From the NCBI GenBank assembly GCA_903887845.1, contig CAISRC010000136.1:1-57940 (forward strand): 57,940 nt of DNA, given 5' to 3'. Made by a program: the position numbers and the translations under genes. This stretch comes from an uncultured Chlorobiaceae bacterium (lineage in GTDB: Bacteria > Bacteroidota > Chlorobiia > Chlorobiales > Chlorobiaceae). Below the pieces are notes generated by a model that saw only the letters and a list, made by a program, of their open reading frames with translations, was not told the origin of the DNA and made no database searches. Every line of letters begins with the position of its first letter. Position 1 is the first letter of the stretch. Below, in pieces: positions 1 through 57,940 of this stretch.

Positions 1-139
1 AATCTGACATGATTGGGTGGTACACTTTCGCCCGGTATACCTGGTACACTTTACTCCGGTACAGGTGGTACACTATGCTCCGGAATCGCTGGTACACTTT
101 GCTCCGGTAGAGGTGGTACACTATACTCCGGTGTGCTCA
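1..139. mobile_element. Probable end of an IS21-family insertion sequence (partial)
   Basis: The first ~139 bases carry five regularly spaced copies of a 24-bp unit and stop abruptly where sequence homologous to a helicase begins. IS21-family elements have several direct repeats in each end that bind the transposase, and the core TGGTACACT followed by CTCCGG resembles ends I remember from that family. The likely outer end is the CA at 138-139, consistent with TG...CA termini. No istA or istB is visible, so the rest of the element would lie left of the window. Assignment is by resemblance only. Confidence 0.45.
18..137. repeat. Five tandem 24-bp repeats
   Basis: The core TGGTACACT starts at 18, 42, 66, 90 and 114, exactly 24 bp apart, and each copy is followed about 3 bases later by a CCCGG or CTCCGG block. 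Because 24 is a multiple of three, the array is open in frame and gives a spurious repetitive GTL-x-SG peptide fused to the helicase. There are no spacers, so it is not CRISPR. Confidence 0.9.
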
Positions 140-1575
140 TCAACCCCGTTGTCTTTTGCCGCTACATCGCAACGGCCAACTACGTCGGGAGGTTGCTCGC
201 TCCAGCTCTCCACAAAAAATATCCAAAGCTCGATATTCAGGTCATTACCAGCGAACTGCCCGACGAACTCCGCAAGCAGAAGATTGATGAGATGGGCAAG
301 GCAAAGCAACGGCTCCTTATTGCAACCGACTGCCTCAGCGAAGGCATCAACCTCCAGCAGCAGTTTACGGCGGTGCTGCATTACGATCTCCCCTGGAACC
401 CCAACCGCCTCGAACAGCGCGAAGGGCGGGTAGACCGTTTCGGCCAGCCAGCGCCGGAAGTCAAAACCTGCCTTCTCTATGGCGCCGATAATCCCATCGA
501 CGGCATTGTGCTTGATGTTTTGCTGCGCAAGGTTCGCGAAATCAAACGCTCAACCGGAATCAACGTCCCTTTTCCGGAAGATTCACAGAGTATTATTGAC
601 ACCATCACCCAGGCACTTTTGCTCAATCCCGATCGCAAAATCACCCACCGGCGTGAAGGAAAGCAACAGTTGGCCTTCGACTTCAGCGAGTTTGATGAGG
701 CACTCTCAGCCAGGGCCACCATCTCCCGCAAAATAGAGGAGGCTGCCGAGCGCGAAAAAGCGACCCGTACCATCTTTGCCCAGAACGCCATCAAAGCCTC
801 CGAAATAGAGGCCGACCTTCGGGAGGTGGATGAGGCCATTGGTGACCCCTTTGCCGTTGAACAGTTCGTGACCACCACCCTCAACAACCTCTTTGGCGTA
901 CAGGTTATTGCCCAGCAGAAAAAGGGGTGCTATCGCCTCATTACCGCCAACCTCCCCGACCAGTTGCGCGGCATCCTGCCCGTTGGCGATATCGTCCAGA
1001 TCAGCTTTCTCTCACCAACGCCCGAAGGCTATCACTACCTTGGGCGCAACAATCGCTTTGTGGAACAGCTCTGCCAGCTCCTCATGGCCAACACCGTCAA
1101 CCGTTCCGGCAAACGGGCTGCCCGTTCCGCCGTCATTCGCACCCGGCAGGTGGCCATCAAAACAACCATACTCCTCTTTCGCTGCCGAAACGTCATCGAA
1201 GACCGGAGAGGGAGCCAGCAGATTGTGGCTGAGGAGATGATTCTCTGGGGCTGGAAAGGAACTCCGCAGGAGAAGGAGTTCCTCGATCAGGCCGAGGCAA
1301 AAGCGCTTCTTGCTTCAGTTCGTGCCAGCTCCGATATGTCGCTCCCCGCCAGAACAGGGTTTTTGGAGAATGAACTGAAACTGCTCAAATCGTTTGAAGC
1401 TGAATTTGACCGCGTGGCTGAACAACAATCAAAAAAACTGGTCGAAGCCCATGAACGGTTCAGTTCCCTGATGGACGGCAAGCGTTTCCAGGTGGTGCAC
1501 CCGGTACTGCCGATGGATCTGCTCGGCGTCTATATTCTTTTGCCAGAAGGTGAAACTGCGGGAGGTGCCGCATGA
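140..1575 (+). pseudogene. Truncated SNF2-type helicase, C-terminal part (DrmD-like)
   Basis: The readable protein starts with the second RecA-like lobe of a superfamily 2 helicase. It shows VVFCRYIATANYVG, then IATDCLSEGINLQ (motif V region), then WNPNRLEQREGRVDRFGQ (motif VI with the arginine finger), followed by about 350 residues of charged C-terminal extension. The ATP-binding lobe with Walker A and DEAH boxes is missing, because repeats of a probable IS end replace it just upstream of 140. The open frame runs back to a TTG at 13, but residues before about 45 are IS repeat, not helicase. The stop overlaps the methylase start by 4 bases (ATGA), so the two were one operon. SNF2 helicase plus Eco57I-type methylase is the drmD-drmMI arrangement of class 1 DISARM; drmA, drmB and drmC are not in the window. 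Without motifs I and II it cannot be an active ATPase. Confidence 0.75.
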
Positions 1576-4500
1576 TCTACCCATCCATCCGCATCGAGGG
1601 GGCGATACTCTCACCCGATATTCTTGAAAAGCTTGAGGATATACCCGGCCAGCGCCCGGTCGATTTTGGTCTGGAGCCATCAGTCAAGGTCAAGGAGGAA
1701 ATTGCAAGAGCCTGGGCCGATGCCCAGGACTACTGGCGCCTCTTCAATCGAAAGCTTGAAACGCTGAAAAAGGAGTCAGCAGCCACCACCGAAACGCGAA
1801 ACCTCTGGGTGGTGCCGCTGCTCGGGCTCCTTGGCTACCAACTGGAATTTGAGGCAAAGAGCATCGAACTGAATGCAAAGCTCTACCCCATCTCTCACCG
1901 CATCACCAACCGGGGCGGGGCCGCCATCCATATTACCGGCAGCAACGAACCCGCCGGTCTTGACCGAAAGTCCGAAAAAGCTGCCCTGCGGATGTCGGCC
2001 CACGCCATGTTGCAGGAGTACCTGAACCTCACCGAGCAACTCTACGGCATCGTCACCAATGGCCGGGTACTGCGGCTCCTGCGCGACAGCTCCCGTCTGG
2101 TCAAGCTCACCTATCTGGAGTTTGACCTCGACCGCATCTTTACCGACGGTCTCTTTGCCGACTTTGCCGTGCTCTACCGGCTGCTGCATGTGACTCGCTT
2201 GCCGCAGACCATTGAGACCTCAGCAACCTCCCTGCTTGAAGGTTATCATCAGGAGACAATCGAACAGGGATCACGCATCCGTAACGGGTTGCGTCTTGCC
2301 GTTAAAGAGGCCCTTAAGACTTTGGGCACGGGCTTTCTTGAGCATCCTGAAAACCATGAATTGCGCCAACAGGTCGCTTCAGGAGAGCTGCGTCCAGATG
2401 TCTATTTTAACCAATTGCTCAGGCTGATTTACCGCCTGCTGTTTTTGATGGTCATTGAAGAGCGCGGGATGGTATTTCCGAAAGGTACCGCGACTAAAAA
2501 AAGCACCCTCTATTTACAGCACTACAGCATAGAGCGCCTGCGACGCCAAGCCAGGAATCGCAGTTTGCAGGTCACGTGCTACAGCGACGGCTGGCTGCAA
2601 CTGCTCTCAACCTTTCACCTCTTTGAAGATAGAGACGGTGCTGCAGCTCTGGGCACCACTCTTCTTGGCGGCCAACTCTTCAGCCCTGCCAACCTCGGGT
2701 TGCTTCCTCACTGCACGCTAAGCAATAGAGCCCTCTATTCAACTCTGGAACAACTCTGTTTCTTTACTCTCCCTGAAAATGGCCAGCGCATGGCGGTCAA
2801 TTTCGGGGCACTGGCCACCGAAGAGTTTGGTTCGGTCTATGAAAGCCTGCTTGAATTGCATCCTTTCACTGATTTGCTGCCGACACCACTTTTTGATTTT
2901 CGTCACGCTGCAGGTAATGAACGAAAGACAACCGGCAGCTACTACACCCATGCAACATTGGTGGAGTCTTTGCTGCAGAGCGCCCTTGATCCGCTTATTG
3001 ACGAAGCAGAAAAAAGTGCCACTCCAGAAAAGTCGATACTCGCTTTGAAAGTATGCGATCCCGCCTGCGGCAGCGGTCACTTTCTGATTGCTGCCGCACA
3101 ACGGATAGCCCGCCGACTTGCCCGGTTGCGGGCGGGGGACGAAGAGCCATCGCCCGAACTGCTTCATCACACCCTGCGTGAAGTGATTGGACATTGCATT
3201 TTTGGAGTGGACATCAACCCGATGGCGGCAGAGCTTTGCCGGGTTGGCCTCTGGCTGGAAGCCATGGAGCCAGGCAAACCACTCTCCTTTCTGGAGCACC
3301 ATATCAGGGTTGGCAACAGTTTGATGGGTACCACGCCTGAACTGATAGCAGCGGGTTTGCCCAACGAGGCGTTTAAACCGATAGAGGGTGACAATAAAGA
3401 GGCTTGTGCCGTTCTGAAAAAATGGAATCGTGGTTCCAGAGAAGGACTTGGGCCGCTCTTTGCCCAGCATGATGAGCAGCAACAACAGCACCTGCAAGCC
3501 GCCGCCTTGGCCATCGAGGAGATGCCGGATGATGATCTTCAGAGTGTTCTTGAAAAGAAGAGTGCCCGTCTCCATCTTGAAAATGAAGAGGAGTACCGCA
3601 TTAAAAAAACGGTTGCGGATGCCTGGTGTGCAGCATTCGTTATTGAAAAATCTTTCAGTGAACCTGGAATAGAGCGAACGGCTTTTGGTATCACGCAGTC
3701 ACTCCTGCTCCATATTCTCGATCAAAACCTTACAAGAGAGCATCAGAAGATTGTTGATGAGGTCGAAAAGCTGGCAGAAAGCTATCAGTTTTTTCACTGG
3801 CACCTTGCCTATCCTGAAGTGTATGCCCGAGGCGGGTTTGATTGTGTGCTCGGAAATCCTCCATGGGAAAAAGTAAAACTACAGGAAAAAGAGTGGTTTG
3901 CCGAGCGATGCGAAGCAATTGCCGTGGCTCCGAACGCATCGGCCAGAAAACGGTTGATCAAGGAGCTGAATGCCACCAATCCGGCACTGCAGGAAAAATT
4001 TAGAGCATCATTGCGCATAGCTGAGGGTGAAAGTCACTTTCTCCGTAACAGTGGCCGATTTCCGTTCTGCGGTCGTGGCGATATAAATCTCTATACTGTT
4101 TTTGCTGAACTGATGCGGACACAACTCAATCAGTATGGCAGAATGGGGGCGGTGCTTCCCAGCGGAATTGCTTCGGATGATACAACAAAGTTTTTTTTTC
4201 AGGATGTGATTGAAAAACAGTCGCTGGTCAGTCTGTATGATTTTGAGAATAAGAAAGCTATTTTTTCTGATGTCCATCGAAGTTATAAATTCTGTCTCTT
4301 CACAGCAGGCGGAGGAGAGACACCAACCGCCAAAGAAGCGGATTTGGTCTTTTTTGCCCATGATGTCGATGATCTGAAAAATCCTGATCGTCAGATTACC
4401 CTTAGCCCTGCAGATATTATTCTCCTGAACCCGAATACCAGAACCTGCCCGATTTTTCGATCACGTGCCGATGCTGAACTGACCAAGACAATTTACCGCA

Positions 4501-5658
4501 AGGTACCTGTATTACTCCAACAAGGTCAATCTGAAATAAATTTTTGGGATATAAGATGTCCAAACGATGTTTCATATGGCGAATGATTCAAATTTATTTC
4601 GCTCGCGGGAGCAGTTAGAAGTTGACGGCTGGTGCTTAGATGTTAATATTTTTCGTAGAAAAAATAAAAAATACCTTCCTCTCATTGAAGGGAAGATGTT
4701 TATGCCCTTTGATCATAGATATGCAAATGTATTGTTTACTGACAACATTGGTCGTCATGGGCAACCCCAACTTTGTCCAATAGCCAACCGATTAAACCCG
4801 AACTCCTTGCCAATTCCTGAGTATTGGGTTGATTCGAAATGGATTGATGAATACAAAGTAACAGTTGGGACTGATTACTATGCTGCGTTTAAGGCAATTA
4901 CTTCAGTAACTAATGAACGAACGGTAATATCAACCATTCTTCCTTTCCATGGAATTCATGACAATGCCCCAATCATTATTCTTTCCGAACAAACTCGCAA
5001 GGCGTTGGTGTGTTTGGTGGCAAACCTTAATTCCTTCGTTTTCGATTATTGTGCCAGGCAAAAAATGGGAACAATTAAATTGATGCATTATGTTTTTTAT
5101 CAACTCCCAGTCCTTGCTCCAAGTACATACTTACAGCCCGTTTTATGGGAAAACACGAACCATCCATTGCTCAATTGGGTTCGGCTATCCATTCTCGAAC
5201 TTATATACACCTCTTGGGATATCAAACCTTTCGCACAAGATTGCGGTTGGAGTGGCCCTCCGTTCCGCTGGGATGAAGAGCGCCGCTTCATGCTCCGCAG
5301 TGAACTTGATGCCGCTTTTTTCCATCTTTACCTTACGGCTGATAAACATGGCGAATGGATACGTGCCGAAAAATCAGCAGGAGCCGTACAGGATGAATCA
5401 TCCAAAGAATTGTCCGAGCTGAAGAGATACTTTCCAACCCCTCGCCATGCCGTTGAACACGTTATGAACTCCTTCCCCATTGTAAAGCGAAAGGATGAAA
5501 ACGAACACGGCTGCTACCGGACAAAAGAGGTGATCCTTGAGATCTACGACGCCATGGCCGAGGCGATTCGAACCGGAATTCCGTATCAAACAAAACTCAA
5601 CCCACCACCAGCAGACCCATCCTGCTGCCATCCACCAAAACCGGAGGAGTGTATATAA
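1572..5658 (+). pseudogene. Eco57I-type adenine-N6 DNA methyltransferase with frameshift (DrmMI-like)
   Basis: A large type II/DISARM-style methyltransferase is split over two frames. The first part (1572-4586, 1004 aa) has the S-adenosylmethionine motif DPACGSGHFL near residue 500 and the catalytic NPPW tetrad near residue 760. The second (363 aa, readable from 4567) continues the target-recognition and C-terminal region (MFHMANDSNLF, then CGWSGPPFRWDEERR). The first frame ends in a short non-homologous tail, and the second lies one base ahead, so one extra base near 4555-4566 (in TGTCCAAACG) explains the break. Restored, the protein would be about 1360 aa. The upstream half keeps both catalytic motifs but lacks the recognition region. 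It could be a sequencing error; a programmed shift is less likely because no slippery heptamer is visible. The gene follows the helicase with a 4-base overlap. Confidence 0.8.
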
Positions 5659-5720
5659 AAATTTGAACTTCGTTGTCTTAAGTCTTGCGGTAAACAAACC
5701 AATAAAAAACAGGAGCTAAT

Positions 5721-6092
5721 ATGGCAGAAAAAAAAGTGGTTTTTGTGGCCTTCGCTATCGAAGATGAGAGACAAAGGGATTTTCTTAAAGGTCAGTCACT
5801 CAACACTAAATCCCCATTTGAGTACATTGATATGTCGGTTAAGGAGGCATACGATACTAACTGGAAAGATCGTGTCCGTACTCGAATTCGTCGGTCAAGT
5901 GGTGTTATCGCTCTTGTAAGCCAGAATTCCCTCACTTCAAGTGGTCAGAAATGGGAGCTTGCCTGTGCGCGGGAGGAAAAAAAGAAGGTTCTCGGTATTT
6001 GGGCATACAAAGATGACCGAACAAATCTGCCTGGCGTTAATACGGTGACATGGACATGGTCTGCGATTGAAAATTTTATTGATAGTCTTTAA
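5721..6092 (+). CDS. TIR-like signalling protein (ThsB-like, MTH538/DUF1863 family)
   Basis: This is a 123-aa single-domain protein of the TIR-like MTH538 fold seen in Thoeris ThsB. It opens with the strand KKVVFVAFAIEDE, has the D-x-S-x10-WKDRVRTRI block at residues 37-55, a second strand GVIALVSQNS (61-70), and W78-E79, where TIR enzymes carry their NAD-cleaving glutamate. The family makes a cyclic ADP-ribose-type signal from NAD+ after phage infection and thereby switches on an effector. A clear ribosome site (AGGAG at 5711-5715) precedes the ATG. The caspase-like gene starts 18 bases after its stop, so the two are almost certainly co-translated as a sensor/effector pair. Family assignment is firm; the exact signal made is inferred from the partner. 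Confidence 0.85.
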   Translation: MAEKKVVFVAFAIEDERQRDFLKGQSLNTKSPFEYIDMSVKEAYDTNWKDRVRTRIRRSSGVIALVSQNSLTSSGQKWELACAREEKKKVLGIWAYKDDRTNLPGVNTVTWTWSAIENFIDSL

Positions 6093-6110
6093 ACTCAGGG
6101 AGGTAACTTT

Positions 6111-7085
6111 ATGCGAATAGCTCTTATTGTTGGCATTAACTACTACAAGCATGGTAATCCACTCTTTGGATGCGTGGATGATGCGCTTGCTGTAAAAGCA
6201 GTTTTGGAACGTCACGAGGGAGGTTCGGTGAATTTTGATTGCATGTTACATACAGCTACAGATCCCGGCAATTGCGTGAATCGCGGGACTCTCAAGGACA
6301 GCATCGAAAAGTTGTTCACAACGAAAGCAGAGATTGCGTTGTTTTATTTTGCAGGACACGGTCATATTGAGGCCACTGGGGGCTATCTTCTTGCTACAGA
6401 CTCAAGGCGTGGTGATGAAGGCGTTTCCTTGTCAGAAATTGTAAATTTGGCAAATGCCTCACCAGCAACGAACAAAGTCATTGTATTGGATAGCTGTCAT
6501 TCAGGCATTGCAGGAACTATACCTGCTAATGCACAGATGGCAACGTTGTCTGAGGGGCTAACAATTTTAACTGCTTCTACGAAGGAGCAATATGCAACCG
6601 AAGAGAATAATCGGGGGGTGTTTACAACACTCTTCGTTGATGCACTCAATGGAAGTGCCGCAAATCTTAAAGGTGATATTTCTCCTGGCAGCGTGTATGC
6701 ACATATTGATCAGTCACTTGGAGGCTGGGAACAAAGACCTGTTTTTAAAACAAATGTAAAGGAATTTGTTGCTTTACGCGAAGTTTTGCCACCGATTACT
6801 GTTTCAGATTTGCAGCAGATTTCAAAGTTTTTTCCTGTACCCGGCTTCGAGTACTCCCTTGACCCGACTTACGAGCCGGAGATGAAAGGGCGTGACCTTG
6901 GAATGCCTCCGCCAGATTCAGAGAATACGCGAATATTCGCCATACTACAGCGATATAACAGATTGAATTTGCTCGTTCCTGTCGGGGCGTCACACATGTG
7001 GAATGCAGCGATGGAGAGTAAAGCATGCAGGCTGACAGCGTTGGGTGAGCACTACCGAAGGCTTGTCGTAAAGAACCGCATATAG
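6111..7085 (+). CDS. Caspase-like cysteine protease (peptidase C14 family), probable Thoeris type IV effector
   Basis: Residues 1-210 form a caspase/metacaspase p20-like domain. It starts [11 protein letters not shown], carries the catalytic histidine in FYFAGHGH (H83), and the catalytic cysteine in [10 protein letters not shown] (C129). Residues 215-324 form a separate C-terminal domain with a conserved ending [16 protein letters not shown] that looks like a small winged-helix or ligand-sensing module found in other bacterial caspases. A strong GGGAGG site at 6099-6104 sets the start. TIR-like plus caspase-like protease is the gene pair of type IV Thoeris, in which a TIR-made cyclic ADP-ribose isomer activates the protease, which then degrades cellular proteins and stops the infected cell. 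Both catalytic residues are present and the frame is intact, so it is probably functional. Confidence 0.88.
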
Positions 7086-7132
7086 AATAATTCTTACGAG
7101 GATAATCCAAGAAAAATACAAATAAAGAATCT

Positions 7133-10100
7133 ATGCGACCTGATACTCAAAATGCATTAACGGTATCTGAGGAGTTTCCTGAAGATGCTTTTTTGATTTT
7201 TATTGGATATAGCGACGACGCTAGTGCGGAAGCACATGCCATCTATGAGCTACAGGGAAAGCTCGAAAAAGATTTTCGTACTTTCCTGAAATCGAATCAA
7301 AACTCTCCTTTTAACAGCCTTAAACTATGGGAATGGCGAATTGATGCATCGTCAAAACCAGGAGGTCAAAACGCTGTTGTTATACCAGCTCTTCAACGGG
7401 CACAAATAACTATTTTTGTTTTTAAGGAACGAGTTGGAGCTGTTACATGGGAAGAACTTGAAAATGCTCGACAGCGTAGCAAAAATAACAGAGTTAATAT
7501 TCTTGCTTTTTTCCCGTCTAATCCCCCTGAGAGTAGCAAGCTTAATGATGAAAAAGGCTCTCAAGATTGGGCAAATTTAAGAAAACTCCAGCGAACATTA
7601 ACTATTGATTGGCCAGAGGATGACTCTTCTTCGGTTACCCCATGTTTACCATTGTATGAAGATAAAGATCATCTAAAAAGAAATGCTCTTGAAAAGATCC
7701 GTGATGCGATGCAAGAGTTGATTGAAGATATTAAGTGTTTAACTGTACCAAAGCACTCGATATCATATTCGTCAGATCGTATAATTGGAGATATAAAAGA
7801 CATCAATTTTGATCGTCGTCCGGTGCTCACTCACAGGTTGGATGAGTTAGACGGAAAGCTGGTTGAGAAATTCCTTTCAAAACCGCTCTCAGATCGGCTG
7901 TTGCAAGAAGAAAACCATTCTTCATATCTAAGCAATTCAGAAAAAATGGCTGCGCTTGGTTGTGTGACGGATAATCGCCCTTCAGTCGGAGCTTTTCTTT
8001 GTTTTGCTCAATCTCAGCTTATTAAAAATAAATTTGATTCTTGCAGTTTGCATGTGGTACGTTATAAAGGAACGAGTAGGACATTCTCAAGAACTGAAAA
8101 GTTTCGGATGCGTGACAACTTACTTAACTTATTTGAGCGAGGAATTTATTGGCTTGTTTCAGAGGCACACCTTGGACGTCAAGGCAAGGTTGGTTCAACT
8201 GATCGTGATGATCTGGAGATACCTGAGATTGCTCTACGTGAAGCGTTGGCCAATGCGCTCGTGCATCGAGACTATGAGGACCCTTTGCATCGCGATCAAC
8301 CTACACGAATGGAAGTTTATGATGATCGTGTTGAAATAACAAGCTTTGGAACATTGTCTGGCACAGTAAATATTGATCAATTAAACCAATATTCGGATAC
8401 ACTGACGCCTTTTCGAAAAAATCCGGTCATTGCTCAAATTTTTGAGCATATGATGTATGTGGAGCTTAATGCGTCTGGAATTGCCCGTATGAGATATGCT
8501 ATGCAAAAGGTGCTTTTACCACCCCCAAGAATACAAATTAAGAACGGAACTGTAGTTGTTTGTTTCGAAAGACCTATTGTTATTGATTCGGTTACTCGTC
8601 AGCCTATAGAACTCAGAAAACGAGCACTTATCGGTGGAGTACTGTCTGGATTGATGCCATTTAGAAATGCGGTCTATACAACGTGTATTCATGCTGGATA
8701 TTTTCCAGTAGTGATGGAGCATCATCCTGATGATGTGCATGATGCAATTTCACTGTCCAATACAATGGTAGATAATGCGGATGTTTATATTGGCATATTT
8801 ACCAATCAATATGGGTATGTTCCTGCTGGACAAGAAGAATCCATAAATGAAATCGAGTATTCTCGGGTAAAAACAAGAAATGATTTACCCAGGTTTTTGT
8901 TTGCTTTGAATCAGGATGTTATTGAAAAAGAAGCTTCTGATAATGAAGCTCATCGTCAGAAACAGTTGAAGTTTCGAGAAGCAGTTGCCCTGGAATCAGT
9001 TTTGATAAATGTGGTTACTGCGGATGAACTACAAACAAAACTGGCAGAATGTTTTAAAAAGTCAGATGATGGATTTGTATTGGACGGTGAAAAGCGATAT
9101 CAGGCAGTGCTCAAAGAGGAGTTGGGTTATATTCGTATGCTTGGACTTCCGGGTGTTGAGAGTATCAAGGTTAACCTGAACAACGATACCTTTGTGCCCT
9201 TGCGCCTCTCTGACAAGCTGGAGCGAGTTAGGCTTGTTGCAAAAGAGAGCGACCCGCAAGGTCGTGACCATATTCTTTATCCTGATGAGATCATGAGGCA
9301 TGCTTTCCACGACCGGAGAGGTCGCCGGATGCTGCTCGTTATCGGTGACCCTGGTGCTGGCAAAACAACGCTGCTCAAGTATTATGCCCTTTGTGCACTT
9401 GATGATTACACGAAGCTTGGATTCAGCGCTCCAGTCAATGTTTTCTACCTGCCCTTGCGGGATCTTGTTCGCGATAAGGAGGGTCGGTGCACAGAAAATC
9501 TGCCAGCAACCCTTGCCGTTTGGTCAGCAAAACATCATCAACTCATTGATGCAAAGGCTTTCAACGATTGGCTGAACAATGACAGCTCTCTTGTGTTGCT
9601 TGACGGTCTTGATGAAATCAGCACTATCGAAGAGCGAAAAGAGGTGTGCCGGTGGATTGACAACGCTTTCAGTGGATTCAGTAAGGCCTTTTTTGTGGTG
9701 ACATCACGGGCGACAGGCTACCGCAAGGATGAAGGTATTGAGCTTGCGTCAGAGTACGAACGAGCCGATGTTCAGGACTTTACCCCGGAGCAGCAGGAGC
9801 GTTTTTTGCGGAACTGGTTTAGTGCAGCATTTCTGAAAGAGCCTTGTGAAAAAGGATTTGACGAAGAAAGGTGGCAGGAAAAGCAAAAAAAGGAGGCCGA
9901 AAAACGCACCGCCTCCATTGTTGCGCATCTCATGGTCGAGAAGAATAAGGGGCTGCGTCAATTGGCCGCCATACCCATGATTTTGCAGATCATGGCTATT
10001 TTGTGGAAGGATAGAGACTATATGCCGGAAAGTCGTGTGAAACTTTACGAAGCCGCGCTTGATTACCTGCTTGAATTCCGCGATAAACGCAGAGATATTA

Positions 10101-11626
10101 AACCGCTGCTCACTGCGATTGAGGCCCGACAGGTGCTTGGGCCGGTTTCGCTCTGGATGCAGGAGAGGCTCAAAAAAGATGAAGCGGCAAGAGCAGATAT
10201 GCACACTCAAATGCAGGAGTGGCTTGACACGCTTGATACCCCTCCAACAGCAGAAGCTTTTTGCGACTATCTGGTCAAACGAGCAGGTTTGCTGGTCGAG
10301 ACAGGCGGCAAAGAGTACCTCTTCAGGCATAAATCATTTCGGGAATATCTCGCTGGTGTTCAGCTCAAGGAAGACCGCCCGTATGAGCATCTGAACACGC
10401 TGGTTGCGAATTTTGGTAATGACTGGTGGGAAGAGCCACTCCGCTTTTTTATTGCTTCGGTTGATGCCAGAGTGTTTGATGCCTTTATGGCAAAACTCTT
10501 CGATTCTCCACAAAGTGATGAAATGACGCCAAAGCAGCAGTTGTTGTTGCAGACAATCATTGAAGAGGCAAAAGGGAAAAAAATTGACGCATTGTGCAAA
10601 AAGTTGCTTGAACCGGCGACAACAGCCAGTCGGCAGAGGGTGATTCTTGACTGCCTCAAAGCTATCAATAACAAACCGGCAGCACTTGACACATTGCGGG
10701 AGTTCAGAGAGAAGTCTCTTGCACAAAATGAAGATGTAGCCAATCGAGCGGAGGAGGTGATTCTCGTCTTTGGAGGTGAGCCACTTGTGCGTGAGCCCGA
10801 AAGTTACTGCAGCGGAACCCCCCAGTCGTATCGTAACCCGAATGAACAGAATGCCGAGTATCTCCTGATATCGGGTGGAAGTTACATATACTCGGTAACT
10901 GAAAAAGAGGAGTGTGTTGAGGCACTCTACGTTGCCCGCTACCCTGTGACCAACCGGCTTTACCGTTCATTTATTGCATCGTTCCAGCCCGGCACCTCAT
11001 CTGTGATTGTGCAGGCATTCGGAGAGAAGATAAAGAGCATAGCCAAAACCAATGCCTGGGGTGATGGATTTGGTGCCTTTCTCAAAGAAGGTAACAACGA
11101 TCTTGCAATGCTCTTTCGTTCAGAATATGATGAAAATCGAAAATTCGGTGCTGAAGAGCAGCCGGTAGTAGGTGTAAGCTGGTATGCAGCAAAGGCATAC
11201 TGTCTCTGGCTTTCCCTGTTTGAGCCCGATCAGCCACTTTACCGCTTACCGATTGAGATGGAGTGGGAATGGGCCGCAGGTGGCAGGCATGGCGAAGCAG
11301 TACAAACGGTTCGGCAGTATCCATGGAGTGATGAGAAAGGTGAGTTATCCTCAAAATTGGTCAATTATGATAGAAATGTTGGAGTAACGACACCGGTTGG
11401 AAACTATTCAGAAGGCGCTACACCGGAAGGGTTGCACGATATGGCCGGTAATGTTTGGGAGTTGGTGGAGGATTTATACGATAAAAATGCAATAGCCCAT
11501 TCATTACGCGGTGGTTCATGGAACAGTGGACATGATTATTTACGTTGCTCATCTCGAAGTTACTACTTGCCAGAAAACAGAAGCCTCAATATTGGTTTTC
11601 GTGTTGTTCGTTCAGTTGATATTTAG
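7133..11626 (+). CDS. Giant NACHT NTPase 1: TIR/DUF4062-like, RecG-like ATPase, DUF4062-like, NACHT, FGE-type lectin fold
   Basis: A 1497-aa multidomain protein. Residues ~18-215 form a TIR/DUF4062-like domain (FLIFIGYSDDA, later FVFKERVGAVTWEELENA). Residues ~220-500 match the RecG-type HATPase_c_4 region (EIALREALANALVHRDYE, then GIARMRYAMQ). Residues ~505-660 are a second DUF4062-like domain (VYIGIFTNQYGYVPAG). The NACHT NTPase has Walker A GDPGAGKTT from G738 and Walker B LLDGLDEIS around D824, followed by helical linkers to ~1230. The last ~260 residues are an FGE-sulfatase/C-type-lectin-like domain (EYLLISGGSYIYS, VGVSWYAAKAYCLWL, DMAGNVWELVEDL, LRGGSWNSG). The pattern of effector, NACHT switch and C-terminal sensor fits bacterial NLR-like antiphage proteins. 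Base composition rises in G+C at about 9.15 kb, where NACHT begins. It starts 47 bases after the caspase gene and has a close paralogue at 12960. The start has no strong ribosome site. Confidence 0.85.
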   Translation: MRPDTQNALTVSEEFPEDAFLIFIGYSDDASAEAHAIYELQGKLEKDFRTFLKSNQNSPFNSLKLWEWRIDASSKPGGQNAVVIPALQRAQITIFVFKERVGAVTWEELENARQRSKNNRVNILAFFPSNPPESSKLNDEKGSQDWANLRKLQRTLTIDWPEDDSSSVTPCLPLYEDKDHLKRNALEKIRDAMQELIEDIKCLTVPKHSISYSSDRIIGDIKDINFDRRPVLTHRLDELDGKLVEKFLSKPLSDRLLQEENHSSYLSNSEKMAALGCVTDNRPSVGAFLCFAQSQLIKNKFDSCSLHVVRYKGTSRTFSRTEKFRMRDNLLNLFERGIYWLVSEAHLGRQGKVGSTDRDDLEIPEIALREALANALVHRDYEDPLHRDQPTRMEVYDDRVEITSFGTLSGTVNIDQLNQYSDTLTPFRKNPVIAQIFEHMMYVELNASGIARMRYAMQKVLLPPPRIQIKNGTVVVCFERPIVIDSVTRQPIELRKRALIGGVLSGLMPFRNAVYTTCIHAGYFPVVMEHHPDDVHDAISLSNTMVDNADVYIGIFTNQYGYVPAGQEESINEIEYSRVKTRNDLPRFLFALNQDVIEKEASDNEAHRQKQLKFREAVALESVLINVVTADELQTKLAECFKKSDDGFVLDGEKRYQAVLKEELGYIRMLGLPGVESIKVNLNNDTFVPLRLSDKLERVRLVAKESDPQGRDHILYPDEIMRHAFHDRRGRRMLLVIGDPGAGKTTLLKYYALCALDDYTKLGFSAPVNVFYLPLRDLVRDKEGRCTENLPATLAVWSAKHHQLIDAKAFNDWLNNDSSLVLLDGLDEISTIEERKEVCRWIDNAFSGFSKAFFVVTSRATGYRKDEGIELASEYERADVQDFTPEQQERFLRNWFSAAFLKEPCEKGFDEERWQEKQKKEAEKRTASIVAHLMVEKNKGLRQLAAIPMILQIMAILWKDRDYMPESRVKLYEAALDYLLEFRDKRRDIKPLLTAIEARQVLGPVSLWMQERLKKDEAARADMHTQMQEWLDTLDTPPTAEAFCDYLVKRAGLLVETGGKEYLFRHKSFREYLAGVQLKEDRPYEHLNTLVANFGNDWWEEPLRFFIASVDARVFDAFMAKLFDSPQSDEMTPKQQLLLQTIIEEAKGKKIDALCKKLLEPATTASRQRVILDCLKAINNKPAALDTLREFREKSLAQNEDVANRAEEVILVFGGEPLVREPESYCSGTPQSYRNPNEQNAEYLLISGGSYIYSVTEKEECVEALYVARYPVTNRLYRSFIASFQPGTSSVIVQAFGEKIKSIAKTNAWGDGFGAFLKEGNNDLAMLFRSEYDENRKFGAEEQPVVGVSWYAAKAYCLWLSLFEPDQPLYRLPIEMEWEWAAGGRHGEAVQTVRQYPWSDEKGELSSKLVNYDRNVGVTTPVGNYSEGATPEGLHDMAGNVWELVEDLYDKNAIAHSLRGGSWNSGHDYLRCSSRSYYLPENRSLNIGFRVVRSVDI

Positions 11627-11629
11627 TGA

Positions 11630-11648
11630 CAATCTCATTATGAGGTTG
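11630..11648 (+). other. Short hairpin just after NACHT gene 1
   Basis: CAATCTCA (11630-11637) pairs with TGAGGTTG (11641-11648) with one G-T wobble and a 3-base loop, starting 3 bases after the stop codon. No T-run follows, so it is not a standard terminator. It matches in stem length (8 bp) and position the hairpin behind NACHT gene 2. Confidence 0.4.
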
Positions 11649-11830
11649 TTGAAATTATGTATCAGCAGTTGTTTTATCAAAGCCACCATGATTACTCACG
11701 TGCGAAAAATTGCCAAGGCGGTCATGGGTATCTAGAAGGCGAAGGAAGTTAAGAAGGATGTTAGTTGGTTTGTGTAAAATAAGTTAAAGAATTAAATGTT
11801 TTAGTTACAATCAAATATATAAATCGAGAG

Positions 11831-12859
11831 ATGGAGGATGCTGGATATAAACAGGGTGATGCGATACGGTTTGTTCAAGTAAGCGAGCCACCTAATCTTC
11901 GTCAGTGTTTCGTTATAATGCCTTTGCACCAAGGGTTTGATGAAGTCTACCAGGACATTATTAAACCTACCGTTGGTAGTCTTGGTATCCACCCGGTACG
12001 AGCCGATGAGATTTATTCTCGAAACGCTATTATAGATGATATTTGGTCGCTCATTCAAAAATCGGCATGGATTATTGCCGACCTTACTGGGCGCAACCCT
12101 AACGTTTTTTACGAATTAGGATTGGCTCATGCTATAGGTAGAAATCCTATTCTAATTACTCAAGATATAAATGATGTTCCGTTCGATCTCCGCCATTGGC
12201 GTTGCATAGTCTACCAACAATCAATTCGTGGTGGTACACAATTGGCAGAAAATATAAAAAAAACAATTTCAGAGGATAGGCATTTTTATCGAGTTCCAAT
12301 GGACTATCTAATCGACAAGTTTTCCGGAGGATTTCATGTCGAAAAGACGGAATCTAAGGTTTTATTCGATGGTTATCGAGGTAAAATATCTCATTTTAAT
12401 GAGTTGTGGCGTAATCGATCTGAAGTTGTGAAAAACGATCTTTTTTATCGAAAGATCAGATCAGATGGTAGTTTAATCAATTATTCTGGTGACACTGTTG
12501 TCGTTGAGAAACGTATGTTTATGGAGGGTATGTATTTTCTTACAATTCATCTTGATCATACACTGAGGATAGGAGATACTTACGAATACAAGCTATACTA
12601 TGATATATGTGATGGATTTTCTCAGAAAGATGAGTATTGGAACTTTGATGTTGAAACAAATATTTCTGAGTTCATATATGAATTTGATTTCTCGGGAGCG
12701 ACTGATGTTGAATCATTCATAGCCATTAGGAAAGAAAAAAGGGATAGTGTTATTCAGACAGAATTACCTGTCAAACAAGATAAGAAGCGCTTTATAATTC
12801 GAGATTTTGATTTGAAAATTGGACAATCCATTCTGTTCAGGTGGACTTGGTGTGAATAA
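11831..12859 (+). CDS. Nucleoside 2-deoxyribosyltransferase-like / TIR-related protein with unknown C-terminal domain
   Basis: Residues ~20-155 match the TIR-related nucleoside deoxyribosyltransferase-like fold: RQCFVIMPLHQGFDEVY, then IIDDIWSLIQKSAWIIADL, then the signature TGRNPNVFYELGLAHAIG, then ILITQDINDVPFDLR. Proteins with this signature are common in antiphage loci, where they bind or cleave nucleotides such as NAD+ or act as the effector half of a sensor protein. Residues ~170-342 (DGYRGKISHFNELWRNR onward) are rich in beta strands and I do not recognise them. The gene lies between two paralogous NACHT genes on the same strand, 204 bases from the first and 100 bases from the second, and shares their low G+C. 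No clear ribosome site precedes the chosen ATG. Confidence 0.7.
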   Translation: MEDAGYKQGDAIRFVQVSEPPNLRQCFVIMPLHQGFDEVYQDIIKPTVGSLGIHPVRADEIYSRNAIIDDIWSLIQKSAWIIADLTGRNPNVFYELGLAHAIGRNPILITQDINDVPFDLRHWRCIVYQQSIRGGTQLAENIKKTISEDRHFYRVPMDYLIDKFSGGFHVEKTESKVLFDGYRGKISHFNELWRNRSEVVKNDLFYRKIRSDGSLINYSGDTVVVEKRMFMEGMYFLTIHLDHTLRIGDTYEYKLYYDICDGFSQKDEYWNFDVETNISEFIYEFDFSGATDVESFIAIRKEKRDSVIQTELPVKQDKKRFIIRDFDLKIGQSILFRWTWCE

Positions 12860-12959
12860 ATATTAATTCTATGCGTTAAATAGAGCTATACAAAATTCCA
12901 GTACGTCTAACGCATCACAACCAATTAAATTTTCCCAACATAATAGATATTAACCTCTT

Positions 12960-15900
12960 ATGAATTCGGAAAATAAAAACGTATCTCTATCATCTCACAA
13001 GTTTCCTGAAGATGCTCTTTTGATTTTTATTGGACATAGTGATGATGCCCGGGAAGAAGCGCTTGCGATCGTTAGTCTACAATCGACGATTGAAAATGAA
13101 TTTCGGAAATACTTGGAATTACAGCACCAAAAGTCGCAGTTTCATAGCCTTAAACTTTGGGAGTGGCACCTTGATGCGTCCTCAAAAACAGGAGGTCAGA
13201 AACATGTTGTTGATCCCGCTCTTAATCGTGCACAGATAACCATCTTTGTCTTTAAAGAACGAGTTGGTAATGTCACATGGGAAGAACTCGAAAAAGCCAA
13301 AAAAAGGAGTAAGGAAAACCTTGTGCATATACTTGCTTTTTTCCCTGACCACCCACCAAAATCAGTTGATTTTAGAAAACGCCGAGATGCAGAAGCTTGG
13401 TTAACATTGCTGAAGCACAAGGAAGATCTTACTGTTGACTGGACACAGCCCGATTCCTGTTCAATAACACCGTGCCCAGACTACGAAAATATCGAGCATC
13501 TCAAGATAATTGCACGCGAAAAGTTATTGGTTGCAATTCATAATATCCTTTCTCAAAATGAGTCACCACGAAACAAAATATCATCTGCATCAGCTTGTTT
13601 AATTGGAGATATAAAAGATATTAATTTTGATCGTCGTCCAATGTTATCTCATACGGTAGATGATTTGGATAAAAATATGGTTGAGAAATTTATTTCCAAG
13701 CCTCTTTCTTTACGCTTGTTTCAAGAAGAAAATCTTTCTTCATACTCAACCGATACGGATCGTCTGACTGTGCTTGGTTGTGTGACAGGAAATTGTCCAA
13801 CACTTGGGGCATTTCTTTGTTTTGCCCCATCTCGGCTTATTATTAATAAATTTGGTTCGTGCAGTTTGCATGTAGTTCGCTATAAAGGCACAAGTCGGAC
13901 ATTATCAGCAATTGAAACGTTTCCGATGCATGACAACTTACTCAACTTGTTCGAACGGGGGATGTATTGGCTAGTTTCGGAGGCACACCTTGGACGTCAA
14001 GGCTTAGTTGGTTCATTGGATCGTGATGATCTGGAGATACCTGAGATCGCTCTTCGTGAGGCGTTGGCGAATGCTCTTGTACATAGAGACTATGAGAATA
14101 CTGAACATCGCGACCAACCAACTCGTGTCGAAGTTTACGATAATAGAGTTGAGATAACAAGTTTCGGGACATTGCCAAGTTCAATAAACATTGATCAGTT
14201 AAATCAATGTTCTGAGAAATTGACCCCTGTTCGGAGAAATCCGGTAATTGCTCAAATATTTTATCATATGACAAATGTTGAGCTTAATGCATCAGGAATC
14301 GCCCGTATGAGGTACGCTATGCAGAAAGCGCTTTTGCCTCCCCCAACAATAATTATACAGAATGGAGCGGTTGTTGTTTGTTTCGAGAGACCTATTCTCA
14401 TTGAACCCATTACAAATAAGTCTATAGAGATCCGTAAACGTGCACTTATTGGCGGGGCACTATCAGGACTGGATCCATTTAAAAAAGAAGTAATTGCAGC
14501 CTGCTTTCAGGCTGGGTATTTTCCTGTCATGATGGAGCATCATCCTGCAGATGTTACTGATGCGATATCGCTATCGAGTTCTATGGTTGATAATGTGGAT
14601 CTCTATATAGGCATTTGGACCCATCAATATGGTTATGTTCCTGCGGGATATGACAAATCCATATATGAAATGGAGTATTCTCGGGTAAAAACAAGAAACG
14701 ATTTGCCTCGGCTTTTATTTTCCCTTAAACAGAATATTATTGAGAATAATGCTTCTGAGAATAAATTTTATAGTCAGAAGCAGTTAAATTTTCTCGACGC
14801 AGTTGCTCGTGAGTCGGTTTTGGTTACTGTTCGTTCTGCAGAGGAATTTAAAACTCAACTCATAATTGGTTTTAAGAACTTAGTTGATGGGTTTACAGAT
14901 GTAGAGCGCTATCATGCCAGACTAAAAGAAGATCTGGGCAAGAATTCGATTTTCGGGATGCCGGGTATTGATGGTGATAAAGAGGCGGTCGATCTGCCGG
15001 ATACCCTTGTCCCACTGGATATCTCTGTTAACAAGGAGCATCAACAACAGGGGGTTGAGAGTTCAGAAGCCAAAACGTCTGATGTCAATCCTGAAGATGC
15101 GCTGCACTATGCTGTGGAACGATCGCGGATGCTGCTTATTATCGGAGAGCCGGGTTCAGGCAAAACAACCATTATCAAGCATTTTGCCCTGAGCCACACC
15201 CTCAGGTTGAAAGGCTTTGCTTTTCCCGTCCCGATATTCTACATGCCATTGAGCAAAATGGCAACTCCGGGCGAAGAGCGTCAATCGCTTCATGCAAAAT
15301 TATCGCAATGCTTCGAGCCTCATCTGGAGATTGAAAAAAGCTTTTTTGAGGATCGCCTGAAAAACCAACCTTCGCTGCTCTTGCTCGATGGACTTGATGA
15401 AATAAGTGAGGAAACGCAACGGGTCAAGATATGCACGTGGGTTTCTGAAGCCGCTAAAACCTGGAAAAAGGCTTTTTTTGTCATAACTACACGGGACAAG
15501 GGGTATGGAGAAAAGGAGCAGAATGCGCTGAAAATCGACAAAGAGATTGCCTGGGTCAAGCGCTTCAGTGAAGAACAACAGCGTCTATTTTTGCAAAAAT
15601 GGTTCCGGGCAGCGTTTTTGCGTGACCTCCATCGTGATGAAAAAGGGTTCGGTCAGCAGAGGATAACCGAAAAAGAACAGGATGCCGCTAAGAGCACTAT
15701 TGCCCTCGATACCTATCTTACTTTGCCGGAAAACCGGGGCTTGCGGAACGACCTTGCCGGTATACCGCTGCTTCTGCAACTCATGGCCATTCTCTGGAAG
15801 CAAAGCAACGCTATTCCTGAGAATCGTGAAGAGATTTATCGCGTCGCACTTGATTATCTCCTTTTTTATCGGGAAAACGAAAAAAACATATCACCCTTTT

Positions 15901-17408
15901 TGCCAGCAACAGTGTCAAAGCAACTGCTTGAACCACTCTCCCTCTGGATGCAGGACAGGAATCAGGATGCTGCAGATATAAATCAATTTCGTGACCGAAT
16001 GCAGCAGGAAGTTGATAATCTGCATTACAAATATCGGAGCAAATATAGCGCAGAACAAATTTGCGAAAACCTTGTTACACGAGCCGGTGTTCTTGGAAAA
16101 TCAGGATCGACCTACGTCTTCAGTCACAAAACCTTCCGGGAATATCTTGCTGGTCTTCGACTTGTAAAATGTGTCACCTCTGAGCCTGACCGTATCGGTA
16201 AGCTTGTTGAGCAGGTAGGGGTTGATTGGTGGGATGAGCCGCTGCTCTTTTTTATGGTGCAAGTTGATGCATTCTGGTTCAATAAATTCATCAAGGCATT
16301 TTTTGATGCACCCCGGAGTGCCTCACTGGATCAGCGAACCCTCAACTTTCTCCAGAAGTTGATACGCAAGGCTCCTCAAACCGTTGAAGCATTTTGTGAA
16401 AAGCTCCGTGATCCAGCAACCACACGTGACCGCCAGTACTACATTCTCGAATGCCTTAAAACCGTTGGGAGTCGGCAGGCCGTTGAAGTCGCTCAAGAGT
16501 ATAAAAGGCAGCATCCAGAGGCAGATCAGGAGTTGCTCAGAAAAGCCGACGAAGTGGTGCTAACCGATGAACAGGAACGCTCAGCCATTCCCGTTATAAA
16601 AAGAGAGCTGGTTGTCGGAAGTGCTAAACCCAATGGGGATGTCCATTTCAGCTCTATTGAACAGAACGCCCAATACATTTTTATAAAAAATGGCAGTCAC
16701 TCCGTAGATGGTAAAAAGCAGGCAGAGGATATTTATGTGGCCAAATATCCATTGACCAATAAACTCTATCGCAAATTTATTACTTGGCTGCAATCGGTTG
16801 ATAATGGGCACGCCGATGACATCCTGAAAGATAACCTGTTTGAACTTGCGAAGACTATTCCCGGATTTCAGACATGTTTGGGTGAAGAACCTGAACTCTC
16901 GAAACAGTTTCGCTCAAAATATGATGATGACCGACGCTTCAAGGAGGATGATCAGCCAGTAGTCGGAGTGAGCTGGTATGCTGCCTGCACCTACTGCTTA
17001 TGGCTCTCTCTCATGGAAAGCAATGGTCAGGATACCAAGAGGTATCGTTTACCCATAGAACGGGAGTGGGAGTATGCTGCAGCAGGGAAAGAAAAACGTG
17101 CATACCCTTGGCCGAAAGAGAAGGGCGAACCAAACTCAAAACTGCTCAACTACAATGGCAATGTTGGCGCAACAACACCCGTGGGCAGCTATCCCGAAGG
17201 AGCAACACCTGAAGGACTGTACGATATGGCTGGTAACGTATGGGAGTGGACTGATAGTTGGTGGGATGAAAAAACTTGTTCGTCCCGAGTGATTCGTGGC
17301 GGGAGCTGGGGCAGCACTGCCGAGGGCTGTCGGTCGGCTGATCGCAACTTCGCCGCCCCAAGCTACCGGGACAACCTTGTAGGCTTCCGCCTATCTTTCG
17401 TTCAGTAG
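12960..17408 (+). CDS. Giant NACHT NTPase 2, paralogue of the upstream giant, with DGR-like variable C-terminus
   Basis: A 1482-aa protein of the same domain order as the 7133-11626 product. The N-terminal TIR/DUF4062-like domain has ALLIFIGHSDDAREEA and FVFKERVGNVTWEEL. The RecG-like ATPase region has EIALREALANALVHRDYE. The second DUF4062-like domain has LYIGIWTHQYGYVPAGY. NACHT has Walker A GEPGSGKTT from G729 and Walker B LLLLDGLDEIS around D810. The FGE/C-type-lectin domain has VVGVSWYAACTYCLWL, DMAGNVWEWTDSWWD and RVIRGGSW. The N-terminal ~650 residues are far more like the paralogue than the NACHT and FGE parts are, suggesting a conserved effector and a diverged sensor. The last ~40 codons (17286-17405) look like a retroelement-diversified variable region. 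G+C again rises at about 14.93 kb where NACHT starts. The frame is intact. Confidence 0.85.
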   Translation: MNSENKNVSLSSHKFPEDALLIFIGHSDDAREEALAIVSLQSTIENEFRKYLELQHQKSQFHSLKLWEWHLDASSKTGGQKHVVDPALNRAQITIFVFKERVGNVTWEELEKAKKRSKENLVHILAFFPDHPPKSVDFRKRRDAEAWLTLLKHKEDLTVDWTQPDSCSITPCPDYENIEHLKIIAREKLLVAIHNILSQNESPRNKISSASACLIGDIKDINFDRRPMLSHTVDDLDKNMVEKFISKPLSLRLFQEENLSSYSTDTDRLTVLGCVTGNCPTLGAFLCFAPSRLIINKFGSCSLHVVRYKGTSRTLSAIETFPMHDNLLNLFERGMYWLVSEAHLGRQGLVGSLDRDDLEIPEIALREALANALVHRDYENTEHRDQPTRVEVYDNRVEITSFGTLPSSINIDQLNQCSEKLTPVRRNPVIAQIFYHMTNVELNASGIARMRYAMQKALLPPPTIIIQNGAVVVCFERPILIEPITNKSIEIRKRALIGGALSGLDPFKKEVIAACFQAGYFPVMMEHHPADVTDAISLSSSMVDNVDLYIGIWTHQYGYVPAGYDKSIYEMEYSRVKTRNDLPRLLFSLKQNIIENNASENKFYSQKQLNFLDAVARESVLVTVRSAEEFKTQLIIGFKNLVDGFTDVERYHARLKEDLGKNSIFGMPGIDGDKEAVDLPDTLVPLDISVNKEHQQQGVESSEAKTSDVNPEDALHYAVERSRMLLIIGEPGSGKTTIIKHFALSHTLRLKGFAFPVPIFYMPLSKMATPGEERQSLHAKLSQCFEPHLEIEKSFFEDRLKNQPSLLLLDGLDEISEETQRVKICTWVSEAAKTWKKAFFVITTRDKGYGEKEQNALKIDKEIAWVKRFSEEQQRLFLQKWFRAAFLRDLHRDEKGFGQQRITEKEQDAAKSTIALDTYLTLPENRGLRNDLAGIPLLLQLMAILWKQSNAIPENREEIYRVALDYLLFYRENEKNISPFLPATVSKQLLEPLSLWMQDRNQDAADINQFRDRMQQEVDNLHYKYRSKYSAEQICENLVTRAGVLGKSGSTYVFSHKTFREYLAGLRLVKCVTSEPDRIGKLVEQVGVDWWDEPLLFFMVQVDAFWFNKFIKAFFDAPRSASLDQRTLNFLQKLIRKAPQTVEAFCEKLRDPATTRDRQYYILECLKTVGSRQAVEVAQEYKRQHPEADQELLRKADEVVLTDEQERSAIPVIKRELVVGSAKPNGDVHFSSIEQNAQYIFIKNGSHSVDGKKQAEDIYVAKYPLTNKLYRKFITWLQSVDNGHADDILKDNLFELAKTIPGFQTCLGEEPELSKQFRSKYDDDRRFKEDDQPVVGVSWYAACTYCLWLSLMESNGQDTKRYRLPIEREWEYAAAGKEKRAYPWPKEKGEPNSKLLNYNGNVGATTPVGSYPEGATPEGLYDMAGNVWEWTDSWWDEKTCSSRVIRGGSWGSTAEGCRSADRNFAAPSYRDNLVGFRLSFVQ
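17286..17405 (+). other. Candidate DGR variable region at the 3' end of NACHT gene 2
   Basis: The stretch encodes the classic C-type-lectin VR ending (RVIRGGSW ... CRSADRN ... GFRL). At the positions expected to be hypervariable the codons are GGC, AGC, ACT, GGC, GAT, AAC, TTC, GCC, TAC, GAC, AAC and CTT. All end in C or T and all are derivable from AAC/AAT by changing adenines only, which is how diversity-generating retroelements mutate. No template repeat or reverse transcriptase was found in this window, so the donor would have to be elsewhere in the genome or lost. Confidence 0.5.
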
Positions 17409-17418
17409 TCAGTTGGCA

Positions 17419-17443
17419 GCTCAAAACGGCTGCGCTTTTGAGC
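17419..17443 (+). other. Hairpin 10 bases after NACHT gene 2
   Basis: GCTCAAAA (17419-17426) pairs perfectly with TTTTGAGC (17436-17443) around a 9-base G+C-rich loop; GGCA at 17415 and TGCC at 17449 could extend it past a bulge. No T-run follows, which argues against an intrinsic terminator. Retroelement variable regions are often followed within a few bases by an 8-bp hairpin that aids homing, and this one fits in size and place. Confidence 0.45.
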
Positions 17444-17470
17444 GAGTTTGCCAGCGTTAGGGTATTCAGA

Positions 17471-17613
17471 CCACATCACCGGAATACTTGTCACAGTTTG
17501 TTAAAGATCATGCAGACATACCCACCATCAGCATGGAATCAGTGATGAAAGCCGCCGGTCTTATTGAAAGCATGAGTAGCCAGCGATTGAAATTGAGAAA
17601 GGAGAACGGATAG
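17471..17613 (+). pseudogene. Unidentified C-terminal gene fragment
   Basis: One frame reads SPEYLSQFVKDHADIPTIS and on to SSQRLKLRKENG before a TAG at 17611. The composition is protein-like and no start codon with a ribosome site precedes it, so it is probably the tail of a gene whose body was lost when neighbouring modules were inserted. I do not recognise the family. Confidence 0.3.
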
Positions 17614-17660
17614 AGTATGAACTCAAAATTAATTCGATTTTATTTATATGGGGCAATACC

Positions 17661-18374
17661 ATGAGCGAGATTTACAATATCTACTGTGATGAATCCTGTC
17701 ATCTGGAGAATGATCGACAGAAAGCGATGGTACTTGGAGCTGTCTGGTGTCCGCTGGATAAGAGTCGGGAGATCGCTGTGCGCTTGCGTGAGATCAAGCA
17801 GAAACATGGTTGTTCATCGCTTTTTGAAGTGAAATGGACTAAAGTATCGCCTGCCAAGACTCGATTTTATCTGGATCTTGTCGATTATTTTTTCGATGAT
17901 GACGACTTGCATTTTCGGGCCTTGATAGTCCCCGACAAGTCGCTTATCCGCCATGATGCTTTTTCGGGTCAGGATCATGATGATTGGTATTACAAGATGT
18001 ACTTCGATATGCTGAAAGTCATCTTTAAACCTGAAGCCCGCTATCGCATCTATCTCGATATCAAGGATACGCGTGGTGCACAAAAAGTAGCTCAACTGCA
18101 TGAAGTGTTGTGTAACGACCGATATGACTTCTCACGGCAGGTAATTGAGCGGTTGCAACTTGTACACTCTCATGAGATCGAGCAATTACAGTTGGCCGAT
18201 CTGCTTATTGGTGCCGTCGGCTACCTAAACAGAAACCTTCATGGCAATGAGGGGAAAATTGCGCTCATTGAACGAATGAAACATCGTTCAGGCTACGACC
18301 TGACACGAACGACCCTGTTGCGTGAAGAAAAGATGAATATTTTCCGCTGGCATGCGACGGAGGTACAGGGATGA
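17661..18374 (+). CDS. DUF3800 family protein (RNase H-like fold)
   Basis: A 237-aa protein with the N-terminal YCDES signature (residues 8-12), the motif VKWTKVSPAKTRFYLDLVDYF, and a C-terminal LQLADLLIGAVGY. These are the conserved acidic positions of DUF3800, a family with a predicted RNase H-like nuclease fold that is common in prophage and defence islands. The length is normal. Its stop overlaps the start of the next reading frame by 4 bases (ATGA), showing translational coupling to a partner that is itself damaged. The function of the pair is not established; a nuclease-based defence or toxin role is inference from fold and context. Confidence 0.8.
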   Translation: MSEIYNIYCDESCHLENDRQKAMVLGAVWCPLDKSREIAVRLREIKQKHGCSSLFEVKWTKVSPAKTRFYLDLVDYFFDDDDLHFRALIVPDKSLIRHDAFSGQDHDDWYYKMYFDMLKVIFKPEARYRIYLDIKDTRGAQKVAQLHEVLCNDRYDFSRQVIERLQLVHSHEIEQLQLADLLIGAVGYLNRNLHGNEGKIALIERMKHRSGYDLTRTTLLREEKMNIFRWHATEVQG

Positions 18375-18767
18375 GTGACTTTCCAGTTTGGTTGCCATCG
18401 TTGGTACTTTTTTCTGATTATGAAGGTGATTGGAATCGGTATCTGGATGCCCTTTATACATGGTTCAGGCAGGATTTTATTGACAGTAAACCAGTTTTTC
18501 AAGGACGACGGCTTGGCTTGAAGCGGTACCCGCTGAGCCTTGGCAAGGAAGCCACGTTTTGGCATATAATCTCAGAGGGGAAAAACGAAGATGATCGACT
18601 TCCCGATTTCAGAAGGTGCGAACGTATTCGCTGGCCAAAGCAGGTAATTGAGCATGATAGTGATCCGGCCATAAAGGTTTGGCGAAATCAGCACGGACGC
18701 GAGGAAAGAATTTGAGCAAAGGAAATTACAGAAGGAATATGAAGAATTTCAGCGGAAAAAGAGCTGA
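18371..18767 (+). pseudogene. DUF3800 partner protein with internal deletion
   Basis: The intact part (114 aa) reads MSDFPVWLPSLVLFSDY, then GLKRYPLSLGKEATFWHIIS, then RLPDFRRCERIRWPKQVIE. As I recall them, relatives next to DUF3800 genes continue for another ~40 residues and end in a basic helix. Here the frame stops at 18715 just after HGREERI, yet a shifted frame from 18714 reads EQRKLQKEYEEFQRKKS and stops at 18767, which matches that ending. A deletion of roughly 100 bases that changed the frame explains both. The deletion edge (GAAATCAGC...GAGGAAAGAA) recurs at 20890-20919, so a repeat may have driven it. Confidence 0.6.
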
Positions 18768-18960
18768 AAAAGCTGAAGCCGCCCCGAAGGACGGCCTCGT
18801 TACTCCTTCCACACATGGTAGATGAGCTGCCTTAATATCGTTCATTACAGACAAAAAGTCAAGGGGGAACGATCAGGAAAGAAAAATATAGTTATGGTTT
18901 CTCACTTTCTCCAACATCAAAATTGTTTTTCATCCTGTCAACTCTAAACAAGATGATGAG
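18674..18960. repeat. Debris block sharing segments with 20882-20975
   Basis: Two segments here recur about 2.1 kb downstream in the same order. AGGTTTGGCGAAATCAGCAC and the following GGACGCGAGGAAAGAA (near 18676-18710) match 20884-20919. GAAAGAAAAATA followed by TTTCTCACTTTCTCCAACAT (near 18880-18920) matches 20916-20952. Nothing coding is visible between 18768 and 19015. Confidence 0.6.
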
Positions 18961-19015
18961 AATTGAACGGTTTTTTTATTAAAAAAGGAGTTTATAACCG
19001 GATGGAGATGAAAAG

Positions 19016-20083
19016 ATGAGCAAGAAAAAAGAGGTCTCTGTTGTTCGCTCCTCGGCTGCTGAATATCTGACATTTGTTGCTGCGGGCGGCAATTCAGAGG
19101 CCAGTGTGGAAATGCGCTATGCTGATGAAAACATCTGGCTGACCCAGAAGATGATGGCCACTCTGTATGATGTTTCGGTTTCGGCTGTCAACCAGCACTT
19201 GAAACGTATTTTTGCCGATAATGAGCTGGAACCAGGGGCAACTGTTAAGAAATACTTAATAGTTCAAACTGAGGGTGGTCGGGAAGTTCGGCGTGAAGTG
19301 GATCACTATAATCTTCAGGCAATAATTTCTGTCGGCTTCAAAATTGAAAATGAGCGTGCAGTCCAGTTCCGTAAGTGGGCCAACCAGATCGTGAAGGACT
19401 ATACGATTCAGGGGTGGACCATGGATGTGGAACGCCTTAAACATGGTGGAAGCATCCTGACCGATGAATATTTCGAGCGGCAACTTGAAAAAATCCGGGA
19501 AATCCGGCTTTCTGAACGCAAGTTCTATCAGAAAGTCACCGATATCTATTCCACCTCACTGGATTACGACAGATCAGCCACGGCCACAAAGCGCTTTTTC
19601 GCAGCCGTTCAAAATAAGATGCACTACTCCATACATGGCCAGACTGCAGCGGAAGTTATCGTGGAGCGTGCCGATCACCAGAAAGAAAACATGGGTCTGA
19701 CCAGTTGGGAGGGGGCTCCGCAAGGCAAGATCCACAAGTATGATGTCTCCATTGCAAAGAACTACCTGACCGGGTTTGAGCTTGAGCAGATGCAGCGTAT
19801 CGTTTCTGCCTATCTGGATATGGCCGAACTGCATGCCATGCGGCGAATTCCAATGACCATGGCAGACTGGGAAGAACGCCTGGGCGGGTTTTTGAAACTT
19901 TGGGATCGGGAAATTTTGCAGGATGCAGGCAAGGTGAGCGCAGAAATAGCCAAAGCTCATGCTGAGAGTGAATTTGAGAAATACCGCATTGTACAGGATC
20001 GGCTGTTTGAGAGCGATTTTGACAAAGTGGTGAAATGGATTGAGGCCTCGCGGAAAAAAGGAGAGGAACCTGACAAGTCGTAA
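19016..20083 (+). CDS. RhuM family protein
   Basis: A 355-aa protein of the RhuM family (first described on a Salmonella pathogenicity island). It has a helix-turn-helix-like N-terminus (IWLTQKMMATLYDVSVSAVN) followed by the conserved block REVRREVDHYNLQAIISVG and FRKWANQIVKDYTIQGW. The second half is a helical region with KFYQKVTDIYSTSLDYD and LDMAELHAMRRIPMTM. The length is normal and the frame intact. The molecular function is unknown; family members travel on islands near restriction and toxin genes, which matches this setting. The 3' end of the gene abuts an HNH fragment without an operon-like arrangement. Confidence 0.85.
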   Translation: MSKKKEVSVVRSSAAEYLTFVAAGGNSEASVEMRYADENIWLTQKMMATLYDVSVSAVNQHLKRIFADNELEPGATVKKYLIVQTEGGREVRREVDHYNLQAIISVGFKIENERAVQFRKWANQIVKDYTIQGWTMDVERLKHGGSILTDEYFERQLEKIREIRLSERKFYQKVTDIYSTSLDYDRSATATKRFFAAVQNKMHYSIHGQTAAEVIVERADHQKENMGLTSWEGAPQGKIHKYDVSIAKNYLTGFELEQMQRIVSAYLDMAELHAMRRIPMTMADWEERLGGFLKLWDREILQDAGKVSAEIAKAHAESEFEKYRIVQDRLFESDFDKVVKWIEASRKKGEEPDKS

Positions 20084-20085
20084 GT

Positions 20086-20350
20086 CGGGAGATATCAGTG
20101 TCAAGGAGATGATTGAGCACCGGGGTGATATCCATCATATTTTCCCCCGGCAGTATTTGAATGAAAATGGTATCTGCCAGAGCCAGTATAATCAGGTGGA
20201 TGTCCAGCAGGAGATTAACATCAAGGTAGGGAAGCGCTCTCCGGCAGACTATATCGGTCAAATCCGTGAGCAATGTCAAAGCGGGAAGCTTGCTTTTGGC
20301 GGTATTGATAATTCCTCTTGCATTCGATACGGCAATGCCGTACATTAATT
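20086..20350 (+). pseudogene. HNH (DUF262/GmrSD-type) C-terminal fragment, copy 1
   Basis: The reading frame contains SVKEMIEHRGDIHHIFPRQYL and then [19 protein letters not shown], the HNH-type nuclease core (DIHHIFP) found near the C-terminus of DUF262/GmrSD-type restriction proteins. The ParB-like N-terminal half is absent and the frame ends soon after GGIDN. Compared with copy 2 at 25484 it lacks six residues (the GANYVY segment) but keeps a 17-residue stretch that copy 2 has lost. It is a dead fragment. Confidence 0.65.
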
Positions 20351-20352
20351 TC

Positions 20353-20606
20353 ATGCAAGTAGTCATTGAAACCCCCGATTATCTGACCGATGCCAAGGCG
20401 CTTGGCTTATCGGAAGATGAACGTCGAGCAATCGTTAATTATGTGGCGCAATATCCTGATTCCGGGGATGAAATGAAGGGTACGGGCGGAGCGGTGAAAA
20501 AGCCAATTTGTCGCAAGCGGAAAAAAATGAACTGAAGCAAATTTTAGGATCGCTTGCCGAGATTTACAGAAAAGGAGTGAAACGCCATGTCAAAAGCAGG
20601 AAGTAA
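20353..20606 (+). pseudogene. RelE/HigB-like toxin with internal deletion
   Basis: The N-terminal part reads [20 protein letters not shown] and then [14 protein letters not shown], a typical RelE-type (PF06296-like) toxin beginning. The middle with the catalytic beta strands (normally ~35 residues after GTGGA) is missing. A shifted frame then gives the toxin's normal ending, [17 protein letters not shown] and [18 protein letters not shown], stopping at 20606. The end overlaps the antitoxin start at 20587 in the usual toxin-first arrangement. A roughly 100-base frame-changing deletion has killed the toxin while leaving the antitoxin intact. Confidence 0.75.
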
Positions 20607-20786
20607 ACTTATCAAATCCGCGAATCAGGCCCTTGCCTATGCTCGTGGTGAAATCAGCGAAGGATTTATTGCTCATGTCCCGGAAGATGTGGATGTCAAG
20701 TCTATCCGCTTGGGCTTGGGGTTGACTCAACCGGAATTTTCTTTGCGGTTTGGTTTCGATGTTCGAACGCTTCAAGATTGGGAACA
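20552..20786. repeat. 235-bp direct repeat, copy A
   Basis: Starts GCTTGCCGAG and ends GATTGGGAACA; nearly identical to 22843-23077. It spans the 3' end of the toxin and the first two thirds of the antitoxin gene. The differences are scattered single bases, several silent. Confidence 0.9.
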
Positions 20787-20877
20787 GAAACGCCGACAAC
20801 CTGAACGAGCAGCGCGGGTTCTTTTAACTGTCATTGCTCATGAACCTGATGCTGTCAGCCGTGCTCTGGCTCATTAA
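20587..20877 (+). CDS. XRE-family antitoxin (HigA/NadS-like)
   Basis: A 96-aa helix-turn-helix protein. The N-terminal linker [19 protein letters not shown] is followed by the DNA-binding core ([20 protein letters not shown] then [19 protein letters not shown]), a Cro/C1-type fold used by HigA- and NadS-like antitoxins. A strong AAAGGAG site at 20571 precedes the ATG, which overlaps the end of the toxin remnant. In such pairs the antitoxin binds the operator and neutralises the RelE-type toxin; here the toxin is deleted internally, so this is an orphan antitoxin that could still repress its promoter. A truncated second copy lies at 22878. Confidence 0.85.
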
Positions 20878-20881
20878 TTCA

Positions 20882-21059
20882 GAAGGTTTTGCGAAATCAG
20901 CGCGGACGCGAGGAAAGAAAAATAAAGGTACAGTTTCCCACTCTGTCCAACATCAAAACTGAGTTTCATTCTGTCGAAGAGCGCTTTAAAGTGCTCAATT
21001 CGGCAATCCTGAAAGACAAGGCATGGGATCGTGATAGTGCTGAAATCATCAGGCTTGCA
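20882..21059 (+). repeat. Repeated non-coding debris, copy A
   Basis: The first part (20882-20952) repeats sequence from 18674-18920. The second part (about 20972-21059), GAAGAGCGCTTTAAAGTGCT through CTGAAATCATCAGG, is a diverged copy of 27285-27363. Translated it gives VEERFKVLNSAILKDKAW, conserved between copies, so it derives from a real gene I cannot name. Confidence 0.6.
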
Positions 21060-21294
21060 AGAGGCAGGAGAGTTGCTCTCTCAGAAACTCGGGAGCAAAA
21101 TCAGCTCCATTGCTCCAGCTCAAGGTGTGGCCTTCGAGAGTGAACGATCTGAAAAACTCCTTGTCTTTGAGAGGTTCAAACAGTTCGCCATACAGCTCGG
21201 GGGATAAATCAATCTCTCCTTCTGCGCCATCATTGAATGCAACCCATACCTTGTAGTCCCCGCAATATCTGGCTTGTGTAACGTGCATAAACAT
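21049..21294 (-). CDS. DUF2442 family protein
   Basis: An 81-aa protein with the DUF2442 pattern: VTQARYCGDYKVWVAFNDG, then the acidic stretch EGEIDLSPELYGELFEPLKD, then FFRSFTLEGHTLSWSNGADFAPEFL. The family is a small beta-rich domain nearly always found next to DUF4160, as here, where it starts 3 bases after the DUF4160 stop on the minus strand. The pairing and the mobile distribution suggest a toxin-antitoxin-like unit, but no activity is known to me. The frame is intact. Confidence 0.8.
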   Translation of the reverse strand: MFMHVTQARYCGDYKVWVAFNDGAEGEIDLSPELYGELFEPLKDKEFFRSFTLEGHTLSWSNGADFAPEFLREQLSCLLQA

Positions 21295-21297
21295 GAC

Positions 21298-21558
21298 TTA
21301 CTCCAGTGGCTTAATTTTCAATAGTGGTTTTCTGTTCATTGCGGCCTCCCAATTAACCATAAGTTCTTGCTGATGAAGAACATACCAATCAAGCACAGCG
21401 CTAAGGGCTCTTCTTGGAAACCTGCCGTTTACCACCCCGGTTTCAATATCAACAGTAATTTCATATTCACCATATTCGGCATGAAAATGTGGTGGAACGT
21501 GTTCCCCCCGAATATACATCCGTATGATTATTCCAAGAAAGCGGCTGATTTCAGGCAT
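21298..21558 (-). CDS. DUF4160 family protein
   Basis: An 86-aa protein with the DUF4160 signature: MPEISRFLGIIIRMYIRGEH, then VPPHFHAEYGEYE with the conserved PPHFHAxY histidine motif, then a C-terminal helix LDWYVLHQQELMVNWEAA. It is the upstream gene of a two-gene minus-strand unit with DUF2442 (3-base gap). The conserved histidines suggest a nuclease or metal site, but the biochemical function is unknown. A broken paralogous pair lies at 24756-25345. Confidence 0.82.
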   Translation of the reverse strand: MPEISRFLGIIIRMYIRGEHVPPHFHAEYGEYEITVDIETGVVNGRFPRRALSAVLDWYVLHQQELMVNWEAAMNRKPLLKIKPLE

Positions 21559-21615
21559 AATGCTATGTCATAATAAAATTAGTACGCCAAAGCCAGTAGT
21601 GAATGTCAAATCTTT

Positions 21616-22554
21616 TTATGACACATCCGATTTATTGAAAACAGCATCCAGAGTCGGAGCTGTGAGAACTGCTTTACCCCAAGCTTCCAGCTCCTTTGCT
21701 TTGGCGCACTTTAACCGCGCTGAAGCCCATTCGGGTAACATGCCAAAACGGCACTCAAGCTGAGTTTTTAGTAAATTGTATTGCCCCTTGACCATACCCT
21801 TGGCCACGCCAATTCGTTCTATGCTTGTGATGTATTCCATCTTCTCTTTCTCCTCAATTGTTTCAAGTTCTTGCCAGACCTTGCTGTTCAACCATTCGGG
21901 CAGTTGCATCAACCAGTCTAAAATATAAAATAAATCAATGATACGTTGTTTATCCCATTGATGCTGACAGAGTATTCGCAATAAACGGATTTTTGCTGCG
22001 TAGCGTTCCTGATCCTGCTTTTTGGTTTTTTGGGTCAGGATATGAGCTGCCGTAATCCATCCAAAAACGTTATCTGATTCCAGCAGCTCATCAAGTCGCT
22101 CTTCGTAATCGGTCAGCTTGGCAACGGGAAAATTGAAGGTATGACTGCAGCCCAGCAGGGTAAAGCCATAAGAGGATGGTTTCCACTGCTTGTGTGTATC
22201 CGCCAGTACTGCCAAACTGGCAACAGGTCGCCTGTATCGGTCAAAAATACGGTAATTGTAAACAAACATTCGTTCGGCAAACTCAGCTTGCTTTTTACCC
22301 TGTACTTCAATGTGAATATATATCCACTTCTCGTCACCATTCAAAACATTCACCCTGACCAGCTTGTCAACAAAACGCTTCCCCAACTTGGCATCCTGAA
22401 CTATGGCCCGCAGCTCCTGATCCAGAAAAACATGCTCCTTTGCCCAATCTATTTCAGCATGAACCAGTGGGAAGTAGAATTCCATAAACTCCTGAAGGTA
22501 GTTCTCAACGGCCCTTTTCCACGGGCTGTCATACTTATCATTTGGCGTCTCCAT
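21616..22554 (-). CDS. Rpn family recombination-promoting nuclease / putative transposase (YhgA-like)
   Basis: A 312-aa protein taken from the METPNDKYDSPWKRAVENYL start, which is where I recall relatives in this group beginning; the frame stays open upstream to 22632 without similarity. The N-terminal PD-(D/E)XK nuclease domain shows FYFPLVHAEIDWAKEHVFLD, then the catalytic strand WIYIHIEVQGKKQAEFAERM (E and Q-x-K at about residue 105) and FVYNYRIFDRY. The C-terminal third is helical (QYNLLKTQLECRFGMLPEWA). Rpn proteins cut DNA and promote RecA-independent recombination; they are abundant in Chlorobium-type genomes. A decayed copy lies at 27495-27925. Confidence 0.82.
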   Translation of the reverse strand: METPNDKYDSPWKRAVENYLQEFMEFYFPLVHAEIDWAKEHVFLDQELRAIVQDAKLGKRFVDKLVRVNVLNGDEKWIYIHIEVQGKKQAEFAERMFVYNYRIFDRYRRPVASLAVLADTHKQWKPSSYGFTLLGCSHTFNFPVAKLTDYEERLDELLESDNVFGWITAAHILTQKTKKQDQERYAAKIRLLRILCQHQWDKQRIIDLFYILDWLMQLPEWLNSKVWQELETIEEKEKMEYITSIERIGVAKGMVKGQYNLLKTQLECRFGMLPEWASARLKCAKAKELEAWGKAVLTAPTLDAVFNKSDVS

Positions 22555-22842
22555 AGGTTGTGTTGTGTTCCGGCAACGTTCATTGGGCAGACAGAGTACG
22601 CGCAGCGATGCGTAATCGTCAATATAAAACACTCTAATAATATCAGCAATCTCCCTTAATACAAAATAATTCAGGTATTTTACGCATCAATGTTTATTGC
22701 CAGGATGCCGTTCTGAGTTATGTGGAACTGTCGCGATACCGTCACGACCTGTTCTATAGTTGTTCCAGACTCAAGTGGACAAAGGGGGGCTCAGGCAAGC
22801 TCTATGGCTCATTTTGTATGCTTGTTGTTATATTTTGGTGTA

Positions 22843-23077
22843 GCTTGCCGAGATTTACAGAAAAGGAGTGAAACGCCATGTCAAAAGCAGGAAGTAAACT
22901 TATCAAATCCGCAAATCAGGCCCTTGCCTATGCACGTGGTGAAATCAGCGAAGGATTTATTGCTCATGTCCCGGAAGATGTGGACGTCAAATCCATCCGC
23001 CTTGGCCTGGGGTTGACGCAACCGGAATTTTCTTTGCGGTTTGGCTTCGATGTTCGAGCGCTTCAAGATTGGGAACA
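22843..23077. repeat. 235-bp direct repeat, copy B
   Basis: Second copy of 20552-20786. Its left edge lies within the toxin's last codons and its right edge cuts the antitoxin after the codons for LQDWE. The junctions mark where a recombination or insertion joined this copy to the next module. Confidence 0.9.
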
Positions 23078-23078
23078 T
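22878..23078 (+). pseudogene. Truncated copy of the XRE antitoxin
   Basis: The first 67 residues equal the antitoxin at 20587 apart from one change (RALQ for RTLQ). After LQDWEH the reading frame passes into unrelated sequence, so the end of the fold is missing. The ribosome site is intact, so a partial protein could be made, but it lacks the last helices. Confidence 0.8.
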
Positions 23079-23167
23079 GGTTCGAATGGAGAGACGCGGA
23101 TATGCGCCTTTATGGCTTTATTTTGTTCATGTTGTTTATATTGAACTCTAACAAACCATTAAGCGCC

Positions 23168-24319
23168 ATGAGCAGCACGTTGAACAACATTGAATTCCTT
23201 AGCCCCCGGCTCGTTGGTGAACGATTTTTGGGACATGCCATTCCTCTCGAGGTTCTCAGGGATTTGGCTGTTCTGGAAGAAATGCTTGTTGAAACCGCCA
23301 AATGGGGGTACATGCAAGAACACCCCGACAGGAAACGCATTCCCCGTGGTTTTACCAACGGTGTCTCTCTCAAGCTGACAGGTATTGAAGAGGGAAGTGC
23401 CATCCCAAAAATAGCTTTGTTCTTCACGCTTGCGGGAACAAGTCTGGATCTTTTCCCTTCTGATAATGCTCATTACTTTCACCTGGCTAAAAACTCGATA
23501 GTTAACGCGGTTAATGCTGCCGAACAAAATCGTGATATCAAGGAGTATTTGCCTGAAAATCTTCTCTGTTATTTTGATCGAATAGGTAGAAGTCTCAGAG
23601 ATGGCGAGTCACTTGAGTTGAATCCTGCTGATACAGCTCAACCGGCTCGACTTAACAAAACTACTCGCAGAAAATTATTACTTGCCTCTTCCAATGTGTT
23701 GGAGCTTACTGAGGAGATTACCCTGAGAGGCTCAATACCTGCTGCCGATCAGGCAAAAATGACGTTTGATTTGCACATTATCAGTGGACCTACAGTGAGT
23801 GCGCCAATTTCACCGCAACATTGTGACATCGTCAAAGAGGCTTTCATGCGTTATGGTAATGGCGGTATCGTGATGCTGCAGGGGATAGGAAGGTTTAATC
23901 GCAATAATCGGCTTCAAAGCATCGATTCTGTCGAGCACATCAGCTTGCTGGATGCTAACGACGTGTTGGTTCAGTTGGATGAACTGCGCTCTTTGGAGAA
24001 TGGCTGGCTTGATGGTGAAGGTGTTGCTCCGGGTAAAGAGGGGCTGGACTGGCTTGTCGGCTATTTTGAAACCTATTACTCGGATGAATTGCCTGTGCCA
24101 TGCATTTATCCGACACCCGAAGGTGGAGTTCAAATTGAATGGGCCCTGAATGGTTATGAAATAACTCTTGCTGTAAATATTGATACCCGTCAGGGTGAGT
24201 TTCATGCCCTGAACATGAGTAATGATGACGAAATCATAAAGTCTCTTGATTTCAACAAGCCCGATGATTGTGTGTTGCTGAATCAGGAACTCAAGACACT
24301 ATCGGAGGCTGAGGTATGA
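23168..24319 (+). CDS. Conserved hypothetical protein of a two-gene island module
   Basis: A 383-aa protein from the ATG of MSSTLNNIEFLSPRLVGERF. The open frame extends back to 23069, but those codons lie in the antitoxin repeat junction and include an artefactual hydrophobic stretch. Recognisable blocks are HAIPLEVLRDLAVLEEMLVE, KRIPRGFTNGVSLKLTGIEE and, near the end, LDELRSLENGWLDGEGVAP and IYPTPEGGVQIEWALNGYE. I remember similar proteins as uncharacterised pairs in genomic islands, with this larger gene overlapping a ~120-aa gene by 4 bases. There is no signal peptide or membrane segment. The function is unknown; a toxin-antitoxin or defence role is only suggested by context. Confidence 0.65.
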   Translation: MSSTLNNIEFLSPRLVGERFLGHAIPLEVLRDLAVLEEMLVETAKWGYMQEHPDRKRIPRGFTNGVSLKLTGIEEGSAIPKIALFFTLAGTSLDLFPSDNAHYFHLAKNSIVNAVNAAEQNRDIKEYLPENLLCYFDRIGRSLRDGESLELNPADTAQPARLNKTTRRKLLLASSNVLELTEEITLRGSIPAADQAKMTFDLHIISGPTVSAPISPQHCDIVKEAFMRYGNGGIVMLQGIGRFNRNNRLQSIDSVEHISLLDANDVLVQLDELRSLENGWLDGEGVAPGKEGLDWLVGYFETYYSDELPVPCIYPTPEGGVQIEWALNGYEITLAVNIDTRQGEFHALNMSNDDEIIKSLDFNKPDDCVLLNQELKTLSEAEV

Positions 24320-24684
24320 ATGACGCTACATTGATGCTTCGCCAGATTCATCCAAGCTTTATCAAGCAAGGCCAGATAACTTCCCAGGCATTCCGCCCTA
24401 CAATCAAGGATGATAAAAAGCTTTCCGTATACGATAACGATATGATTACTGCGGAGAAAGCTTACGAGCACTATACCAAAAAGCTGCTAAAAAGTTCAAC
24501 AGGTGTTTTGGCTGTCAGTGTCAAGGAATGTAATGAGTTAAGCCTGCCTGTTTTATCCGATCCGGCACCGTTTCCCGAACATGCTCTAATCGATTTTTCA
24601 GACTATTCATATCCTCAATCTGAAAAATTAGCTAAAAAGTTACGGCAAAAGGCAGTTGAGCGTGCATGGCTGTATGTTTTGTAA
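24316..24684 (+). CDS. Conserved hypothetical protein, partner of the preceding gene
   Basis: A 122-aa protein whose ATG overlaps the upstream stop (ATGA), implying translational coupling. Conserved-looking blocks are LRQIHPSFIKQGQITSQAFR, KKLSVYDNDMITAEKAYEHY and DPAPFPEHALIDFSDYSYPQ, with a basic C-terminal helix. I know no domain name for it. It is always second in the pair in the examples I recall, which points to a physical partner of the larger protein. Confidence 0.65.
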   Translation: MNDATLMLRQIHPSFIKQGQITSQAFRPTIKDDKKLSVYDNDMITAEKAYEHYTKKLLKSSTGVLAVSVKECNELSLPVLSDPAPFPEHALIDFSDYSYPQSEKLAKKLRQKAVERAWLYVL

Positions 24685-24755
24685 ACAACAGAGGGTGATT
24701 GCTGATAAATGGTTTGTTGCGGCTGGCGGCAACATTTTTTACCATGAATGATTCG

Positions 24756-25055
24756 TTACCGATCCTGTGACTGTTCGACTTTGTGCATCTGGGCTGCAAA
24801 GGTGTCGATGTGTTCGTCCCAGGCATAGAGCAAGTCAGGGTCAAAGTCCGCCCCATTTGGCCATACTATAGTTCCAACTTCCTCGTCAACGCTGACTTGC
24901 CTGAAAAAATCATGATTGCGCAGTGGTTCATAGAGTTCACCATACAAAATGGGTTCCAGATTGATTTCCCTTACCGTACCGTTATCGAAATGTACACGCA
25001 ATGAAAAGCAGTCAAGAATATCGACAGCTAAGACCCTTATAAATTGATGTTTCAT
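24756..25055 (-). CDS. DUF2442 family protein, second copy
   Basis: A 99-aa protein: VLAVDILDCFSLRVHFDNGT, then VREINLEPILYGELYEPLRN, then VGTIVWPNGADFDPDLLYAW, the full DUF2442 pattern. It is a distant paralogue of 21049-21294 (different sequence, same family), so the two pairs were acquired separately or diverged long ago. It follows the broken DUF4160 gene by 19 bases on the minus strand and is itself intact. Confidence 0.8.
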   Translation of the reverse strand: MKHQFIRVLAVDILDCFSLRVHFDNGTVREINLEPILYGELYEPLRNHDFFRQVSVDEEVGTIVWPNGADFDPDLLYAWDEHIDTFAAQMHKVEQSQDR

Positions 25056-25074
25056 AGTGCGTTATCGTCTTGAA

Positions 25075-25345
25075 TTAACGGAGCGGTTCTATTTTTACCG
25101 GGGCCTTGCCATCCTGTAACAAATCCCAATCGGTCAAAAGTTCAAACTGATGAATTTCAGCCCAAGCCATCACAAGTCGCCGCTGCCTTTCGGGTAATGC
25201 GCCTTCCATCATGGTAACCGGGTCAATAGAAAAAACGGCTTGTGAATCCCGGGTAATAGGCGTGAAAATGAGGCGTATGATGGGGAACATCCAGCTCAGC
25301 ATACATTCGTATCAAAATCCCTTAAAATCGTGATAGTTCAGGCAT
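25075..25345 (-). pseudogene. DUF4160 family protein, double frameshift
   Basis: Three frames are needed to read it. MPELSRF comes from the ATG at 25345, then GILIRMYAELDVPHHTPHFH with AYYPGF in a second frame, then AVFSIDPVTMMEGALPERQ through APVKIEPLR in a third. The pieces line up in order with the DUF4160 family, including the PHFHAYY motif, so two small indels have destroyed an otherwise complete gene. Confidence 0.75.
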
Positions 25346-25483
25346 TATCCAAAAGTTTACTTTTAAAGAAGTTGCTGGAAGTATTGTCTTGATTACATCC
25401 AAATAATCTCCGTTCGAAATTTACTCAAATAACAGGCTGATACAAAGCTGACATTCCAGAAGTAAATCAAAGGCCTCCTGTCG

Positions 25484-25810
25484 CGAGACATCAGTGTGAA
25501 AGAGATGATCGAACACCGGGGTGATATCCATCATATTTTTCCTCGGCAGTATTTGAAAGAGAATGGTTTCAGCCAGAGCCAGTATAATCAGGGAGCGAAC
25601 TATGTCTATGTTCAGCAGGAGATTAACATCAAGGTAGGGAAGCTCGCTTTTGGCGGGATTGATACTCTTCCGGATTTTGAAGCAAACCTTGAGGCTAACT
25701 GCATTCACGGTACAATCTATCAGATGACGTTACAAGATTAAGAGGATTTTCTTGGGGCTCGCAGAGTGTTGATGGCGCAGAAGATTAAACGATATTATCA
25801 AAATTTATAA
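25484..25810 (+). pseudogene. HNH (DUF262/GmrSD-type) C-terminal fragment, copy 2
   Basis: The fragment reads MKEMIEHRGDIHHIFPRQYL, then [19 protein letters not shown], then NLEANCIHGTIYQMTLQD, and is stopped by TAA at 25739. Past that stop the same frame continues EDFLGARRVLMAQKIKRYYQ and ends at 25810, which is the normal C-terminus of this family, so the TAA is a nonsense change in an otherwise complete tail. A 17-residue segment present in copy 1 is deleted between two GGGAAGC direct repeats. The N-terminal half is absent. Confidence 0.7.
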
Positions 25811-26161
25811 CGAGATACCTCGCTTTGAGTAACTGGCATTGTTGCCGCCTTGGGTAACGGATTGGTAAGAGCGTTCATGAGCATTCGTGCACTTGTCCGA
25901 TACGCTTTTTGTCGGAGATCAGAATTTGGTGAATACCCCGGAAATGCTCACATGGTCTGTGTGTGCTTGTTCATGGGTTCCGGTAATGCTTCCCTGTAAA
26001 GATGGTAATGAAATCGCTTGGTGATCGCGCATAAATGATGTATTTTTTCTGCTGTGAGTTTGTGACATAATAGAAGCGTAACAGAATATTTGCAGGTGAG
26101 TAATTTCCTGGAGATGGCGAATTTATGGGTGAAAAGATTTATGGAATCAAGTTTATTTTTT
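25811..26161. other. Intergenic stretch with no gene seen
   Basis: I see no reading frame with protein-like composition, no inverted repeat of note and no recognisable gene remnant in these 350 bases. The right end becomes A+T-rich and runs into the promoter of the AbiF-associated RNA. Confidence 0.5.
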
Positions 26162-26167
26162 TATAAT
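26162..26167 (+). promoter_or_regulatory. -10 box (TATAAT) of the AbiF-associated RNA
   Basis: A perfect TATAAT in an A/T-rich setting, about 68 bases before the terminator hairpin. The -35 region 17 bases upstream (TTATGG, 26139-26144) is a poor match. Transcription would begin near 26174. Confidence 0.5.
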
Positions 26168-26172
26168 GGAGA

Positions 26173-26268
26173 CAATAGTACTTATCACGCTTCCCGTAAG
26201 AACAGCGTACCAGGGTAAGTCTTTTGCTTAGGCCTCACAGGTTCCTTAATCTGTGAGGCCTTTTTTTA
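26173..26268 (+). ncRNA. Candidate abiF-type structured RNA upstream of abiF
   Basis: A ~95-base transcript is predicted from the TATAAT to the T-run. It contains ACGCTTCCCGTAAGAACAGC, then GTACCAGGGTAAGTC, then a G+C-rich terminator hairpin that abuts the AbiF start codon. The block CCCGT/ACCAGGG offers pairing between the 5' and middle parts. The position directly before an Abi_2-family gene and the hairpin-terminated 3' end match the known abiF RNA motif, which has been proposed to act as a small RNA antitoxin to the AbiF HEPN RNase. Assignment is by memory of the motif and context, without a covariance search. Confidence 0.6.
26230..26268 (+). terminator. Strong intrinsic terminator between the RNA and abiF
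   Basis: AGGCCTCACAG (26230-26240) pairs with CTGTGAGGCCT (26251-26261), a perfect 11-bp stem with a 10-base loop, followed directly by a run of seven T (26261-26267) and ATT. The abiF ATG at 26272 starts within 4-5 bases of the run, so abiF expression needs read-through or an RNA that starts inside this region. Confidence 0.9.
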
Positions 26269-26271
26269 TTT

Positions 26272-27186
26272 ATGGTTATGAATTATCACAAGCAAGCCAT
26301 TCCGGTTAAAGATCAGATTCAGTTATTGAAGTCAAGAGGCTTGCTCGCAGGAGATGACTCTCTTGCTGAACATTATCTCAACAACATCAGTTATTATCGG
26401 CTTGCGGGTTATTGGTGGCCAATGCAGGCGGATAAAGTCAATCATCTTTTTAAACCGAACAGCCGTTTCGAGGATGTTGTTGCTCTCTACAGTTTTGACT
26501 GTGAATTGAGACTTTTGCTCTTCAATGCTATCGAACGGATCGAGATCGCTCTTCGTACCCGTATGATTAATCATCTTGCTCACGAAGTTGATCCTTGGTG
26601 GTTTGAGAATCCTTCGATTTTCAAGAATAAATTGGCATTTGCTGACAATTTGAAGGCGATTGACCGTGATCTTAAAAATTCGAAAGAGGTTTTTATTCAG
26701 CAGCATCATCAGAGGTATTATTCAGATAGCCGTCGACCACCTGCATGGAAAACGCTTGAGGTTGTAAGTTTTGGGCTCTTATCTAAACTCTATGGAAATC
26801 TTGGATCAAATATCGCATCAAAGGATATGATTGCGAAAGAGCTTAATACTGTAAATCACACTTATTTGAGGACTTGGCTTCAGTCGCTTTCGCAAATCAG
26901 AAATATTTGTGCCCATCATGGACGGTTATGGAACAAAAATCTTCCGGGTCGCCCAAAGTTGCTGCCGAAACCTCCCGCACCATGGCTTATTTTGGTGCCA
27001 CCAGTTTCTCAGCATCACGCTTTATATGTGCATGTTTGCTGTATGAAATATCTTTTGGATGCAATAAGCCCCGGACACAGGTTTGCACCGAAACTGAAAA
27101 ACCTGTTTTGTAACTATTCGGGTGTTGATCTTGATGCATTAGGGTTTTCGAAAACATGGGAAAAAGAGCCACTCTGGAAGTCATAG
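26272..27186 (+). CDS. abiF: AbiF/AbiD-type abortive infection protein (Abi_2, HEPN RNase)
   Basis: A 304-aa protein of the Abi_2 family. The N-terminus reads YHKQAIPVKDQIQLLKSRGL, then the family core YLNNISYYRLAGYWWP, then LRLLLFNAIERIEIALRTRM. The HEPN ribonuclease motif R-x4-H is RNICAH at residues 210-215, followed by HGRLWN, so the catalytic residues are intact. Such proteins cleave RNA when unleashed by phage infection and halt growth. The start could be 26272 or the in-frame ATG at 26278 (MNYHKQ); neither has a ribosome site, since a terminator T-run lies immediately upstream. The gene is preceded by a candidate structured RNA, a layout in which the RNA restrains the toxin. It looks functional, in contrast to most modules around it. 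Confidence 0.88.
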   Translation: MVMNYHKQAIPVKDQIQLLKSRGLLAGDDSLAEHYLNNISYYRLAGYWWPMQADKVNHLFKPNSRFEDVVALYSFDCELRLLLFNAIERIEIALRTRMINHLAHEVDPWWFENPSIFKNKLAFADNLKAIDRDLKNSKEVFIQQHHQRYYSDSRRPPAWKTLEVVSFGLLSKLYGNLGSNIASKDMIAKELNTVNHTYLRTWLQSLSQIRNICAHHGRLWNKNLPGRPKLLPKPPAPWLILVPPVSQHHALYVHVCCMKYLLDAISPGHRFAPKLKNLFCNYSGVDLDALGFSKTWEKEPLWKS

Positions 27187-27494
27187 CTAATTATTGCGGC
27201 ACTAAACTCAGTTAAGGTGGCAATCTGTTTTCGACTGCCTAAGCCCGCTCACAGGGCAGGGATAAACGTTTTTGTTGTTCCTGTTGAAGAGCGCTTTGAG
27301 GTGCTCAATCCGGCAATTCTGAAAGACAAGGCATGGGTTCATGATAATGCTGAAATCATCAGGCCGGAGTTTTCAACGCTTCAGTTTGTACGGAATTATC
27401 AGGAGAAGAATCTGGAAGCCAGCGAAAGCGAACAGGTGGTCCTATGCAGGGCAAAGAGCAGCGACCGCCAGAGCCTGGCGTGCATCTCGGCTCA
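27187..27494. repeat. Repeated debris, copy B of the VEERF segment
   Basis: The segment 27285-27363 (GAAGAGCGCTTTGAGGTGCT through CTGAAATCATCAGG) is a diverged copy of 20974-21055; both translate to EERF-x-VLN-x-AILKDKAW. The frame continues here into FSTLQFVRNYQEKNLEASES before junk. No start codon, ribosome site or recognisable family was found, so no gene is called in this 308-base stretch. Confidence 0.55.
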
Positions 27495-27925
27495 ATTTAT
27501 GACACATCCGATTTTTTGAAAACAGCTTCCAGAGTCGGCGCTGTGAGAATAGCATCAGCCCAAGCTTCCAGATCTTTTGATTTGGCACTCTTCAACTTTT
27601 CTTAAGCCCACTCGGGCAACAAGCTAAAGCGGCGTTCAAGCAGCCTTTTCAGTAAGCTGTATTGACTCTCAACACGGCCCTTGACCATGCCAAGTCGTTC
27701 TATTGCTTGTAATGCATTCCACTTCTCGTCACCATTCAACACATTCACCCTGACCAACTTGTCAACAAAACGCTTCCCCAACCTGGCATCCTGAACTATG
27801 GCCCACAGCTCCTGATCCAGAAAAACATAACCCTTTGACCAATCTCTTTCAGCATGGGCCGGCGGGAAAGAACTTCATAAATTCGCAAAAATTGCGCTCA
27901 ACGGCACTTTTCCAGGGAGATGCAG
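27495..27925 (-). pseudogene. Decayed Rpn nuclease copy with internal deletion
   Basis: Read on the minus strand it parallels the Rpn gene at 21616-22554. The 3' part (27495-27715) matches the C-terminal helical region and the stop context (ATGACACATCCGATTT), with an in-frame stop in AACTTTTCTTAAGCCC. The 5' part (27715-27925) matches the codons for KLVRVNVLNGDEKW and the region upstream. About 490 bases of the middle, including the catalytic strand, are missing; the join lies at a shared TCCACTTCTC/TCCATCTTCTC, suggesting a short-homology deletion. Confidence 0.75.
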
Positions 27926-27935
27926 TCAGAATAGC

Positions 27936-27969
27936 AAAGCCTCTTGCCCAGTCCAGAGCAAGAGGCTTT
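27936..27969 (-). terminator. Terminator hairpin of the chlorosome gene
   Basis: AAAGCCTCTTGC (27936-27947) and GCAAGAGGCTTT (27958-27969) form a perfect 12-bp stem with a 10-base loop, 20 bases after the csm stop codon when read on the minus strand. The T-tract is only the TTT inside the stem. It also marks the boundary between the island and the ordinary chromosome. Confidence 0.75.
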
Positions 27970-27989
27970 GATCAACAAGAGGTGTGGGT

Positions 27990-28217
27990 TTACTTTTTCG
28001 GTGAGATAGCTGAGGTAACTGCAGTTGAAACGCCCTGAATGAGCTGAATGGCCGTGTTTGCCGTGGTGGTGACAATTGTTGCACAGAGATCAAGGCATGT
28101 CTGGACGACCGAAGTGGCTGTAGTGACGCCATTACCCAAGGTGTCAGCTATATTCTGTGCCAAAGTGCCGAACGCAATAAAGAGATCGGAAAAGACGCCG
28201 TTGTTTTCGTTTGCCAT
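27990..28217 (-). CDS. Chlorosome envelope protein of the CsmB/CsmF type
   Basis: A 75-aa protein from the ATG of MANENNGVFSDLFIAFGTL. The upstream extension of the open frame has no family likeness and is dropped. The sequence is small, Ala/Thr/Val-rich and amphipathic, with the ending NTAIQLIQGVSTAVTSAISP followed by KK, which resembles the C-termini of CsmB and CsmF. These proteins sit in the lipid monolayer envelope of chlorosomes, the light-harvesting organelles of green sulfur bacteria. Whether it is CsmB, CsmF or a third paralogue cannot be told by eye. It stands alone with its own terminator and no operon partner. It is a main clue to the host's identity. Confidence 0.7.
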   Translation of the reverse strand: MANENNGVFSDLFIAFGTLAQNIADTLGNGVTTATSVVQTCLDLCATIVTTTANTAIQLIQGVSTAVTSAISPKK

Positions 28218-28414
28218 AGCTGTATGTGTGTTTAAGTGACAAGAAAAGTAGTGTTTGCAAAAAACTTCCAGGATTTTTTTGTTGGTGTGACTTTTGAAAA
28301 GTTGTTGATCTTTCAATCCTACAACCGCACATTCAAATATAACAAAATGGATCGAAGAAATATGGTTTCAGTGGTTAAACAATTCTGCTATTATGCTGTA
28401 TCGTGCTCATCGCC

Positions 28415-29305
28415 CTATAATCCTGATTCTGTAGTAATGTCATCTTCTCCTGTGATGAGCGATGGGGTTGACTTGAAGAGTTCGATATTGACACGATGTT
28501 CGTCATCGAAGTGGTTGGTGTGCAGGTCGCAGAAGTAGTTATGGTAACCGGCAACCCAGGCGTACTTTGCCCAGATTTCGGGATTGGAGGTGTGTTCAGA
28601 AAGTTTTTTTTCAACAGCAATCTTGTGCTGCATAAATTCGTTGTAGAGCGGTCCAAGTGTGTCTTCTGCTATGAGTACCGATTCCAGATAGTTTAAAAAC
28701 CACTGTCCGTCTGCATCTTTGAGGATATCCCGTACGTGGGGTGCGTTTGCCGCATGTGAATAGTATTTCAGGTGGCGTTCAACTGCGCGGACGGCTGAAT
28801 CGGTGAAAATGATTCGAGGGTCTCGTGCAAGAATGCTCTCGCCTTTGTAGGCTTGAGCCAGTGCATCACCAAAAACGACAACTTCATCAACGTAGGCAGG
28901 AGCGACTGATATAGCTCCTCTGACAAAGTAACCTCGAATCGCCATGTTGAATTGATATTCAGCAAGACGCGGAAAGGCTATACCGAACTCTGCCTGTGCA
29001 TCTGAGTGTACCGGCCAGCCAATGACTATGTTGTCGGTGAAGGATTTGAGTGCATAGAAATCTTTCCTGCTAATGGAAAATAACGTTTGAGACTCAAGAC
29101 GCGTGCGGCTTGCTGACAATGCACTGTGCAGATCGCGAAGCGCTGACTCTTCCAGATTGACACTCTGCGATTGCAGCATCAGATCGGTGTAGCCAAGAAT
29201 GTCCATAAATACAAAAACAGATTCGCATAGAGTAGGCTCCTGGTCATCAAGGATGTAAGGATTTCTGGACATAACAGTTTTATGTTTTATTGCAGAACAA
29301 CTCAT
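28415..29305 (-). CDS. Hypothetical protein with nucleotide-cyclase-like pattern
   Basis: A 296-aa protein. Its core reads VFVFMDILGYTDLM (residues ~30-43), then ALKSFTDNIVIGWPV (~85-99), then MAIRGYFVRGAISVAPAYVD and VVFGDALAQAYKGESILARD. The FxDILGYxxL and FTDNIVI strands, each with an aspartate, and the RGAIxxG strand follow the layout of class III nucleotide cyclase catalytic domains, but the match is loose and I do not recognise a named family. There is no membrane segment. The last ~90 residues are helical (WAKYAWVAGYHNYFC). An alternative start is the ATG at 29272 (MSRNPYILDD). It stands alone between the chlorosome gene and bciA. Confidence 0.5.
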   Translation of the reverse strand: MSCSAIKHKTVMSRNPYILDDQEPTLCESVFVFMDILGYTDLMLQSQSVNLEESALRDLHSALSASRTRLESQTLFSISRKDFYALKSFTDNIVIGWPVHSDAQAEFGIAFPRLAEYQFNMAIRGYFVRGAISVAPAYVDEVVVFGDALAQAYKGESILARDPRIIFTDSAVRAVERHLKYYSHAANAPHVRDILKDADGQWFLNYLESVLIAEDTLGPLYNEFMQHKIAVEKKLSEHTSNPEIWAKYAWVAGYHNYFCDLHTNHFDDEHRVNIELFKSTPSLITGEDDITTESGL

Positions 29306-29557
29306 GGTACCGCTTCAGGAAAGAGAGAGTAATCGCGGCAGTATAAACTCTGTATTCCTGTAACGCCAGAACGTTGTCGCGGTCAATGTAAGGTTTTATT
29401 CCAAATTCCAGGCATCACTCTTTGAGTTCTTCGCGTCAACTTTTCCTTCGTTGGTTCTTTCTGAAAAGTCCTGTATTTTCCGCTGTTTCCTTTTTTACTA
29501 TTGCTACTTATGAAAAGCTGTCGATCTCCGGTCGAAAGGGGATGAAAACCTTCAGTA

Positions 29558-30574
29558 TTGAAAACTGTAACTATCTCTTCAGTGAAGAAACGTGTTTTTG
29601 TTGTCGGTGCTACCGGATATATCGGCAAGTTTGTTGTCCGTGAACTGGTTGGCAGAGGATATGATGTGGTAAGTTTTGTCCGTGAACGATCGGGTATTGG
29701 TTCGGCAACTACTGCTGATGAGGTTTGCGCCCAGTTGAAAGGTTCCCAGGTGCGCTTCGGTGATGTGAGCAGCATGAATTCACTGATGAAAAACGGAATA
29801 CGGGGGGAGCATTTCGATGTGGTGGTCTCCTGTCTTACTTCCCGCAATGGTGGAGTGAAGGATTCATGGAAGATCGACTATCAGGCTACACGCAATGCGC
29901 TGGACGCGGGCAAGGAGGCTGGTGCGATGCACTTTGTGCTGCTCTCCGCTATTTGTGTCCAGAAACCCCTGCTGGAGTTCCAGCGAGCAAAGCTGAAATT
30001 TGAGGATGAGCTGAAGGCATCAGGGTTGACCTGGTCCATTGTGCGCCCGACGGCTTTTTTCAAGTCTATTGCCGGTCAGGTTGAGTCGGTGAAAAACGGG
30101 AAGCCTTATGTTATGTTTGGTGATGGCAAGTTAACCGCCTGCAAGCCGATCAGTGAGTCGGATCTGGCACGTTATATGGTCAACTGCCTTGAAGATCCTG
30201 CCATGCAGAACAAAATTCTGCCTGTTGGAGGGCCCGGCAAGGCGATTACTCCTGTCGAACAGGGTGAGATGCTCTTTGAGCTTCTCGGTCGTCCGCCCAA
30301 GTTCAAGAAAATGCCGATACAGATGTTTGATGTGATCATTCCGGTGGTGAGTCTGTTCGCAAAGATTTTTCCGAAACTGGAAGACAAGGCTGAGTTCGCC
30401 CGAATTGGCAAATATTACTGCTCGGAGTCCATGCTGGTGCTCAATCCGCAAACGGGTAGATATGACGCCGATATGACGCCATCCTACGGCAACGATACCT
30501 TGCGGGATTTCTACAAACGCGTTCTCAAAGAGGGGTTGTCAGGACAGGAACTCGGAGAACACTCCATGTTCTGA
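29558..30574 (+). CDS. bciA: 3,8-divinyl (proto)chlorophyllide 8-vinyl reductase, BciA type
   Basis: A 338-aa Rossmann-fold reductase of the atypical SDR/NmrA kind. The NADPH-binding motif is [18 protein letters not shown]. Further family blocks are [57 protein letters not shown] and [20 protein letters not shown]. BciA reduces the C8 vinyl group of divinyl chlorophyllide to ethyl during bacteriochlorophyll synthesis, and green sulfur bacteria use either this enzyme or the unrelated BciB. The start is uncertain: the longest frame begins at a TTG (29558), with a GTG at 29582 also possible, and neither has a good ribosome site. The gene is monocistronic, and an inverted repeat CTGATGCA/TGCATCAG (30571-30604) follows it. 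Confidence 0.85.
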
Positions 30575-30609
30575 TGCACGGGAGCATGGTCGTCTATGCA
30601 TCAGCCTTG

Positions 30610-31155
30610 TTATAGTTTTGAGTCTTGAACGACCTTGTTGTGCATATCCTCAGTCAGAACATCAATATGTTGGCTTAGCTCTTTTATGAGTTCGGTCAGT
30701 TGAGTATTCTGCTTAAGCAGTGCAAGGAGTTGGTCAGCCTGTTGTGCGGCTAATTTTTGGCGCTCTTCGCTTGCTATAGCGAGGGCTTCCCGATGTTGTG
30801 CATCAGCATCGGCGTGCGCCTTGTCACGGTCGGCTTGTCGTGTCTGTGCAAGCAAAATAAGCGGAGCGGCGTAGGCGGCCTGCAGACTGAATGCGAGATT
30901 GAGAAGGATAAACGGGTAGATGTCAAATTTCGTAACTCCAAGGGAGTTCAGCAAAATCCAGATACCTACGATTACGGTTTGCCCGACGAGAAAAACTGGT
31001 GTTCCAAAAAAGCGGGCGAAAGCCTCTGCTTTTAAAGAGAACCAATCGTCTCCGAAGACAGAACCAAGGTGAAGATGTGGAAGATGGAATCGGAAATAAT
31101 TATCCGGGACTTCACCGGGCAAGGAGGGTTTTGATTTTTTCGAGGCAGGTTCCAT
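30610..31155 (-). CDS. DUF1003 family membrane protein
   Basis: A 181-aa protein started at MEPASKKSKP, since the open frame upstream (to 31278) is of low complexity and unlike the family. Two hydrophobic helices, FFGTPVFLVGQTVIVGIWIL and FDIYPFILLNLAFSLQAAYA, carry the DUF1003 signature with the conserved N and the PLILLAQTRQADRD loop that follows. A long charged helix (HREALAIASEERQKLAAQQA) then forms a likely cytoplasmic coiled coil. The family is common and of unknown function. It converges with bciA; the next gene is divergent. Confidence 0.8.
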   Translation of the reverse strand: MEPASKKSKPSLPGEVPDNYFRFHLPHLHLGSVFGDDWFSLKAEAFARFFGTPVFLVGQTVIVGIWILLNSLGVTKFDIYPFILLNLAFSLQAAYAAPLILLAQTRQADRDKAHADADAQHREALAIASEERQKLAAQQADQLLALLKQNTQLTELIKELSQHIDVLTEDMHNKVVQDSKL

Positions 31156-31303
31156 ATTTTTGATTGCACTAATTTTTTTCGGGAAAACAACAAAATTGTT
31201 ATTCCTTTTAGGAGAACAAACATGCATTATAAAGTATAATGTAATATAGGAGATAATTGATCTACTTGTGATTTCCAATCAAATAATTGTTACTGACCAC
31301 GAC

Positions 31304-31774
31304 ATGATTTTTAATGACAAGATGACTCGCGCGCTGAAAGTTGTAGCAATATTTGAGGCGTGTAAGGGTATTTTGGTACTTTTTGCAGGGCTGGCTTTAT
31401 TTTCCCTCATACATCAGAATATTCAGGTTGTTGCCGAACAACTGGTCGGTCACATGCACCTTAATCCAGCCAGACACTTTCCAAGGATTTTTATTGAAGC
31501 CGCAGGTAGTCTGACTGACGGTCGTATGCTTCTTTTTGCACTTTTCGGATTGTTGTATTCTTCCATGCGGTTTGTTGAGGCTTATGGCCTTTGGTTCGCA
31601 AGGCGATGGGCGGAATGGTTTGCCCTGGTGAGCGGCAGTATTTATCTGCCAATTGAACTTTACGAACTGACCAAAGGTATTTCATGGATTAAGATCATTT
31701 TTGTCTTGATCAACCTCCTGATTGTTTTGTATATGGCTATAATGCTCAAACGAAATGGAAATGAATACCTGTGA
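31304..31774 (+). CDS. DUF2127 family membrane protein
   Basis: A 156-aa protein with four hydrophobic segments: LKVVAIFEACKGILVLFAGL, then LLFALFGLLYSSMRFVEAYG, then WAEWFALVSGSIYLPIELYE and IKIIFVLINLLIVLYMAIML. The motif RFVEAYGLWFARRWAEW is characteristic of DUF2127. A GTG at 31268 and an ATG at 31322 are alternative starts; 31304 is chosen as the first ATG in frame. The function is unknown. It is divergent from the DUF1003 gene and probably shares its promoter region. Confidence 0.75.
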   Translation: MIFNDKMTRALKVVAIFEACKGILVLFAGLALFSLIHQNIQVVAEQLVGHMHLNPARHFPRIFIEAAGSLTDGRMLLFALFGLLYSSMRFVEAYGLWFARRWAEWFALVSGSIYLPIELYELTKGISWIKIIFVLINLLIVLYMAIMLKRNGNEYL

Positions 31775-32000
31775 GGAAAAAATGTTAATGCTTTTAATGA
31801 AAAGGGTTAAGGAATGCGTCCAATTCAATACATACCTGCTGATTTTTTGTGTGGGCATGCCTTCCAATCGTTATATTGTAACCCGAAAAAGCATTGAGGT
31901 TTTTGTTGATTGTCCTTAATTGTTGGACAAGCTATTTATGAAAAATTTGTTCCCGAATGAGGAATTAAGTAGTCGATAATTTATTAATAATATTTAAGTT

Positions 32001-33065
32001 ATGTATCAAGAGCTGCAACAGCTTTGTAATCGTGTTCAGCCTGCTGATCGCTCGCTTATCGGGGCGGCGCAGGCTCATCTTGATGATCTTACCAAACCTC
32101 AGGGAAGTTTGGGGCGACTTGAAGAGATTGCCCTGAAATTTGTTCTGGCGACGGGAGCGTTGAAACCTCGGCTTTCCAAAAAGAAAATATGCTGTTTTGC
32201 TGCAGACCACGGGGTCGCTGCTGAAGGTGTCTCGGCATTTCCGGCAGAGGTGACGCCCCAGATGGTTTACAACATGCTCAGCGGTGGAGCTGCCATTAAT
32301 GTGCTGACTCGTCATGTTGGCGCTGATCTTGATGTTGTGGATATGGGTGTGAATCATGATTTTCCTGATCTACCCGGCCTTGTTAAAAGAAAAGTGCAGC
32401 CGGGAAGTGCCAATATGGCGGCAGGTCCAGCCATGAGTGAGGATGATACGCTGAAGGCATTGCTTTATGGCGCGGAACTTGCTGCTGAAGCTTATGATGC
32501 TGGCTACCATCTTCTTGGAACAGGCGAGATGGGAATTGCCAATACAACACCTGCAACGGCGCTCTATGCAGTGCTGCTTGATGTGCCGGTTGAGAGCATC
32601 ACCGGCAGGGGTACTGGTATTGATGATGAGCGTTTGCAACACAAGATATCGGTGATCAAGAAAGCTATCGAGGTCAATGCTTCTCGTTGCACGACGACTT
32701 TTGGAACGCTTGCTGCGCTTGGTGGGTATGAAATTGCTGCCATAACCGGCTTTATTCTTGGCGCAGCCGCATGCAGGATTCCTGTGGTTGTTGATGGCTT
32801 TATCTCCTCCTCTGGTGCAGTGGCCGCCATCAAACTCTGTCCGGCTGTGGATGATTATCTTTTTTTCAGCCATCTTTCCAACGAACAGGGGCACCGCTCC
32901 GTCATGCAGAAGCTTGGTGCCAGGCCAATTCTTGATCTTGATCTTCGCCTTGGGGAGGGAACGGGCGCAGCGCTTGCCATGCAGGTTATTGAGGGTTCAT
33001 TGAAAATCTATAATGAAATGGCGACATTCAGTTCCGCAAGTGTCACTATAAAAAGCGGAGAATAA
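32001..33065 (+). CDS. cobT: Nicotinate-nucleotide-dimethylbenzimidazole phosphoribosyltransferase
   Basis: A 354-aa enzyme of the CobT family, full length. It makes alpha-ribazole phosphate by moving ribose phosphate from nicotinate mononucleotide to the lower-ligand base of cobalamin. Signatures are [18 protein letters not shown] near the N-terminus, [36 protein letters not shown], and the catalytic-glutamate region near the C-terminus, [19 protein letters not shown] (E at about residue 319). cobS starts 3 bases after its stop, so the two are one operon for nucleotide-loop assembly. No cobalamin riboswitch is visible in the 226 bases upstream. Confidence 0.95.
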
Positions 33066-33068
33066 GGG

Positions 33069-33827
33069 ATGCTGAGAAGCCTTGTCACAGCGTTGAGAAC
33101 CTTGACGGTGCTTTCTGTTCCTGGCAAGGATACTGAAACCTTCAGTAACTCCTTATTCTGGTTTCCAGTGGTTGGGCTTTTGCTTGGACTTGTGCAGGCT
33201 GCTTTTGGTCATATTGTAGCCTGGAAAGAGTTGTCGGCAGCATTTGTGGTTCTTGGTGGTATTGCCTTGACCAGAGGAATGCATGCCGATGGTCTTGCTG
33301 ATATGGCTGATGGATTCTGGGGAGGCCGAACGAAAGATGCCGCACTGAGGATTATGAAGGATCCGAATGTTGGTTCATTTGGGGCTATTGCTCTTTCCGG
33401 CATGATGCTGCTCAAATGGGTTGCTGTGCTGAAGCTTCTTGAATTCAGTGCTTTTGGGGTCATTGTTGCCGGTGTACTGCTTGCCCGTTGGGTTCAGGTT
33501 CTTCTTGCCTCATCTCTGCCTTACGCCCGTAGCGAAGTAGGAACAGCACACTCCTTAGTGAATGGTGCTGGCCGTTTCCATATAGTGATTACCTCCTTCT
33601 TGACGCTCCTTTTTCTTCTCTTTCTTTTTCATGCTGATCACTATGCGTTTTTAGCACTGATACCAGCCGCACTTGCAGCAGGATTGGTTACTGGAGTGTT
33701 GAGTTACAGGAAAATCGGGGGTGTTACTGGCGATGTGCTCGGGGCCGGAAGCGAGGTAACCGAAGCGTTTGTATGGATTGCCGGAGCGCTGTATTACGGC
33801 TCGCCTCATTTGCTGTTTTTGATTTGA
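33069..33827 (+). CDS. cobS: Adenosylcobinamide-GDP ribazoletransferase
   Basis: A 252-aa integral membrane enzyme that joins alpha-ribazole to adenosylcobinamide-GDP, the last stage of cobalamin assembly. The start LVTALRTLTVLSVPGKD is typical. The metal-binding motif HADGLADMADGFWGG lies near residue 75 and the conserved NVGSFGAIAL block follows. Five or more hydrophobic segments are present, and the C-terminal motif GVTGDVLGAGSEVTEAFVWI is complete. It lies 3 bases downstream of cobT with a ribosome site (AAGGGA) formed by the cobT stop region. Confidence 0.94.
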   Translation: MLRSLVTALRTLTVLSVPGKDTETFSNSLFWFPVVGLLLGLVQAAFGHIVAWKELSAAFVVLGGIALTRGMHADGLADMADGFWGGRTKDAALRIMKDPNVGSFGAIALSGMMLLKWVAVLKLLEFSAFGVIVAGVLLARWVQVLLASSLPYARSEVGTAHSLVNGAGRFHIVITSFLTLLFLLFLFHADHYAFLALIPAALAAGLVTGVLSYRKIGGVTGDVLGAGSEVTEAFVWIAGALYYGSPHLLFLI

Positions 33828-34019
33828 ACAATGCTTTTTTTCATGCAGATGCGAAGGGTTTGTTCTTTTCGAAAGGTTCCGATACGCTTACGATAATTGC
33901 TTTCCTTTGTATAAGATAATGAAGAGAAGTATATTTATAGTTATAGTGTATAGAAAAGTATAGAATATAAAAGATAGTTGCGTAACAGGAAGAATTAACT
34001 CGAACGGGAGAAAAACGGC

Positions 34020-35750
34020 ATGTTTCCAAGAATTATAACATTTGTTGTATTGGGTAGTGTGTTTTGGGGTGTATGCCTGGAGGCCAAAACTATACCCGAC
34101 GCAGGCAGTATTCTTCTTCAGCAGCAGTCCCGACCGGCGCAGCTTCAGGAACGGTCGAATTCCGATTCGCAGCCACAGCAGGGAGAGAAGCCTTCGAAGG
34201 GAAAGCAACATCCCAAAGCTGGCGATGTTGCGCGGGTGTCTGTAAAAGGGTTCAAGTTTTCTGGATTTAAAGGTTTGGCCTCTGACGAAGATCTCCAGCC
34301 TCTCGTTTCAGGTTATCTTGGCAAGAGTCTTTCGTTTAGTGATTTAGAGTCAATAGCAGATAAGGTAACGCTCTATCTGAAAGAAAAGGGCTGGTTACTG
34401 GCTTATGTGTATCTTCCTGCACAGGACGCAACCTCTGGTATCATTGAAATCAATATTAGCCAGGGTAAAAGTTTTGGGTCTCCTAAAATAACCGGAGATA
34501 AAACGTTACGCATCTGTGAAAATCTTCTGCGCCGGATTGCCGAGAAATCTTGTCGGCCAGGTGATCCTCTTAACGAAAAAGATATTGAACGCTCTGTTCT
34601 TCTCATAAATGATCTTCCAGGGATAGCCGCGCAAGCCAGTCTGGCTCCCGGCAGTGCATCTGGAAGTTCTCAATTGGAGTATCGTGTAAAAGAAGGTGCG
34701 TTGTTTACCGGAGTAGTTTGGGGAGACAATCATGGAAATCGGTATACTGGAAGTTGGGGAGAGAATACCATTCTCTCAGTTAATGATCCGTTTCGGTATG
34801 GCGATGAGATTTCTCTGACGTTGAATCGTTCTGAAGGTTTGCGGCAGGGGGGCATCGACTACATATTTCCCCTATGCCTCAATCCGGGACTGACCGGGAA
34901 TGTGAGCTTCACAGGCATGCATTACGAGTTGCTTGAAGATCTTGCTGACCTGAATTACGAAGGCAATAGTTACACCGTTGATGCCGGTCTGAGCTACCCG
35001 GTTATTCGCAGCCGCAAGAGAAACGTAACGACCTCAGTCAATTATGACTATAAGACACTTACCGACACCGTTGCCGATCAGGACATTCGTGACAGGGAGA
35101 TCAACAGAGTCACCTTCAGTGCCAGGGGCGATTTTCAGGATACCTTCCTTTTTAGCGGCTATACTTTATGGAAACTTGGAGTTACCACAGGCAATCTTCA
35201 TGAATCCATCAAAGATATACGTCTTACCAAAACAGAGGGCAGCTTTACTCGATTCAATCTTATGCTTTCCCGATTACAGCGTGTTTTGGAACGGGTCACA
35301 TTTGACATTTCTCTTTCGTCCCAGAAAGCTCTTAATAATCTTGACAGCAGCGAAAAGTTCTACCTTGGTGGACCAAGCACAGTTCGAGCTTATCCGTTGG
35401 GTGAGGGTTCCGGTGATGAGGGCGTCCTGATAAAAACTGATTTCAGCTATAAGATTCCGGCTCCCGCCCACTGGGGCGATTTGCAGGCCAGCGTTTTTTA
35501 TGATGCCGGTCACATTACCCTCAACAAAGAGAGATATCCCGGTGATATTATTACTGCAACCAATCGCAACGACTACTGGCTTCAGGGTGCAGGTATAGGT
35601 ATTCGCTATGATATCTCAAGGAAATTTATCTTTCAAGGCAGTTGGGCTCATGTAATCGGAGATAATCCCGGCCGTAGCATAAGTGGATCCAATTCCGACG
35701 GACAGGACGACAAGAGTCGTTTCTGGCTCCAGGGGCTGATGTATTTTTAA
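34020..35750 (+). CDS. TpsB outer-membrane transporter of a two-partner secretion system (ShlB/FhaC family)
   Basis: A 576-aa outer-membrane protein. A signal peptide (IITFVVLGSVFWGVCLEA) is followed by a low-complexity Gln/Ser-rich stretch, then POTRA domains at about residues 75-230 (VSVKGFKFSGFKGLASDEDL, then ADKVTLYLKEKGWLLAYVYL) and a ~340-residue beta barrel with the family motifs KFYLGGPSTVRAYPLGEGSG (the VRGY/F-like loop motif) and DLQASVFYDAGHIT. The last residue is phenylalanine, as usual for barrel proteins. It exports the large adhesin encoded 73 bases downstream; POTRA domains recognise that protein's N-terminal TPS domain. The order tpsB-tpsA on the same strand indicates an operon. 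Confidence 0.9.
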   Translation: MFPRIITFVVLGSVFWGVCLEAKTIPDAGSILLQQQSRPAQLQERSNSDSQPQQGEKPSKGKQHPKAGDVARVSVKGFKFSGFKGLASDEDLQPLVSGYLGKSLSFSDLESIADKVTLYLKEKGWLLAYVYLPAQDATSGIIEINISQGKSFGSPKITGDKTLRICENLLRRIAEKSCRPGDPLNEKDIERSVLLINDLPGIAAQASLAPGSASGSSQLEYRVKEGALFTGVVWGDNHGNRYTGSWGENTILSVNDPFRYGDEISLTLNRSEGLRQGGIDYIFPLCLNPGLTGNVSFTGMHYELLEDLADLNYEGNSYTVDAGLSYPVIRSRKRNVTTSVNYDYKTLTDTVADQDIRDREINRVTFSARGDFQDTFLFSGYTLWKLGVTTGNLHESIKDIRLTKTEGSFTRFNLMLSRLQRVLERVTFDISLSSQKALNNLDSSEKFYLGGPSTVRAYPLGEGSGDEGVLIKTDFSYKIPAPAHWGDLQASVFYDAGHITLNKERYPGDIITATNRNDYWLQGAGIGIRYDISRKFIFQGSWAHVIGDNPGRSISGSNSDGQDDKSRFWLQGLMYF

Positions 35751-35822
35751 TCGTTTGATGGTTACTACACGTATTTGTGGCATCATCGCTGAATCCTTCA
35801 CAACTATTTGCCGAGAAAAAAA

Positions 35823-38800
35823 ATGAACAGGATATTCAACGTCATCTGGTCAACCGCAAAAGAGAAATGGGTTGTTGTTTCGGAAAAAGTTAAGTCGAAT
35901 GGAGGAGTTCCCAAATCTTCGCTTCTGAGCATTGCTGTTCTCTCTTCAATACTTGCTGTCGGGGTGCCAGCATACGCCGTTGATCCCGGTGAATTGCCTG
36001 CTGGCGGGCAGATAACTGCAGGTACCGGAAGTATCGGCGCCAGCGGTACCCGGATGACGGTGAACCAGTCGAGCCAGCAGATGATTGCAAACTGGAGCAG
36101 TTTCAACATCGGTACTGATGCAAGCGTCCAATTTTTTCAGCCCAATGTTTCGGCAACAGCGCTTAACCATATTTCTGATCAGAATCCCACTCAGATTCTT
36201 GGATCGCTTTCTGCTAACGGCAAGGTTTTTCTGCTCAATCAGTCCGGCATTATTTTCGGAAAAAATGCGCGTGTTGATGTTGGTGGTCTTGTAGCTTCCT
36301 CTCTTGATATGCTTGATAGCGACTTTCTTGCTGCCAGATACAAGTTTAACAATTCCGGTCATGCGGGGGAGATCTTTAACCAGGGCAGTATCAACGTTTT
36401 TCAGGGTGGCGTAGTAGCGCTGATTGGCCCGAAAGTCACCAACGAGGGTGCCATCAACGCTAATGGCGGCAGTGTTGCTATGGGTGCAGGGAACCAGGTC
36501 TCGCTTGATCTTAAGGGAGACGGACTTATCACGTTTACTGTTGATGAAGGTGCTGTCGATGCACTGGCAGAGAACAAAGGTCTTGTCAAGGCGGATGGCG
36601 GGCTGGTTGTGATGACCGCAAGGGCAGCCGACGTTCTGACGCAATCAGCGGTTAACAACAGCGGTATTGTACAAGCCCGCAGCATGGAGCAGAAAGATGG
36701 TCGCATACTGCTTGATGCCGTTGGCGGAATGACGACGGTCTCTGGTACGCTGGATGCATCTTCGACCGACGGCAAGGGAGGTCAGGTGGTGGCAACTGGT
36801 GACCGTGTTCTCGTGAAAGATGGTGCGCATCTGACTGCCTCCGGATTAACGGGTGGCGGGGAAGTGCTGGTTGGTGGTAACTGGCAGGGGAAGGATACCT
36901 CCATTCACCAGGCGACAGGAACAGTCGTTGAATCGGGTGCGCTGCTTGAAGCCAACGCTACCGACAACGGTAACGGTGGTACCGTTGTGGCATGGTCGGA
37001 CGTGACTAATCCGCTTTCGGTTACCCGTGCTTATGGTACATTTCAGGCCAAAGGTGGCCCAAATGGCGGTGATGGCGGACGGATTGAGACTTCAGGGCAT
37101 TGGCTGGATGTGGCGGGGATTTCGGTTTCGGCATCAAGCCTTGCCGGCGCCCCAGGCTTATGGCTGCTTGACCCGTGGAATGTCGAAATTGCAGCAACAC
37201 TTCCAATTTCTGGTACTCCTTATGCAGATACATTTGAAGCAACTGGAGATTCTGTTATTCTTGCCAGCGATATCCAAACATCCTTAAGCGGAAATATTTA
37301 TGTTTCAATCTCTACAGGCTCAGGCGGGACTCCTAATAGCGGCAATATCACCGTTAATGGTTCGATTTTTGCCTCTCCGACGACCATAGCATCGCTGACA
37401 CTTTCTGCTGCTAATAATATTATCATTCATGGAGGTATCGGGAATTCGAGTGGTGGCACGTTAAATCTGTTTCTCAATAGTGGTGTGGAAAGTGCCAACG
37501 GCAATATTAGTGGTGATGGAACACTTAATGTTTCAGGCGTGACCACTTTCAACACGATAAAAAACTCTGCTAGTGGAATTTATAGTGGCACCATCATTGG
37601 TTCTGGCAGTTTGGTGAAAACGGGGTTAGGCACATTGGAGCTCTCTGGAATGAACTCATATACTGGAAACACATCGATTATGGCTGGTGTTTTGCAGGTA
37701 AGTTCAATAGGAAATTCTGGTGTTTCAGGTAATTTGGGCACATCGGCCACATTTTCTATTGATGGTGGCACGCTGAGATATACTGGTGTGATTGCATCCA
37801 CAGATCGTAGTTTCTTTACATCATCTGTTGGGTCAACAATTGAAGTTGATAGCGGTGTTCAATTGACTATTTCTGGTACTCCAGGTGTTAATTCAACAGG
37901 CGGTTTGATAAAATCCGGAACAGGAACGTTGACTCTTTCGGGTTCGAATACATTACCTCTTGGATTATCAATTGATTCAGGCATACTCTCCCTTGGTTCA
38001 GCAAATGCAATCGGGACGACTGGACAGATAAGTTTCTTAAATACTGGGATTTTGCAGTTTACAAATTTGAATCAGTCAGATATATCTGCTCGTCTTAACA
38101 CTGCTAATAATCAAAAGTTTAAATTTGATACGAACGGTCAAAATGTGACCTTTGCAAATGCCATTATAAGTGGAAGTGGTGGCACGTTGCAAAAGTTTGG
38201 CGCCGGTACACTGACGCTTTTGGGGCTGAATAGTTATACGGGTTCGACGACAATAACTGCTGGTACTTTGACGATAGCTGGCACTGGTTCGTTGAATAGT
38301 GGCGCCTATGCAGGCGCCATAAGCAACAGTGGTGAGCTTGTTTTCAATACATCTCCAAATCAAATACTCTCGGGTCTTATAAGTGGCATCGGTGGTAATT
38401 TGACGCAGTCAGGTAGTGGCACGCTGACGCTGACGAATGCCAACAATACGTACACGGGAGTGACGACGATAACGAATGGTGTGCTGAGCGTTGGCACCAT
38501 AGGGAACGGAGGAGCGGCAAGTAATCTTGGTGCGGCGTCAGCAGGAGCATCAAATCTTGTTCTCGGTGGCGGCACGTTGCGATATACAGGCGCTACAGCC
38601 GCGACAGATCGTGCGTTCACCCTGACGAACAGCACGACATCCTTGATAGATGTGACGGCAAATAACCTGACGATATCGGGTTCAAGCGCTGCGACGTCAG
38701 GTAATTTGACAAAGGTTGGCATTGGCACCCTGACGTTGTCAGGTTCTAACAGCTATACCGGTTCGACGACCATAAGTGCCGGGACATTGACGATAGGTGG

Positions 38801-41800
38801 CTCTGGTTCGTTGGGTAGTGGTGCGTATGCAGGCGCCATAAGCAACAGTGGTGAGCTTGTTTTCAATACATCTGCAAATCAAACACTCTCGGGTCTTATA
38901 AGTGGCATCATCGGTAATTTGACGCAGTCAGGTAGTGGCACGCTGACGCTGACGAATGCCAACAATACATACACGGGAGTGACGACGATAACGAATGGTG
39001 TGCTGAGCGTTGGTACCATAGGGAACGGAGGAGCGGCAAGTAATCTTGGTGCGGCGTCAGCAGGAGCATCAAATCTTGTTCTCGGTGGCGGCACGTTGCG
39101 ATACACAGGCGCTACAGCCGCGACAGATCGTGCGTTCACCCTGACGAACAGCACGACATCCTTGGTAGATGTGACGGCAAACAACCTGACGATATCGGGT
39201 TCAAGCGCAGCAACGTCAGGTAATTTGACCAAGGCAGGCGCGGGCACCCTGACCTTGTCGGGCTCTAACAACTATACGGGTTCGACGACGATTAATGGTG
39301 GAGCCATAAGAGCATCCAGTAACACCGCTCTTGGCACAGTGTCTGGTGGTGTCACCGTAGCAAGTGGAGCAGCCCTTGAACTGGACAATAATGTAACGAT
39401 CGGAGCTGAGCAACTGACTCTTTCTGGTACCGGGATCGGTGGTGGAGGTGCATTGCGCAGTGTAAGCGGCAACAATACCTATCAGGGAGCGATAACTCTT
39501 GGTGCTGATACATACATTAATGCTGATGCAGCGACAACGCTCACGCTGACTAATACTATTAATGGTGCTTACGGTCTTTCGCTGAATGGTGGTGGGACTA
39601 TTACTTTAGGTGGTGCCGTAGGTGGCAGTACCCCGTTGACTTCACTCACCGGGAACGTGTCACTTCTGAATATCAACGGTGGAGTGGTGACAACCACAGG
39701 ATCGCAGACCTATAATGGGCGTACCGCTTTCACTTTTGCAGGAGTGACAACACTGGCAACAGTAAATAACAATATCATCGCTACGGCAACTGATGATGCA
39801 GGTAAAGTAACAGCAGTCAGTGGTAATACTTTGACCTTTAACACTGGCAGCGGCAATGTGACGTTTACCAACGTGTATAATGACTTCTCAACAGTAAATT
39901 TTACGAATGCAGGTGAGGTCTCTCTGGTGGATAGTAATCAGCTTACCATTTCAGGTATCAATGCAAGCGGCAAGATTGATGTGGCGACCATGGATAAGGA
40001 CCTGACTGTTTCAGGCAATATTCATACTGACTATACTGGGGATAATATTTCTGATTTCGCAATTACGTTGAACGCTGGCAAGGTCTGGAATGCAGGCACC
40101 TCTTCAGGTGGTGATATTATCGTTGTCGACAACGGTGGTTCTTCTCCTGCGATTAGTTCTGGAGGTTTTGCCAGGTTTTATACTGGCAGCGTATCCGGTA
40201 GTGGAAAAGGTAGTGCTGGCAGTAGATCATTTTCAGGAGTTATATCAAGTGGCCGTTTCCGGTATAACAGCGATGAGCAGCCGAATCCAAACTACACGAA
40301 AGAACTGGAGTCAGGTCTGAACGCTATCTATCGCGAGCAGGTAAAAATAACAGTCAATCCAAATTCTCAAACCATTGAGTATGGGCAGCCAACTCCATCA
40401 TTTACCGCTGTCTATAGTCCCTTCGCAAACGGCGATGACAATACAACGATTTCCGGGTCAGCAGCTTGGGAAGTTGGTGGCCTTCAATCCAGTTCTTCTC
40501 ATGATATTGCTGGCCTGCATGATGTAAGCTATACGGGAGGACTTAAAAGCAGTCTGGGTTATGAAATTATCAATAACGCAAGTAGCATCAATGAACTGAC
40601 AATCACGCAAAGGACTCTGTCGTTGAACCTGCTGGTGGCTGAAAGCAAGTCATACGACGGTAAAACTATAGCGAAAATTTTAGACTACGGTGTTCTGCAA
40701 ACTGTGGAAAGTCCTGATCATGTGTCTCTATATACCAATGATTCTTCAGCCAATTTCAACAATAAAAACGCTGGTACGGGCAAAACAGTAACAGTCAGTG
40801 GTCTTGCCTTGAGTGGCGATGATAGTGGGAACTACAAGATCGCAGACCAGACGACGACAGCAAATATAAGTAAAATTACCCTTTTGCTGGATGGTTTACA
40901 GGTAGACAATAAGCCGTACGATGGAACAGTGAGTGTACAGCCAAATACAATCCATTACTCAAGCGTGAGTAATATTGTGCCAGGGGAATCCATAACACCA
41001 ATCCTTACAGGTACGTTTGATACTAAAGATGCAGGCACGAATAAAACTGTTACAGTCTCTTTAGGTTTAAGTGTTTCCGACGAAATTAACTATGTCTTTC
41101 AACCAAACACTTCTCCAGTTCATGCTGACATTATACCAGCATCCCTGACAGTTTCAGCTAATGATGCTATAAAATTTGCGAATCGCTCTCCTTATAGTGG
41201 CGGCAATGGAGTTGTCTTCCATGGTTTTGTGCCTGGTGAGAACATCAGTAATTCAAATCTTTCCGGTACTCTTGAGTATTCTGGCTCATCGCAGGGAGCG
41301 TTGGAAAGTGGGATGTACGTGATTACTCCGGGAGGCTATAGCTCATCTAATTATCACATTACCTATGCAGATGGCCAACTGACCATTATATCATCGGTAC
41401 CAACGCCTCCCGAATGGTTTCTTTCGAGCCCCCCTTCTTCTCCACCTGCAACGCTGGTTGAGGTTAATGTAGGTGGCAAAACACAGAGTAATGAAAGGGG
41501 TTTGCCCGATTTGACATCTATGGAAGCACTCTCAGGAAATGCACCACAAGAAACCAGGGTATTCATGCCCGAAGAGTTTGTCAGATCCAGTTCGTCTTTT
41601 ATTTTTCCGCTGCCTGAAAACGTGCACAGTCAATTATTGACATCCATGGGGCCTGAAAATGTTTTTCTTCAGGATGAATCACCTCTTCCGGGCTGGTTAA
41701 AGTATGATGTGGAAAATAAGGTTTTCAGGGCTACTGATGTCCCTCCTGGAGCGATTCCTGTAACGGTTCTTGTAAAACAGGGCAATTTGAGTTGGAGAGT

Positions 41801-41816
41801 TGTTATTGTACAGTAA
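35823..41816 (+). CDS. TpsA giant exoprotein / filamentous-haemagglutinin-like adhesin with MBG and YDG domains
   Basis: A 1997-aa exported protein. The start is the ATG of MNRIFNVIWSTAKEKWVVVS, an extended-signal-peptide region; the hydrophobic core then reads LLSIAVLSSILAVGVPAYA. Residues ~50-330 are the TPS secretion domain (haemagglutination-activity type), with NQSSQQMIANWSSFNIG and VFLLNQSGIIFGKNARVDVG. Residues ~530-1280 are autotransporter-associated beta-strand repeats (GTLTLSGSNSYTGSTTI), including a near-exact 173-residue duplication. Residues ~1490-1860 hold MBG-like (TIEYGQPTPSF) and YDG-type (ESKSYDGKTIAKI) surface domains. The last ~100 residues, with EEFVRSSSSFIFPLPENV, form a tail I cannot assign. 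It is secreted by the upstream TpsB and likely mediates surface attachment or aggregation. Confidence 0.88.
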   Translation: MNRIFNVIWSTAKEKWVVVSEKVKSNGGVPKSSLLSIAVLSSILAVGVPAYAVDPGELPAGGQITAGTGSIGASGTRMTVNQSSQQMIANWSSFNIGTDASVQFFQPNVSATALNHISDQNPTQILGSLSANGKVFLLNQSGIIFGKNARVDVGGLVASSLDMLDSDFLAARYKFNNSGHAGEIFNQGSINVFQGGVVALIGPKVTNEGAINANGGSVAMGAGNQVSLDLKGDGLITFTVDEGAVDALAENKGLVKADGGLVVMTARAADVLTQSAVNNSGIVQARSMEQKDGRILLDAVGGMTTVSGTLDASSTDGKGGQVVATGDRVLVKDGAHLTASGLTGGGEVLVGGNWQGKDTSIHQATGTVVESGALLEANATDNGNGGTVVAWSDVTNPLSVTRAYGTFQAKGGPNGGDGGRIETSGHWLDVAGISVSASSLAGAPGLWLLDPWNVEIAATLPISGTPYADTFEATGDSVILASDIQTSLSGNIYVSISTGSGGTPNSGNITVNGSIFASPTTIASLTLSAANNIIIHGGIGNSSGGTLNLFLNSGVESANGNISGDGTLNVSGVTTFNTIKNSASGIYSGTIIGSGSLVKTGLGTLELSGMNSYTGNTSIMAGVLQVSSIGNSGVSGNLGTSATFSIDGGTLRYTGVIASTDRSFFTSSVGSTIEVDSGVQLTISGTPGVNSTGGLIKSGTGTLTLSGSNTLPLGLSIDSGILSLGSANAIGTTGQISFLNTGILQFTNLNQSDISARLNTANNQKFKFDTNGQNVTFANAIISGSGGTLQKFGAGTLTLLGLNSYTGSTTITAGTLTIAGTGSLNSGAYAGAISNSGELVFNTSPNQILSGLISGIGGNLTQSGSGTLTLTNANNTYTGVTTITNGVLSVGTIGNGGAASNLGAASAGASNLVLGGGTLRYTGATAATDRAFTLTNSTTSLIDVTANNLTISGSSAATSGNLTKVGIGTLTLSGSNSYTGSTTISAGTLTIGGSGSLGSGAYAGAISNSGELVFNTSANQTLSGLISGIIGNLTQSGSGTLTLTNANNTYTGVTTITNGVLSVGTIGNGGAASNLGAASAGASNLVLGGGTLRYTGATAATDRAFTLTNSTTSLVDVTANNLTISGSSAATSGNLTKAGAGTLTLSGSNNYTGSTTINGGAIRASSNTALGTVSGGVTVASGAALELDNNVTIGAEQLTLSGTGIGGGGALRSVSGNNTYQGAITLGADTYINADAATTLTLTNTINGAYGLSLNGGGTITLGGAVGGSTPLTSLTGNVSLLNINGGVVTTTGSQTYNGRTAFTFAGVTTLATVNNNIIATATDDAGKVTAVSGNTLTFNTGSGNVTFTNVYNDFSTVNFTNAGEVSLVDSNQLTISGINASGKIDVATMDKDLTVSGNIHTDYTGDNISDFAITLNAGKVWNAGTSSGGDIIVVDNGGSSPAISSGGFARFYTGSVSGSGKGSAGSRSFSGVISSGRFRYNSDEQPNPNYTKELESGLNAIYREQVKITVNPNSQTIEYGQPTPSFTAVYSPFANGDDNTTISGSAAWEVGGLQSSSSHDIAGLHDVSYTGGLKSSLGYEIINNASSINELTITQRTLSLNLLVAESKSYDGKTIAKILDYGVLQTVESPDHVSLYTNDSSANFNNKNAGTGKTVTVSGLALSGDDSGNYKIADQTTTANISKITLLLDGLQVDNKPYDGTVSVQPNTIHYSSVSNIVPGESITPILTGTFDTKDAGTNKTVTVSLGLSVSDEINYVFQPNTSPVHADIIPASLTVSANDAIKFANRSPYSGGNGVVFHGFVPGENISNSNLSGTLEYSGSSQGALESGMYVITPGGYSSSNYHITYADGQLTIISSVPTPPEWFLSSPPSSPPATLVEVNVGGKTQSNERGLPDLTSMEALSGNAPQETRVFMPEEFVRSSSSFIFPLPENVHSQLLTSMGPENVFLQDESPLPGWLKYDVENKVFRATDVPPGAIPVTVLVKQGNLSWRVVIVQ
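38192..39290 (+). repeat. 519-bp in-frame tandem repeat inside tpsA (about 2.1 copies)
   Basis: GACGCAGTCAGGTAGTGGC occurs at 38402 and 38921, exactly 519 bp (173 codons) apart, and long stretches are identical between the copies. A third, partial unit begins near 39228 (AAGGCAGGCGCGGGCACCCT). Such repeats change copy number by recombination, so the adhesin's length may vary between strains. The repeat also creates long antisense open frames that are artefacts. Confidence 0.92.
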
Positions 41817-41847
41817 AATATGCAATTGCTGACGTCCATCATGACGT

Positions 41848-43215
41848 TTGTTGTTGATTGACAGAACAGAAATAACAGTGGAAGGCATTGAAGCGTCAGA
41901 GGTATCGCATATTGCTCTTCTTGTCATTGGTAGCGGAGCTGCAGGAATGTCTGCTGCTGTTGCCGCAAGACGAGCGGCAGAGCGTTCCGGCAAGAGTTGC
42001 TCAATAACGTTGCTTGAGCGGAATGCCCGTCCGGGGACAAAAATCAGGATATCAGGTGGCGGGAAATGCAATGTGACTCATCGGGGCACGCCAGCAGAGC
42101 TTCTCGAAAAGGGTTATCTTCGCCCCAATGAAAAGCGATTTCTGAGAACTGCTTTTTACAGCTTCACAAACACCGATCTTCTTGACTTGCTGCGTTCTCG
42201 TGGTGTTGAGACAGAGGAGAGAGCTGACGGGAAGGTATTTCCTTTGAGTGGAGATGCATCATCGGTCGTTGTCGCCTTTGAGGAGTTGCTTCGTGCATCA
42301 TCGGTGCGGCAGCTCTTTTCCTGTCGGATTCGGAGTGTTGAGCGTCAGGGAAAGAAGTTTCTTGTTACAACTGCGGCTGGTGCATTGTTGACGGCAGATG
42401 TTGTTCTTCTGGCAACTGGTGGTGTTTCCTGGTCCCGAACAGGCACAACAGGTGATGGTTTGGCGATTGCCCGAGCGCTTGGCCACTCAATTAAAGGCGC
42501 TTCGGCTGCGCTGGCGCCTCTCTACACCGTAAAGCCTCCCCCAGCTAATTTGTCAGGGGTTGCTCTCCGTTCGGTTGCTTTTTTTGCCACTGCTGGCGGC
42601 AGGAGTGTTGAACGTCGTGGAGACTTGCTGTTTACCCATCGGGGTTTCAGTGGACCTGCAGCTCTGTCACTGTCCCGTGATATTGGGGAGCTTTTTACAC
42701 TCTTTGGCAGCGTTTCTCTTTTTGTCGATCTTTTTCCTGAACAGAGTGCGCCAGAACTTGAGGAACAACTTCTGCTTCAAGCTCGCAGGAACGGCGCACA
42801 GATGGTTCGGAAGTTTCTGCAAAACTGCCCTATAGCGCCTTGTCGAGGAACATTTGCAATTGCTCCGCATGGCACTATTCCTACTGCACTTCTCCCTTTT
42901 ATTATGCGTCATGCTGCATTGGAGAACGATGTCACCTGGAGTGGACTTGTCAGAGAGAAGAGGCAGTCGTTGCTTGCTGTGCTTAAACGGTTGCCGCTTG
43001 GCATTGTCCGGGATGTGCCCCTTGATCAGGGTGAAGTTTCCGCCGGCGGGGTTTCGCTTTCAGAAGTGAACCCTAAAACCATGCAGTCAAGGATTGTTCC
43101 AAAACTTTTTTTTTGTGGTGAGTTACTCGATTACGCTGGTGAGATTGGCGGATTTAACCTGCAGGCAGCATTTTCGACCGGCTGGATAGCCGGAACCCAT
43201 GCAATAGACAGTTGA
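41848..43215 (+). CDS. HI0933/BaiN-family flavoprotein (NAD(P)/FAD-dependent oxidoreductase)
   Basis: A 455-aa flavoprotein of the YhiN/HI0933/BaiN family. The FAD-binding motif is LLVIGSGAAGMSAAVAARRA, followed by the family hallmark PGTKIRISGGGKCNVTHRG, then VLLATGGVSWSRTGTTGDGL, LLFTHRGFSGPAALSLSRDI and the C-terminal FAD contact LFFCGELLDYAGEIGGFNLQ. The physiological substrate is unknown for most members. The longest frame starts at a TTG; a GTG at 41878 fits about equally well. It follows tpsA by 31 bases on the same strand but is functionally unrelated. Confidence 0.88.
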   Translation: MLLIDRTEITVEGIEASEVSHIALLVIGSGAAGMSAAVAARRAAERSGKSCSITLLERNARPGTKIRISGGGKCNVTHRGTPAELLEKGYLRPNEKRFLRTAFYSFTNTDLLDLLRSRGVETEERADGKVFPLSGDASSVVVAFEELLRASSVRQLFSCRIRSVERQGKKFLVTTAAGALLTADVVLLATGGVSWSRTGTTGDGLAIARALGHSIKGASAALAPLYTVKPPPANLSGVALRSVAFFATAGGRSVERRGDLLFTHRGFSGPAALSLSRDIGELFTLFGSVSLFVDLFPEQSAPELEEQLLLQARRNGAQMVRKFLQNCPIAPCRGTFAIAPHGTIPTALLPFIMRHAALENDVTWSGLVREKRQSLLAVLKRLPLGIVRDVPLDQGEVSAGGVSLSEVNPKTMQSRIVPKLFFCGELLDYAGEIGGFNLQAAFSTGWIAGTHAIDS

Positions 43216-43243
43216 CAAATGCCTGTTGCATGGGGACTCATTT

Positions 43244-44176
43244 TTATCCACATGAATATGCTGGATCCTTGGTTTTTGGTTCCAGTTTTCTGACTTCAAA
43301 GGAGCAGTGTTCCATATCAAAAGAGAACTTCGGGTTGTCGTGAAACATTACTCGTCTCTTTTCGAATCGTACCTTCATAGGGACACTTACTTTCCGTTCG
43401 TCTCCGCAGACATTGTTTTTTACTCCGGGCCGGAAGAGTTCGCCCTGTTTTTCCGGTGTTGAGACCTGAACCGCATGGTCAACAGTACTGAGCGCTTCAA
43501 TTGAGCCATCTTCCGAAAGCTGTACTGAGTTGATATCGCCATGAATGCCGTTCGGTTCGTTATCGTAAGATGTTATGGTTCCAATTGGTGTTGTGATGTC
43601 AATTTTTTTCAGTGGCTCAAAGGAGCGGATTGCACCTGATTCGTAGAAGGCCAGCCCTTTTCGTACGGTAATTTCTCCGATAGGGGAGTGTATCGTGAGT
43701 GTCTGACCGGGCCAGAGCGTTACGCTTTTAAGTGCTCCGCTTTCATAAAATTGCAGGCCGATCACTTTTGCACTCAGTGTTCCCACTGGCGAATTGAAGG
43801 TAAGAGTGCTGGCAAGGGCAAACTCGTTCTTCCATGACCAGAAGCCGCTCAGTTTGCCATCAAGCGGAAATATTCTTTTGATGCTTCCATTTTTATGAAA
43901 AATTACCAATTCAGCGGGGATGGCTCCGACCGATGTTTCAAGTATGGTTTGCGACTGCAGTGCAATTGATTTCAGTGAACCGTCCTTGTTGAAGTACATT
44001 GGTTTGACTGTCCGTCGCCCCATATCTTCAGCTTCGTATTGTGGTACCAGGCAGCCGTAAGGGGTTGTCAGGGTATTGTGTTGTGTGACAAGGCAGCCAT
44101 CCATTTTCCCGTTGGAAAATAGTGTCCGGAACTCCACTCCGGAAAGATCGCCGTATAGTGTGCTGATGGTTGTCAT
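43244..44176 (-). CDS. Hypothetical repeat protein
   Basis: A 310-aa protein made of about six imperfect repeats. Each pairs a gene-product-like strand with a phrase such as FNKDGSLKSIAL, FHKNGSIKRIFP, FYESGALKSVTL, FYESGAIRSFEP and LSEDGSIEALST, alternating with SPVGTL, SPIGEI or TPIGTI. The repeats suggest a beta-solenoid or MORN-like sheet. There is no signal peptide or membrane segment, so it is probably cytoplasmic. I remember unnamed relatives of the same length in other anaerobes, but no function. It converges with the flavoprotein gene. Confidence 0.6.
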   Translation of the reverse strand: MTTISTLYGDLSGVEFRTLFSNGKMDGCLVTQHNTLTTPYGCLVPQYEAEDMGRRTVKPMYFNKDGSLKSIALQSQTILETSVGAIPAELVIFHKNGSIKRIFPLDGKLSGFWSWKNEFALASTLTFNSPVGTLSAKVIGLQFYESGALKSVTLWPGQTLTIHSPIGEITVRKGLAFYESGAIRSFEPLKKIDITTPIGTITSYDNEPNGIHGDINSVQLSEDGSIEALSTVDHAVQVSTPEKQGELFRPGVKNNVCGDERKVSVPMKVRFEKRRVMFHDNPKFSFDMEHCSFEVRKLEPKTKDPAYSCG

Positions 44177-44382
44177 GATTATTGCGTTAAAAGGTGTCAG
44201 GGTTACTTTTCTAACCTGTTACCTTTATTATTGCAATAACCATGCCAAATAGTGATTTATTTTTAATTGATTATTTTATAATTAATTAGGTGTATTATAT
44301 GCTCAAAATGCAAAGAAAAATCTCTACAACTATGTAGATAAAGATATCAGAACTACGCTTTGGTATAAACCATAGTTGCCAC

Positions 44383-44658
44383 TTATTTTCCAAACTTTGC
44401 TCTTGCTTTTCTGAAGGCTTTTTTGATGTCTATCAGAGCTTGTTCAGCACCATATCTCACTTCCGCCCATGCTTCCTCACTGCTGTGCAGGAGATCAGTT
44501 GTTTTTGCCGCAGCAGTCGCTCGACGCTGCTTCAAATCATCAATGCGTTGATGAAGGGTTAGTGATATGCGCTCAGCTTTTTTTTCAAGTTTTGCGATAT
44601 CTTTATCCCATGACCTGAGCTTTCGGTCAAAATTGTTGATGTAGGATTTACGGTTCAT
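44383..44658 (-). CDS. Small coiled-coil protein
   Basis: A 91-aa, highly charged helical protein (KDIAKLEKKAERISLTLHQR, then LKQRRATAAAKTTDLLHSSE, then ALIDIKKAFRKARAKFGK) with no Cys. It resembles short coiled-coil stress-response proteins (sll1863-like) in layout, but the match is weak. It stands alone between two minus-strand genes, with an A+T-rich 206-base region downstream. Confidence 0.55.
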   Translation of the reverse strand: MNRKSYINNFDRKLRSWDKDIAKLEKKAERISLTLHQRIDDLKQRRATAAAKTTDLLHSSEEAWAEVRYGAEQALIDIKKAFRKARAKFGK

Positions 44659-44797
44659 GGCGCTTTATTTTATAGGTTGAATAGATAGAGAGTTTCATAC
44701 TAAGCAATAGTAAGAGAACATCATTTTCATGCTATTCGTTTTTTTTACTTTTTTAAAGGCATGAAACCGGCTATTGTACTGAACTGGGTTTGATTGT

Positions 44798-46945
44798 TTA
44801 TTTCTTATGCAGTTGGAGGGATTTTTCAGAGATGATCTGTTCGACGTTCGCGGAAATTGAGAGGGTGCGCATGAGGTCGAGAAGGTTTTGCTGGACGTTG
44901 AGGTTGAGCTCGACAGGTCGTCCTGCCTGAAAGTCAGGGTTTGAGCCTTTGAGGTTGATGGTAATGACTGATTGGCCATTAGGGGACATGCTGATTGATG
45001 AAACAAGTTGTACGTATAAAAAATTGGAGAGCGCTTCGTATGTGGTGCGCAATCCTTGATTGGCTGCTGCCCGTTCTTCAGGGGTGGTCGCGTAGATGAT
45101 TTGCCCGGATTGTTCAGCGTTCATGCCGCCATTCTGGATTTCAAACGTCTCGTTTTTCATTTTTACAGGGATTTTTCCCTTGACAGTTCCAGTAGCATAG
45201 ATTTTTTTTGTGCCCTGCAGGTCGAGCATTTTTTGAAGAGGAATATTGTTGAGCAGAAGTGTGGTTTCACCTTCTTTTCTTGACATATCATAGTCAATGT
45301 TCTGCAGAGCTACCGTTCCATCAAGAAAACCCGTAGTGAAGTTTGAAAGGGAAACCAGATCGGGCTTGAGGCGGTTTTTCCCGAGAGAGAGCCTTCCTTC
45401 AGGCGACAGAAGCGTCATTTCACCCCCTGAAGTTTTTCTTTGCAGATGTTTCAGCTTAAAATTAATTGTGGTGTATCCATTAGTCGTGCGATTAAACCGA
45501 AGGGTTGGTTCGCTGAACGTATAGTCCGCATCCGGCTTCTCTGGTCCGAAAATGCGTTCACTCGTGTGTTGCTGCTTTGATGGTGGTGCGATGGTAACAT
45601 GGCCTCCTCCTGTGGATTGCAGACGGGCATTCTGAATGGAAAAGCTTTTGTTTGTCAGCGCAAACGGAATAACTCCGCTGACCTCACCATGAAGTGACCC
45701 TTTGAAGTCTCCCTGGAGATGAATACGATCCAGAATTTTGATATTCTTTAGTACGAGAGTAAATGGAGATATTTTGGTTGATTGGTCAATGCTGACTGGT
45801 GTTGAGGAGATTTCCCCTCCGAGTAATGATGCCGACAGGTCAGTCAGTGTGAGACCAGAAAATCTGTTGTTTTTGTTGTTGAGCGTTATGGTGGCATTGA
45901 GGTTTTTAAGCAGTTCATCGTTCCCTTTTATAATACCTATGTCGAGCGAAAGCAACGGTTGCTGTTCTTTGGTGTACGAGATGATTTTGGTGCCTTTTCC
46001 GGCAACAATGACTGCATTACGAACGAATATTGTGGAATCCTTGAATTCAATGGGAAGAGAGGCGCTGACTTGCCCAAGGGCAAATGGCGTTTTGTTTCCA
46101 TCAAGTTTGAATCCAGGCAACTTGTCCAGGGGAATTTCGGCAAAATTGATGGCAAAACGGCTCTGTTTATTCTTCAGATCATATTCAATGTGTTCTGTTG
46201 AGGCCACCCATTGAAAAAGTTTCACAGAGCAATCGCTCAGTGTAAGGGTACAAGGTTTTAGTGGATCGCGTTTTGAGCCGAAAAGTGCTTTGAAATGATA
46301 CACAGGTAAAAGGCTTCCATTGCTGGAAAGCTTTTCAATACGCAGTGTGTCGAAAGGCTGTTGCCAATACCCAGCATCGCTGAGCCTTACGTTGTAGCTT
46401 ATTTCATCAAGGGAAATTTTTTCGTGTTGGACGGTTGCACCATTAATGGTGTATGAAGCAGAGACAGGCTTGATGGAAATGGCGGAATTCTTGTTGCTGG
46501 AGACTGCAATATCAAGGTTTATCCGGGGGTTGCGGTCGCTGAAGGTAAATTGTTGTGAGCCGGGGATGAGAGTGAGTGAATCGGCTTGCAGCGAGAATGT
46601 TGCATCAACGAAGTCGTTCAGAAATCTGCCAGTTTCCCCTTGGTAGGGGGTGGGTGTCTTTAAACTCCAGGAGATGAAACCGTTTGTCAATGACAAGATA
46701 TAGGTTGTCGCTTCATTACTGCAGCAATCGGGTGGGGTGGTAATGATTGCCTTTAAAGAACGAAACCCGATTCCAGAAGGAGTTGGCAGGTCGACGCCCG
46801 AAACCTGAATCCGAAAGGGCTTGTTCTCGATAGCGAAATCAATCAAAGATTGTGCATACCAGGGAAAGAAAAACCATGCGGCTGCCGGCAGAAGAGCCAG
46901 CAGCAGAAGCGAGGCAATCAGGATGCGCAGCAGCAATTTCGGCAT
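44798..46945 (-). CDS. ydbH: YdbH-family AsmA-like inner-membrane-anchored protein
   Basis: A 715-aa protein with one N-terminal membrane helix (LLRILIASLLLLALLPAAAW) followed by a long beta-rich periplasmic region and a C-terminal domain (GTVKGKIPVKMKNETFEIQN, then YEALSNFLYVQLVSSISMSP, then GRPVELNLNVQQNLLDLMRT) that marks YdbH (PF11739). In E. coli YdbH belongs to the AsmA-like group with TamB and YhdP and forms a bridge with the lipoprotein YnbE that carries phospholipids to the outer membrane. Genes for YnbE and YdbL lie directly upstream with 16-base gaps, the same trio as in E. coli. The length is slightly shorter than the E. coli protein. Confidence 0.85.
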   Translation of the reverse strand: MPKLLLRILIASLLLLALLPAAAWFFFPWYAQSLIDFAIENKPFRIQVSGVDLPTPSGIGFRSLKAIITTPPDCCSNEATTYILSLTNGFISWSLKTPTPYQGETGRFLNDFVDATFSLQADSLTLIPGSQQFTFSDRNPRINLDIAVSSNKNSAISIKPVSASYTINGATVQHEKISLDEISYNVRLSDAGYWQQPFDTLRIEKLSSNGSLLPVYHFKALFGSKRDPLKPCTLTLSDCSVKLFQWVASTEHIEYDLKNKQSRFAINFAEIPLDKLPGFKLDGNKTPFALGQVSASLPIEFKDSTIFVRNAVIVAGKGTKIISYTKEQQPLLSLDIGIIKGNDELLKNLNATITLNNKNNRFSGLTLTDLSASLLGGEISSTPVSIDQSTKISPFTLVLKNIKILDRIHLQGDFKGSLHGEVSGVIPFALTNKSFSIQNARLQSTGGGHVTIAPPSKQQHTSERIFGPEKPDADYTFSEPTLRFNRTTNGYTTINFKLKHLQRKTSGGEMTLLSPEGRLSLGKNRLKPDLVSLSNFTTGFLDGTVALQNIDYDMSRKEGETTLLLNNIPLQKMLDLQGTKKIYATGTVKGKIPVKMKNETFEIQNGGMNAEQSGQIIYATTPEERAAANQGLRTTYEALSNFLYVQLVSSISMSPNGQSVITINLKGSNPDFQAGRPVELNLNVQQNLLDLMRTLSISANVEQIISEKSLQLHKK

Positions 46946-46961
46946 CAGTTACCTTCTGTTT

Positions 46962-47309
46962 TTACCGTTCTTTTTTTATCCATTTCCCATTAACCTCGAC
47001 CCATGTTCCTGCAGGAATACGTGCATAGATTTTTTGGGACATCATTGTGCCAACGGCTTCGAGCGTCAGATTATTCTGAGCGGCAACTTTTGCATATTCT
47101 GCACGGCGGGAATTGTTGATGCTGGTAATCAGTTCCTGGGCATCTGTCGGGGCTCCCGGAGGAATGGCAAGAAGACCGTTGTCAACCTCACCTGCAAGTC
47201 CACTTTTGCGAGCAGTTTCAAGGTCAAGTGCAAAAGCGGTAGAGACCGTGCCAGCAATCATCATCACCGCTACAGCTATTTTCAGAGCAATTTGTTGTAT
47301 GGTTCTCAT
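46962..47309 (-). CDS. ydbL: YdbL-family periplasmic protein (DUF1318)
   Basis: A 115-aa protein from the ATG of MRTIQQIALKIAVAVMM, because a strong ribosome site (AGGAGG-like on the minus strand) precedes this start. A signal peptide ends near TAFALD. The mature part, LETARKSGLAGEVDNGLLAI then RRAEYAKVAAQNNLTLEAVG and AGTWVEVNGKWIKK, is the DUF1318 pattern of E. coli YdbL, which is thought to help YdbH-YnbE bridge assembly. It sits in the middle of the trio. Confidence 0.88.
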   Translation of the reverse strand: MRTIQQIALKIAVAVMMIAGTVSTAFALDLETARKSGLAGEVDNGLLAIPPGAPTDAQELITSINNSRRAEYAKVAAQNNLTLEAVGTMMSQKIYARIPAGTWVEVNGKWIKKER

Positions 47310-47325
47310 CTTGTGTTCCTCCTGG

Positions 47326-47532
47326 TTAGAATAAACCTTTTTTGTTGTCAAGCAGGGAGTCAAGTTCACGGTCTACCTTGATCCTGATTTCGTGATCAAT
47401 CTTGATGTTCATGTTGATGACAATAGGTTTGTCGGGCGCTTCAATCTTCACGGTAGGGCTGCATCCCGTCATGAGTGCCCCCGTTGTGATCGAAAGAAAC
47501 GTCATTACCTTTATCATGTTTTTTCTCTTCAT
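47326..47532 (-). CDS. ynbE: YnbE-like outer-membrane lipoprotein
   Basis: A 68-aa lipoprotein. The signal sequence ends in the lipobox LMTGC (Cys24 would be acylated), followed by SPTVKIEAPDKPIVINMNIK and IDHEIRIKVDRELDSLL. The phrase APDKPIVINMNIKIDHE is the mark of YnbE. The protein multimerises by beta strands and caps the YdbH bridge at the outer membrane. It is the first gene of ynbE-ydbL-ydbH, with the DUF2141 gene 30 bases upstream possibly leading the operon. Confidence 0.88.
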   Translation of the reverse strand: MKRKNMIKVMTFLSITTGALMTGCSPTVKIEAPDKPIVINMNIKIDHEIRIKVDRELDSLLDNKKGLF

Positions 47533-47562
47533 AATGGTTCGTTTATTTCTTTTGAGAAGTGT

Positions 47563-48042
47563 TCATTTGTGGTTAAAATATTTCATGGTAATGGTAACGT
47601 CCATCTGATTGGTATTGAGAGTAAACACGGAATCGTTGTATTTTGGCCCGCCCATCCCGATTTTAGGATTGTTTGAAACTCCAACACCCTCTTTGGGTAT
47701 GCCGAAAAAGTTTGTGTCGAGTTTTCCGTTGCTGTTTTCGTCATGCATGATGCTGACAGCGTAGGTGCCGTAAGGAATATTATTAAAGACAACCTTATCC
47801 TCTGTGCTGGTGATTTTTTTTAGTTGATTGGCATAAGCGTGTTCATGCTTTCCTGGAAACCCTTTTTTTGAGTTGTAGAGTGAAACACCAAGGATTCCGT
47901 CCGGTTTTTGAATGTCTTCAATATGAACGATGATGCTGCCGAACTGGTTGGGAGTGACTGACGTTGGGCGGGTTTCCTCTGCCAGCAGATTGCCGTTCAC
48001 GGTCAAGAGAAATAGAATAAACAGAATAAATTTATTTTTCAT
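47563..48042 (-). CDS. DUF2141 family secreted protein
   Basis: A 159-aa protein with a signal peptide (FILFILFLLTVNGNLLA). The DUF2141 core is IIVHIEDIQKPDGILGVSLY, then VVFNNIPYGTYAVSIMHDEN, then SNGKLDTNFFGIPKEGVGVS and the GGPKYNDSVFTL ending. The D-x-N-S-N-G-K-L-D loop looks like a calcium-binding turn. The family adopts a transthyretin/carboxypeptidase-regulatory-like beta sandwich and its role is unknown. It lies 30 bases upstream of ynbE on the same strand, so it may be co-transcribed with the lipid bridge genes. Confidence 0.82.
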   Translation of the reverse strand: MKNKFILFILFLLTVNGNLLAEETRPTSVTPNQFGSIIVHIEDIQKPDGILGVSLYNSKKGFPGKHEHAYANQLKKITSTEDKVVFNNIPYGTYAVSIMHDENSNGKLDTNFFGIPKEGVGVSNNPKIGMGGPKYNDSVFTLNTNQMDVTITMKYFNHK

Positions 48043-48440
48043 ATAAATTACGTTAATATTGTTAATTGTCGAGAAAAGATAAGTTATTTATTGGCTTTTC
48101 AAGTTAGATTTTGGCTGGAAGCGGATAACTTTAACGAGATCAATAAAGCGCTAATCTGTTGATGGAAAAATGGTGATAAAGGCGTTTGCCTGGATCATTT
48201 ACTCTATTTGATGAGATTGTATTTTATTGATATGATATTTGTAATAAAAAATGTAAAATGTATTACAGTTTTACACTGTTATGATGCTTCTGTGTGTTCT
48301 TGCTTCCTCGTTTAAGTGGCGCTTTCCTTCCTGTTGTCTTTACATTTATCGATACTACAAAATAGAAGTGAATCCATGATGAAAAAAACACTCCTATTGT
48401 AGAGAATTTTTTTAAATCGAAGCACCTTACTGAATAACGT
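48043..48440. promoter_or_regulatory. Divergent intergenic region with a dyad
   Basis: This 398-base A+T-rich gap separates the minus-strand DUF2141 operon from the plus-strand kinase. It contains the dyad TGTAAAA-N10-TTTTACA (48252-48275) and, overlapping it, TGTAA-N6-TTACA (48252-48267), a possible operator. No reading frame is convincing. Confidence 0.3.
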
Positions 48441-50114
48441 ATGCCAAAGCGTTCGCTAAAAAAAATAGATACTTCTATTTCAATCAATGAAATGCACCGG
48501 ATTATTCATGAATTGTCGGTCAGTCAGATTAAACTTGAAATGCAGAAGGAAGAATTGCTTCAATCAAGGGAGGATTTAGAAAAGGGTCTCGAGCGCTACA
48601 CTGAGCTTTATGACTTTGCTCCGCTGGGCCATTTTACTCTTGCCTGTGATGGCACAATACTCGACGTAAACCTTACCGGTACGAAAATGCTTGGTATTGA
48701 TCGAGAGGTATTGATAGGCTCTCGTTTTGGAATGTTTGTTGTCCGTGACGATATAACGGTTTTTAATGCTCTGATAGAGAGAGTATTCAACCAAAGGGAG
48801 CCCGGCTATTGTGAGGTTAGGCTTTTGAATGATCAGGAACCTTTGACACACCGACTTACGGTACACATTGATGCCGTTGTTACCAATGATGGACAGGAGT
48901 GTTGGGTTGTTCTTTCTGATATTACAAGGCAGAAGCTGATCGAACAGGAGAATACATCACTTCAGCTCAGTATGGTTCAAGCCAGGAAGATGGAGTCAAT
49001 CGAGAGGCTGGCGGGGAGTGTTGCGCATGATTTCAACAATATGCTTCAGGTAATGCTTGGTAATATTGATCTTTTGATGTCTACGGAGGAACTCAAAAAC
49101 AATACAAGGGAGACTCTTTCCGATCTGCGGAATTCCGTTCTTCAATCCACGGGGCTTACATATCAACTGCTTACTATCGCCCGCAAGCAGAGTATCAATC
49201 CTAGGACGGTTAATTTCAATGCGGCAATTGCCAATATGCTCTCTATGTTCAGAGAGCTGCTGGGCGAAAATATCAACCTGATTTATACTCCGGGCGATAA
49301 TCTTTGGCCGGTAAGGATGGATTTATCGCAAATTGAACAGATTATGACCAATCTTGCAAGAAACTCAAGGGATGCTATTCAGGGAGTTGGAACACTCTCT
49401 ATCCAGACCCATAATGTAACTGTTGATGCTGCATTTTGTAACGCTCATCCTTACACAGTGCAAGGTGATTATGTTTTACTTGTGGTGCATGATGATGGAT
49501 GCGGTATGGACAAGGATACCCTTGATTCTGTTTTCGAACCATTTTTTACTACAAAATCCATGGACTCCGGTGCAGGTCTTGGACTTGCCACGGTTTATGG
49601 GATTGTTCGGCAGAACAGAGGTACCATAAATGTTTTCAGCCAAAAAGGAACCGGTACGACGTTTGAGATTTATTTGCCTCGCAGTGTCGGTGAAGAGACT
49701 CCTCTTCAATCAAATAGAGGAAATGAAACGTCATCCGGTGGCGATGAAACAATTTTGCTGGTTGAGGATGAGGAGTCCGTGAGGAATGTGGCCAGAGCAT
49801 TTCTGGAAAGTTTCGGCTACACTGTATTGACGGCTGAATCAACAGCAGTGGCCCTTTCTCTTTCTGAGGCATATCTGGACACTATTCAATTACTTATTAC
49901 CGATATGATAATGCCGGGCATGAGCGGCAGGCATCTTGCATTGCAGTTGGCAAAGAGACGTCCGGATCTCAGAAACCTCTTTATTTCAGGGTACTCAAGC
50001 GACTCTTTTGAACTCGAAAAAGAGTCAGGTATTTACATGCCGTTTCTTGGCAAGCCTTTCTCCCGCATTGAACTTGCTCATAAAGTAAGAGAAATTCTGG
50101 ATGGTGTTGTTTAA
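48441..50114 (+). CDS. Hybrid sensor histidine kinase: PAS, HisKA, HATPase, receiver
   Basis: A 557-aa soluble hybrid kinase. An N-terminal coiled coil (LEMQKEELLQSREDLEKGLE) leads to a PAS domain at ~45-165 (LYDFAPLGHFTLACDGTILD). The dimerisation/phosphoacceptor helix has SVAHDFNNMLQ with H196. The ATPase domain has N-box NLARNSRDAI, G1 VHDDGCGMDKD and G2 GAGLGLATVYGIV at ~290-415. The C-terminal receiver (~435-557) starts ILLVEDEESVRNVA and has phosphoacceptor D488 in LLITDMIMPGMSG, with K at the LGKPFSRIEL end. There are no membrane helices, so it senses an internal signal. The receiver may pass phosphate on or give feedback; no separate output regulator is adjacent. It converges with flxA, 4 bases apart. 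Confidence 0.92.
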   Translation: MPKRSLKKIDTSISINEMHRIIHELSVSQIKLEMQKEELLQSREDLEKGLERYTELYDFAPLGHFTLACDGTILDVNLTGTKMLGIDREVLIGSRFGMFVVRDDITVFNALIERVFNQREPGYCEVRLLNDQEPLTHRLTVHIDAVVTNDGQECWVVLSDITRQKLIEQENTSLQLSMVQARKMESIERLAGSVAHDFNNMLQVMLGNIDLLMSTEELKNNTRETLSDLRNSVLQSTGLTYQLLTIARKQSINPRTVNFNAAIANMLSMFRELLGENINLIYTPGDNLWPVRMDLSQIEQIMTNLARNSRDAIQGVGTLSIQTHNVTVDAAFCNAHPYTVQGDYVLLVVHDDGCGMDKDTLDSVFEPFFTTKSMDSGAGLGLATVYGIVRQNRGTINVFSQKGTGTTFEIYLPRSVGEETPLQSNRGNETSSGGDETILLVEDEESVRNVARAFLESFGYTVLTAESTAVALSLSEAYLDTIQLLITDMIMPGMSGRHLALQLAKRRPDLRNLFISGYSSDSFELEKESGIYMPFLGKPFSRIELAHKVREILDGVV

Positions 50115-50118
50115 CGCA

Positions 50119-50985
50119 TTATAAATCGGCAGCGGGCATACAGGAGACCTCGGCTGCGGTGAAGACCGGTCCCTCCTTGCAGACATAGACCGAGCCGACA
50201 TTGCAGCGTCCGCATTTACCGACCCCGCATTTCATACGGTTTTCAAGCGTTGTGTAGACATTTTGTTCTTCAAAACCAAGCTTTTTGAGTGAAATCAGGG
50301 TGAATTTGATCATGATCGGCGGTCCGCAGATGACGGCTATGCAATTTTCGGGAGAAGGTGCGATATCTTCAAGTACAGTGGGTACGAAGCCGACCTTATT
50401 TTTCCAGTCTGGCGATTCTCCACCCGGATCAACGGTGAGGACGAGATCGACATCAGCGCGATTCTGCCACTCTTCCAGCTCATGCTTGTAAACGAGATCA
50501 GCCACAGTTCGGGCCCCATAGACAATAGTAACTTTGCCGAATTTTTCACGCTGGTCAAGGCATGACCAGATAACGCTTCGTGTCGGCGGCAAAGCTATAC
50601 CTCCCGAAACAAAAAGGAGATTCTTGCCCTGGAAATTTTCAATGGGGAAGCGGTTCCCGTATGGACCACGGAAGGTGATAAGGTCGCCAATATCCGCGTC
50701 CGCCAGAGCAGAAGTCACCCGTCCGGATTGGCGGAAGGTGCATTCGATATACTCCTTGCGGGTTTCAGGACTGGCTACGCAGAACGTACTCTCTCCTTCG
50801 CCATAGACACCATAAAGTCCAAACATACCTGTTCGGAAGTTATTTTTGAACTGCTCATGGTCGTCTGGGTCCTGAAATTCAAGCTTCAAGGTTTTCACTC
50901 CTGGCGCTTCGTCGTGACGTCCGACGATTTTCATGATGGCAGGTTTGTAGATGTTATTATGCACGCTTTGGATGTTTTCGGTCAC
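50119..50985 (-). CDS. flxA: FlxA-like FAD/NAD(P)H-binding electron-transfer subunit
   Basis: A 288-aa protein related to ferredoxin-NADP reductase and hydrogenase gamma subunits. The FAD-binding region has FRQSGRVTSALADADIGDLI and FRGPYGNRFPIENFQGKNLL; the NAD-binding region has FVSGGIALPPTRSVIWSCLD and CGPPIMIKFTLISLKKLGF. The C-terminal cysteine cluster (CGVGKCGRCNVGSVYVC) binds a [2Fe-2S] centre as in PyrK. In the Flx-Hdr complex described in Desulfovibrio this subunit takes electrons from NADH. It is the last gene of a six-gene minus-strand operon, overlapping flxB by 4 bases. The nitrogen-terminal sugar-phosphate-like region is absent; length is normal. Confidence 0.82.
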   Translation of the reverse strand: MTENIQSVHNNIYKPAIMKIVGRHDEAPGVKTLKLEFQDPDDHEQFKNNFRTGMFGLYGVYGEGESTFCVASPETRKEYIECTFRQSGRVTSALADADIGDLITFRGPYGNRFPIENFQGKNLLFVSGGIALPPTRSVIWSCLDQREKFGKVTIVYGARTVADLVYKHELEEWQNRADVDLVLTVDPGGESPDWKNKVGFVPTVLEDIAPSPENCIAVICGPPIMIKFTLISLKKLGFEEQNVYTTLENRMKCGVGKCGRCNVGSVYVCKEGPVFTAAEVSCMPAADL

Positions 50986-51995
50986 GAATGTAATGTTGAT
51001 ATTTTTTGTAACGTCTCAGTAATACCCATGTCAACCGGGCATTGGCGCGAGCATCGGCCACATCCGCTGCAACTGTTAACGCTGAACTTGCCCGGGAAAT
51101 AGTTGAATTTGTGCATGATGCGCTGCCGCCACCGTGCAGATTGAGTCGAGCGGGGGTTATGGCCTGAAGTGTGCATTGTAAAGAGCGCAAAAGAGCAACT
51201 ATCCCAGTTTTTTCTTCTGATGCCGCTATAGGTATCACCTTCATCCTGGATGTCAAAGCAATGACAGGTCGGGCAGAGATAGGTACAGGAGCCGCAACCG
51301 ATACAACGCATTGAAATATCTTTCCAGAATTTGCTTTCAAAGTTTTCAGGGTTCTGCAGCCATGCAACGCAAGTGTCAAGATCAAACATTTCCGGTACAA
51401 CCGCCATCGGTGCCGTGGGTTCAGATCCCTCCTGCAGGAATTCTTCTATGGCCAATAACGCTTCGCGACCCCGATCCGTAAGCTCTTCAGCATGCCATCC
51501 GTTATTATTTTCCAGTGGTCGAAGCAGAATATCAGAGCCTGTCGTACTGTCAGGTGCAAGTTTGAGCGACGTGCATAGACAGAAATCATCAGCTTTCGTG
51601 CATGCAATGGTGACAATAACCGAATTATTGCGGCGCTGAAACCAGTATTCATCCTTGTAATCCCATCCGAAAAGGGGGTCGTCAATAGACAATCCTGCTG
51701 CATCGCAAGGCCTGACGCCAAAAATTAATTTTTTTCCCGAAGGCGGAGTGAAATCTTCGGTGTTGATTGACTGCTGTTTTAACGTGTAACGCAGCATCGG
51801 TTCAGTTTGCGGAAAAAAGAGTTCCTTGAGTGAGCGATCGGGCAGCACAATCCCCAAATCAAAATCTGAAGCATGTTCAACTGCGGTATAACTCGAAAAA
51901 GCGTCTTTTGTTACAGGTCCGATCACCGTGAAGCCTGCAGATTGCCATCGCGTGACACAATTATCAAGTTTATCGCTGAAAAGAATTCTTGTCAT
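50982..51995 (-). CDS. flxB: FlxB-like [4Fe-4S] subunit (hydrogenase beta-subunit type)
   Basis: A 337-aa iron-sulfur protein of the hydrogenase/sulfur-reductase beta-subunit kind. The N-terminal half includes KKLIFGVRPCDAAGLSIDDP and SVIVTIACTKADDFCLCTSL. Two [4Fe-4S] motifs follow near the C-terminus: MRCIGCGSCTYLCPTCHCFD and NSCSGCGRCSRQCPVDMGIT. It links the flavin subunit to the other iron-sulfur subunits. The B versus C naming of the two ferredoxin-like subunits is by position and tentative. It overlaps flxA by 4 bases and starts 13 bases after the flxC stop. Confidence 0.78.
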   Translation of the reverse strand: MTRILFSDKLDNCVTRWQSAGFTVIGPVTKDAFSSYTAVEHASDFDLGIVLPDRSLKELFFPQTEPMLRYTLKQQSINTEDFTPPSGKKLIFGVRPCDAAGLSIDDPLFGWDYKDEYWFQRRNNSVIVTIACTKADDFCLCTSLKLAPDSTTGSDILLRPLENNNGWHAEELTDRGREALLAIEEFLQEGSEPTAPMAVVPEMFDLDTCVAWLQNPENFESKFWKDISMRCIGCGSCTYLCPTCHCFDIQDEGDTYSGIRRKNWDSCSFALFTMHTSGHNPRSTQSARWRQRIMHKFNYFPGKFSVNSCSGCGRCSRQCPVDMGITETLQKISTLHS

Positions 51996-52008
51996 ACGTG
52001 TGAATTAC

Positions 52009-52839
52009 TTAGAGAATGAATGTCTCGGAATCTTCCTTTTTGAAACTTGCAAGCACCGGTTCCTGAGTGGTGCTCATACCGGCAAAATGATTGAATGACC
52101 CAAGCACCTCCTCTGACATTTTGGCGTTGATAAGGCGAAGCGGAATATTGACGGGACAGGATCGGTCGCAGTTGCCGCATCCAACGCAACGCCCGGCCAG
52201 ATGAAATGCCCTGACAATATTCCATTCGAAGTTGCCAAGGGTGTGCGATGAGGTATTGACCCATTGCGGCTGATTACTGTCGACAACACATCGGCGGCAG
52301 TAGCACATAGGGCAGGATTGACGACAGGCATAGCATTTGATGCACCGGGAAAACTCCTCCTTCCAGAATGCAAAGCGCTCCTGTGGGTTCATCTGCTCAA
52401 GCTGGTACAAGAGCGGCTCTCTGCTTTTTTCAGGAGGATTCTCTTTTATTGAGCCGATAAATTCTGAAAACTCATCGGCATGTTCACCCGGCAGCGAATT
52501 GACCTCTCTGCCGATCGAATCGAAGCCGAAAATGATGATCTGGTCAACATTGAGCTGCGATTCTGCTGCAAGGATATTAAGAGAACGAATTCCTTCGGGT
52601 CGAAGAAAGATGGCGACACGTTTTTCATCACTCAGAAGCCCTTCTGTCACCAGATAACCAGATAAATTCGCGATACAGTTGCTGTCGAGTACAAGCTGGT
52701 CAGCCTCTTCGAATGAACGGATAAAAAGCGGGCGACGCCGGTCAGCAGTTGAGCCCGGACTGTAACCGATTACCATTTTTACGGAACCATCGGCAAGAAG
52801 TTTTTTGACTTTGCTTCTGTATTTTTCCTGTGTAATCAT
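52009..52839 (-). CDS. flxC: FlxC-like iron-sulfur subunit
   Basis: A 276-aa protein. The N-terminal domain (LADGSVKMVIGYSPGSTADR, then VAIFLRPEGIRSLNILAAES and QIIIFGFDSIGREV) resembles coenzyme F420 hydrogenase beta-like or FrhB-type folds. Two [4Fe-4S] motifs follow: FSRCIKCYACRQSCPMCYCR, with extra cysteines (RRCVVD), and GRCVGCGNCDRSCPVNIPLR. It probably wires electrons between FlxA/B and HdrA. The FlxC name is assigned from gene order and the family layout. It is followed on the minus strand by flxB after 13 bases. Confidence 0.75.
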   Translation of the reverse strand: MITQEKYRSKVKKLLADGSVKMVIGYSPGSTADRRRPLFIRSFEEADQLVLDSNCIANLSGYLVTEGLLSDEKRVAIFLRPEGIRSLNILAAESQLNVDQIIIFGFDSIGREVNSLPGEHADEFSEFIGSIKENPPEKSREPLLYQLEQMNPQERFAFWKEEFSRCIKCYACRQSCPMCYCRRCVVDSNQPQWVNTSSHTLGNFEWNIVRAFHLAGRCVGCGNCDRSCPVNIPLRLINAKMSEEVLGSFNHFAGMSTTQEPVLASFKKEDSETFIL

Positions 52840-52852
52840 TGGCTTGTTGTTA

Positions 52853-53305
52853 TTAAAGTGTCGCTGGGGCTTCAGTTTCCCTGATCAGCTCTTTGTATTG
52901 ATCAAAAGGACCAAGCTTGCGGATATCTTCAGTGACGTTGTTAATAAGATCAGCAAATTTGCCTCCTTCAGCAGCACTGATCCAGGAGAACTTAACTCGT
53001 TCTGTTGATATGCCCATAAAGTCGAGAAGGGAACGAAAAACCATCCATCTCCGTCGTGCATGGTAGTTGCCATGTGTAAAATGGCAATCTCCGGGGTGAC
53101 ATCCACTTATCAATATACCGTCAGCACCTTTCTGAAGAGCTTTAAGGATAAACATGGGGCTTATTCTGCCAGTACAGGGAAGACGGATAAGACGCACATT
53201 CGGCGCATATTTCAGTCGGCTCGTCCCCGCAAGGTCAGCACCGGCATACGTACAGTAGGTGCAGACAAACGCAATAATTTTTGGTTCAAACGTTTCACTC
53301 ATCAT
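52853..53305 (-). CDS. flxD: FlxD / MvhD-type adaptor subunit
   Basis: A 150-aa protein of the methyl-viologen-reducing hydrogenase delta-subunit family. It shows IIAFVCTYCTYAGADLAGTS, then RLIRLPCTGRISPMFILKAL, then GADGILISGCHPGDCHFTHG. The cysteines of these three motifs bind a [2Fe-2S] cluster. In Mvh-Hdr and Flx-Hdr complexes this subunit docks the electron-input module onto HdrA. Here it sits directly between hdrA (upstream) and flxC (downstream), as expected for its role. Confidence 0.9.
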   Translation of the reverse strand: MMSETFEPKIIAFVCTYCTYAGADLAGTSRLKYAPNVRLIRLPCTGRISPMFILKALQKGADGILISGCHPGDCHFTHGNYHARRRWMVFRSLLDFMGISTERVKFSWISAAEGGKFADLINNVTEDIRKLGPFDQYKELIRETEAPATL

Positions 53306-53354
53306 CGTACTCCAGAGGCAAAGTTCGGTTCATTCACGATAAAAATTAAAAGCA

Positions 53355-55325
53355 TCAGAGAGCCATCATTTCAGCAAAGATCTGTTTTTCGGTAAAGCCT
53401 GCCAGGTCGATACTGTTCGATCGACAGAAGGTGACACAGGTGCCGCAGCCCTGACACAAGCCTGGATTTACAGATGCCACCGATTTGATAATTCGTCCGG
53501 AACGGTCGAGAATATCTTTCTGTTCAATGGCGTTGTATGGACAGGCGAGAACGCAGCCCCAGCATCCGGCACAAGTCGCTTCGTTTGTTGAGGCAACGAC
53601 CGGTTCCCGTTCCAGTGTTTCCTTGCTGAAAAGAGCAAGAACCTTGCTTGCCGATGCTGACGCCTGCGCAATCGAGTCTGGAATATCTTTCGGTGACTGG
53701 CATGCACCGGCAAGGAATATACCCGCCGAAGATGATTCAACAGGCCTGAGCTTGAGATGAGCCTCGTTGTAGTAGCCGTATTCGTCGTAAGCGATGCCGA
53801 TGGTTTTGGCAAACTCTATTGCATTTGGCTGGGGAACCATCGCAGTAGCAAGAACAACCATGTCGGCGGGTATGGTAACTGGTCTGCCGAGGAGCGTATC
53901 AACACCCCGTACCATCAGTTTACCATTTTCCAGCCATACCTTGCTGACCCGACCCCTGACATAAGAAGCATCATCTTCCTCAATGGTTCTTCGGGTAAAT
54001 TCATCATACCCTTTGCCGGCTGCCCGGATATCCATATAAAACACATGCGATTTTCCGTGATGAACCTTATGAGCATAAAGCATAGCATGTTTTGCTGTGT
54101 ACATGCAGCATATTTTGGAGCAGTAGCGCACACCCTTTGAAGGGTCCCGCGATCCGGCACATTGGATAAATACCACAGTTTCCGGCTCTTTGCCATCTGA
54201 GGGGCGAAGAATCTTGCCTGAGGTCGGGCCGCTTGCTGTAGCGAGGCGCTCAAATTGAAGGCCAGTGATGACGTCAGGATACTTGCCATAGCCATACTCT
54301 CCGTACCCTGCCGTATTCTGTATCTGAAATCCGGTGGCAACAACAATGGCGCCGATTTCAAGGTCAATGAATTCGTCCTGCATATCAAAGTTGATGGCAT
54401 TGATCTGACAGGACTTCATGCATGTTTTGCATTTGCCATTTTTGAAGTAGATACAGCTTGCCTTGTCGATGACTGGAATATTTGGTACAGACTGGGCAAA
54501 CGGAGTATAAATGGCGGTTCTTTTCCCCAGGCCGCAGTCAAATTCACTCGATATTTTTTTGACAGGACATTTTACCATGCAATCGCCACAGCCAGTACAG
54601 ACGTCTCTGTTGACATAACGCGATTTCATGCGAATCTTTACCTTGAAATTGCCTATGAAGCCATCAACATGCTCAACTTCAGCATAGGTGAGCAGGCGGA
54701 TTTTGGGGTGTTGAGCAACCTCAACCATTCGCGGGGTCAAAATACACTGTGAGCAGTCGAGTGTCGGGAATGTTTCCGATAACTGCGACATGTGGCCTCC
54801 AAGAGAGGGCTCACGCTCGACAAGAACAACTTCCTGACCGGCATTGGCAATATCAAGTGCTGCCTGTATACCAGCCACTCCTCCTCCTATAACCAGCGCC
54901 CGGCGGGTTACAGGAACCTCGATAGGCTGGAGTTTGTTATTACGTTTAACTTTTTCAATCATCGAACGAGTGATGTCCATGGCTTTTTCAGTGGCCATAT
55001 CCTTGTCGGTATGAACCCATGAACATTGTTCGCGAATGTTTGCTATTTCACAGAGATAGGGGTTCAGGCCCGCTTCAGCGCATACCTTGCGGAAAGTAGC
55101 TTCATGCATTCTCGGGGAGCATGCGGCTATAATGACACCTGTAAGGTTATTATCGCGAATGGCTTTTTTGACACTTTCCTGACCAGGCTCTGAGCAAAAA
55201 TATTTGTATTCAACAGAAACCGCAACTCCAGGGTGTTCTCCTATAGCGGCAGCAAGTTTGGTACAATCAACCTTTGATGCAATATTTTCACCGCAATGAC
55301 ATATAAATACTCCAATCTTTGCCAT
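53355..55325 (-). CDS. hdrA: HdrA-type FAD/[4Fe-4S] electron-bifurcating subunit
   Basis: A 656-aa HdrA. The N-terminal domain (IGVFICHCGENIASKVDCTK) is followed by the FAD Rossmann motif VIGGGVAGIQAALDIANAGQ (G147-G149) and the characteristic SLGGHMSQLSETFPTLDCSQ. A [4Fe-4S] motif is CTGCGDCMVKCPVKKISSEF, and the C-terminal pair is CAGCWGCVLACPYNAIEQKD and CQGCGTCVTFCRSNSIDLAG. HdrA is the flavin subunit that splits electron pairs between a low-potential carrier and a disulfide. It has no FrhB or selenocysteine features. It lies second in the operon, after hdrCB. Confidence 0.93.
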   Translation of the reverse strand: MAKIGVFICHCGENIASKVDCTKLAAAIGEHPGVAVSVEYKYFCSEPGQESVKKAIRDNNLTGVIIAACSPRMHEATFRKVCAEAGLNPYLCEIANIREQCSWVHTDKDMATEKAMDITRSMIEKVKRNNKLQPIEVPVTRRALVIGGGVAGIQAALDIANAGQEVVLVEREPSLGGHMSQLSETFPTLDCSQCILTPRMVEVAQHPKIRLLTYAEVEHVDGFIGNFKVKIRMKSRYVNRDVCTGCGDCMVKCPVKKISSEFDCGLGKRTAIYTPFAQSVPNIPVIDKASCIYFKNGKCKTCMKSCQINAINFDMQDEFIDLEIGAIVVATGFQIQNTAGYGEYGYGKYPDVITGLQFERLATASGPTSGKILRPSDGKEPETVVFIQCAGSRDPSKGVRYCSKICCMYTAKHAMLYAHKVHHGKSHVFYMDIRAAGKGYDEFTRRTIEEDDASYVRGRVSKVWLENGKLMVRGVDTLLGRPVTIPADMVVLATAMVPQPNAIEFAKTIGIAYDEYGYYNEAHLKLRPVESSSAGIFLAGACQSPKDIPDSIAQASASASKVLALFSKETLEREPVVASTNEATCAGCWGCVLACPYNAIEQKDILDRSGRIIKSVASVNPGLCQGCGTCVTFCRSNSIDLAGFTEKQIFAEMMAL

Positions 55326-55419
55326 AATTCAATCGTTTAGTATAAAACTGCTGACCGGAACAGCTCATCGAATGAGCCGAAAACAATGCGTCTTGTTATT
55401 TCAAATGTTTGATCGTAGT

Positions 55420-56928
55420 CTAAAGTTTCGATACAAGGTCAAGTGCAGGAACAAAATGTTCTCCCACAGCGACTTCAGATGGTGTTGCACCGCAAGCAAT
55501 GGCGACAAGCTCAGAAATATAATAGACCGGCATCGGTTTAATGTCCCCGAACCGCTTTCTCATGCTGCCCTGACGCATGTCAAGGTTGGCCTGGCAAAGA
55601 GGACATGCGACCACAAAAGCATCAGCTCCGTTGTCAGCAGCATTTTTTGCTATGGAGTGCGTAAGCTCTTCAACAAGGGGCTGTTGTGCAAGTGTTAGTC
55701 CTGCTCCGCAGCACTCAATCTTGAATGCCCAATCAACTGGTTTTGCTCCAAGAGCACTCATTATTGCCTCCATTTTGAGCGGATTTTCAGGATCGTCGAA
55801 ACCCATATCGTCCATCGGGCGCACCAAAAGACAGCCATAATAGCAGGCGAGATTAAGTCCGGTTAGAGGTTTTTTTACCCTTTTTTTGATCTCCTCCGGA
55901 TCCATTGCCTCAAGAAGTTGGGTAACACCAATAAATTCAGCAGTACAGGTTGGCTTTATACCGGTAATCGATAGGACTTCCTCGCGAAGTTCTGGCGAAG
56001 CCATCAGGGCTTTTTTTGTGGTGACCTGGCGGTTCTGGCAAGCCGCGCAGGGAGCCAGAACCAGTGTCAATCCCTGAGCGTCAGCAAGCGCCTGATTCCT
56101 CGCGGGCAAAAGCAGTGCCAGTTTGTGATTGGTGGCATGTGCCGATGTGGCTCCACAACAGTTCCAGTCCTCAATTTCCTGAAGTTTCAGGCCGAGAAGG
56201 GAACACATTTTTTTGACTGAAATATCATATTCTCGTGCCGTACCGCTCAGTGAGCATCCAGGATAGTATCCGATGGTCATACCCGGCTTGATTGAATAAG
56301 GGGTCTTTGGTATGAAATCTTTTTTTGTTGGATATCGTTTTGGCGCCGACAAGTGAGAATGATGTTCGGAAGCCGCAAAAATTTTCGCAATCTGATCTTT
56401 TCCTTTTACGCCACCTTTTCCCGTCAAAGCGTGTAATGGTTTGATCTTGCCGCTCATGATCATTTTTACGCCTGAATCTGAATCCTGAAGATAAGATCTT
56501 GTGCGGAGCTTATAGCTGCTGACAAGTGAAAGTTCTTCCAGACGACCATGTTTGCGGACGTTTTTGAGAAATGAGAAATGAAAAGCAGTAACCAGCTTCT
56601 TGGCTTTGCTTTCTGATACCATGCCCTTTTCGAGGGCAAGAGATCTGAGCGAGTCCATGGTTGCGGCGATATCCATGTTCTGAGGACATCGCGCAGTGCA
56701 GGTCATACAGCCGACACAGAACCAAAGCGCTTCGCTTTTCAGAGCCTCTTCAACATAGCCAGCCTGGACGAGACGCATGATCCGTGCAGGCGGGCTATCC
56801 ATGAATGCGCCTGAAGGGCAGCCAGCCGTACATTTACCGCACTGGTAGCAGCAGTTGTAATCGTTGCCAGTGGATTCCTCAAGCCGATGCTTGAGAGCAT
56901 CAGTTACTTTTATTTGGGTTTTTGACAC
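55420..56928 (-). CDS. hdrCB: Fused HdrC-HdrB disulfide reductase subunit
   Basis: A 502-aa fusion. The HdrC part (residues ~1-190) has two [4Fe-4S] motifs, CCYQCGKCTAGCP (C27, C30, C33, C37) and CVGCMTCTARCPQ (C71, C74, C77, C81). The HdrB part (~215-490) has two cysteine-rich CCG domains: YYPGCSLSGTA ... DWNCCGATSAH ... LAPCAACQNR and ACYYGCLLVRP ... IECCGAGLTLAQQ ... VVACPLCQANLDMR. These ligate the non-cubane clusters that reduce a disulfide. In most Flx-Hdr operons as I recall them HdrB and HdrC are separate genes; here one protein carries both. It is the first gene of the operon, so its upstream 433-base gap should hold the promoter. DsrC disulfide is a plausible partner, which is inference. 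Confidence 0.88.
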   Translation of the reverse strand: MSKTQIKVTDALKHRLEESTGNDYNCCYQCGKCTAGCPSGAFMDSPPARIMRLVQAGYVEEALKSEALWFCVGCMTCTARCPQNMDIAATMDSLRSLALEKGMVSESKAKKLVTAFHFSFLKNVRKHGRLEELSLVSSYKLRTRSYLQDSDSGVKMIMSGKIKPLHALTGKGGVKGKDQIAKIFAASEHHSHLSAPKRYPTKKDFIPKTPYSIKPGMTIGYYPGCSLSGTAREYDISVKKMCSLLGLKLQEIEDWNCCGATSAHATNHKLALLLPARNQALADAQGLTLVLAPCAACQNRQVTTKKALMASPELREEVLSITGIKPTCTAEFIGVTQLLEAMDPEEIKKRVKKPLTGLNLACYYGCLLVRPMDDMGFDDPENPLKMEAIMSALGAKPVDWAFKIECCGAGLTLAQQPLVEELTHSIAKNAADNGADAFVVACPLCQANLDMRQGSMRKRFGDIKPMPVYYISELVAIACGATPSEVAVGEHFVPALDLVSKL

Positions 56929-57361
56929 GTGGTATATGCTTTTACTTGGAGCGGGAAGTGAAATAATACCTACAAATATGTTAATTAAAAAAATGTTAAT
57001 GTCAAATTAATGAAGCCTCATTCCTATGTCAAATGCAGAGAAACGGCATAAGCGTATGTGGTAATCAATTACGCATCATAAAAGTGGCATAAAGTATTTA
57101 ATAAAAGTATTTTACGGGATGCTTTCGGGATTTGGCCTTTTTCAGACATTATCTAAATAACACCTATTATGATTAAAGCGTTCAATGCGATGATTGTAAA
57201 TGTGCTTGTATGAAGTATCCGGGCAATTCTGTTGTCTTCATTATGTAAACAAGAAATGATCTGGAAAATATGGGGAAGGCCATTGATATGATGCTCTTTT
57301 TTCTTATGATAAAAACTATTTTCTTTTTCTTTATGATGAATGATTGTTTTGTTCCGAGATT
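56929..57361. other. Divergent intergenic region, no gene seen
   Basis: A 433-base A+T-rich gap between the divergent hdrCB operon and the aminotransferase gene. It must hold both promoters. I see no strong hairpin, repeat or protein-like frame in it. Confidence 0.5.
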
Positions 57362-57940
57362 ATGTTTGATGAAATAGAGTTTGACAAGATCAAGCGACTT
57401 CCAAAGTATGTCTTTGCTGCTGTTAATGAGCTGAAAATGGCTGAACGGCGCGCAGGAGAGGATGTTATCGATTTTTCAATGGGTAATCCTGATGGTCCTA
57501 CACCCCAGCATATTGTTGATAAACTGATCGAAAGTATCAATAAACCCCGAACCCACGGATATTCAGTCTCAAAGGGGATCTACAAACTGCGCGGTGCGGT
57601 AGGTACCTGGTATAAGCGCAAGTACAATGTCGATCTTGATCTGGATCGCGAGGTTGTGGCGACAATGGGATCCAAAGAGGGTTATGTGCATCTGGTTCAG
57701 GCGATTACCAATCCAGGAGACCTTGCCATGGTGCCGGATCCCTGTTATCCCATCCATTCCCAGGCATTCATCCTTGCTGGAGGAAATGTCCATCGCCTCA
57801 AGCTCGAACTGAACGATGATTTTACTCTTGACGAAGAGGGCTTTTTCCAGAACATTGAAAAAGCGCTCCGCGAATCATCGCCAAAGCCAAAGTATCTGGT
57901 GGTAAATTTTCCGAATAATCCTACCACAGCTACCGTTGAG
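57362..57940 (+). CDS. alaC: AlaC-like pyridoxal-phosphate aminotransferase (partial, runs off the window)
   Basis: The first 193 codons of a class I/II aminotransferase, open to the last base. It reads FDKIKRLPKYVFAAVNELKM, then GEDVIDFSMGNPDGPTPQHI, then RTHGYSVSKGIYKLRGAVGT, then TMGSKEGYVHLVQAITNPGD and VNFPNNPTTATVE, which tracks E. coli AlaC (glutamate-pyruvate aminotransferase) block for block. The NPTTATVE segment precedes the region with the catalytic lysine, which lies beyond the end. It would make alanine from pyruvate and glutamate; LL-diaminopimelate aminotransferase is the main alternative in this fold group. It is divergent from the hdr/flx operon. Confidence 0.82.
   Translation, partial: MFDEIEFDKIKRLPKYVFAAVNELKMAERRAGEDVIDFSMGNPDGPTPQHIVDKLIESINKPRTHGYSVSKGIYKLRGAVGTWYKRKYNVDLDLDREVVATMGSKEGYVHLVQAITNPGDLAMVPDPCYPIHSQAFILAGGNVHRLKLELNDDFTLDEEGFFQNIEKALRESSPKPKYLVVNFPNNPTTATVE

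Follow-up and report, generated by a model that had tools for sequence, protein, structure and literature searches.

One of the closest described counterparts of the locus reported here is FlxABCD-HdrABC of Desulfovibrio vulgaris (Ramos et al. 2015, via citing papers), with which it shares both the gene set and a predicted coupling of NADH and ferredoxin to a disulfide. Interpretations of Flx-Hdr commonly start from DsrC and sulfate reduction, and DsrC is reported to bind FlxABCD-HdrABC in D. vulgaris (Ferreira et al. 2023, as cited in PMC10504309). A flx-hdr carrier without DsrC has also been reported, and some other, unknown carrier inferred for it (PMC6687939). In tubeworm symbionts, Endoriftia and its relatives, which are likewise sulfur-oxidising rTCA autotrophs, Hdr-Flx lies inside an rTCA gene cluster, whereas the operon described here stands alone (PMC6315080 and PMC11636981).

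Methanogen MvhADG-HdrABC and related complexes (5odc, 7bkb, 8rvu) have a full-length HdrA, the CCG pairs of HdrB, the clusters of HdrC and an MvhD/FlxD subunit in common with our locus. In the latter, FlxA, FlxB and FlxC replace the hydrogenase or formate module. To our knowledge, the methanogen disulfide CoM-S-S-CoB is not to be expected in this organism. Among the matches listed, Bacteroidales operons (L091, L096, L114, L116, L120 and others) have the same gene order, hdrC-hdrB-hdrA-flxD-flxC-flxB-flxA, with HdrA ~63-65% and FlxA ~59-64% identical to ours; their hdrC and hdrB are separate genes, nearly abutting in several loci, and neither DsrC nor BshA was found in these Flx-Hdr-carrying genomes. 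HdrD and GlpC-like proteins are of the single-chain HdrC-HdrB type, and Helicobacter pylori 3kwl and mycobacterial EtfD (9ojn) show the same N-to-C order of an HdrC-like part followed by CCG domains.

A complete flx-hdr operon in a green sulfur bacterium

Within the window, by which we mean the whole stretch of 57,940 nucleotides that was analysed, six tightly packed genes occupy positions 50119-56928 of the minus strand in the order hdrCB-hdrA-flxD-flxC-flxB-flxA, so that flxABCD adjoins hdrABC:

55420-56928, minus strand: hdrCB, 502 aa, GTG start; HdrC at about residues 1-190, HdrB at about 216-502
53355-55325, minus strand: hdrA, 656 aa; bifurcating-type subunit with FAD and multiple [4Fe-4S] clusters
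52853-53305, minus strand: flxD, 150 aa; MvhD/FlpD-type [2Fe-2S] linker subunit
52009-52839, minus strand: flxC, 276 aa; ferredoxin-like subunit with two [4Fe-4S] clusters
50982-51995, minus strand: flxB, 337 aa; sulfhydrogenase-beta/AsrA-like subunit with two [4Fe-4S] clusters
50119-50985, minus strand: flxA, 288 aa; FAD- and NAD(P)H-binding diaphorase subunit with [2Fe-2S]

By these coordinates, the gaps from hdrCB to flxB are 94, 49, 13 and 13 nt, and flxB and flxA overlap by 4 nt. The operon's neighbours are a hybrid kinase gene and an LL-DAP aminotransferase gene; an Rfam scan of the window returned zero matches and ARAGORN found no tRNA genes in it.

Subunits were identified from profile matches together with solved chains (methanogen HdrA, HdrB, HdrC and MvhD; archaeal sulfhydrogenase gamma), and these bear out all six gene names of the original prediction. 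HdrA is full length, with the inserted and C-terminal ferredoxin domains present, and its residues 3-653 match 5odc_A (E 8.8e-203). Its E359 and K412 are the counterparts of E356 and K409 in Methanothermococcus thermolithotrophicus HdrA and are kept in 24/24 genomes; according to PMC12054007, this pair near flavin N5 is diagnostic of flavin bifurcation in HdrA. The window protein thus combines the FAD domain, the Fe-S domains and the E/K pair of a bifurcating-type HdrA. FlxD matches PF02662 (E 1.9e-52) and 5odc_D (E 1.6e-44), and FlxB matches PF17179 (E 9e-32) and sulfhydrogenase beta (E 5.7e-40), with cluster motifs at residues 231 and 309. FlxC has CX2CX2CX3C motifs at residues 166 and 218, its Fer4 and AsrA matches being weak. 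FlxA carries PF00175 and PF10418, hence NAD(P)-binding and Fe-S domains, and matches sulfhydrogenase gamma (9nez_C, E 2.7e-53). All iron-sulfur cysteines of the operon are intact. None of the window's HdrA, HdrB or HdrC reached an NCBIfam equivalog cut-off; those models look methanogen-centred.

The operon is present in 25/25 same-genus genomes, mostly draft assemblies, and its gene order recurs in many of the loci listed from outside the Chlorobiaceae. As the six genes and their order are the same in 22 and the other three run off contig ends, the arrangement is not due to chance, in agreement with the single operon first proposed. The nearest named records among the matches listed are Chlorobiaceae (94% HdrCB identity), which upholds the assignment to a green sulfur bacterium; it is from this taxonomic placement that we call the host a phototroph. 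The operon appears to encode a bifurcating Flx-Hdr complex that, as proposed at the outset, could in principle balance ferredoxin and NADH.

HdrC and HdrB form a single chain

HdrC and HdrB are usually separate subunits of FlxABCD-HdrABC, including that of D. vulgaris; in the window they form one 502-aa chain, as the original prediction had it. The HdrC part holds two invariant CX2CX2CX3CP motifs, and the HdrB part has both CCG motifs for non-cubane clusters (C225-X31-C257C258-X35-C294XXC297 and C366-X39-C406C407-X34-C442XXC445), each kept in 25/25 genomes. An AlphaFold2 model of HdrCB (pLDDT 85.4, pTM 0.88) was compared by VIA/Foldseek, which speaks for the families among the matches listed: the HdrB part aligned with 5odc_B (Z 34.3, 284 residues) and the HdrC part with 5odh_I (Z 12.4, 153 residues). 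Because every catalytic feature is present, we treat the fused form as a variant of FlxABCD-HdrABC.

Scored stop to stop, HdrC and HdrB are fused in 16/16 Chlorobiaceae loci and 0/64 others among 80 of 563 relatives, which were gathered by a contig scan with two short peptide patterns and leave room for fusions elsewhere; the fusion therefore looks lineage-specific. An assembly artefact does not account for it, the fused form being found again in every Chlorobiaceae locus. We also considered a recruited HdrD. Among the matches listed, 3kwl aligns with HdrCB over 359 residues (Z 25.5), but identity to the single-chain PDB relatives is only 11-17%, whereas the parts of HdrCB are 35-49% identical to HdrC and HdrB where Flx-Hdr operons encode these as separate proteins; the chain therefore looks like a fresh fusion and not a recruited HdrD. 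The fusion presumably fixes HdrC-HdrB stoichiometry, and a single-chain catalytic unit is handy for biochemistry. The literature examined, available in part, describes neither a fused HdrBC in Flx-Hdr nor flxABCD in Chlorobi, though Ramos 2015 or Ferreira 2023 may have listed either one.

The operon is retained and constrained in genomes lacking dsr genes

Both dsrC and dsrA are present in 14/25 same-genus genomes, and DsrC and DsrA are missing together from the other 11. Since dsrC adjoins dsrA, one missing contig could remove both; yet completeness is 90% or more in 8 of these 11 genomes. Each of the 11 encodes HdrCB with the full set of catalytic cysteines, and every cluster-motif cysteine of the operon is invariant across all rows covered, dsr-less genomes among them. 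Median dN/dS was 0.054 for dsr-less against 0.048 for dsr-bearing pairs in the HdrB part, 0.043 against 0.046 in hdrA and 0.044 against 0.048 in flxA (non-independent pairs with dS 0.1-1.8 and coverage >90%, the rest dropped). Judged by these ratios, constraint on the operon in dsr-less genomes is that of dsr-bearing species. Dsr state changed at least 7 times (5 when the count is confined to the 19 genomes with a completeness of 90% or more), counted on the operon's own tree, where gain of dsr by transfer could mimic loss.

As the complex stays intact in species without Dsr, the usual disulfide partner of Chlorobiaceae Flx-Hdr is probably not DsrC. The role with DsrC or in sulfur oxidation that was first suggested as a possibility finds no support here as one shared by the whole genus.

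Candidate disulfide partners

One alternative, possible though unlikely, is that the complex is an N-methyl-bacillithiol disulfide reductase, which would keep the main low-molecular-weight thiol pool of green sulfur bacteria reduced, or tap it, in a manner coupled to NADH and ferredoxin. Hiras et al. detected N-methyl-bacillithiol in every member of the Chlorobiaceae that they examined (PMC6282198). BshA was over cut-off in 25/25 genomes, the 11 dsr-less ones included, and the known bacillithiol disulfide reductase YpdA/Bdr in 0/25, against 4/16 order or phylum relatives, none of which has a full-length HdrCB. However, the other 12 of those 16 relatives have no YpdA over cut-off despite having no Flx-Hdr, and the same task may fall to other reductases, thioredoxin-like ones for example. 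Nor is this partner the ancestral one: among 80 of 563 relatives, BshA was found in 3/32 carriers outside Chlorobiaceae and in 0/10 genomes of the sister clade, at E cut-offs (1e-70 for BshA, 1e-60 for YpdA) that could hide divergent forms. These 32 genomes are all the non-Chlorobiaceae loci among the matches listed whose retrieved stretch includes flxA (32 others, with flxA outside that stretch or absent, were left out), and 22 of them have neither DsrC nor BshA; bacillithiol as a universal Flx-Hdr partner was rejected on the count of 3/32.

DsrC itself, exchanging electrons as a trisulfide or disulfide and so coupling sulfur oxidation to NADH and ferredoxin, is a rather unlikely partner for the family. 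The window's own genome encodes DsrC with both C-terminal cysteines, dsrA, and dsrB-like and dsrL-like genes, and this reading draws on the 14 dsr-bearing genomes and the D. vulgaris contact cited in PMC10504309. Against it stand the unchanged constraint in the 11 dsr-less genomes and the outside carriers in the set of 80, of which 23/32 lack DsrC and 9/32 have it. In a tree of 47 of the 80 loci plus the window (SH-aLRT support only), Chlorobiaceae HdrA falls apart from the one Desulfobacterales HdrA, and the node uniting it with a Bacteroidota group has SH-aLRT 93. The closest outside HdrA relatives among the matches listed are Bacteroidota, Spirochaetota and Planctomycetota, with DsrC in 0/10 genomes; in this, and in the dispensability of DsrC across the Chlorobiaceae clade, the locus differs from the D. 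vulgaris system. In the window's species an optional contact with DsrC is possible; across the family DsrC would be no more than an additional partner for certain species.

It is improbable that the partner lies in the rTCA cycle, the Flx-Hdr thiol or HdrB feeding an SdhABE-type fumarate reductase and ferredoxin feeding 2-oxoglutarate synthase. The window's own genome has SdhA-SdhB-SdhE genes with an HdrB-like SdhE, a match seen in 22/25 genomes, and the symbiont gene clusters noted above point the same way; yet the operon has no linkage to rTCA genes, and G026 and G029, without Flx-Hdr, also give SdhE-like matches.

Sulfur-oxidising sHdr systems have a short HdrA lacking the inserted and C-terminal ferredoxin domains, LbpA nearby and no Flx. 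Although Hdr genes occur here in a sulfur phototroph and a related family has a short-HdrA cluster beside a GcvH/LbpA-like gene (G026, L037), we reject an sHdr identity as very improbable: the window's HdrA has the wrong architecture (656 aa, ferredoxin domains) and lies with flxABCD, in contrast to L037, and the HdrA of G026 has just 353 aa, aligning to residues 144-244 and 322-553.

A predicted bifurcating mechanism

The reading we consider probable is that the complete FlxABCD-HdrABC is a soluble core enzyme that bifurcates electrons reversibly among NAD(H), ferredoxin and a disulfide, with a Dsr-independent thiol partner. NAD(H) would meet FlxA (FAD, [2Fe-2S]), and FlxB, FlxC and FlxD would relay electrons to the flavin of HdrA. 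There the pair would be split: one electron would reach ferredoxin by way of the HdrA clusters, and the second would cross both clusters of HdrC and arrive at the pair of non-cubane clusters in HdrB, the site of disulfide reduction. Every step would be reversible: forward flow is expected in the dark, and in the light, when the reaction centre gives reduced ferredoxin, a confurcating flow of ferredoxin and thiol electrons to NAD+. The disulfide partner is expected to be one that Chlorobiaceae possess with or without Dsr.

No NuoF/RnfC-type protein (PF01512) was found in 21/25 genomes, the window's own included, so the genus has few other NADH dehydrogenases of this kind. An Nfn-type NfnA homologue is present in 24/25; NADH-ferredoxin balance therefore does not fall to Flx-Hdr alone, and Flx-Hdr as the sole NADH-ferredoxin link was rejected.

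A doubtful and more specific proposal is that Flx-Hdr acts as a light-poised thiol hub, an N-methyl-bacillithiol disulfide oxidoreductase replacing YpdA/Bdr and reversed in the light, so that ferredoxin and thiol electrons yield NADH; if so, half of the electrons in such NADH would come without a second photochemical step. Because Dsr comes and goes in Chlorobiaceae while the complex stays, the identity of the disulfide partner becomes a testable question. If it couples NADH and photosynthetic ferredoxin to a pool of thiols as predicted, the complex would contribute to keeping an rTCA phototroph in redox balance.

A complete Flx-Hdr operon whose HdrC and HdrB are fused, apparently as a lineage-specific trait

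The minus strand from 50119 to 56928 contains six open reading frames in the order hdrCB-hdrA-flxD-flxC-flxB-flxA, with short gaps and a single overlap of 4 nt. Profile searches and comparison with solved structures gave the operon assignments below. HdrA, HdrB and HdrC all fall short of their NCBIfam equivalog cut-offs.

hdrCB, minus strand: HdrB and HdrC in one 502-aa chain
hdrA, minus strand: full-length HdrA
flxD, minus strand: MvhD-type protein
flxC and flxB, minus strand: Fe-S subunits
flxA, minus strand: sulfhydrogenase-gamma-like protein with NAD(P)-binding and [2Fe-2S] domains
48441-50114: PAS hybrid histidine kinase, encoded convergently with flxA
57344-57940: LL-diaminopimelate aminotransferase gene, divergent, upstream of the operon

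The structure model of HdrCB (pTM 0.88, mean pLDDT 85.4) has a weak linker near residues 190-210. In this model, 284 residues of the HdrB part align with 5odc_B (Z 34.3, 1.8 A), and 153 residues of the HdrC part align with 5odh_I (Z 12.4, 4.1 A). Both CCG motifs of HdrB and both cluster motifs of HdrC are kept, and the cluster-motif cysteines of all six proteins are invariant in every covering row (up to 25 genomes), including those lacking dsr genes. Bifurcating HdrA is described in PMC12054007 as marked by an E356/K409 pair (M. thermolithotrophicus numbering); by alignment, the counterpart is E359/K412, retained in 24 of 24 genomes.

Full-length HdrCB was present in all 25 genus genomes (identity 70-100%) and in none of the 16 genomes drawn from elsewhere in the order and phylum. 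HdrA had the same distribution, except for one genus genome (G004) whose contig stops just past hdrCB. The complete six-gene order was found in 22 of the 25, the remaining three being interrupted by contig ends. We also surveyed loci from 80 of 563 relatives, taken from a scan of 84,980 species with one genome per species. Among these, HdrC and HdrB shared a single ORF at 16/16 Chlorobiaceae loci and at 0/64 loci elsewhere. Outside the family hdrC adjoins hdrB in the same order, almost abutting in several loci, so the fusion is easily accounted for. Together, the reading frames, profiles, structures and genus genomes confirm the original prediction of a Flx-Hdr operon with a single-chain HdrC-HdrB: the locus is real, complete and conserved, and the fusion appears lineage-specific.

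Among 24 loci compared, the divergent aminotransferase gene lies upstream of the operon in 22, and hybrid kinase homologues (57-60% identity) lie close to it in six. Elsewhere in the window, positions 6111-17408 encode a caspase-like peptidase (PF00656) followed by two tandem ~1,490-aa proteins that carry HATPase, DUF4062, NACHT and FGE-sulfatase domains; together with the adjacent helicase and Eco57I-type methylase (13-4586), these look like a defence island. Positions 34020-41816 encode a two-partner secretion pair, comprising a ShlB/FhaC-type transporter and a 2,002-aa TPS exoprotein with PATR, YDG and MBG repeats.

The operon is maintained in genomes that lack DsrC

A role with DsrC in sulfur oxidation had also been proposed, and it fails as a general role. 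Of the 25 genus genomes, 14 have DsrC, and the identical 14 have a DsrA match over cut-off; the other 11 (G006, G007, G012-G017, G020, G021 and G023), eight of them at least 90% complete, all retain HdrCB. When pairs of dsr-less genomes were set against pairs of dsr-bearing ones, the median dN/dS was 0.054 versus 0.048 for the HdrB part, 0.086 versus 0.087 for HdrC, 0.043 versus 0.046 for hdrA and 0.044 versus 0.048 for flxA; judged by this ratio, selection on the operon is unrelaxed in dsr-less genomes. The operon tree of 25 genomes requires a minimum of 7 changes in dsr state (shuffled mean 8.4), and 5 when only the 19 genomes with completeness of 90% or more were used.

Of 32 carriers outside Chlorobiaceae, taken from the loci surveyed, 9 had DsrC. 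Among the loci sampled for the HdrA tree, the nearest outside clade (8 Bacteroidota, 1 Spirochaetota and 1 Planctomycetota loci) joins Chlorobiaceae with SH-aLRT 93, and DsrC was found in 0/10 of its genomes. One earlier instance of a flx-hdr carrier without DsrC appears in PMC6687939.

In the related family f3 (G026 and G029), Flx-Hdr was not found; the HdrA of both genomes is short, at about 355-370 aa. In the 3.29-Mb single-contig genome G026, a cluster at 5169-8971 of locus L037 encodes short HdrA, HdrC, HdrB and a GcvH/LbpA-like protein, a layout that we take to be that of sulfur-oxidising sHdr.

Candidate disulfide partners

Within the Chlorobiaceae lineage, the gene content suggests N-methyl-bacillithiol (N-Me-BSH) disulfide as a candidate thiol partner, because BshA was over cut-off in 25/25 genus genomes, N-Me-BSH is reported from Chlorobiaceae (PMC6282198), and YpdA, the known bacillithiol disulfide reductase family, was over cut-off in 0/25 genus genomes versus 4/16 order and phylum relatives. 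However, among the 32 outside carriers surveyed only 3 had BshA and none had YpdA over cut-off, so the Flx-Hdr family overall must use another partner. In addition, the 12 other relatives lack both Flx-Hdr and YpdA over cut-off. The window's own genome also encodes a succinate dehydrogenase/fumarate reductase of the SdhA-SdhB-SdhE type, whose SdhE resembles HdrB (5358-8976 of locus L036). This keeps a link to the rTCA cycle possible, but the enzyme lies away from the operon and gene linkage gives no support.

Redox setting and direction

The search for NuoF/RnfC-type proteins was negative in 21 of the 25 genus genomes. The deep-branching G001, G004, G011 and G022 are the sole genus genomes with a Complex1_51K protein, in a 441-aa frame of approximately RnfC size. 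Nfn-type NfnA was present in 24/25, and Chlorobium tepidum is listed among Nfn carriers in PMC6085437. Flx-Hdr is therefore not the sole NADH-ferredoxin link; its distinguishing feature is the disulfide site. The proposed NADH-ferredoxin balance stands as the broad frame.

Textbook potentials of NADH (~-320 mV), ferredoxin (-400 to -500 mV) and thiols (-140 to -280 mV) put the Flx-Hdr reaction near reversible, and its direction should therefore track the ferredoxin state. Under ferredoxin-rich conditions in the light, NADH formation would be favoured.
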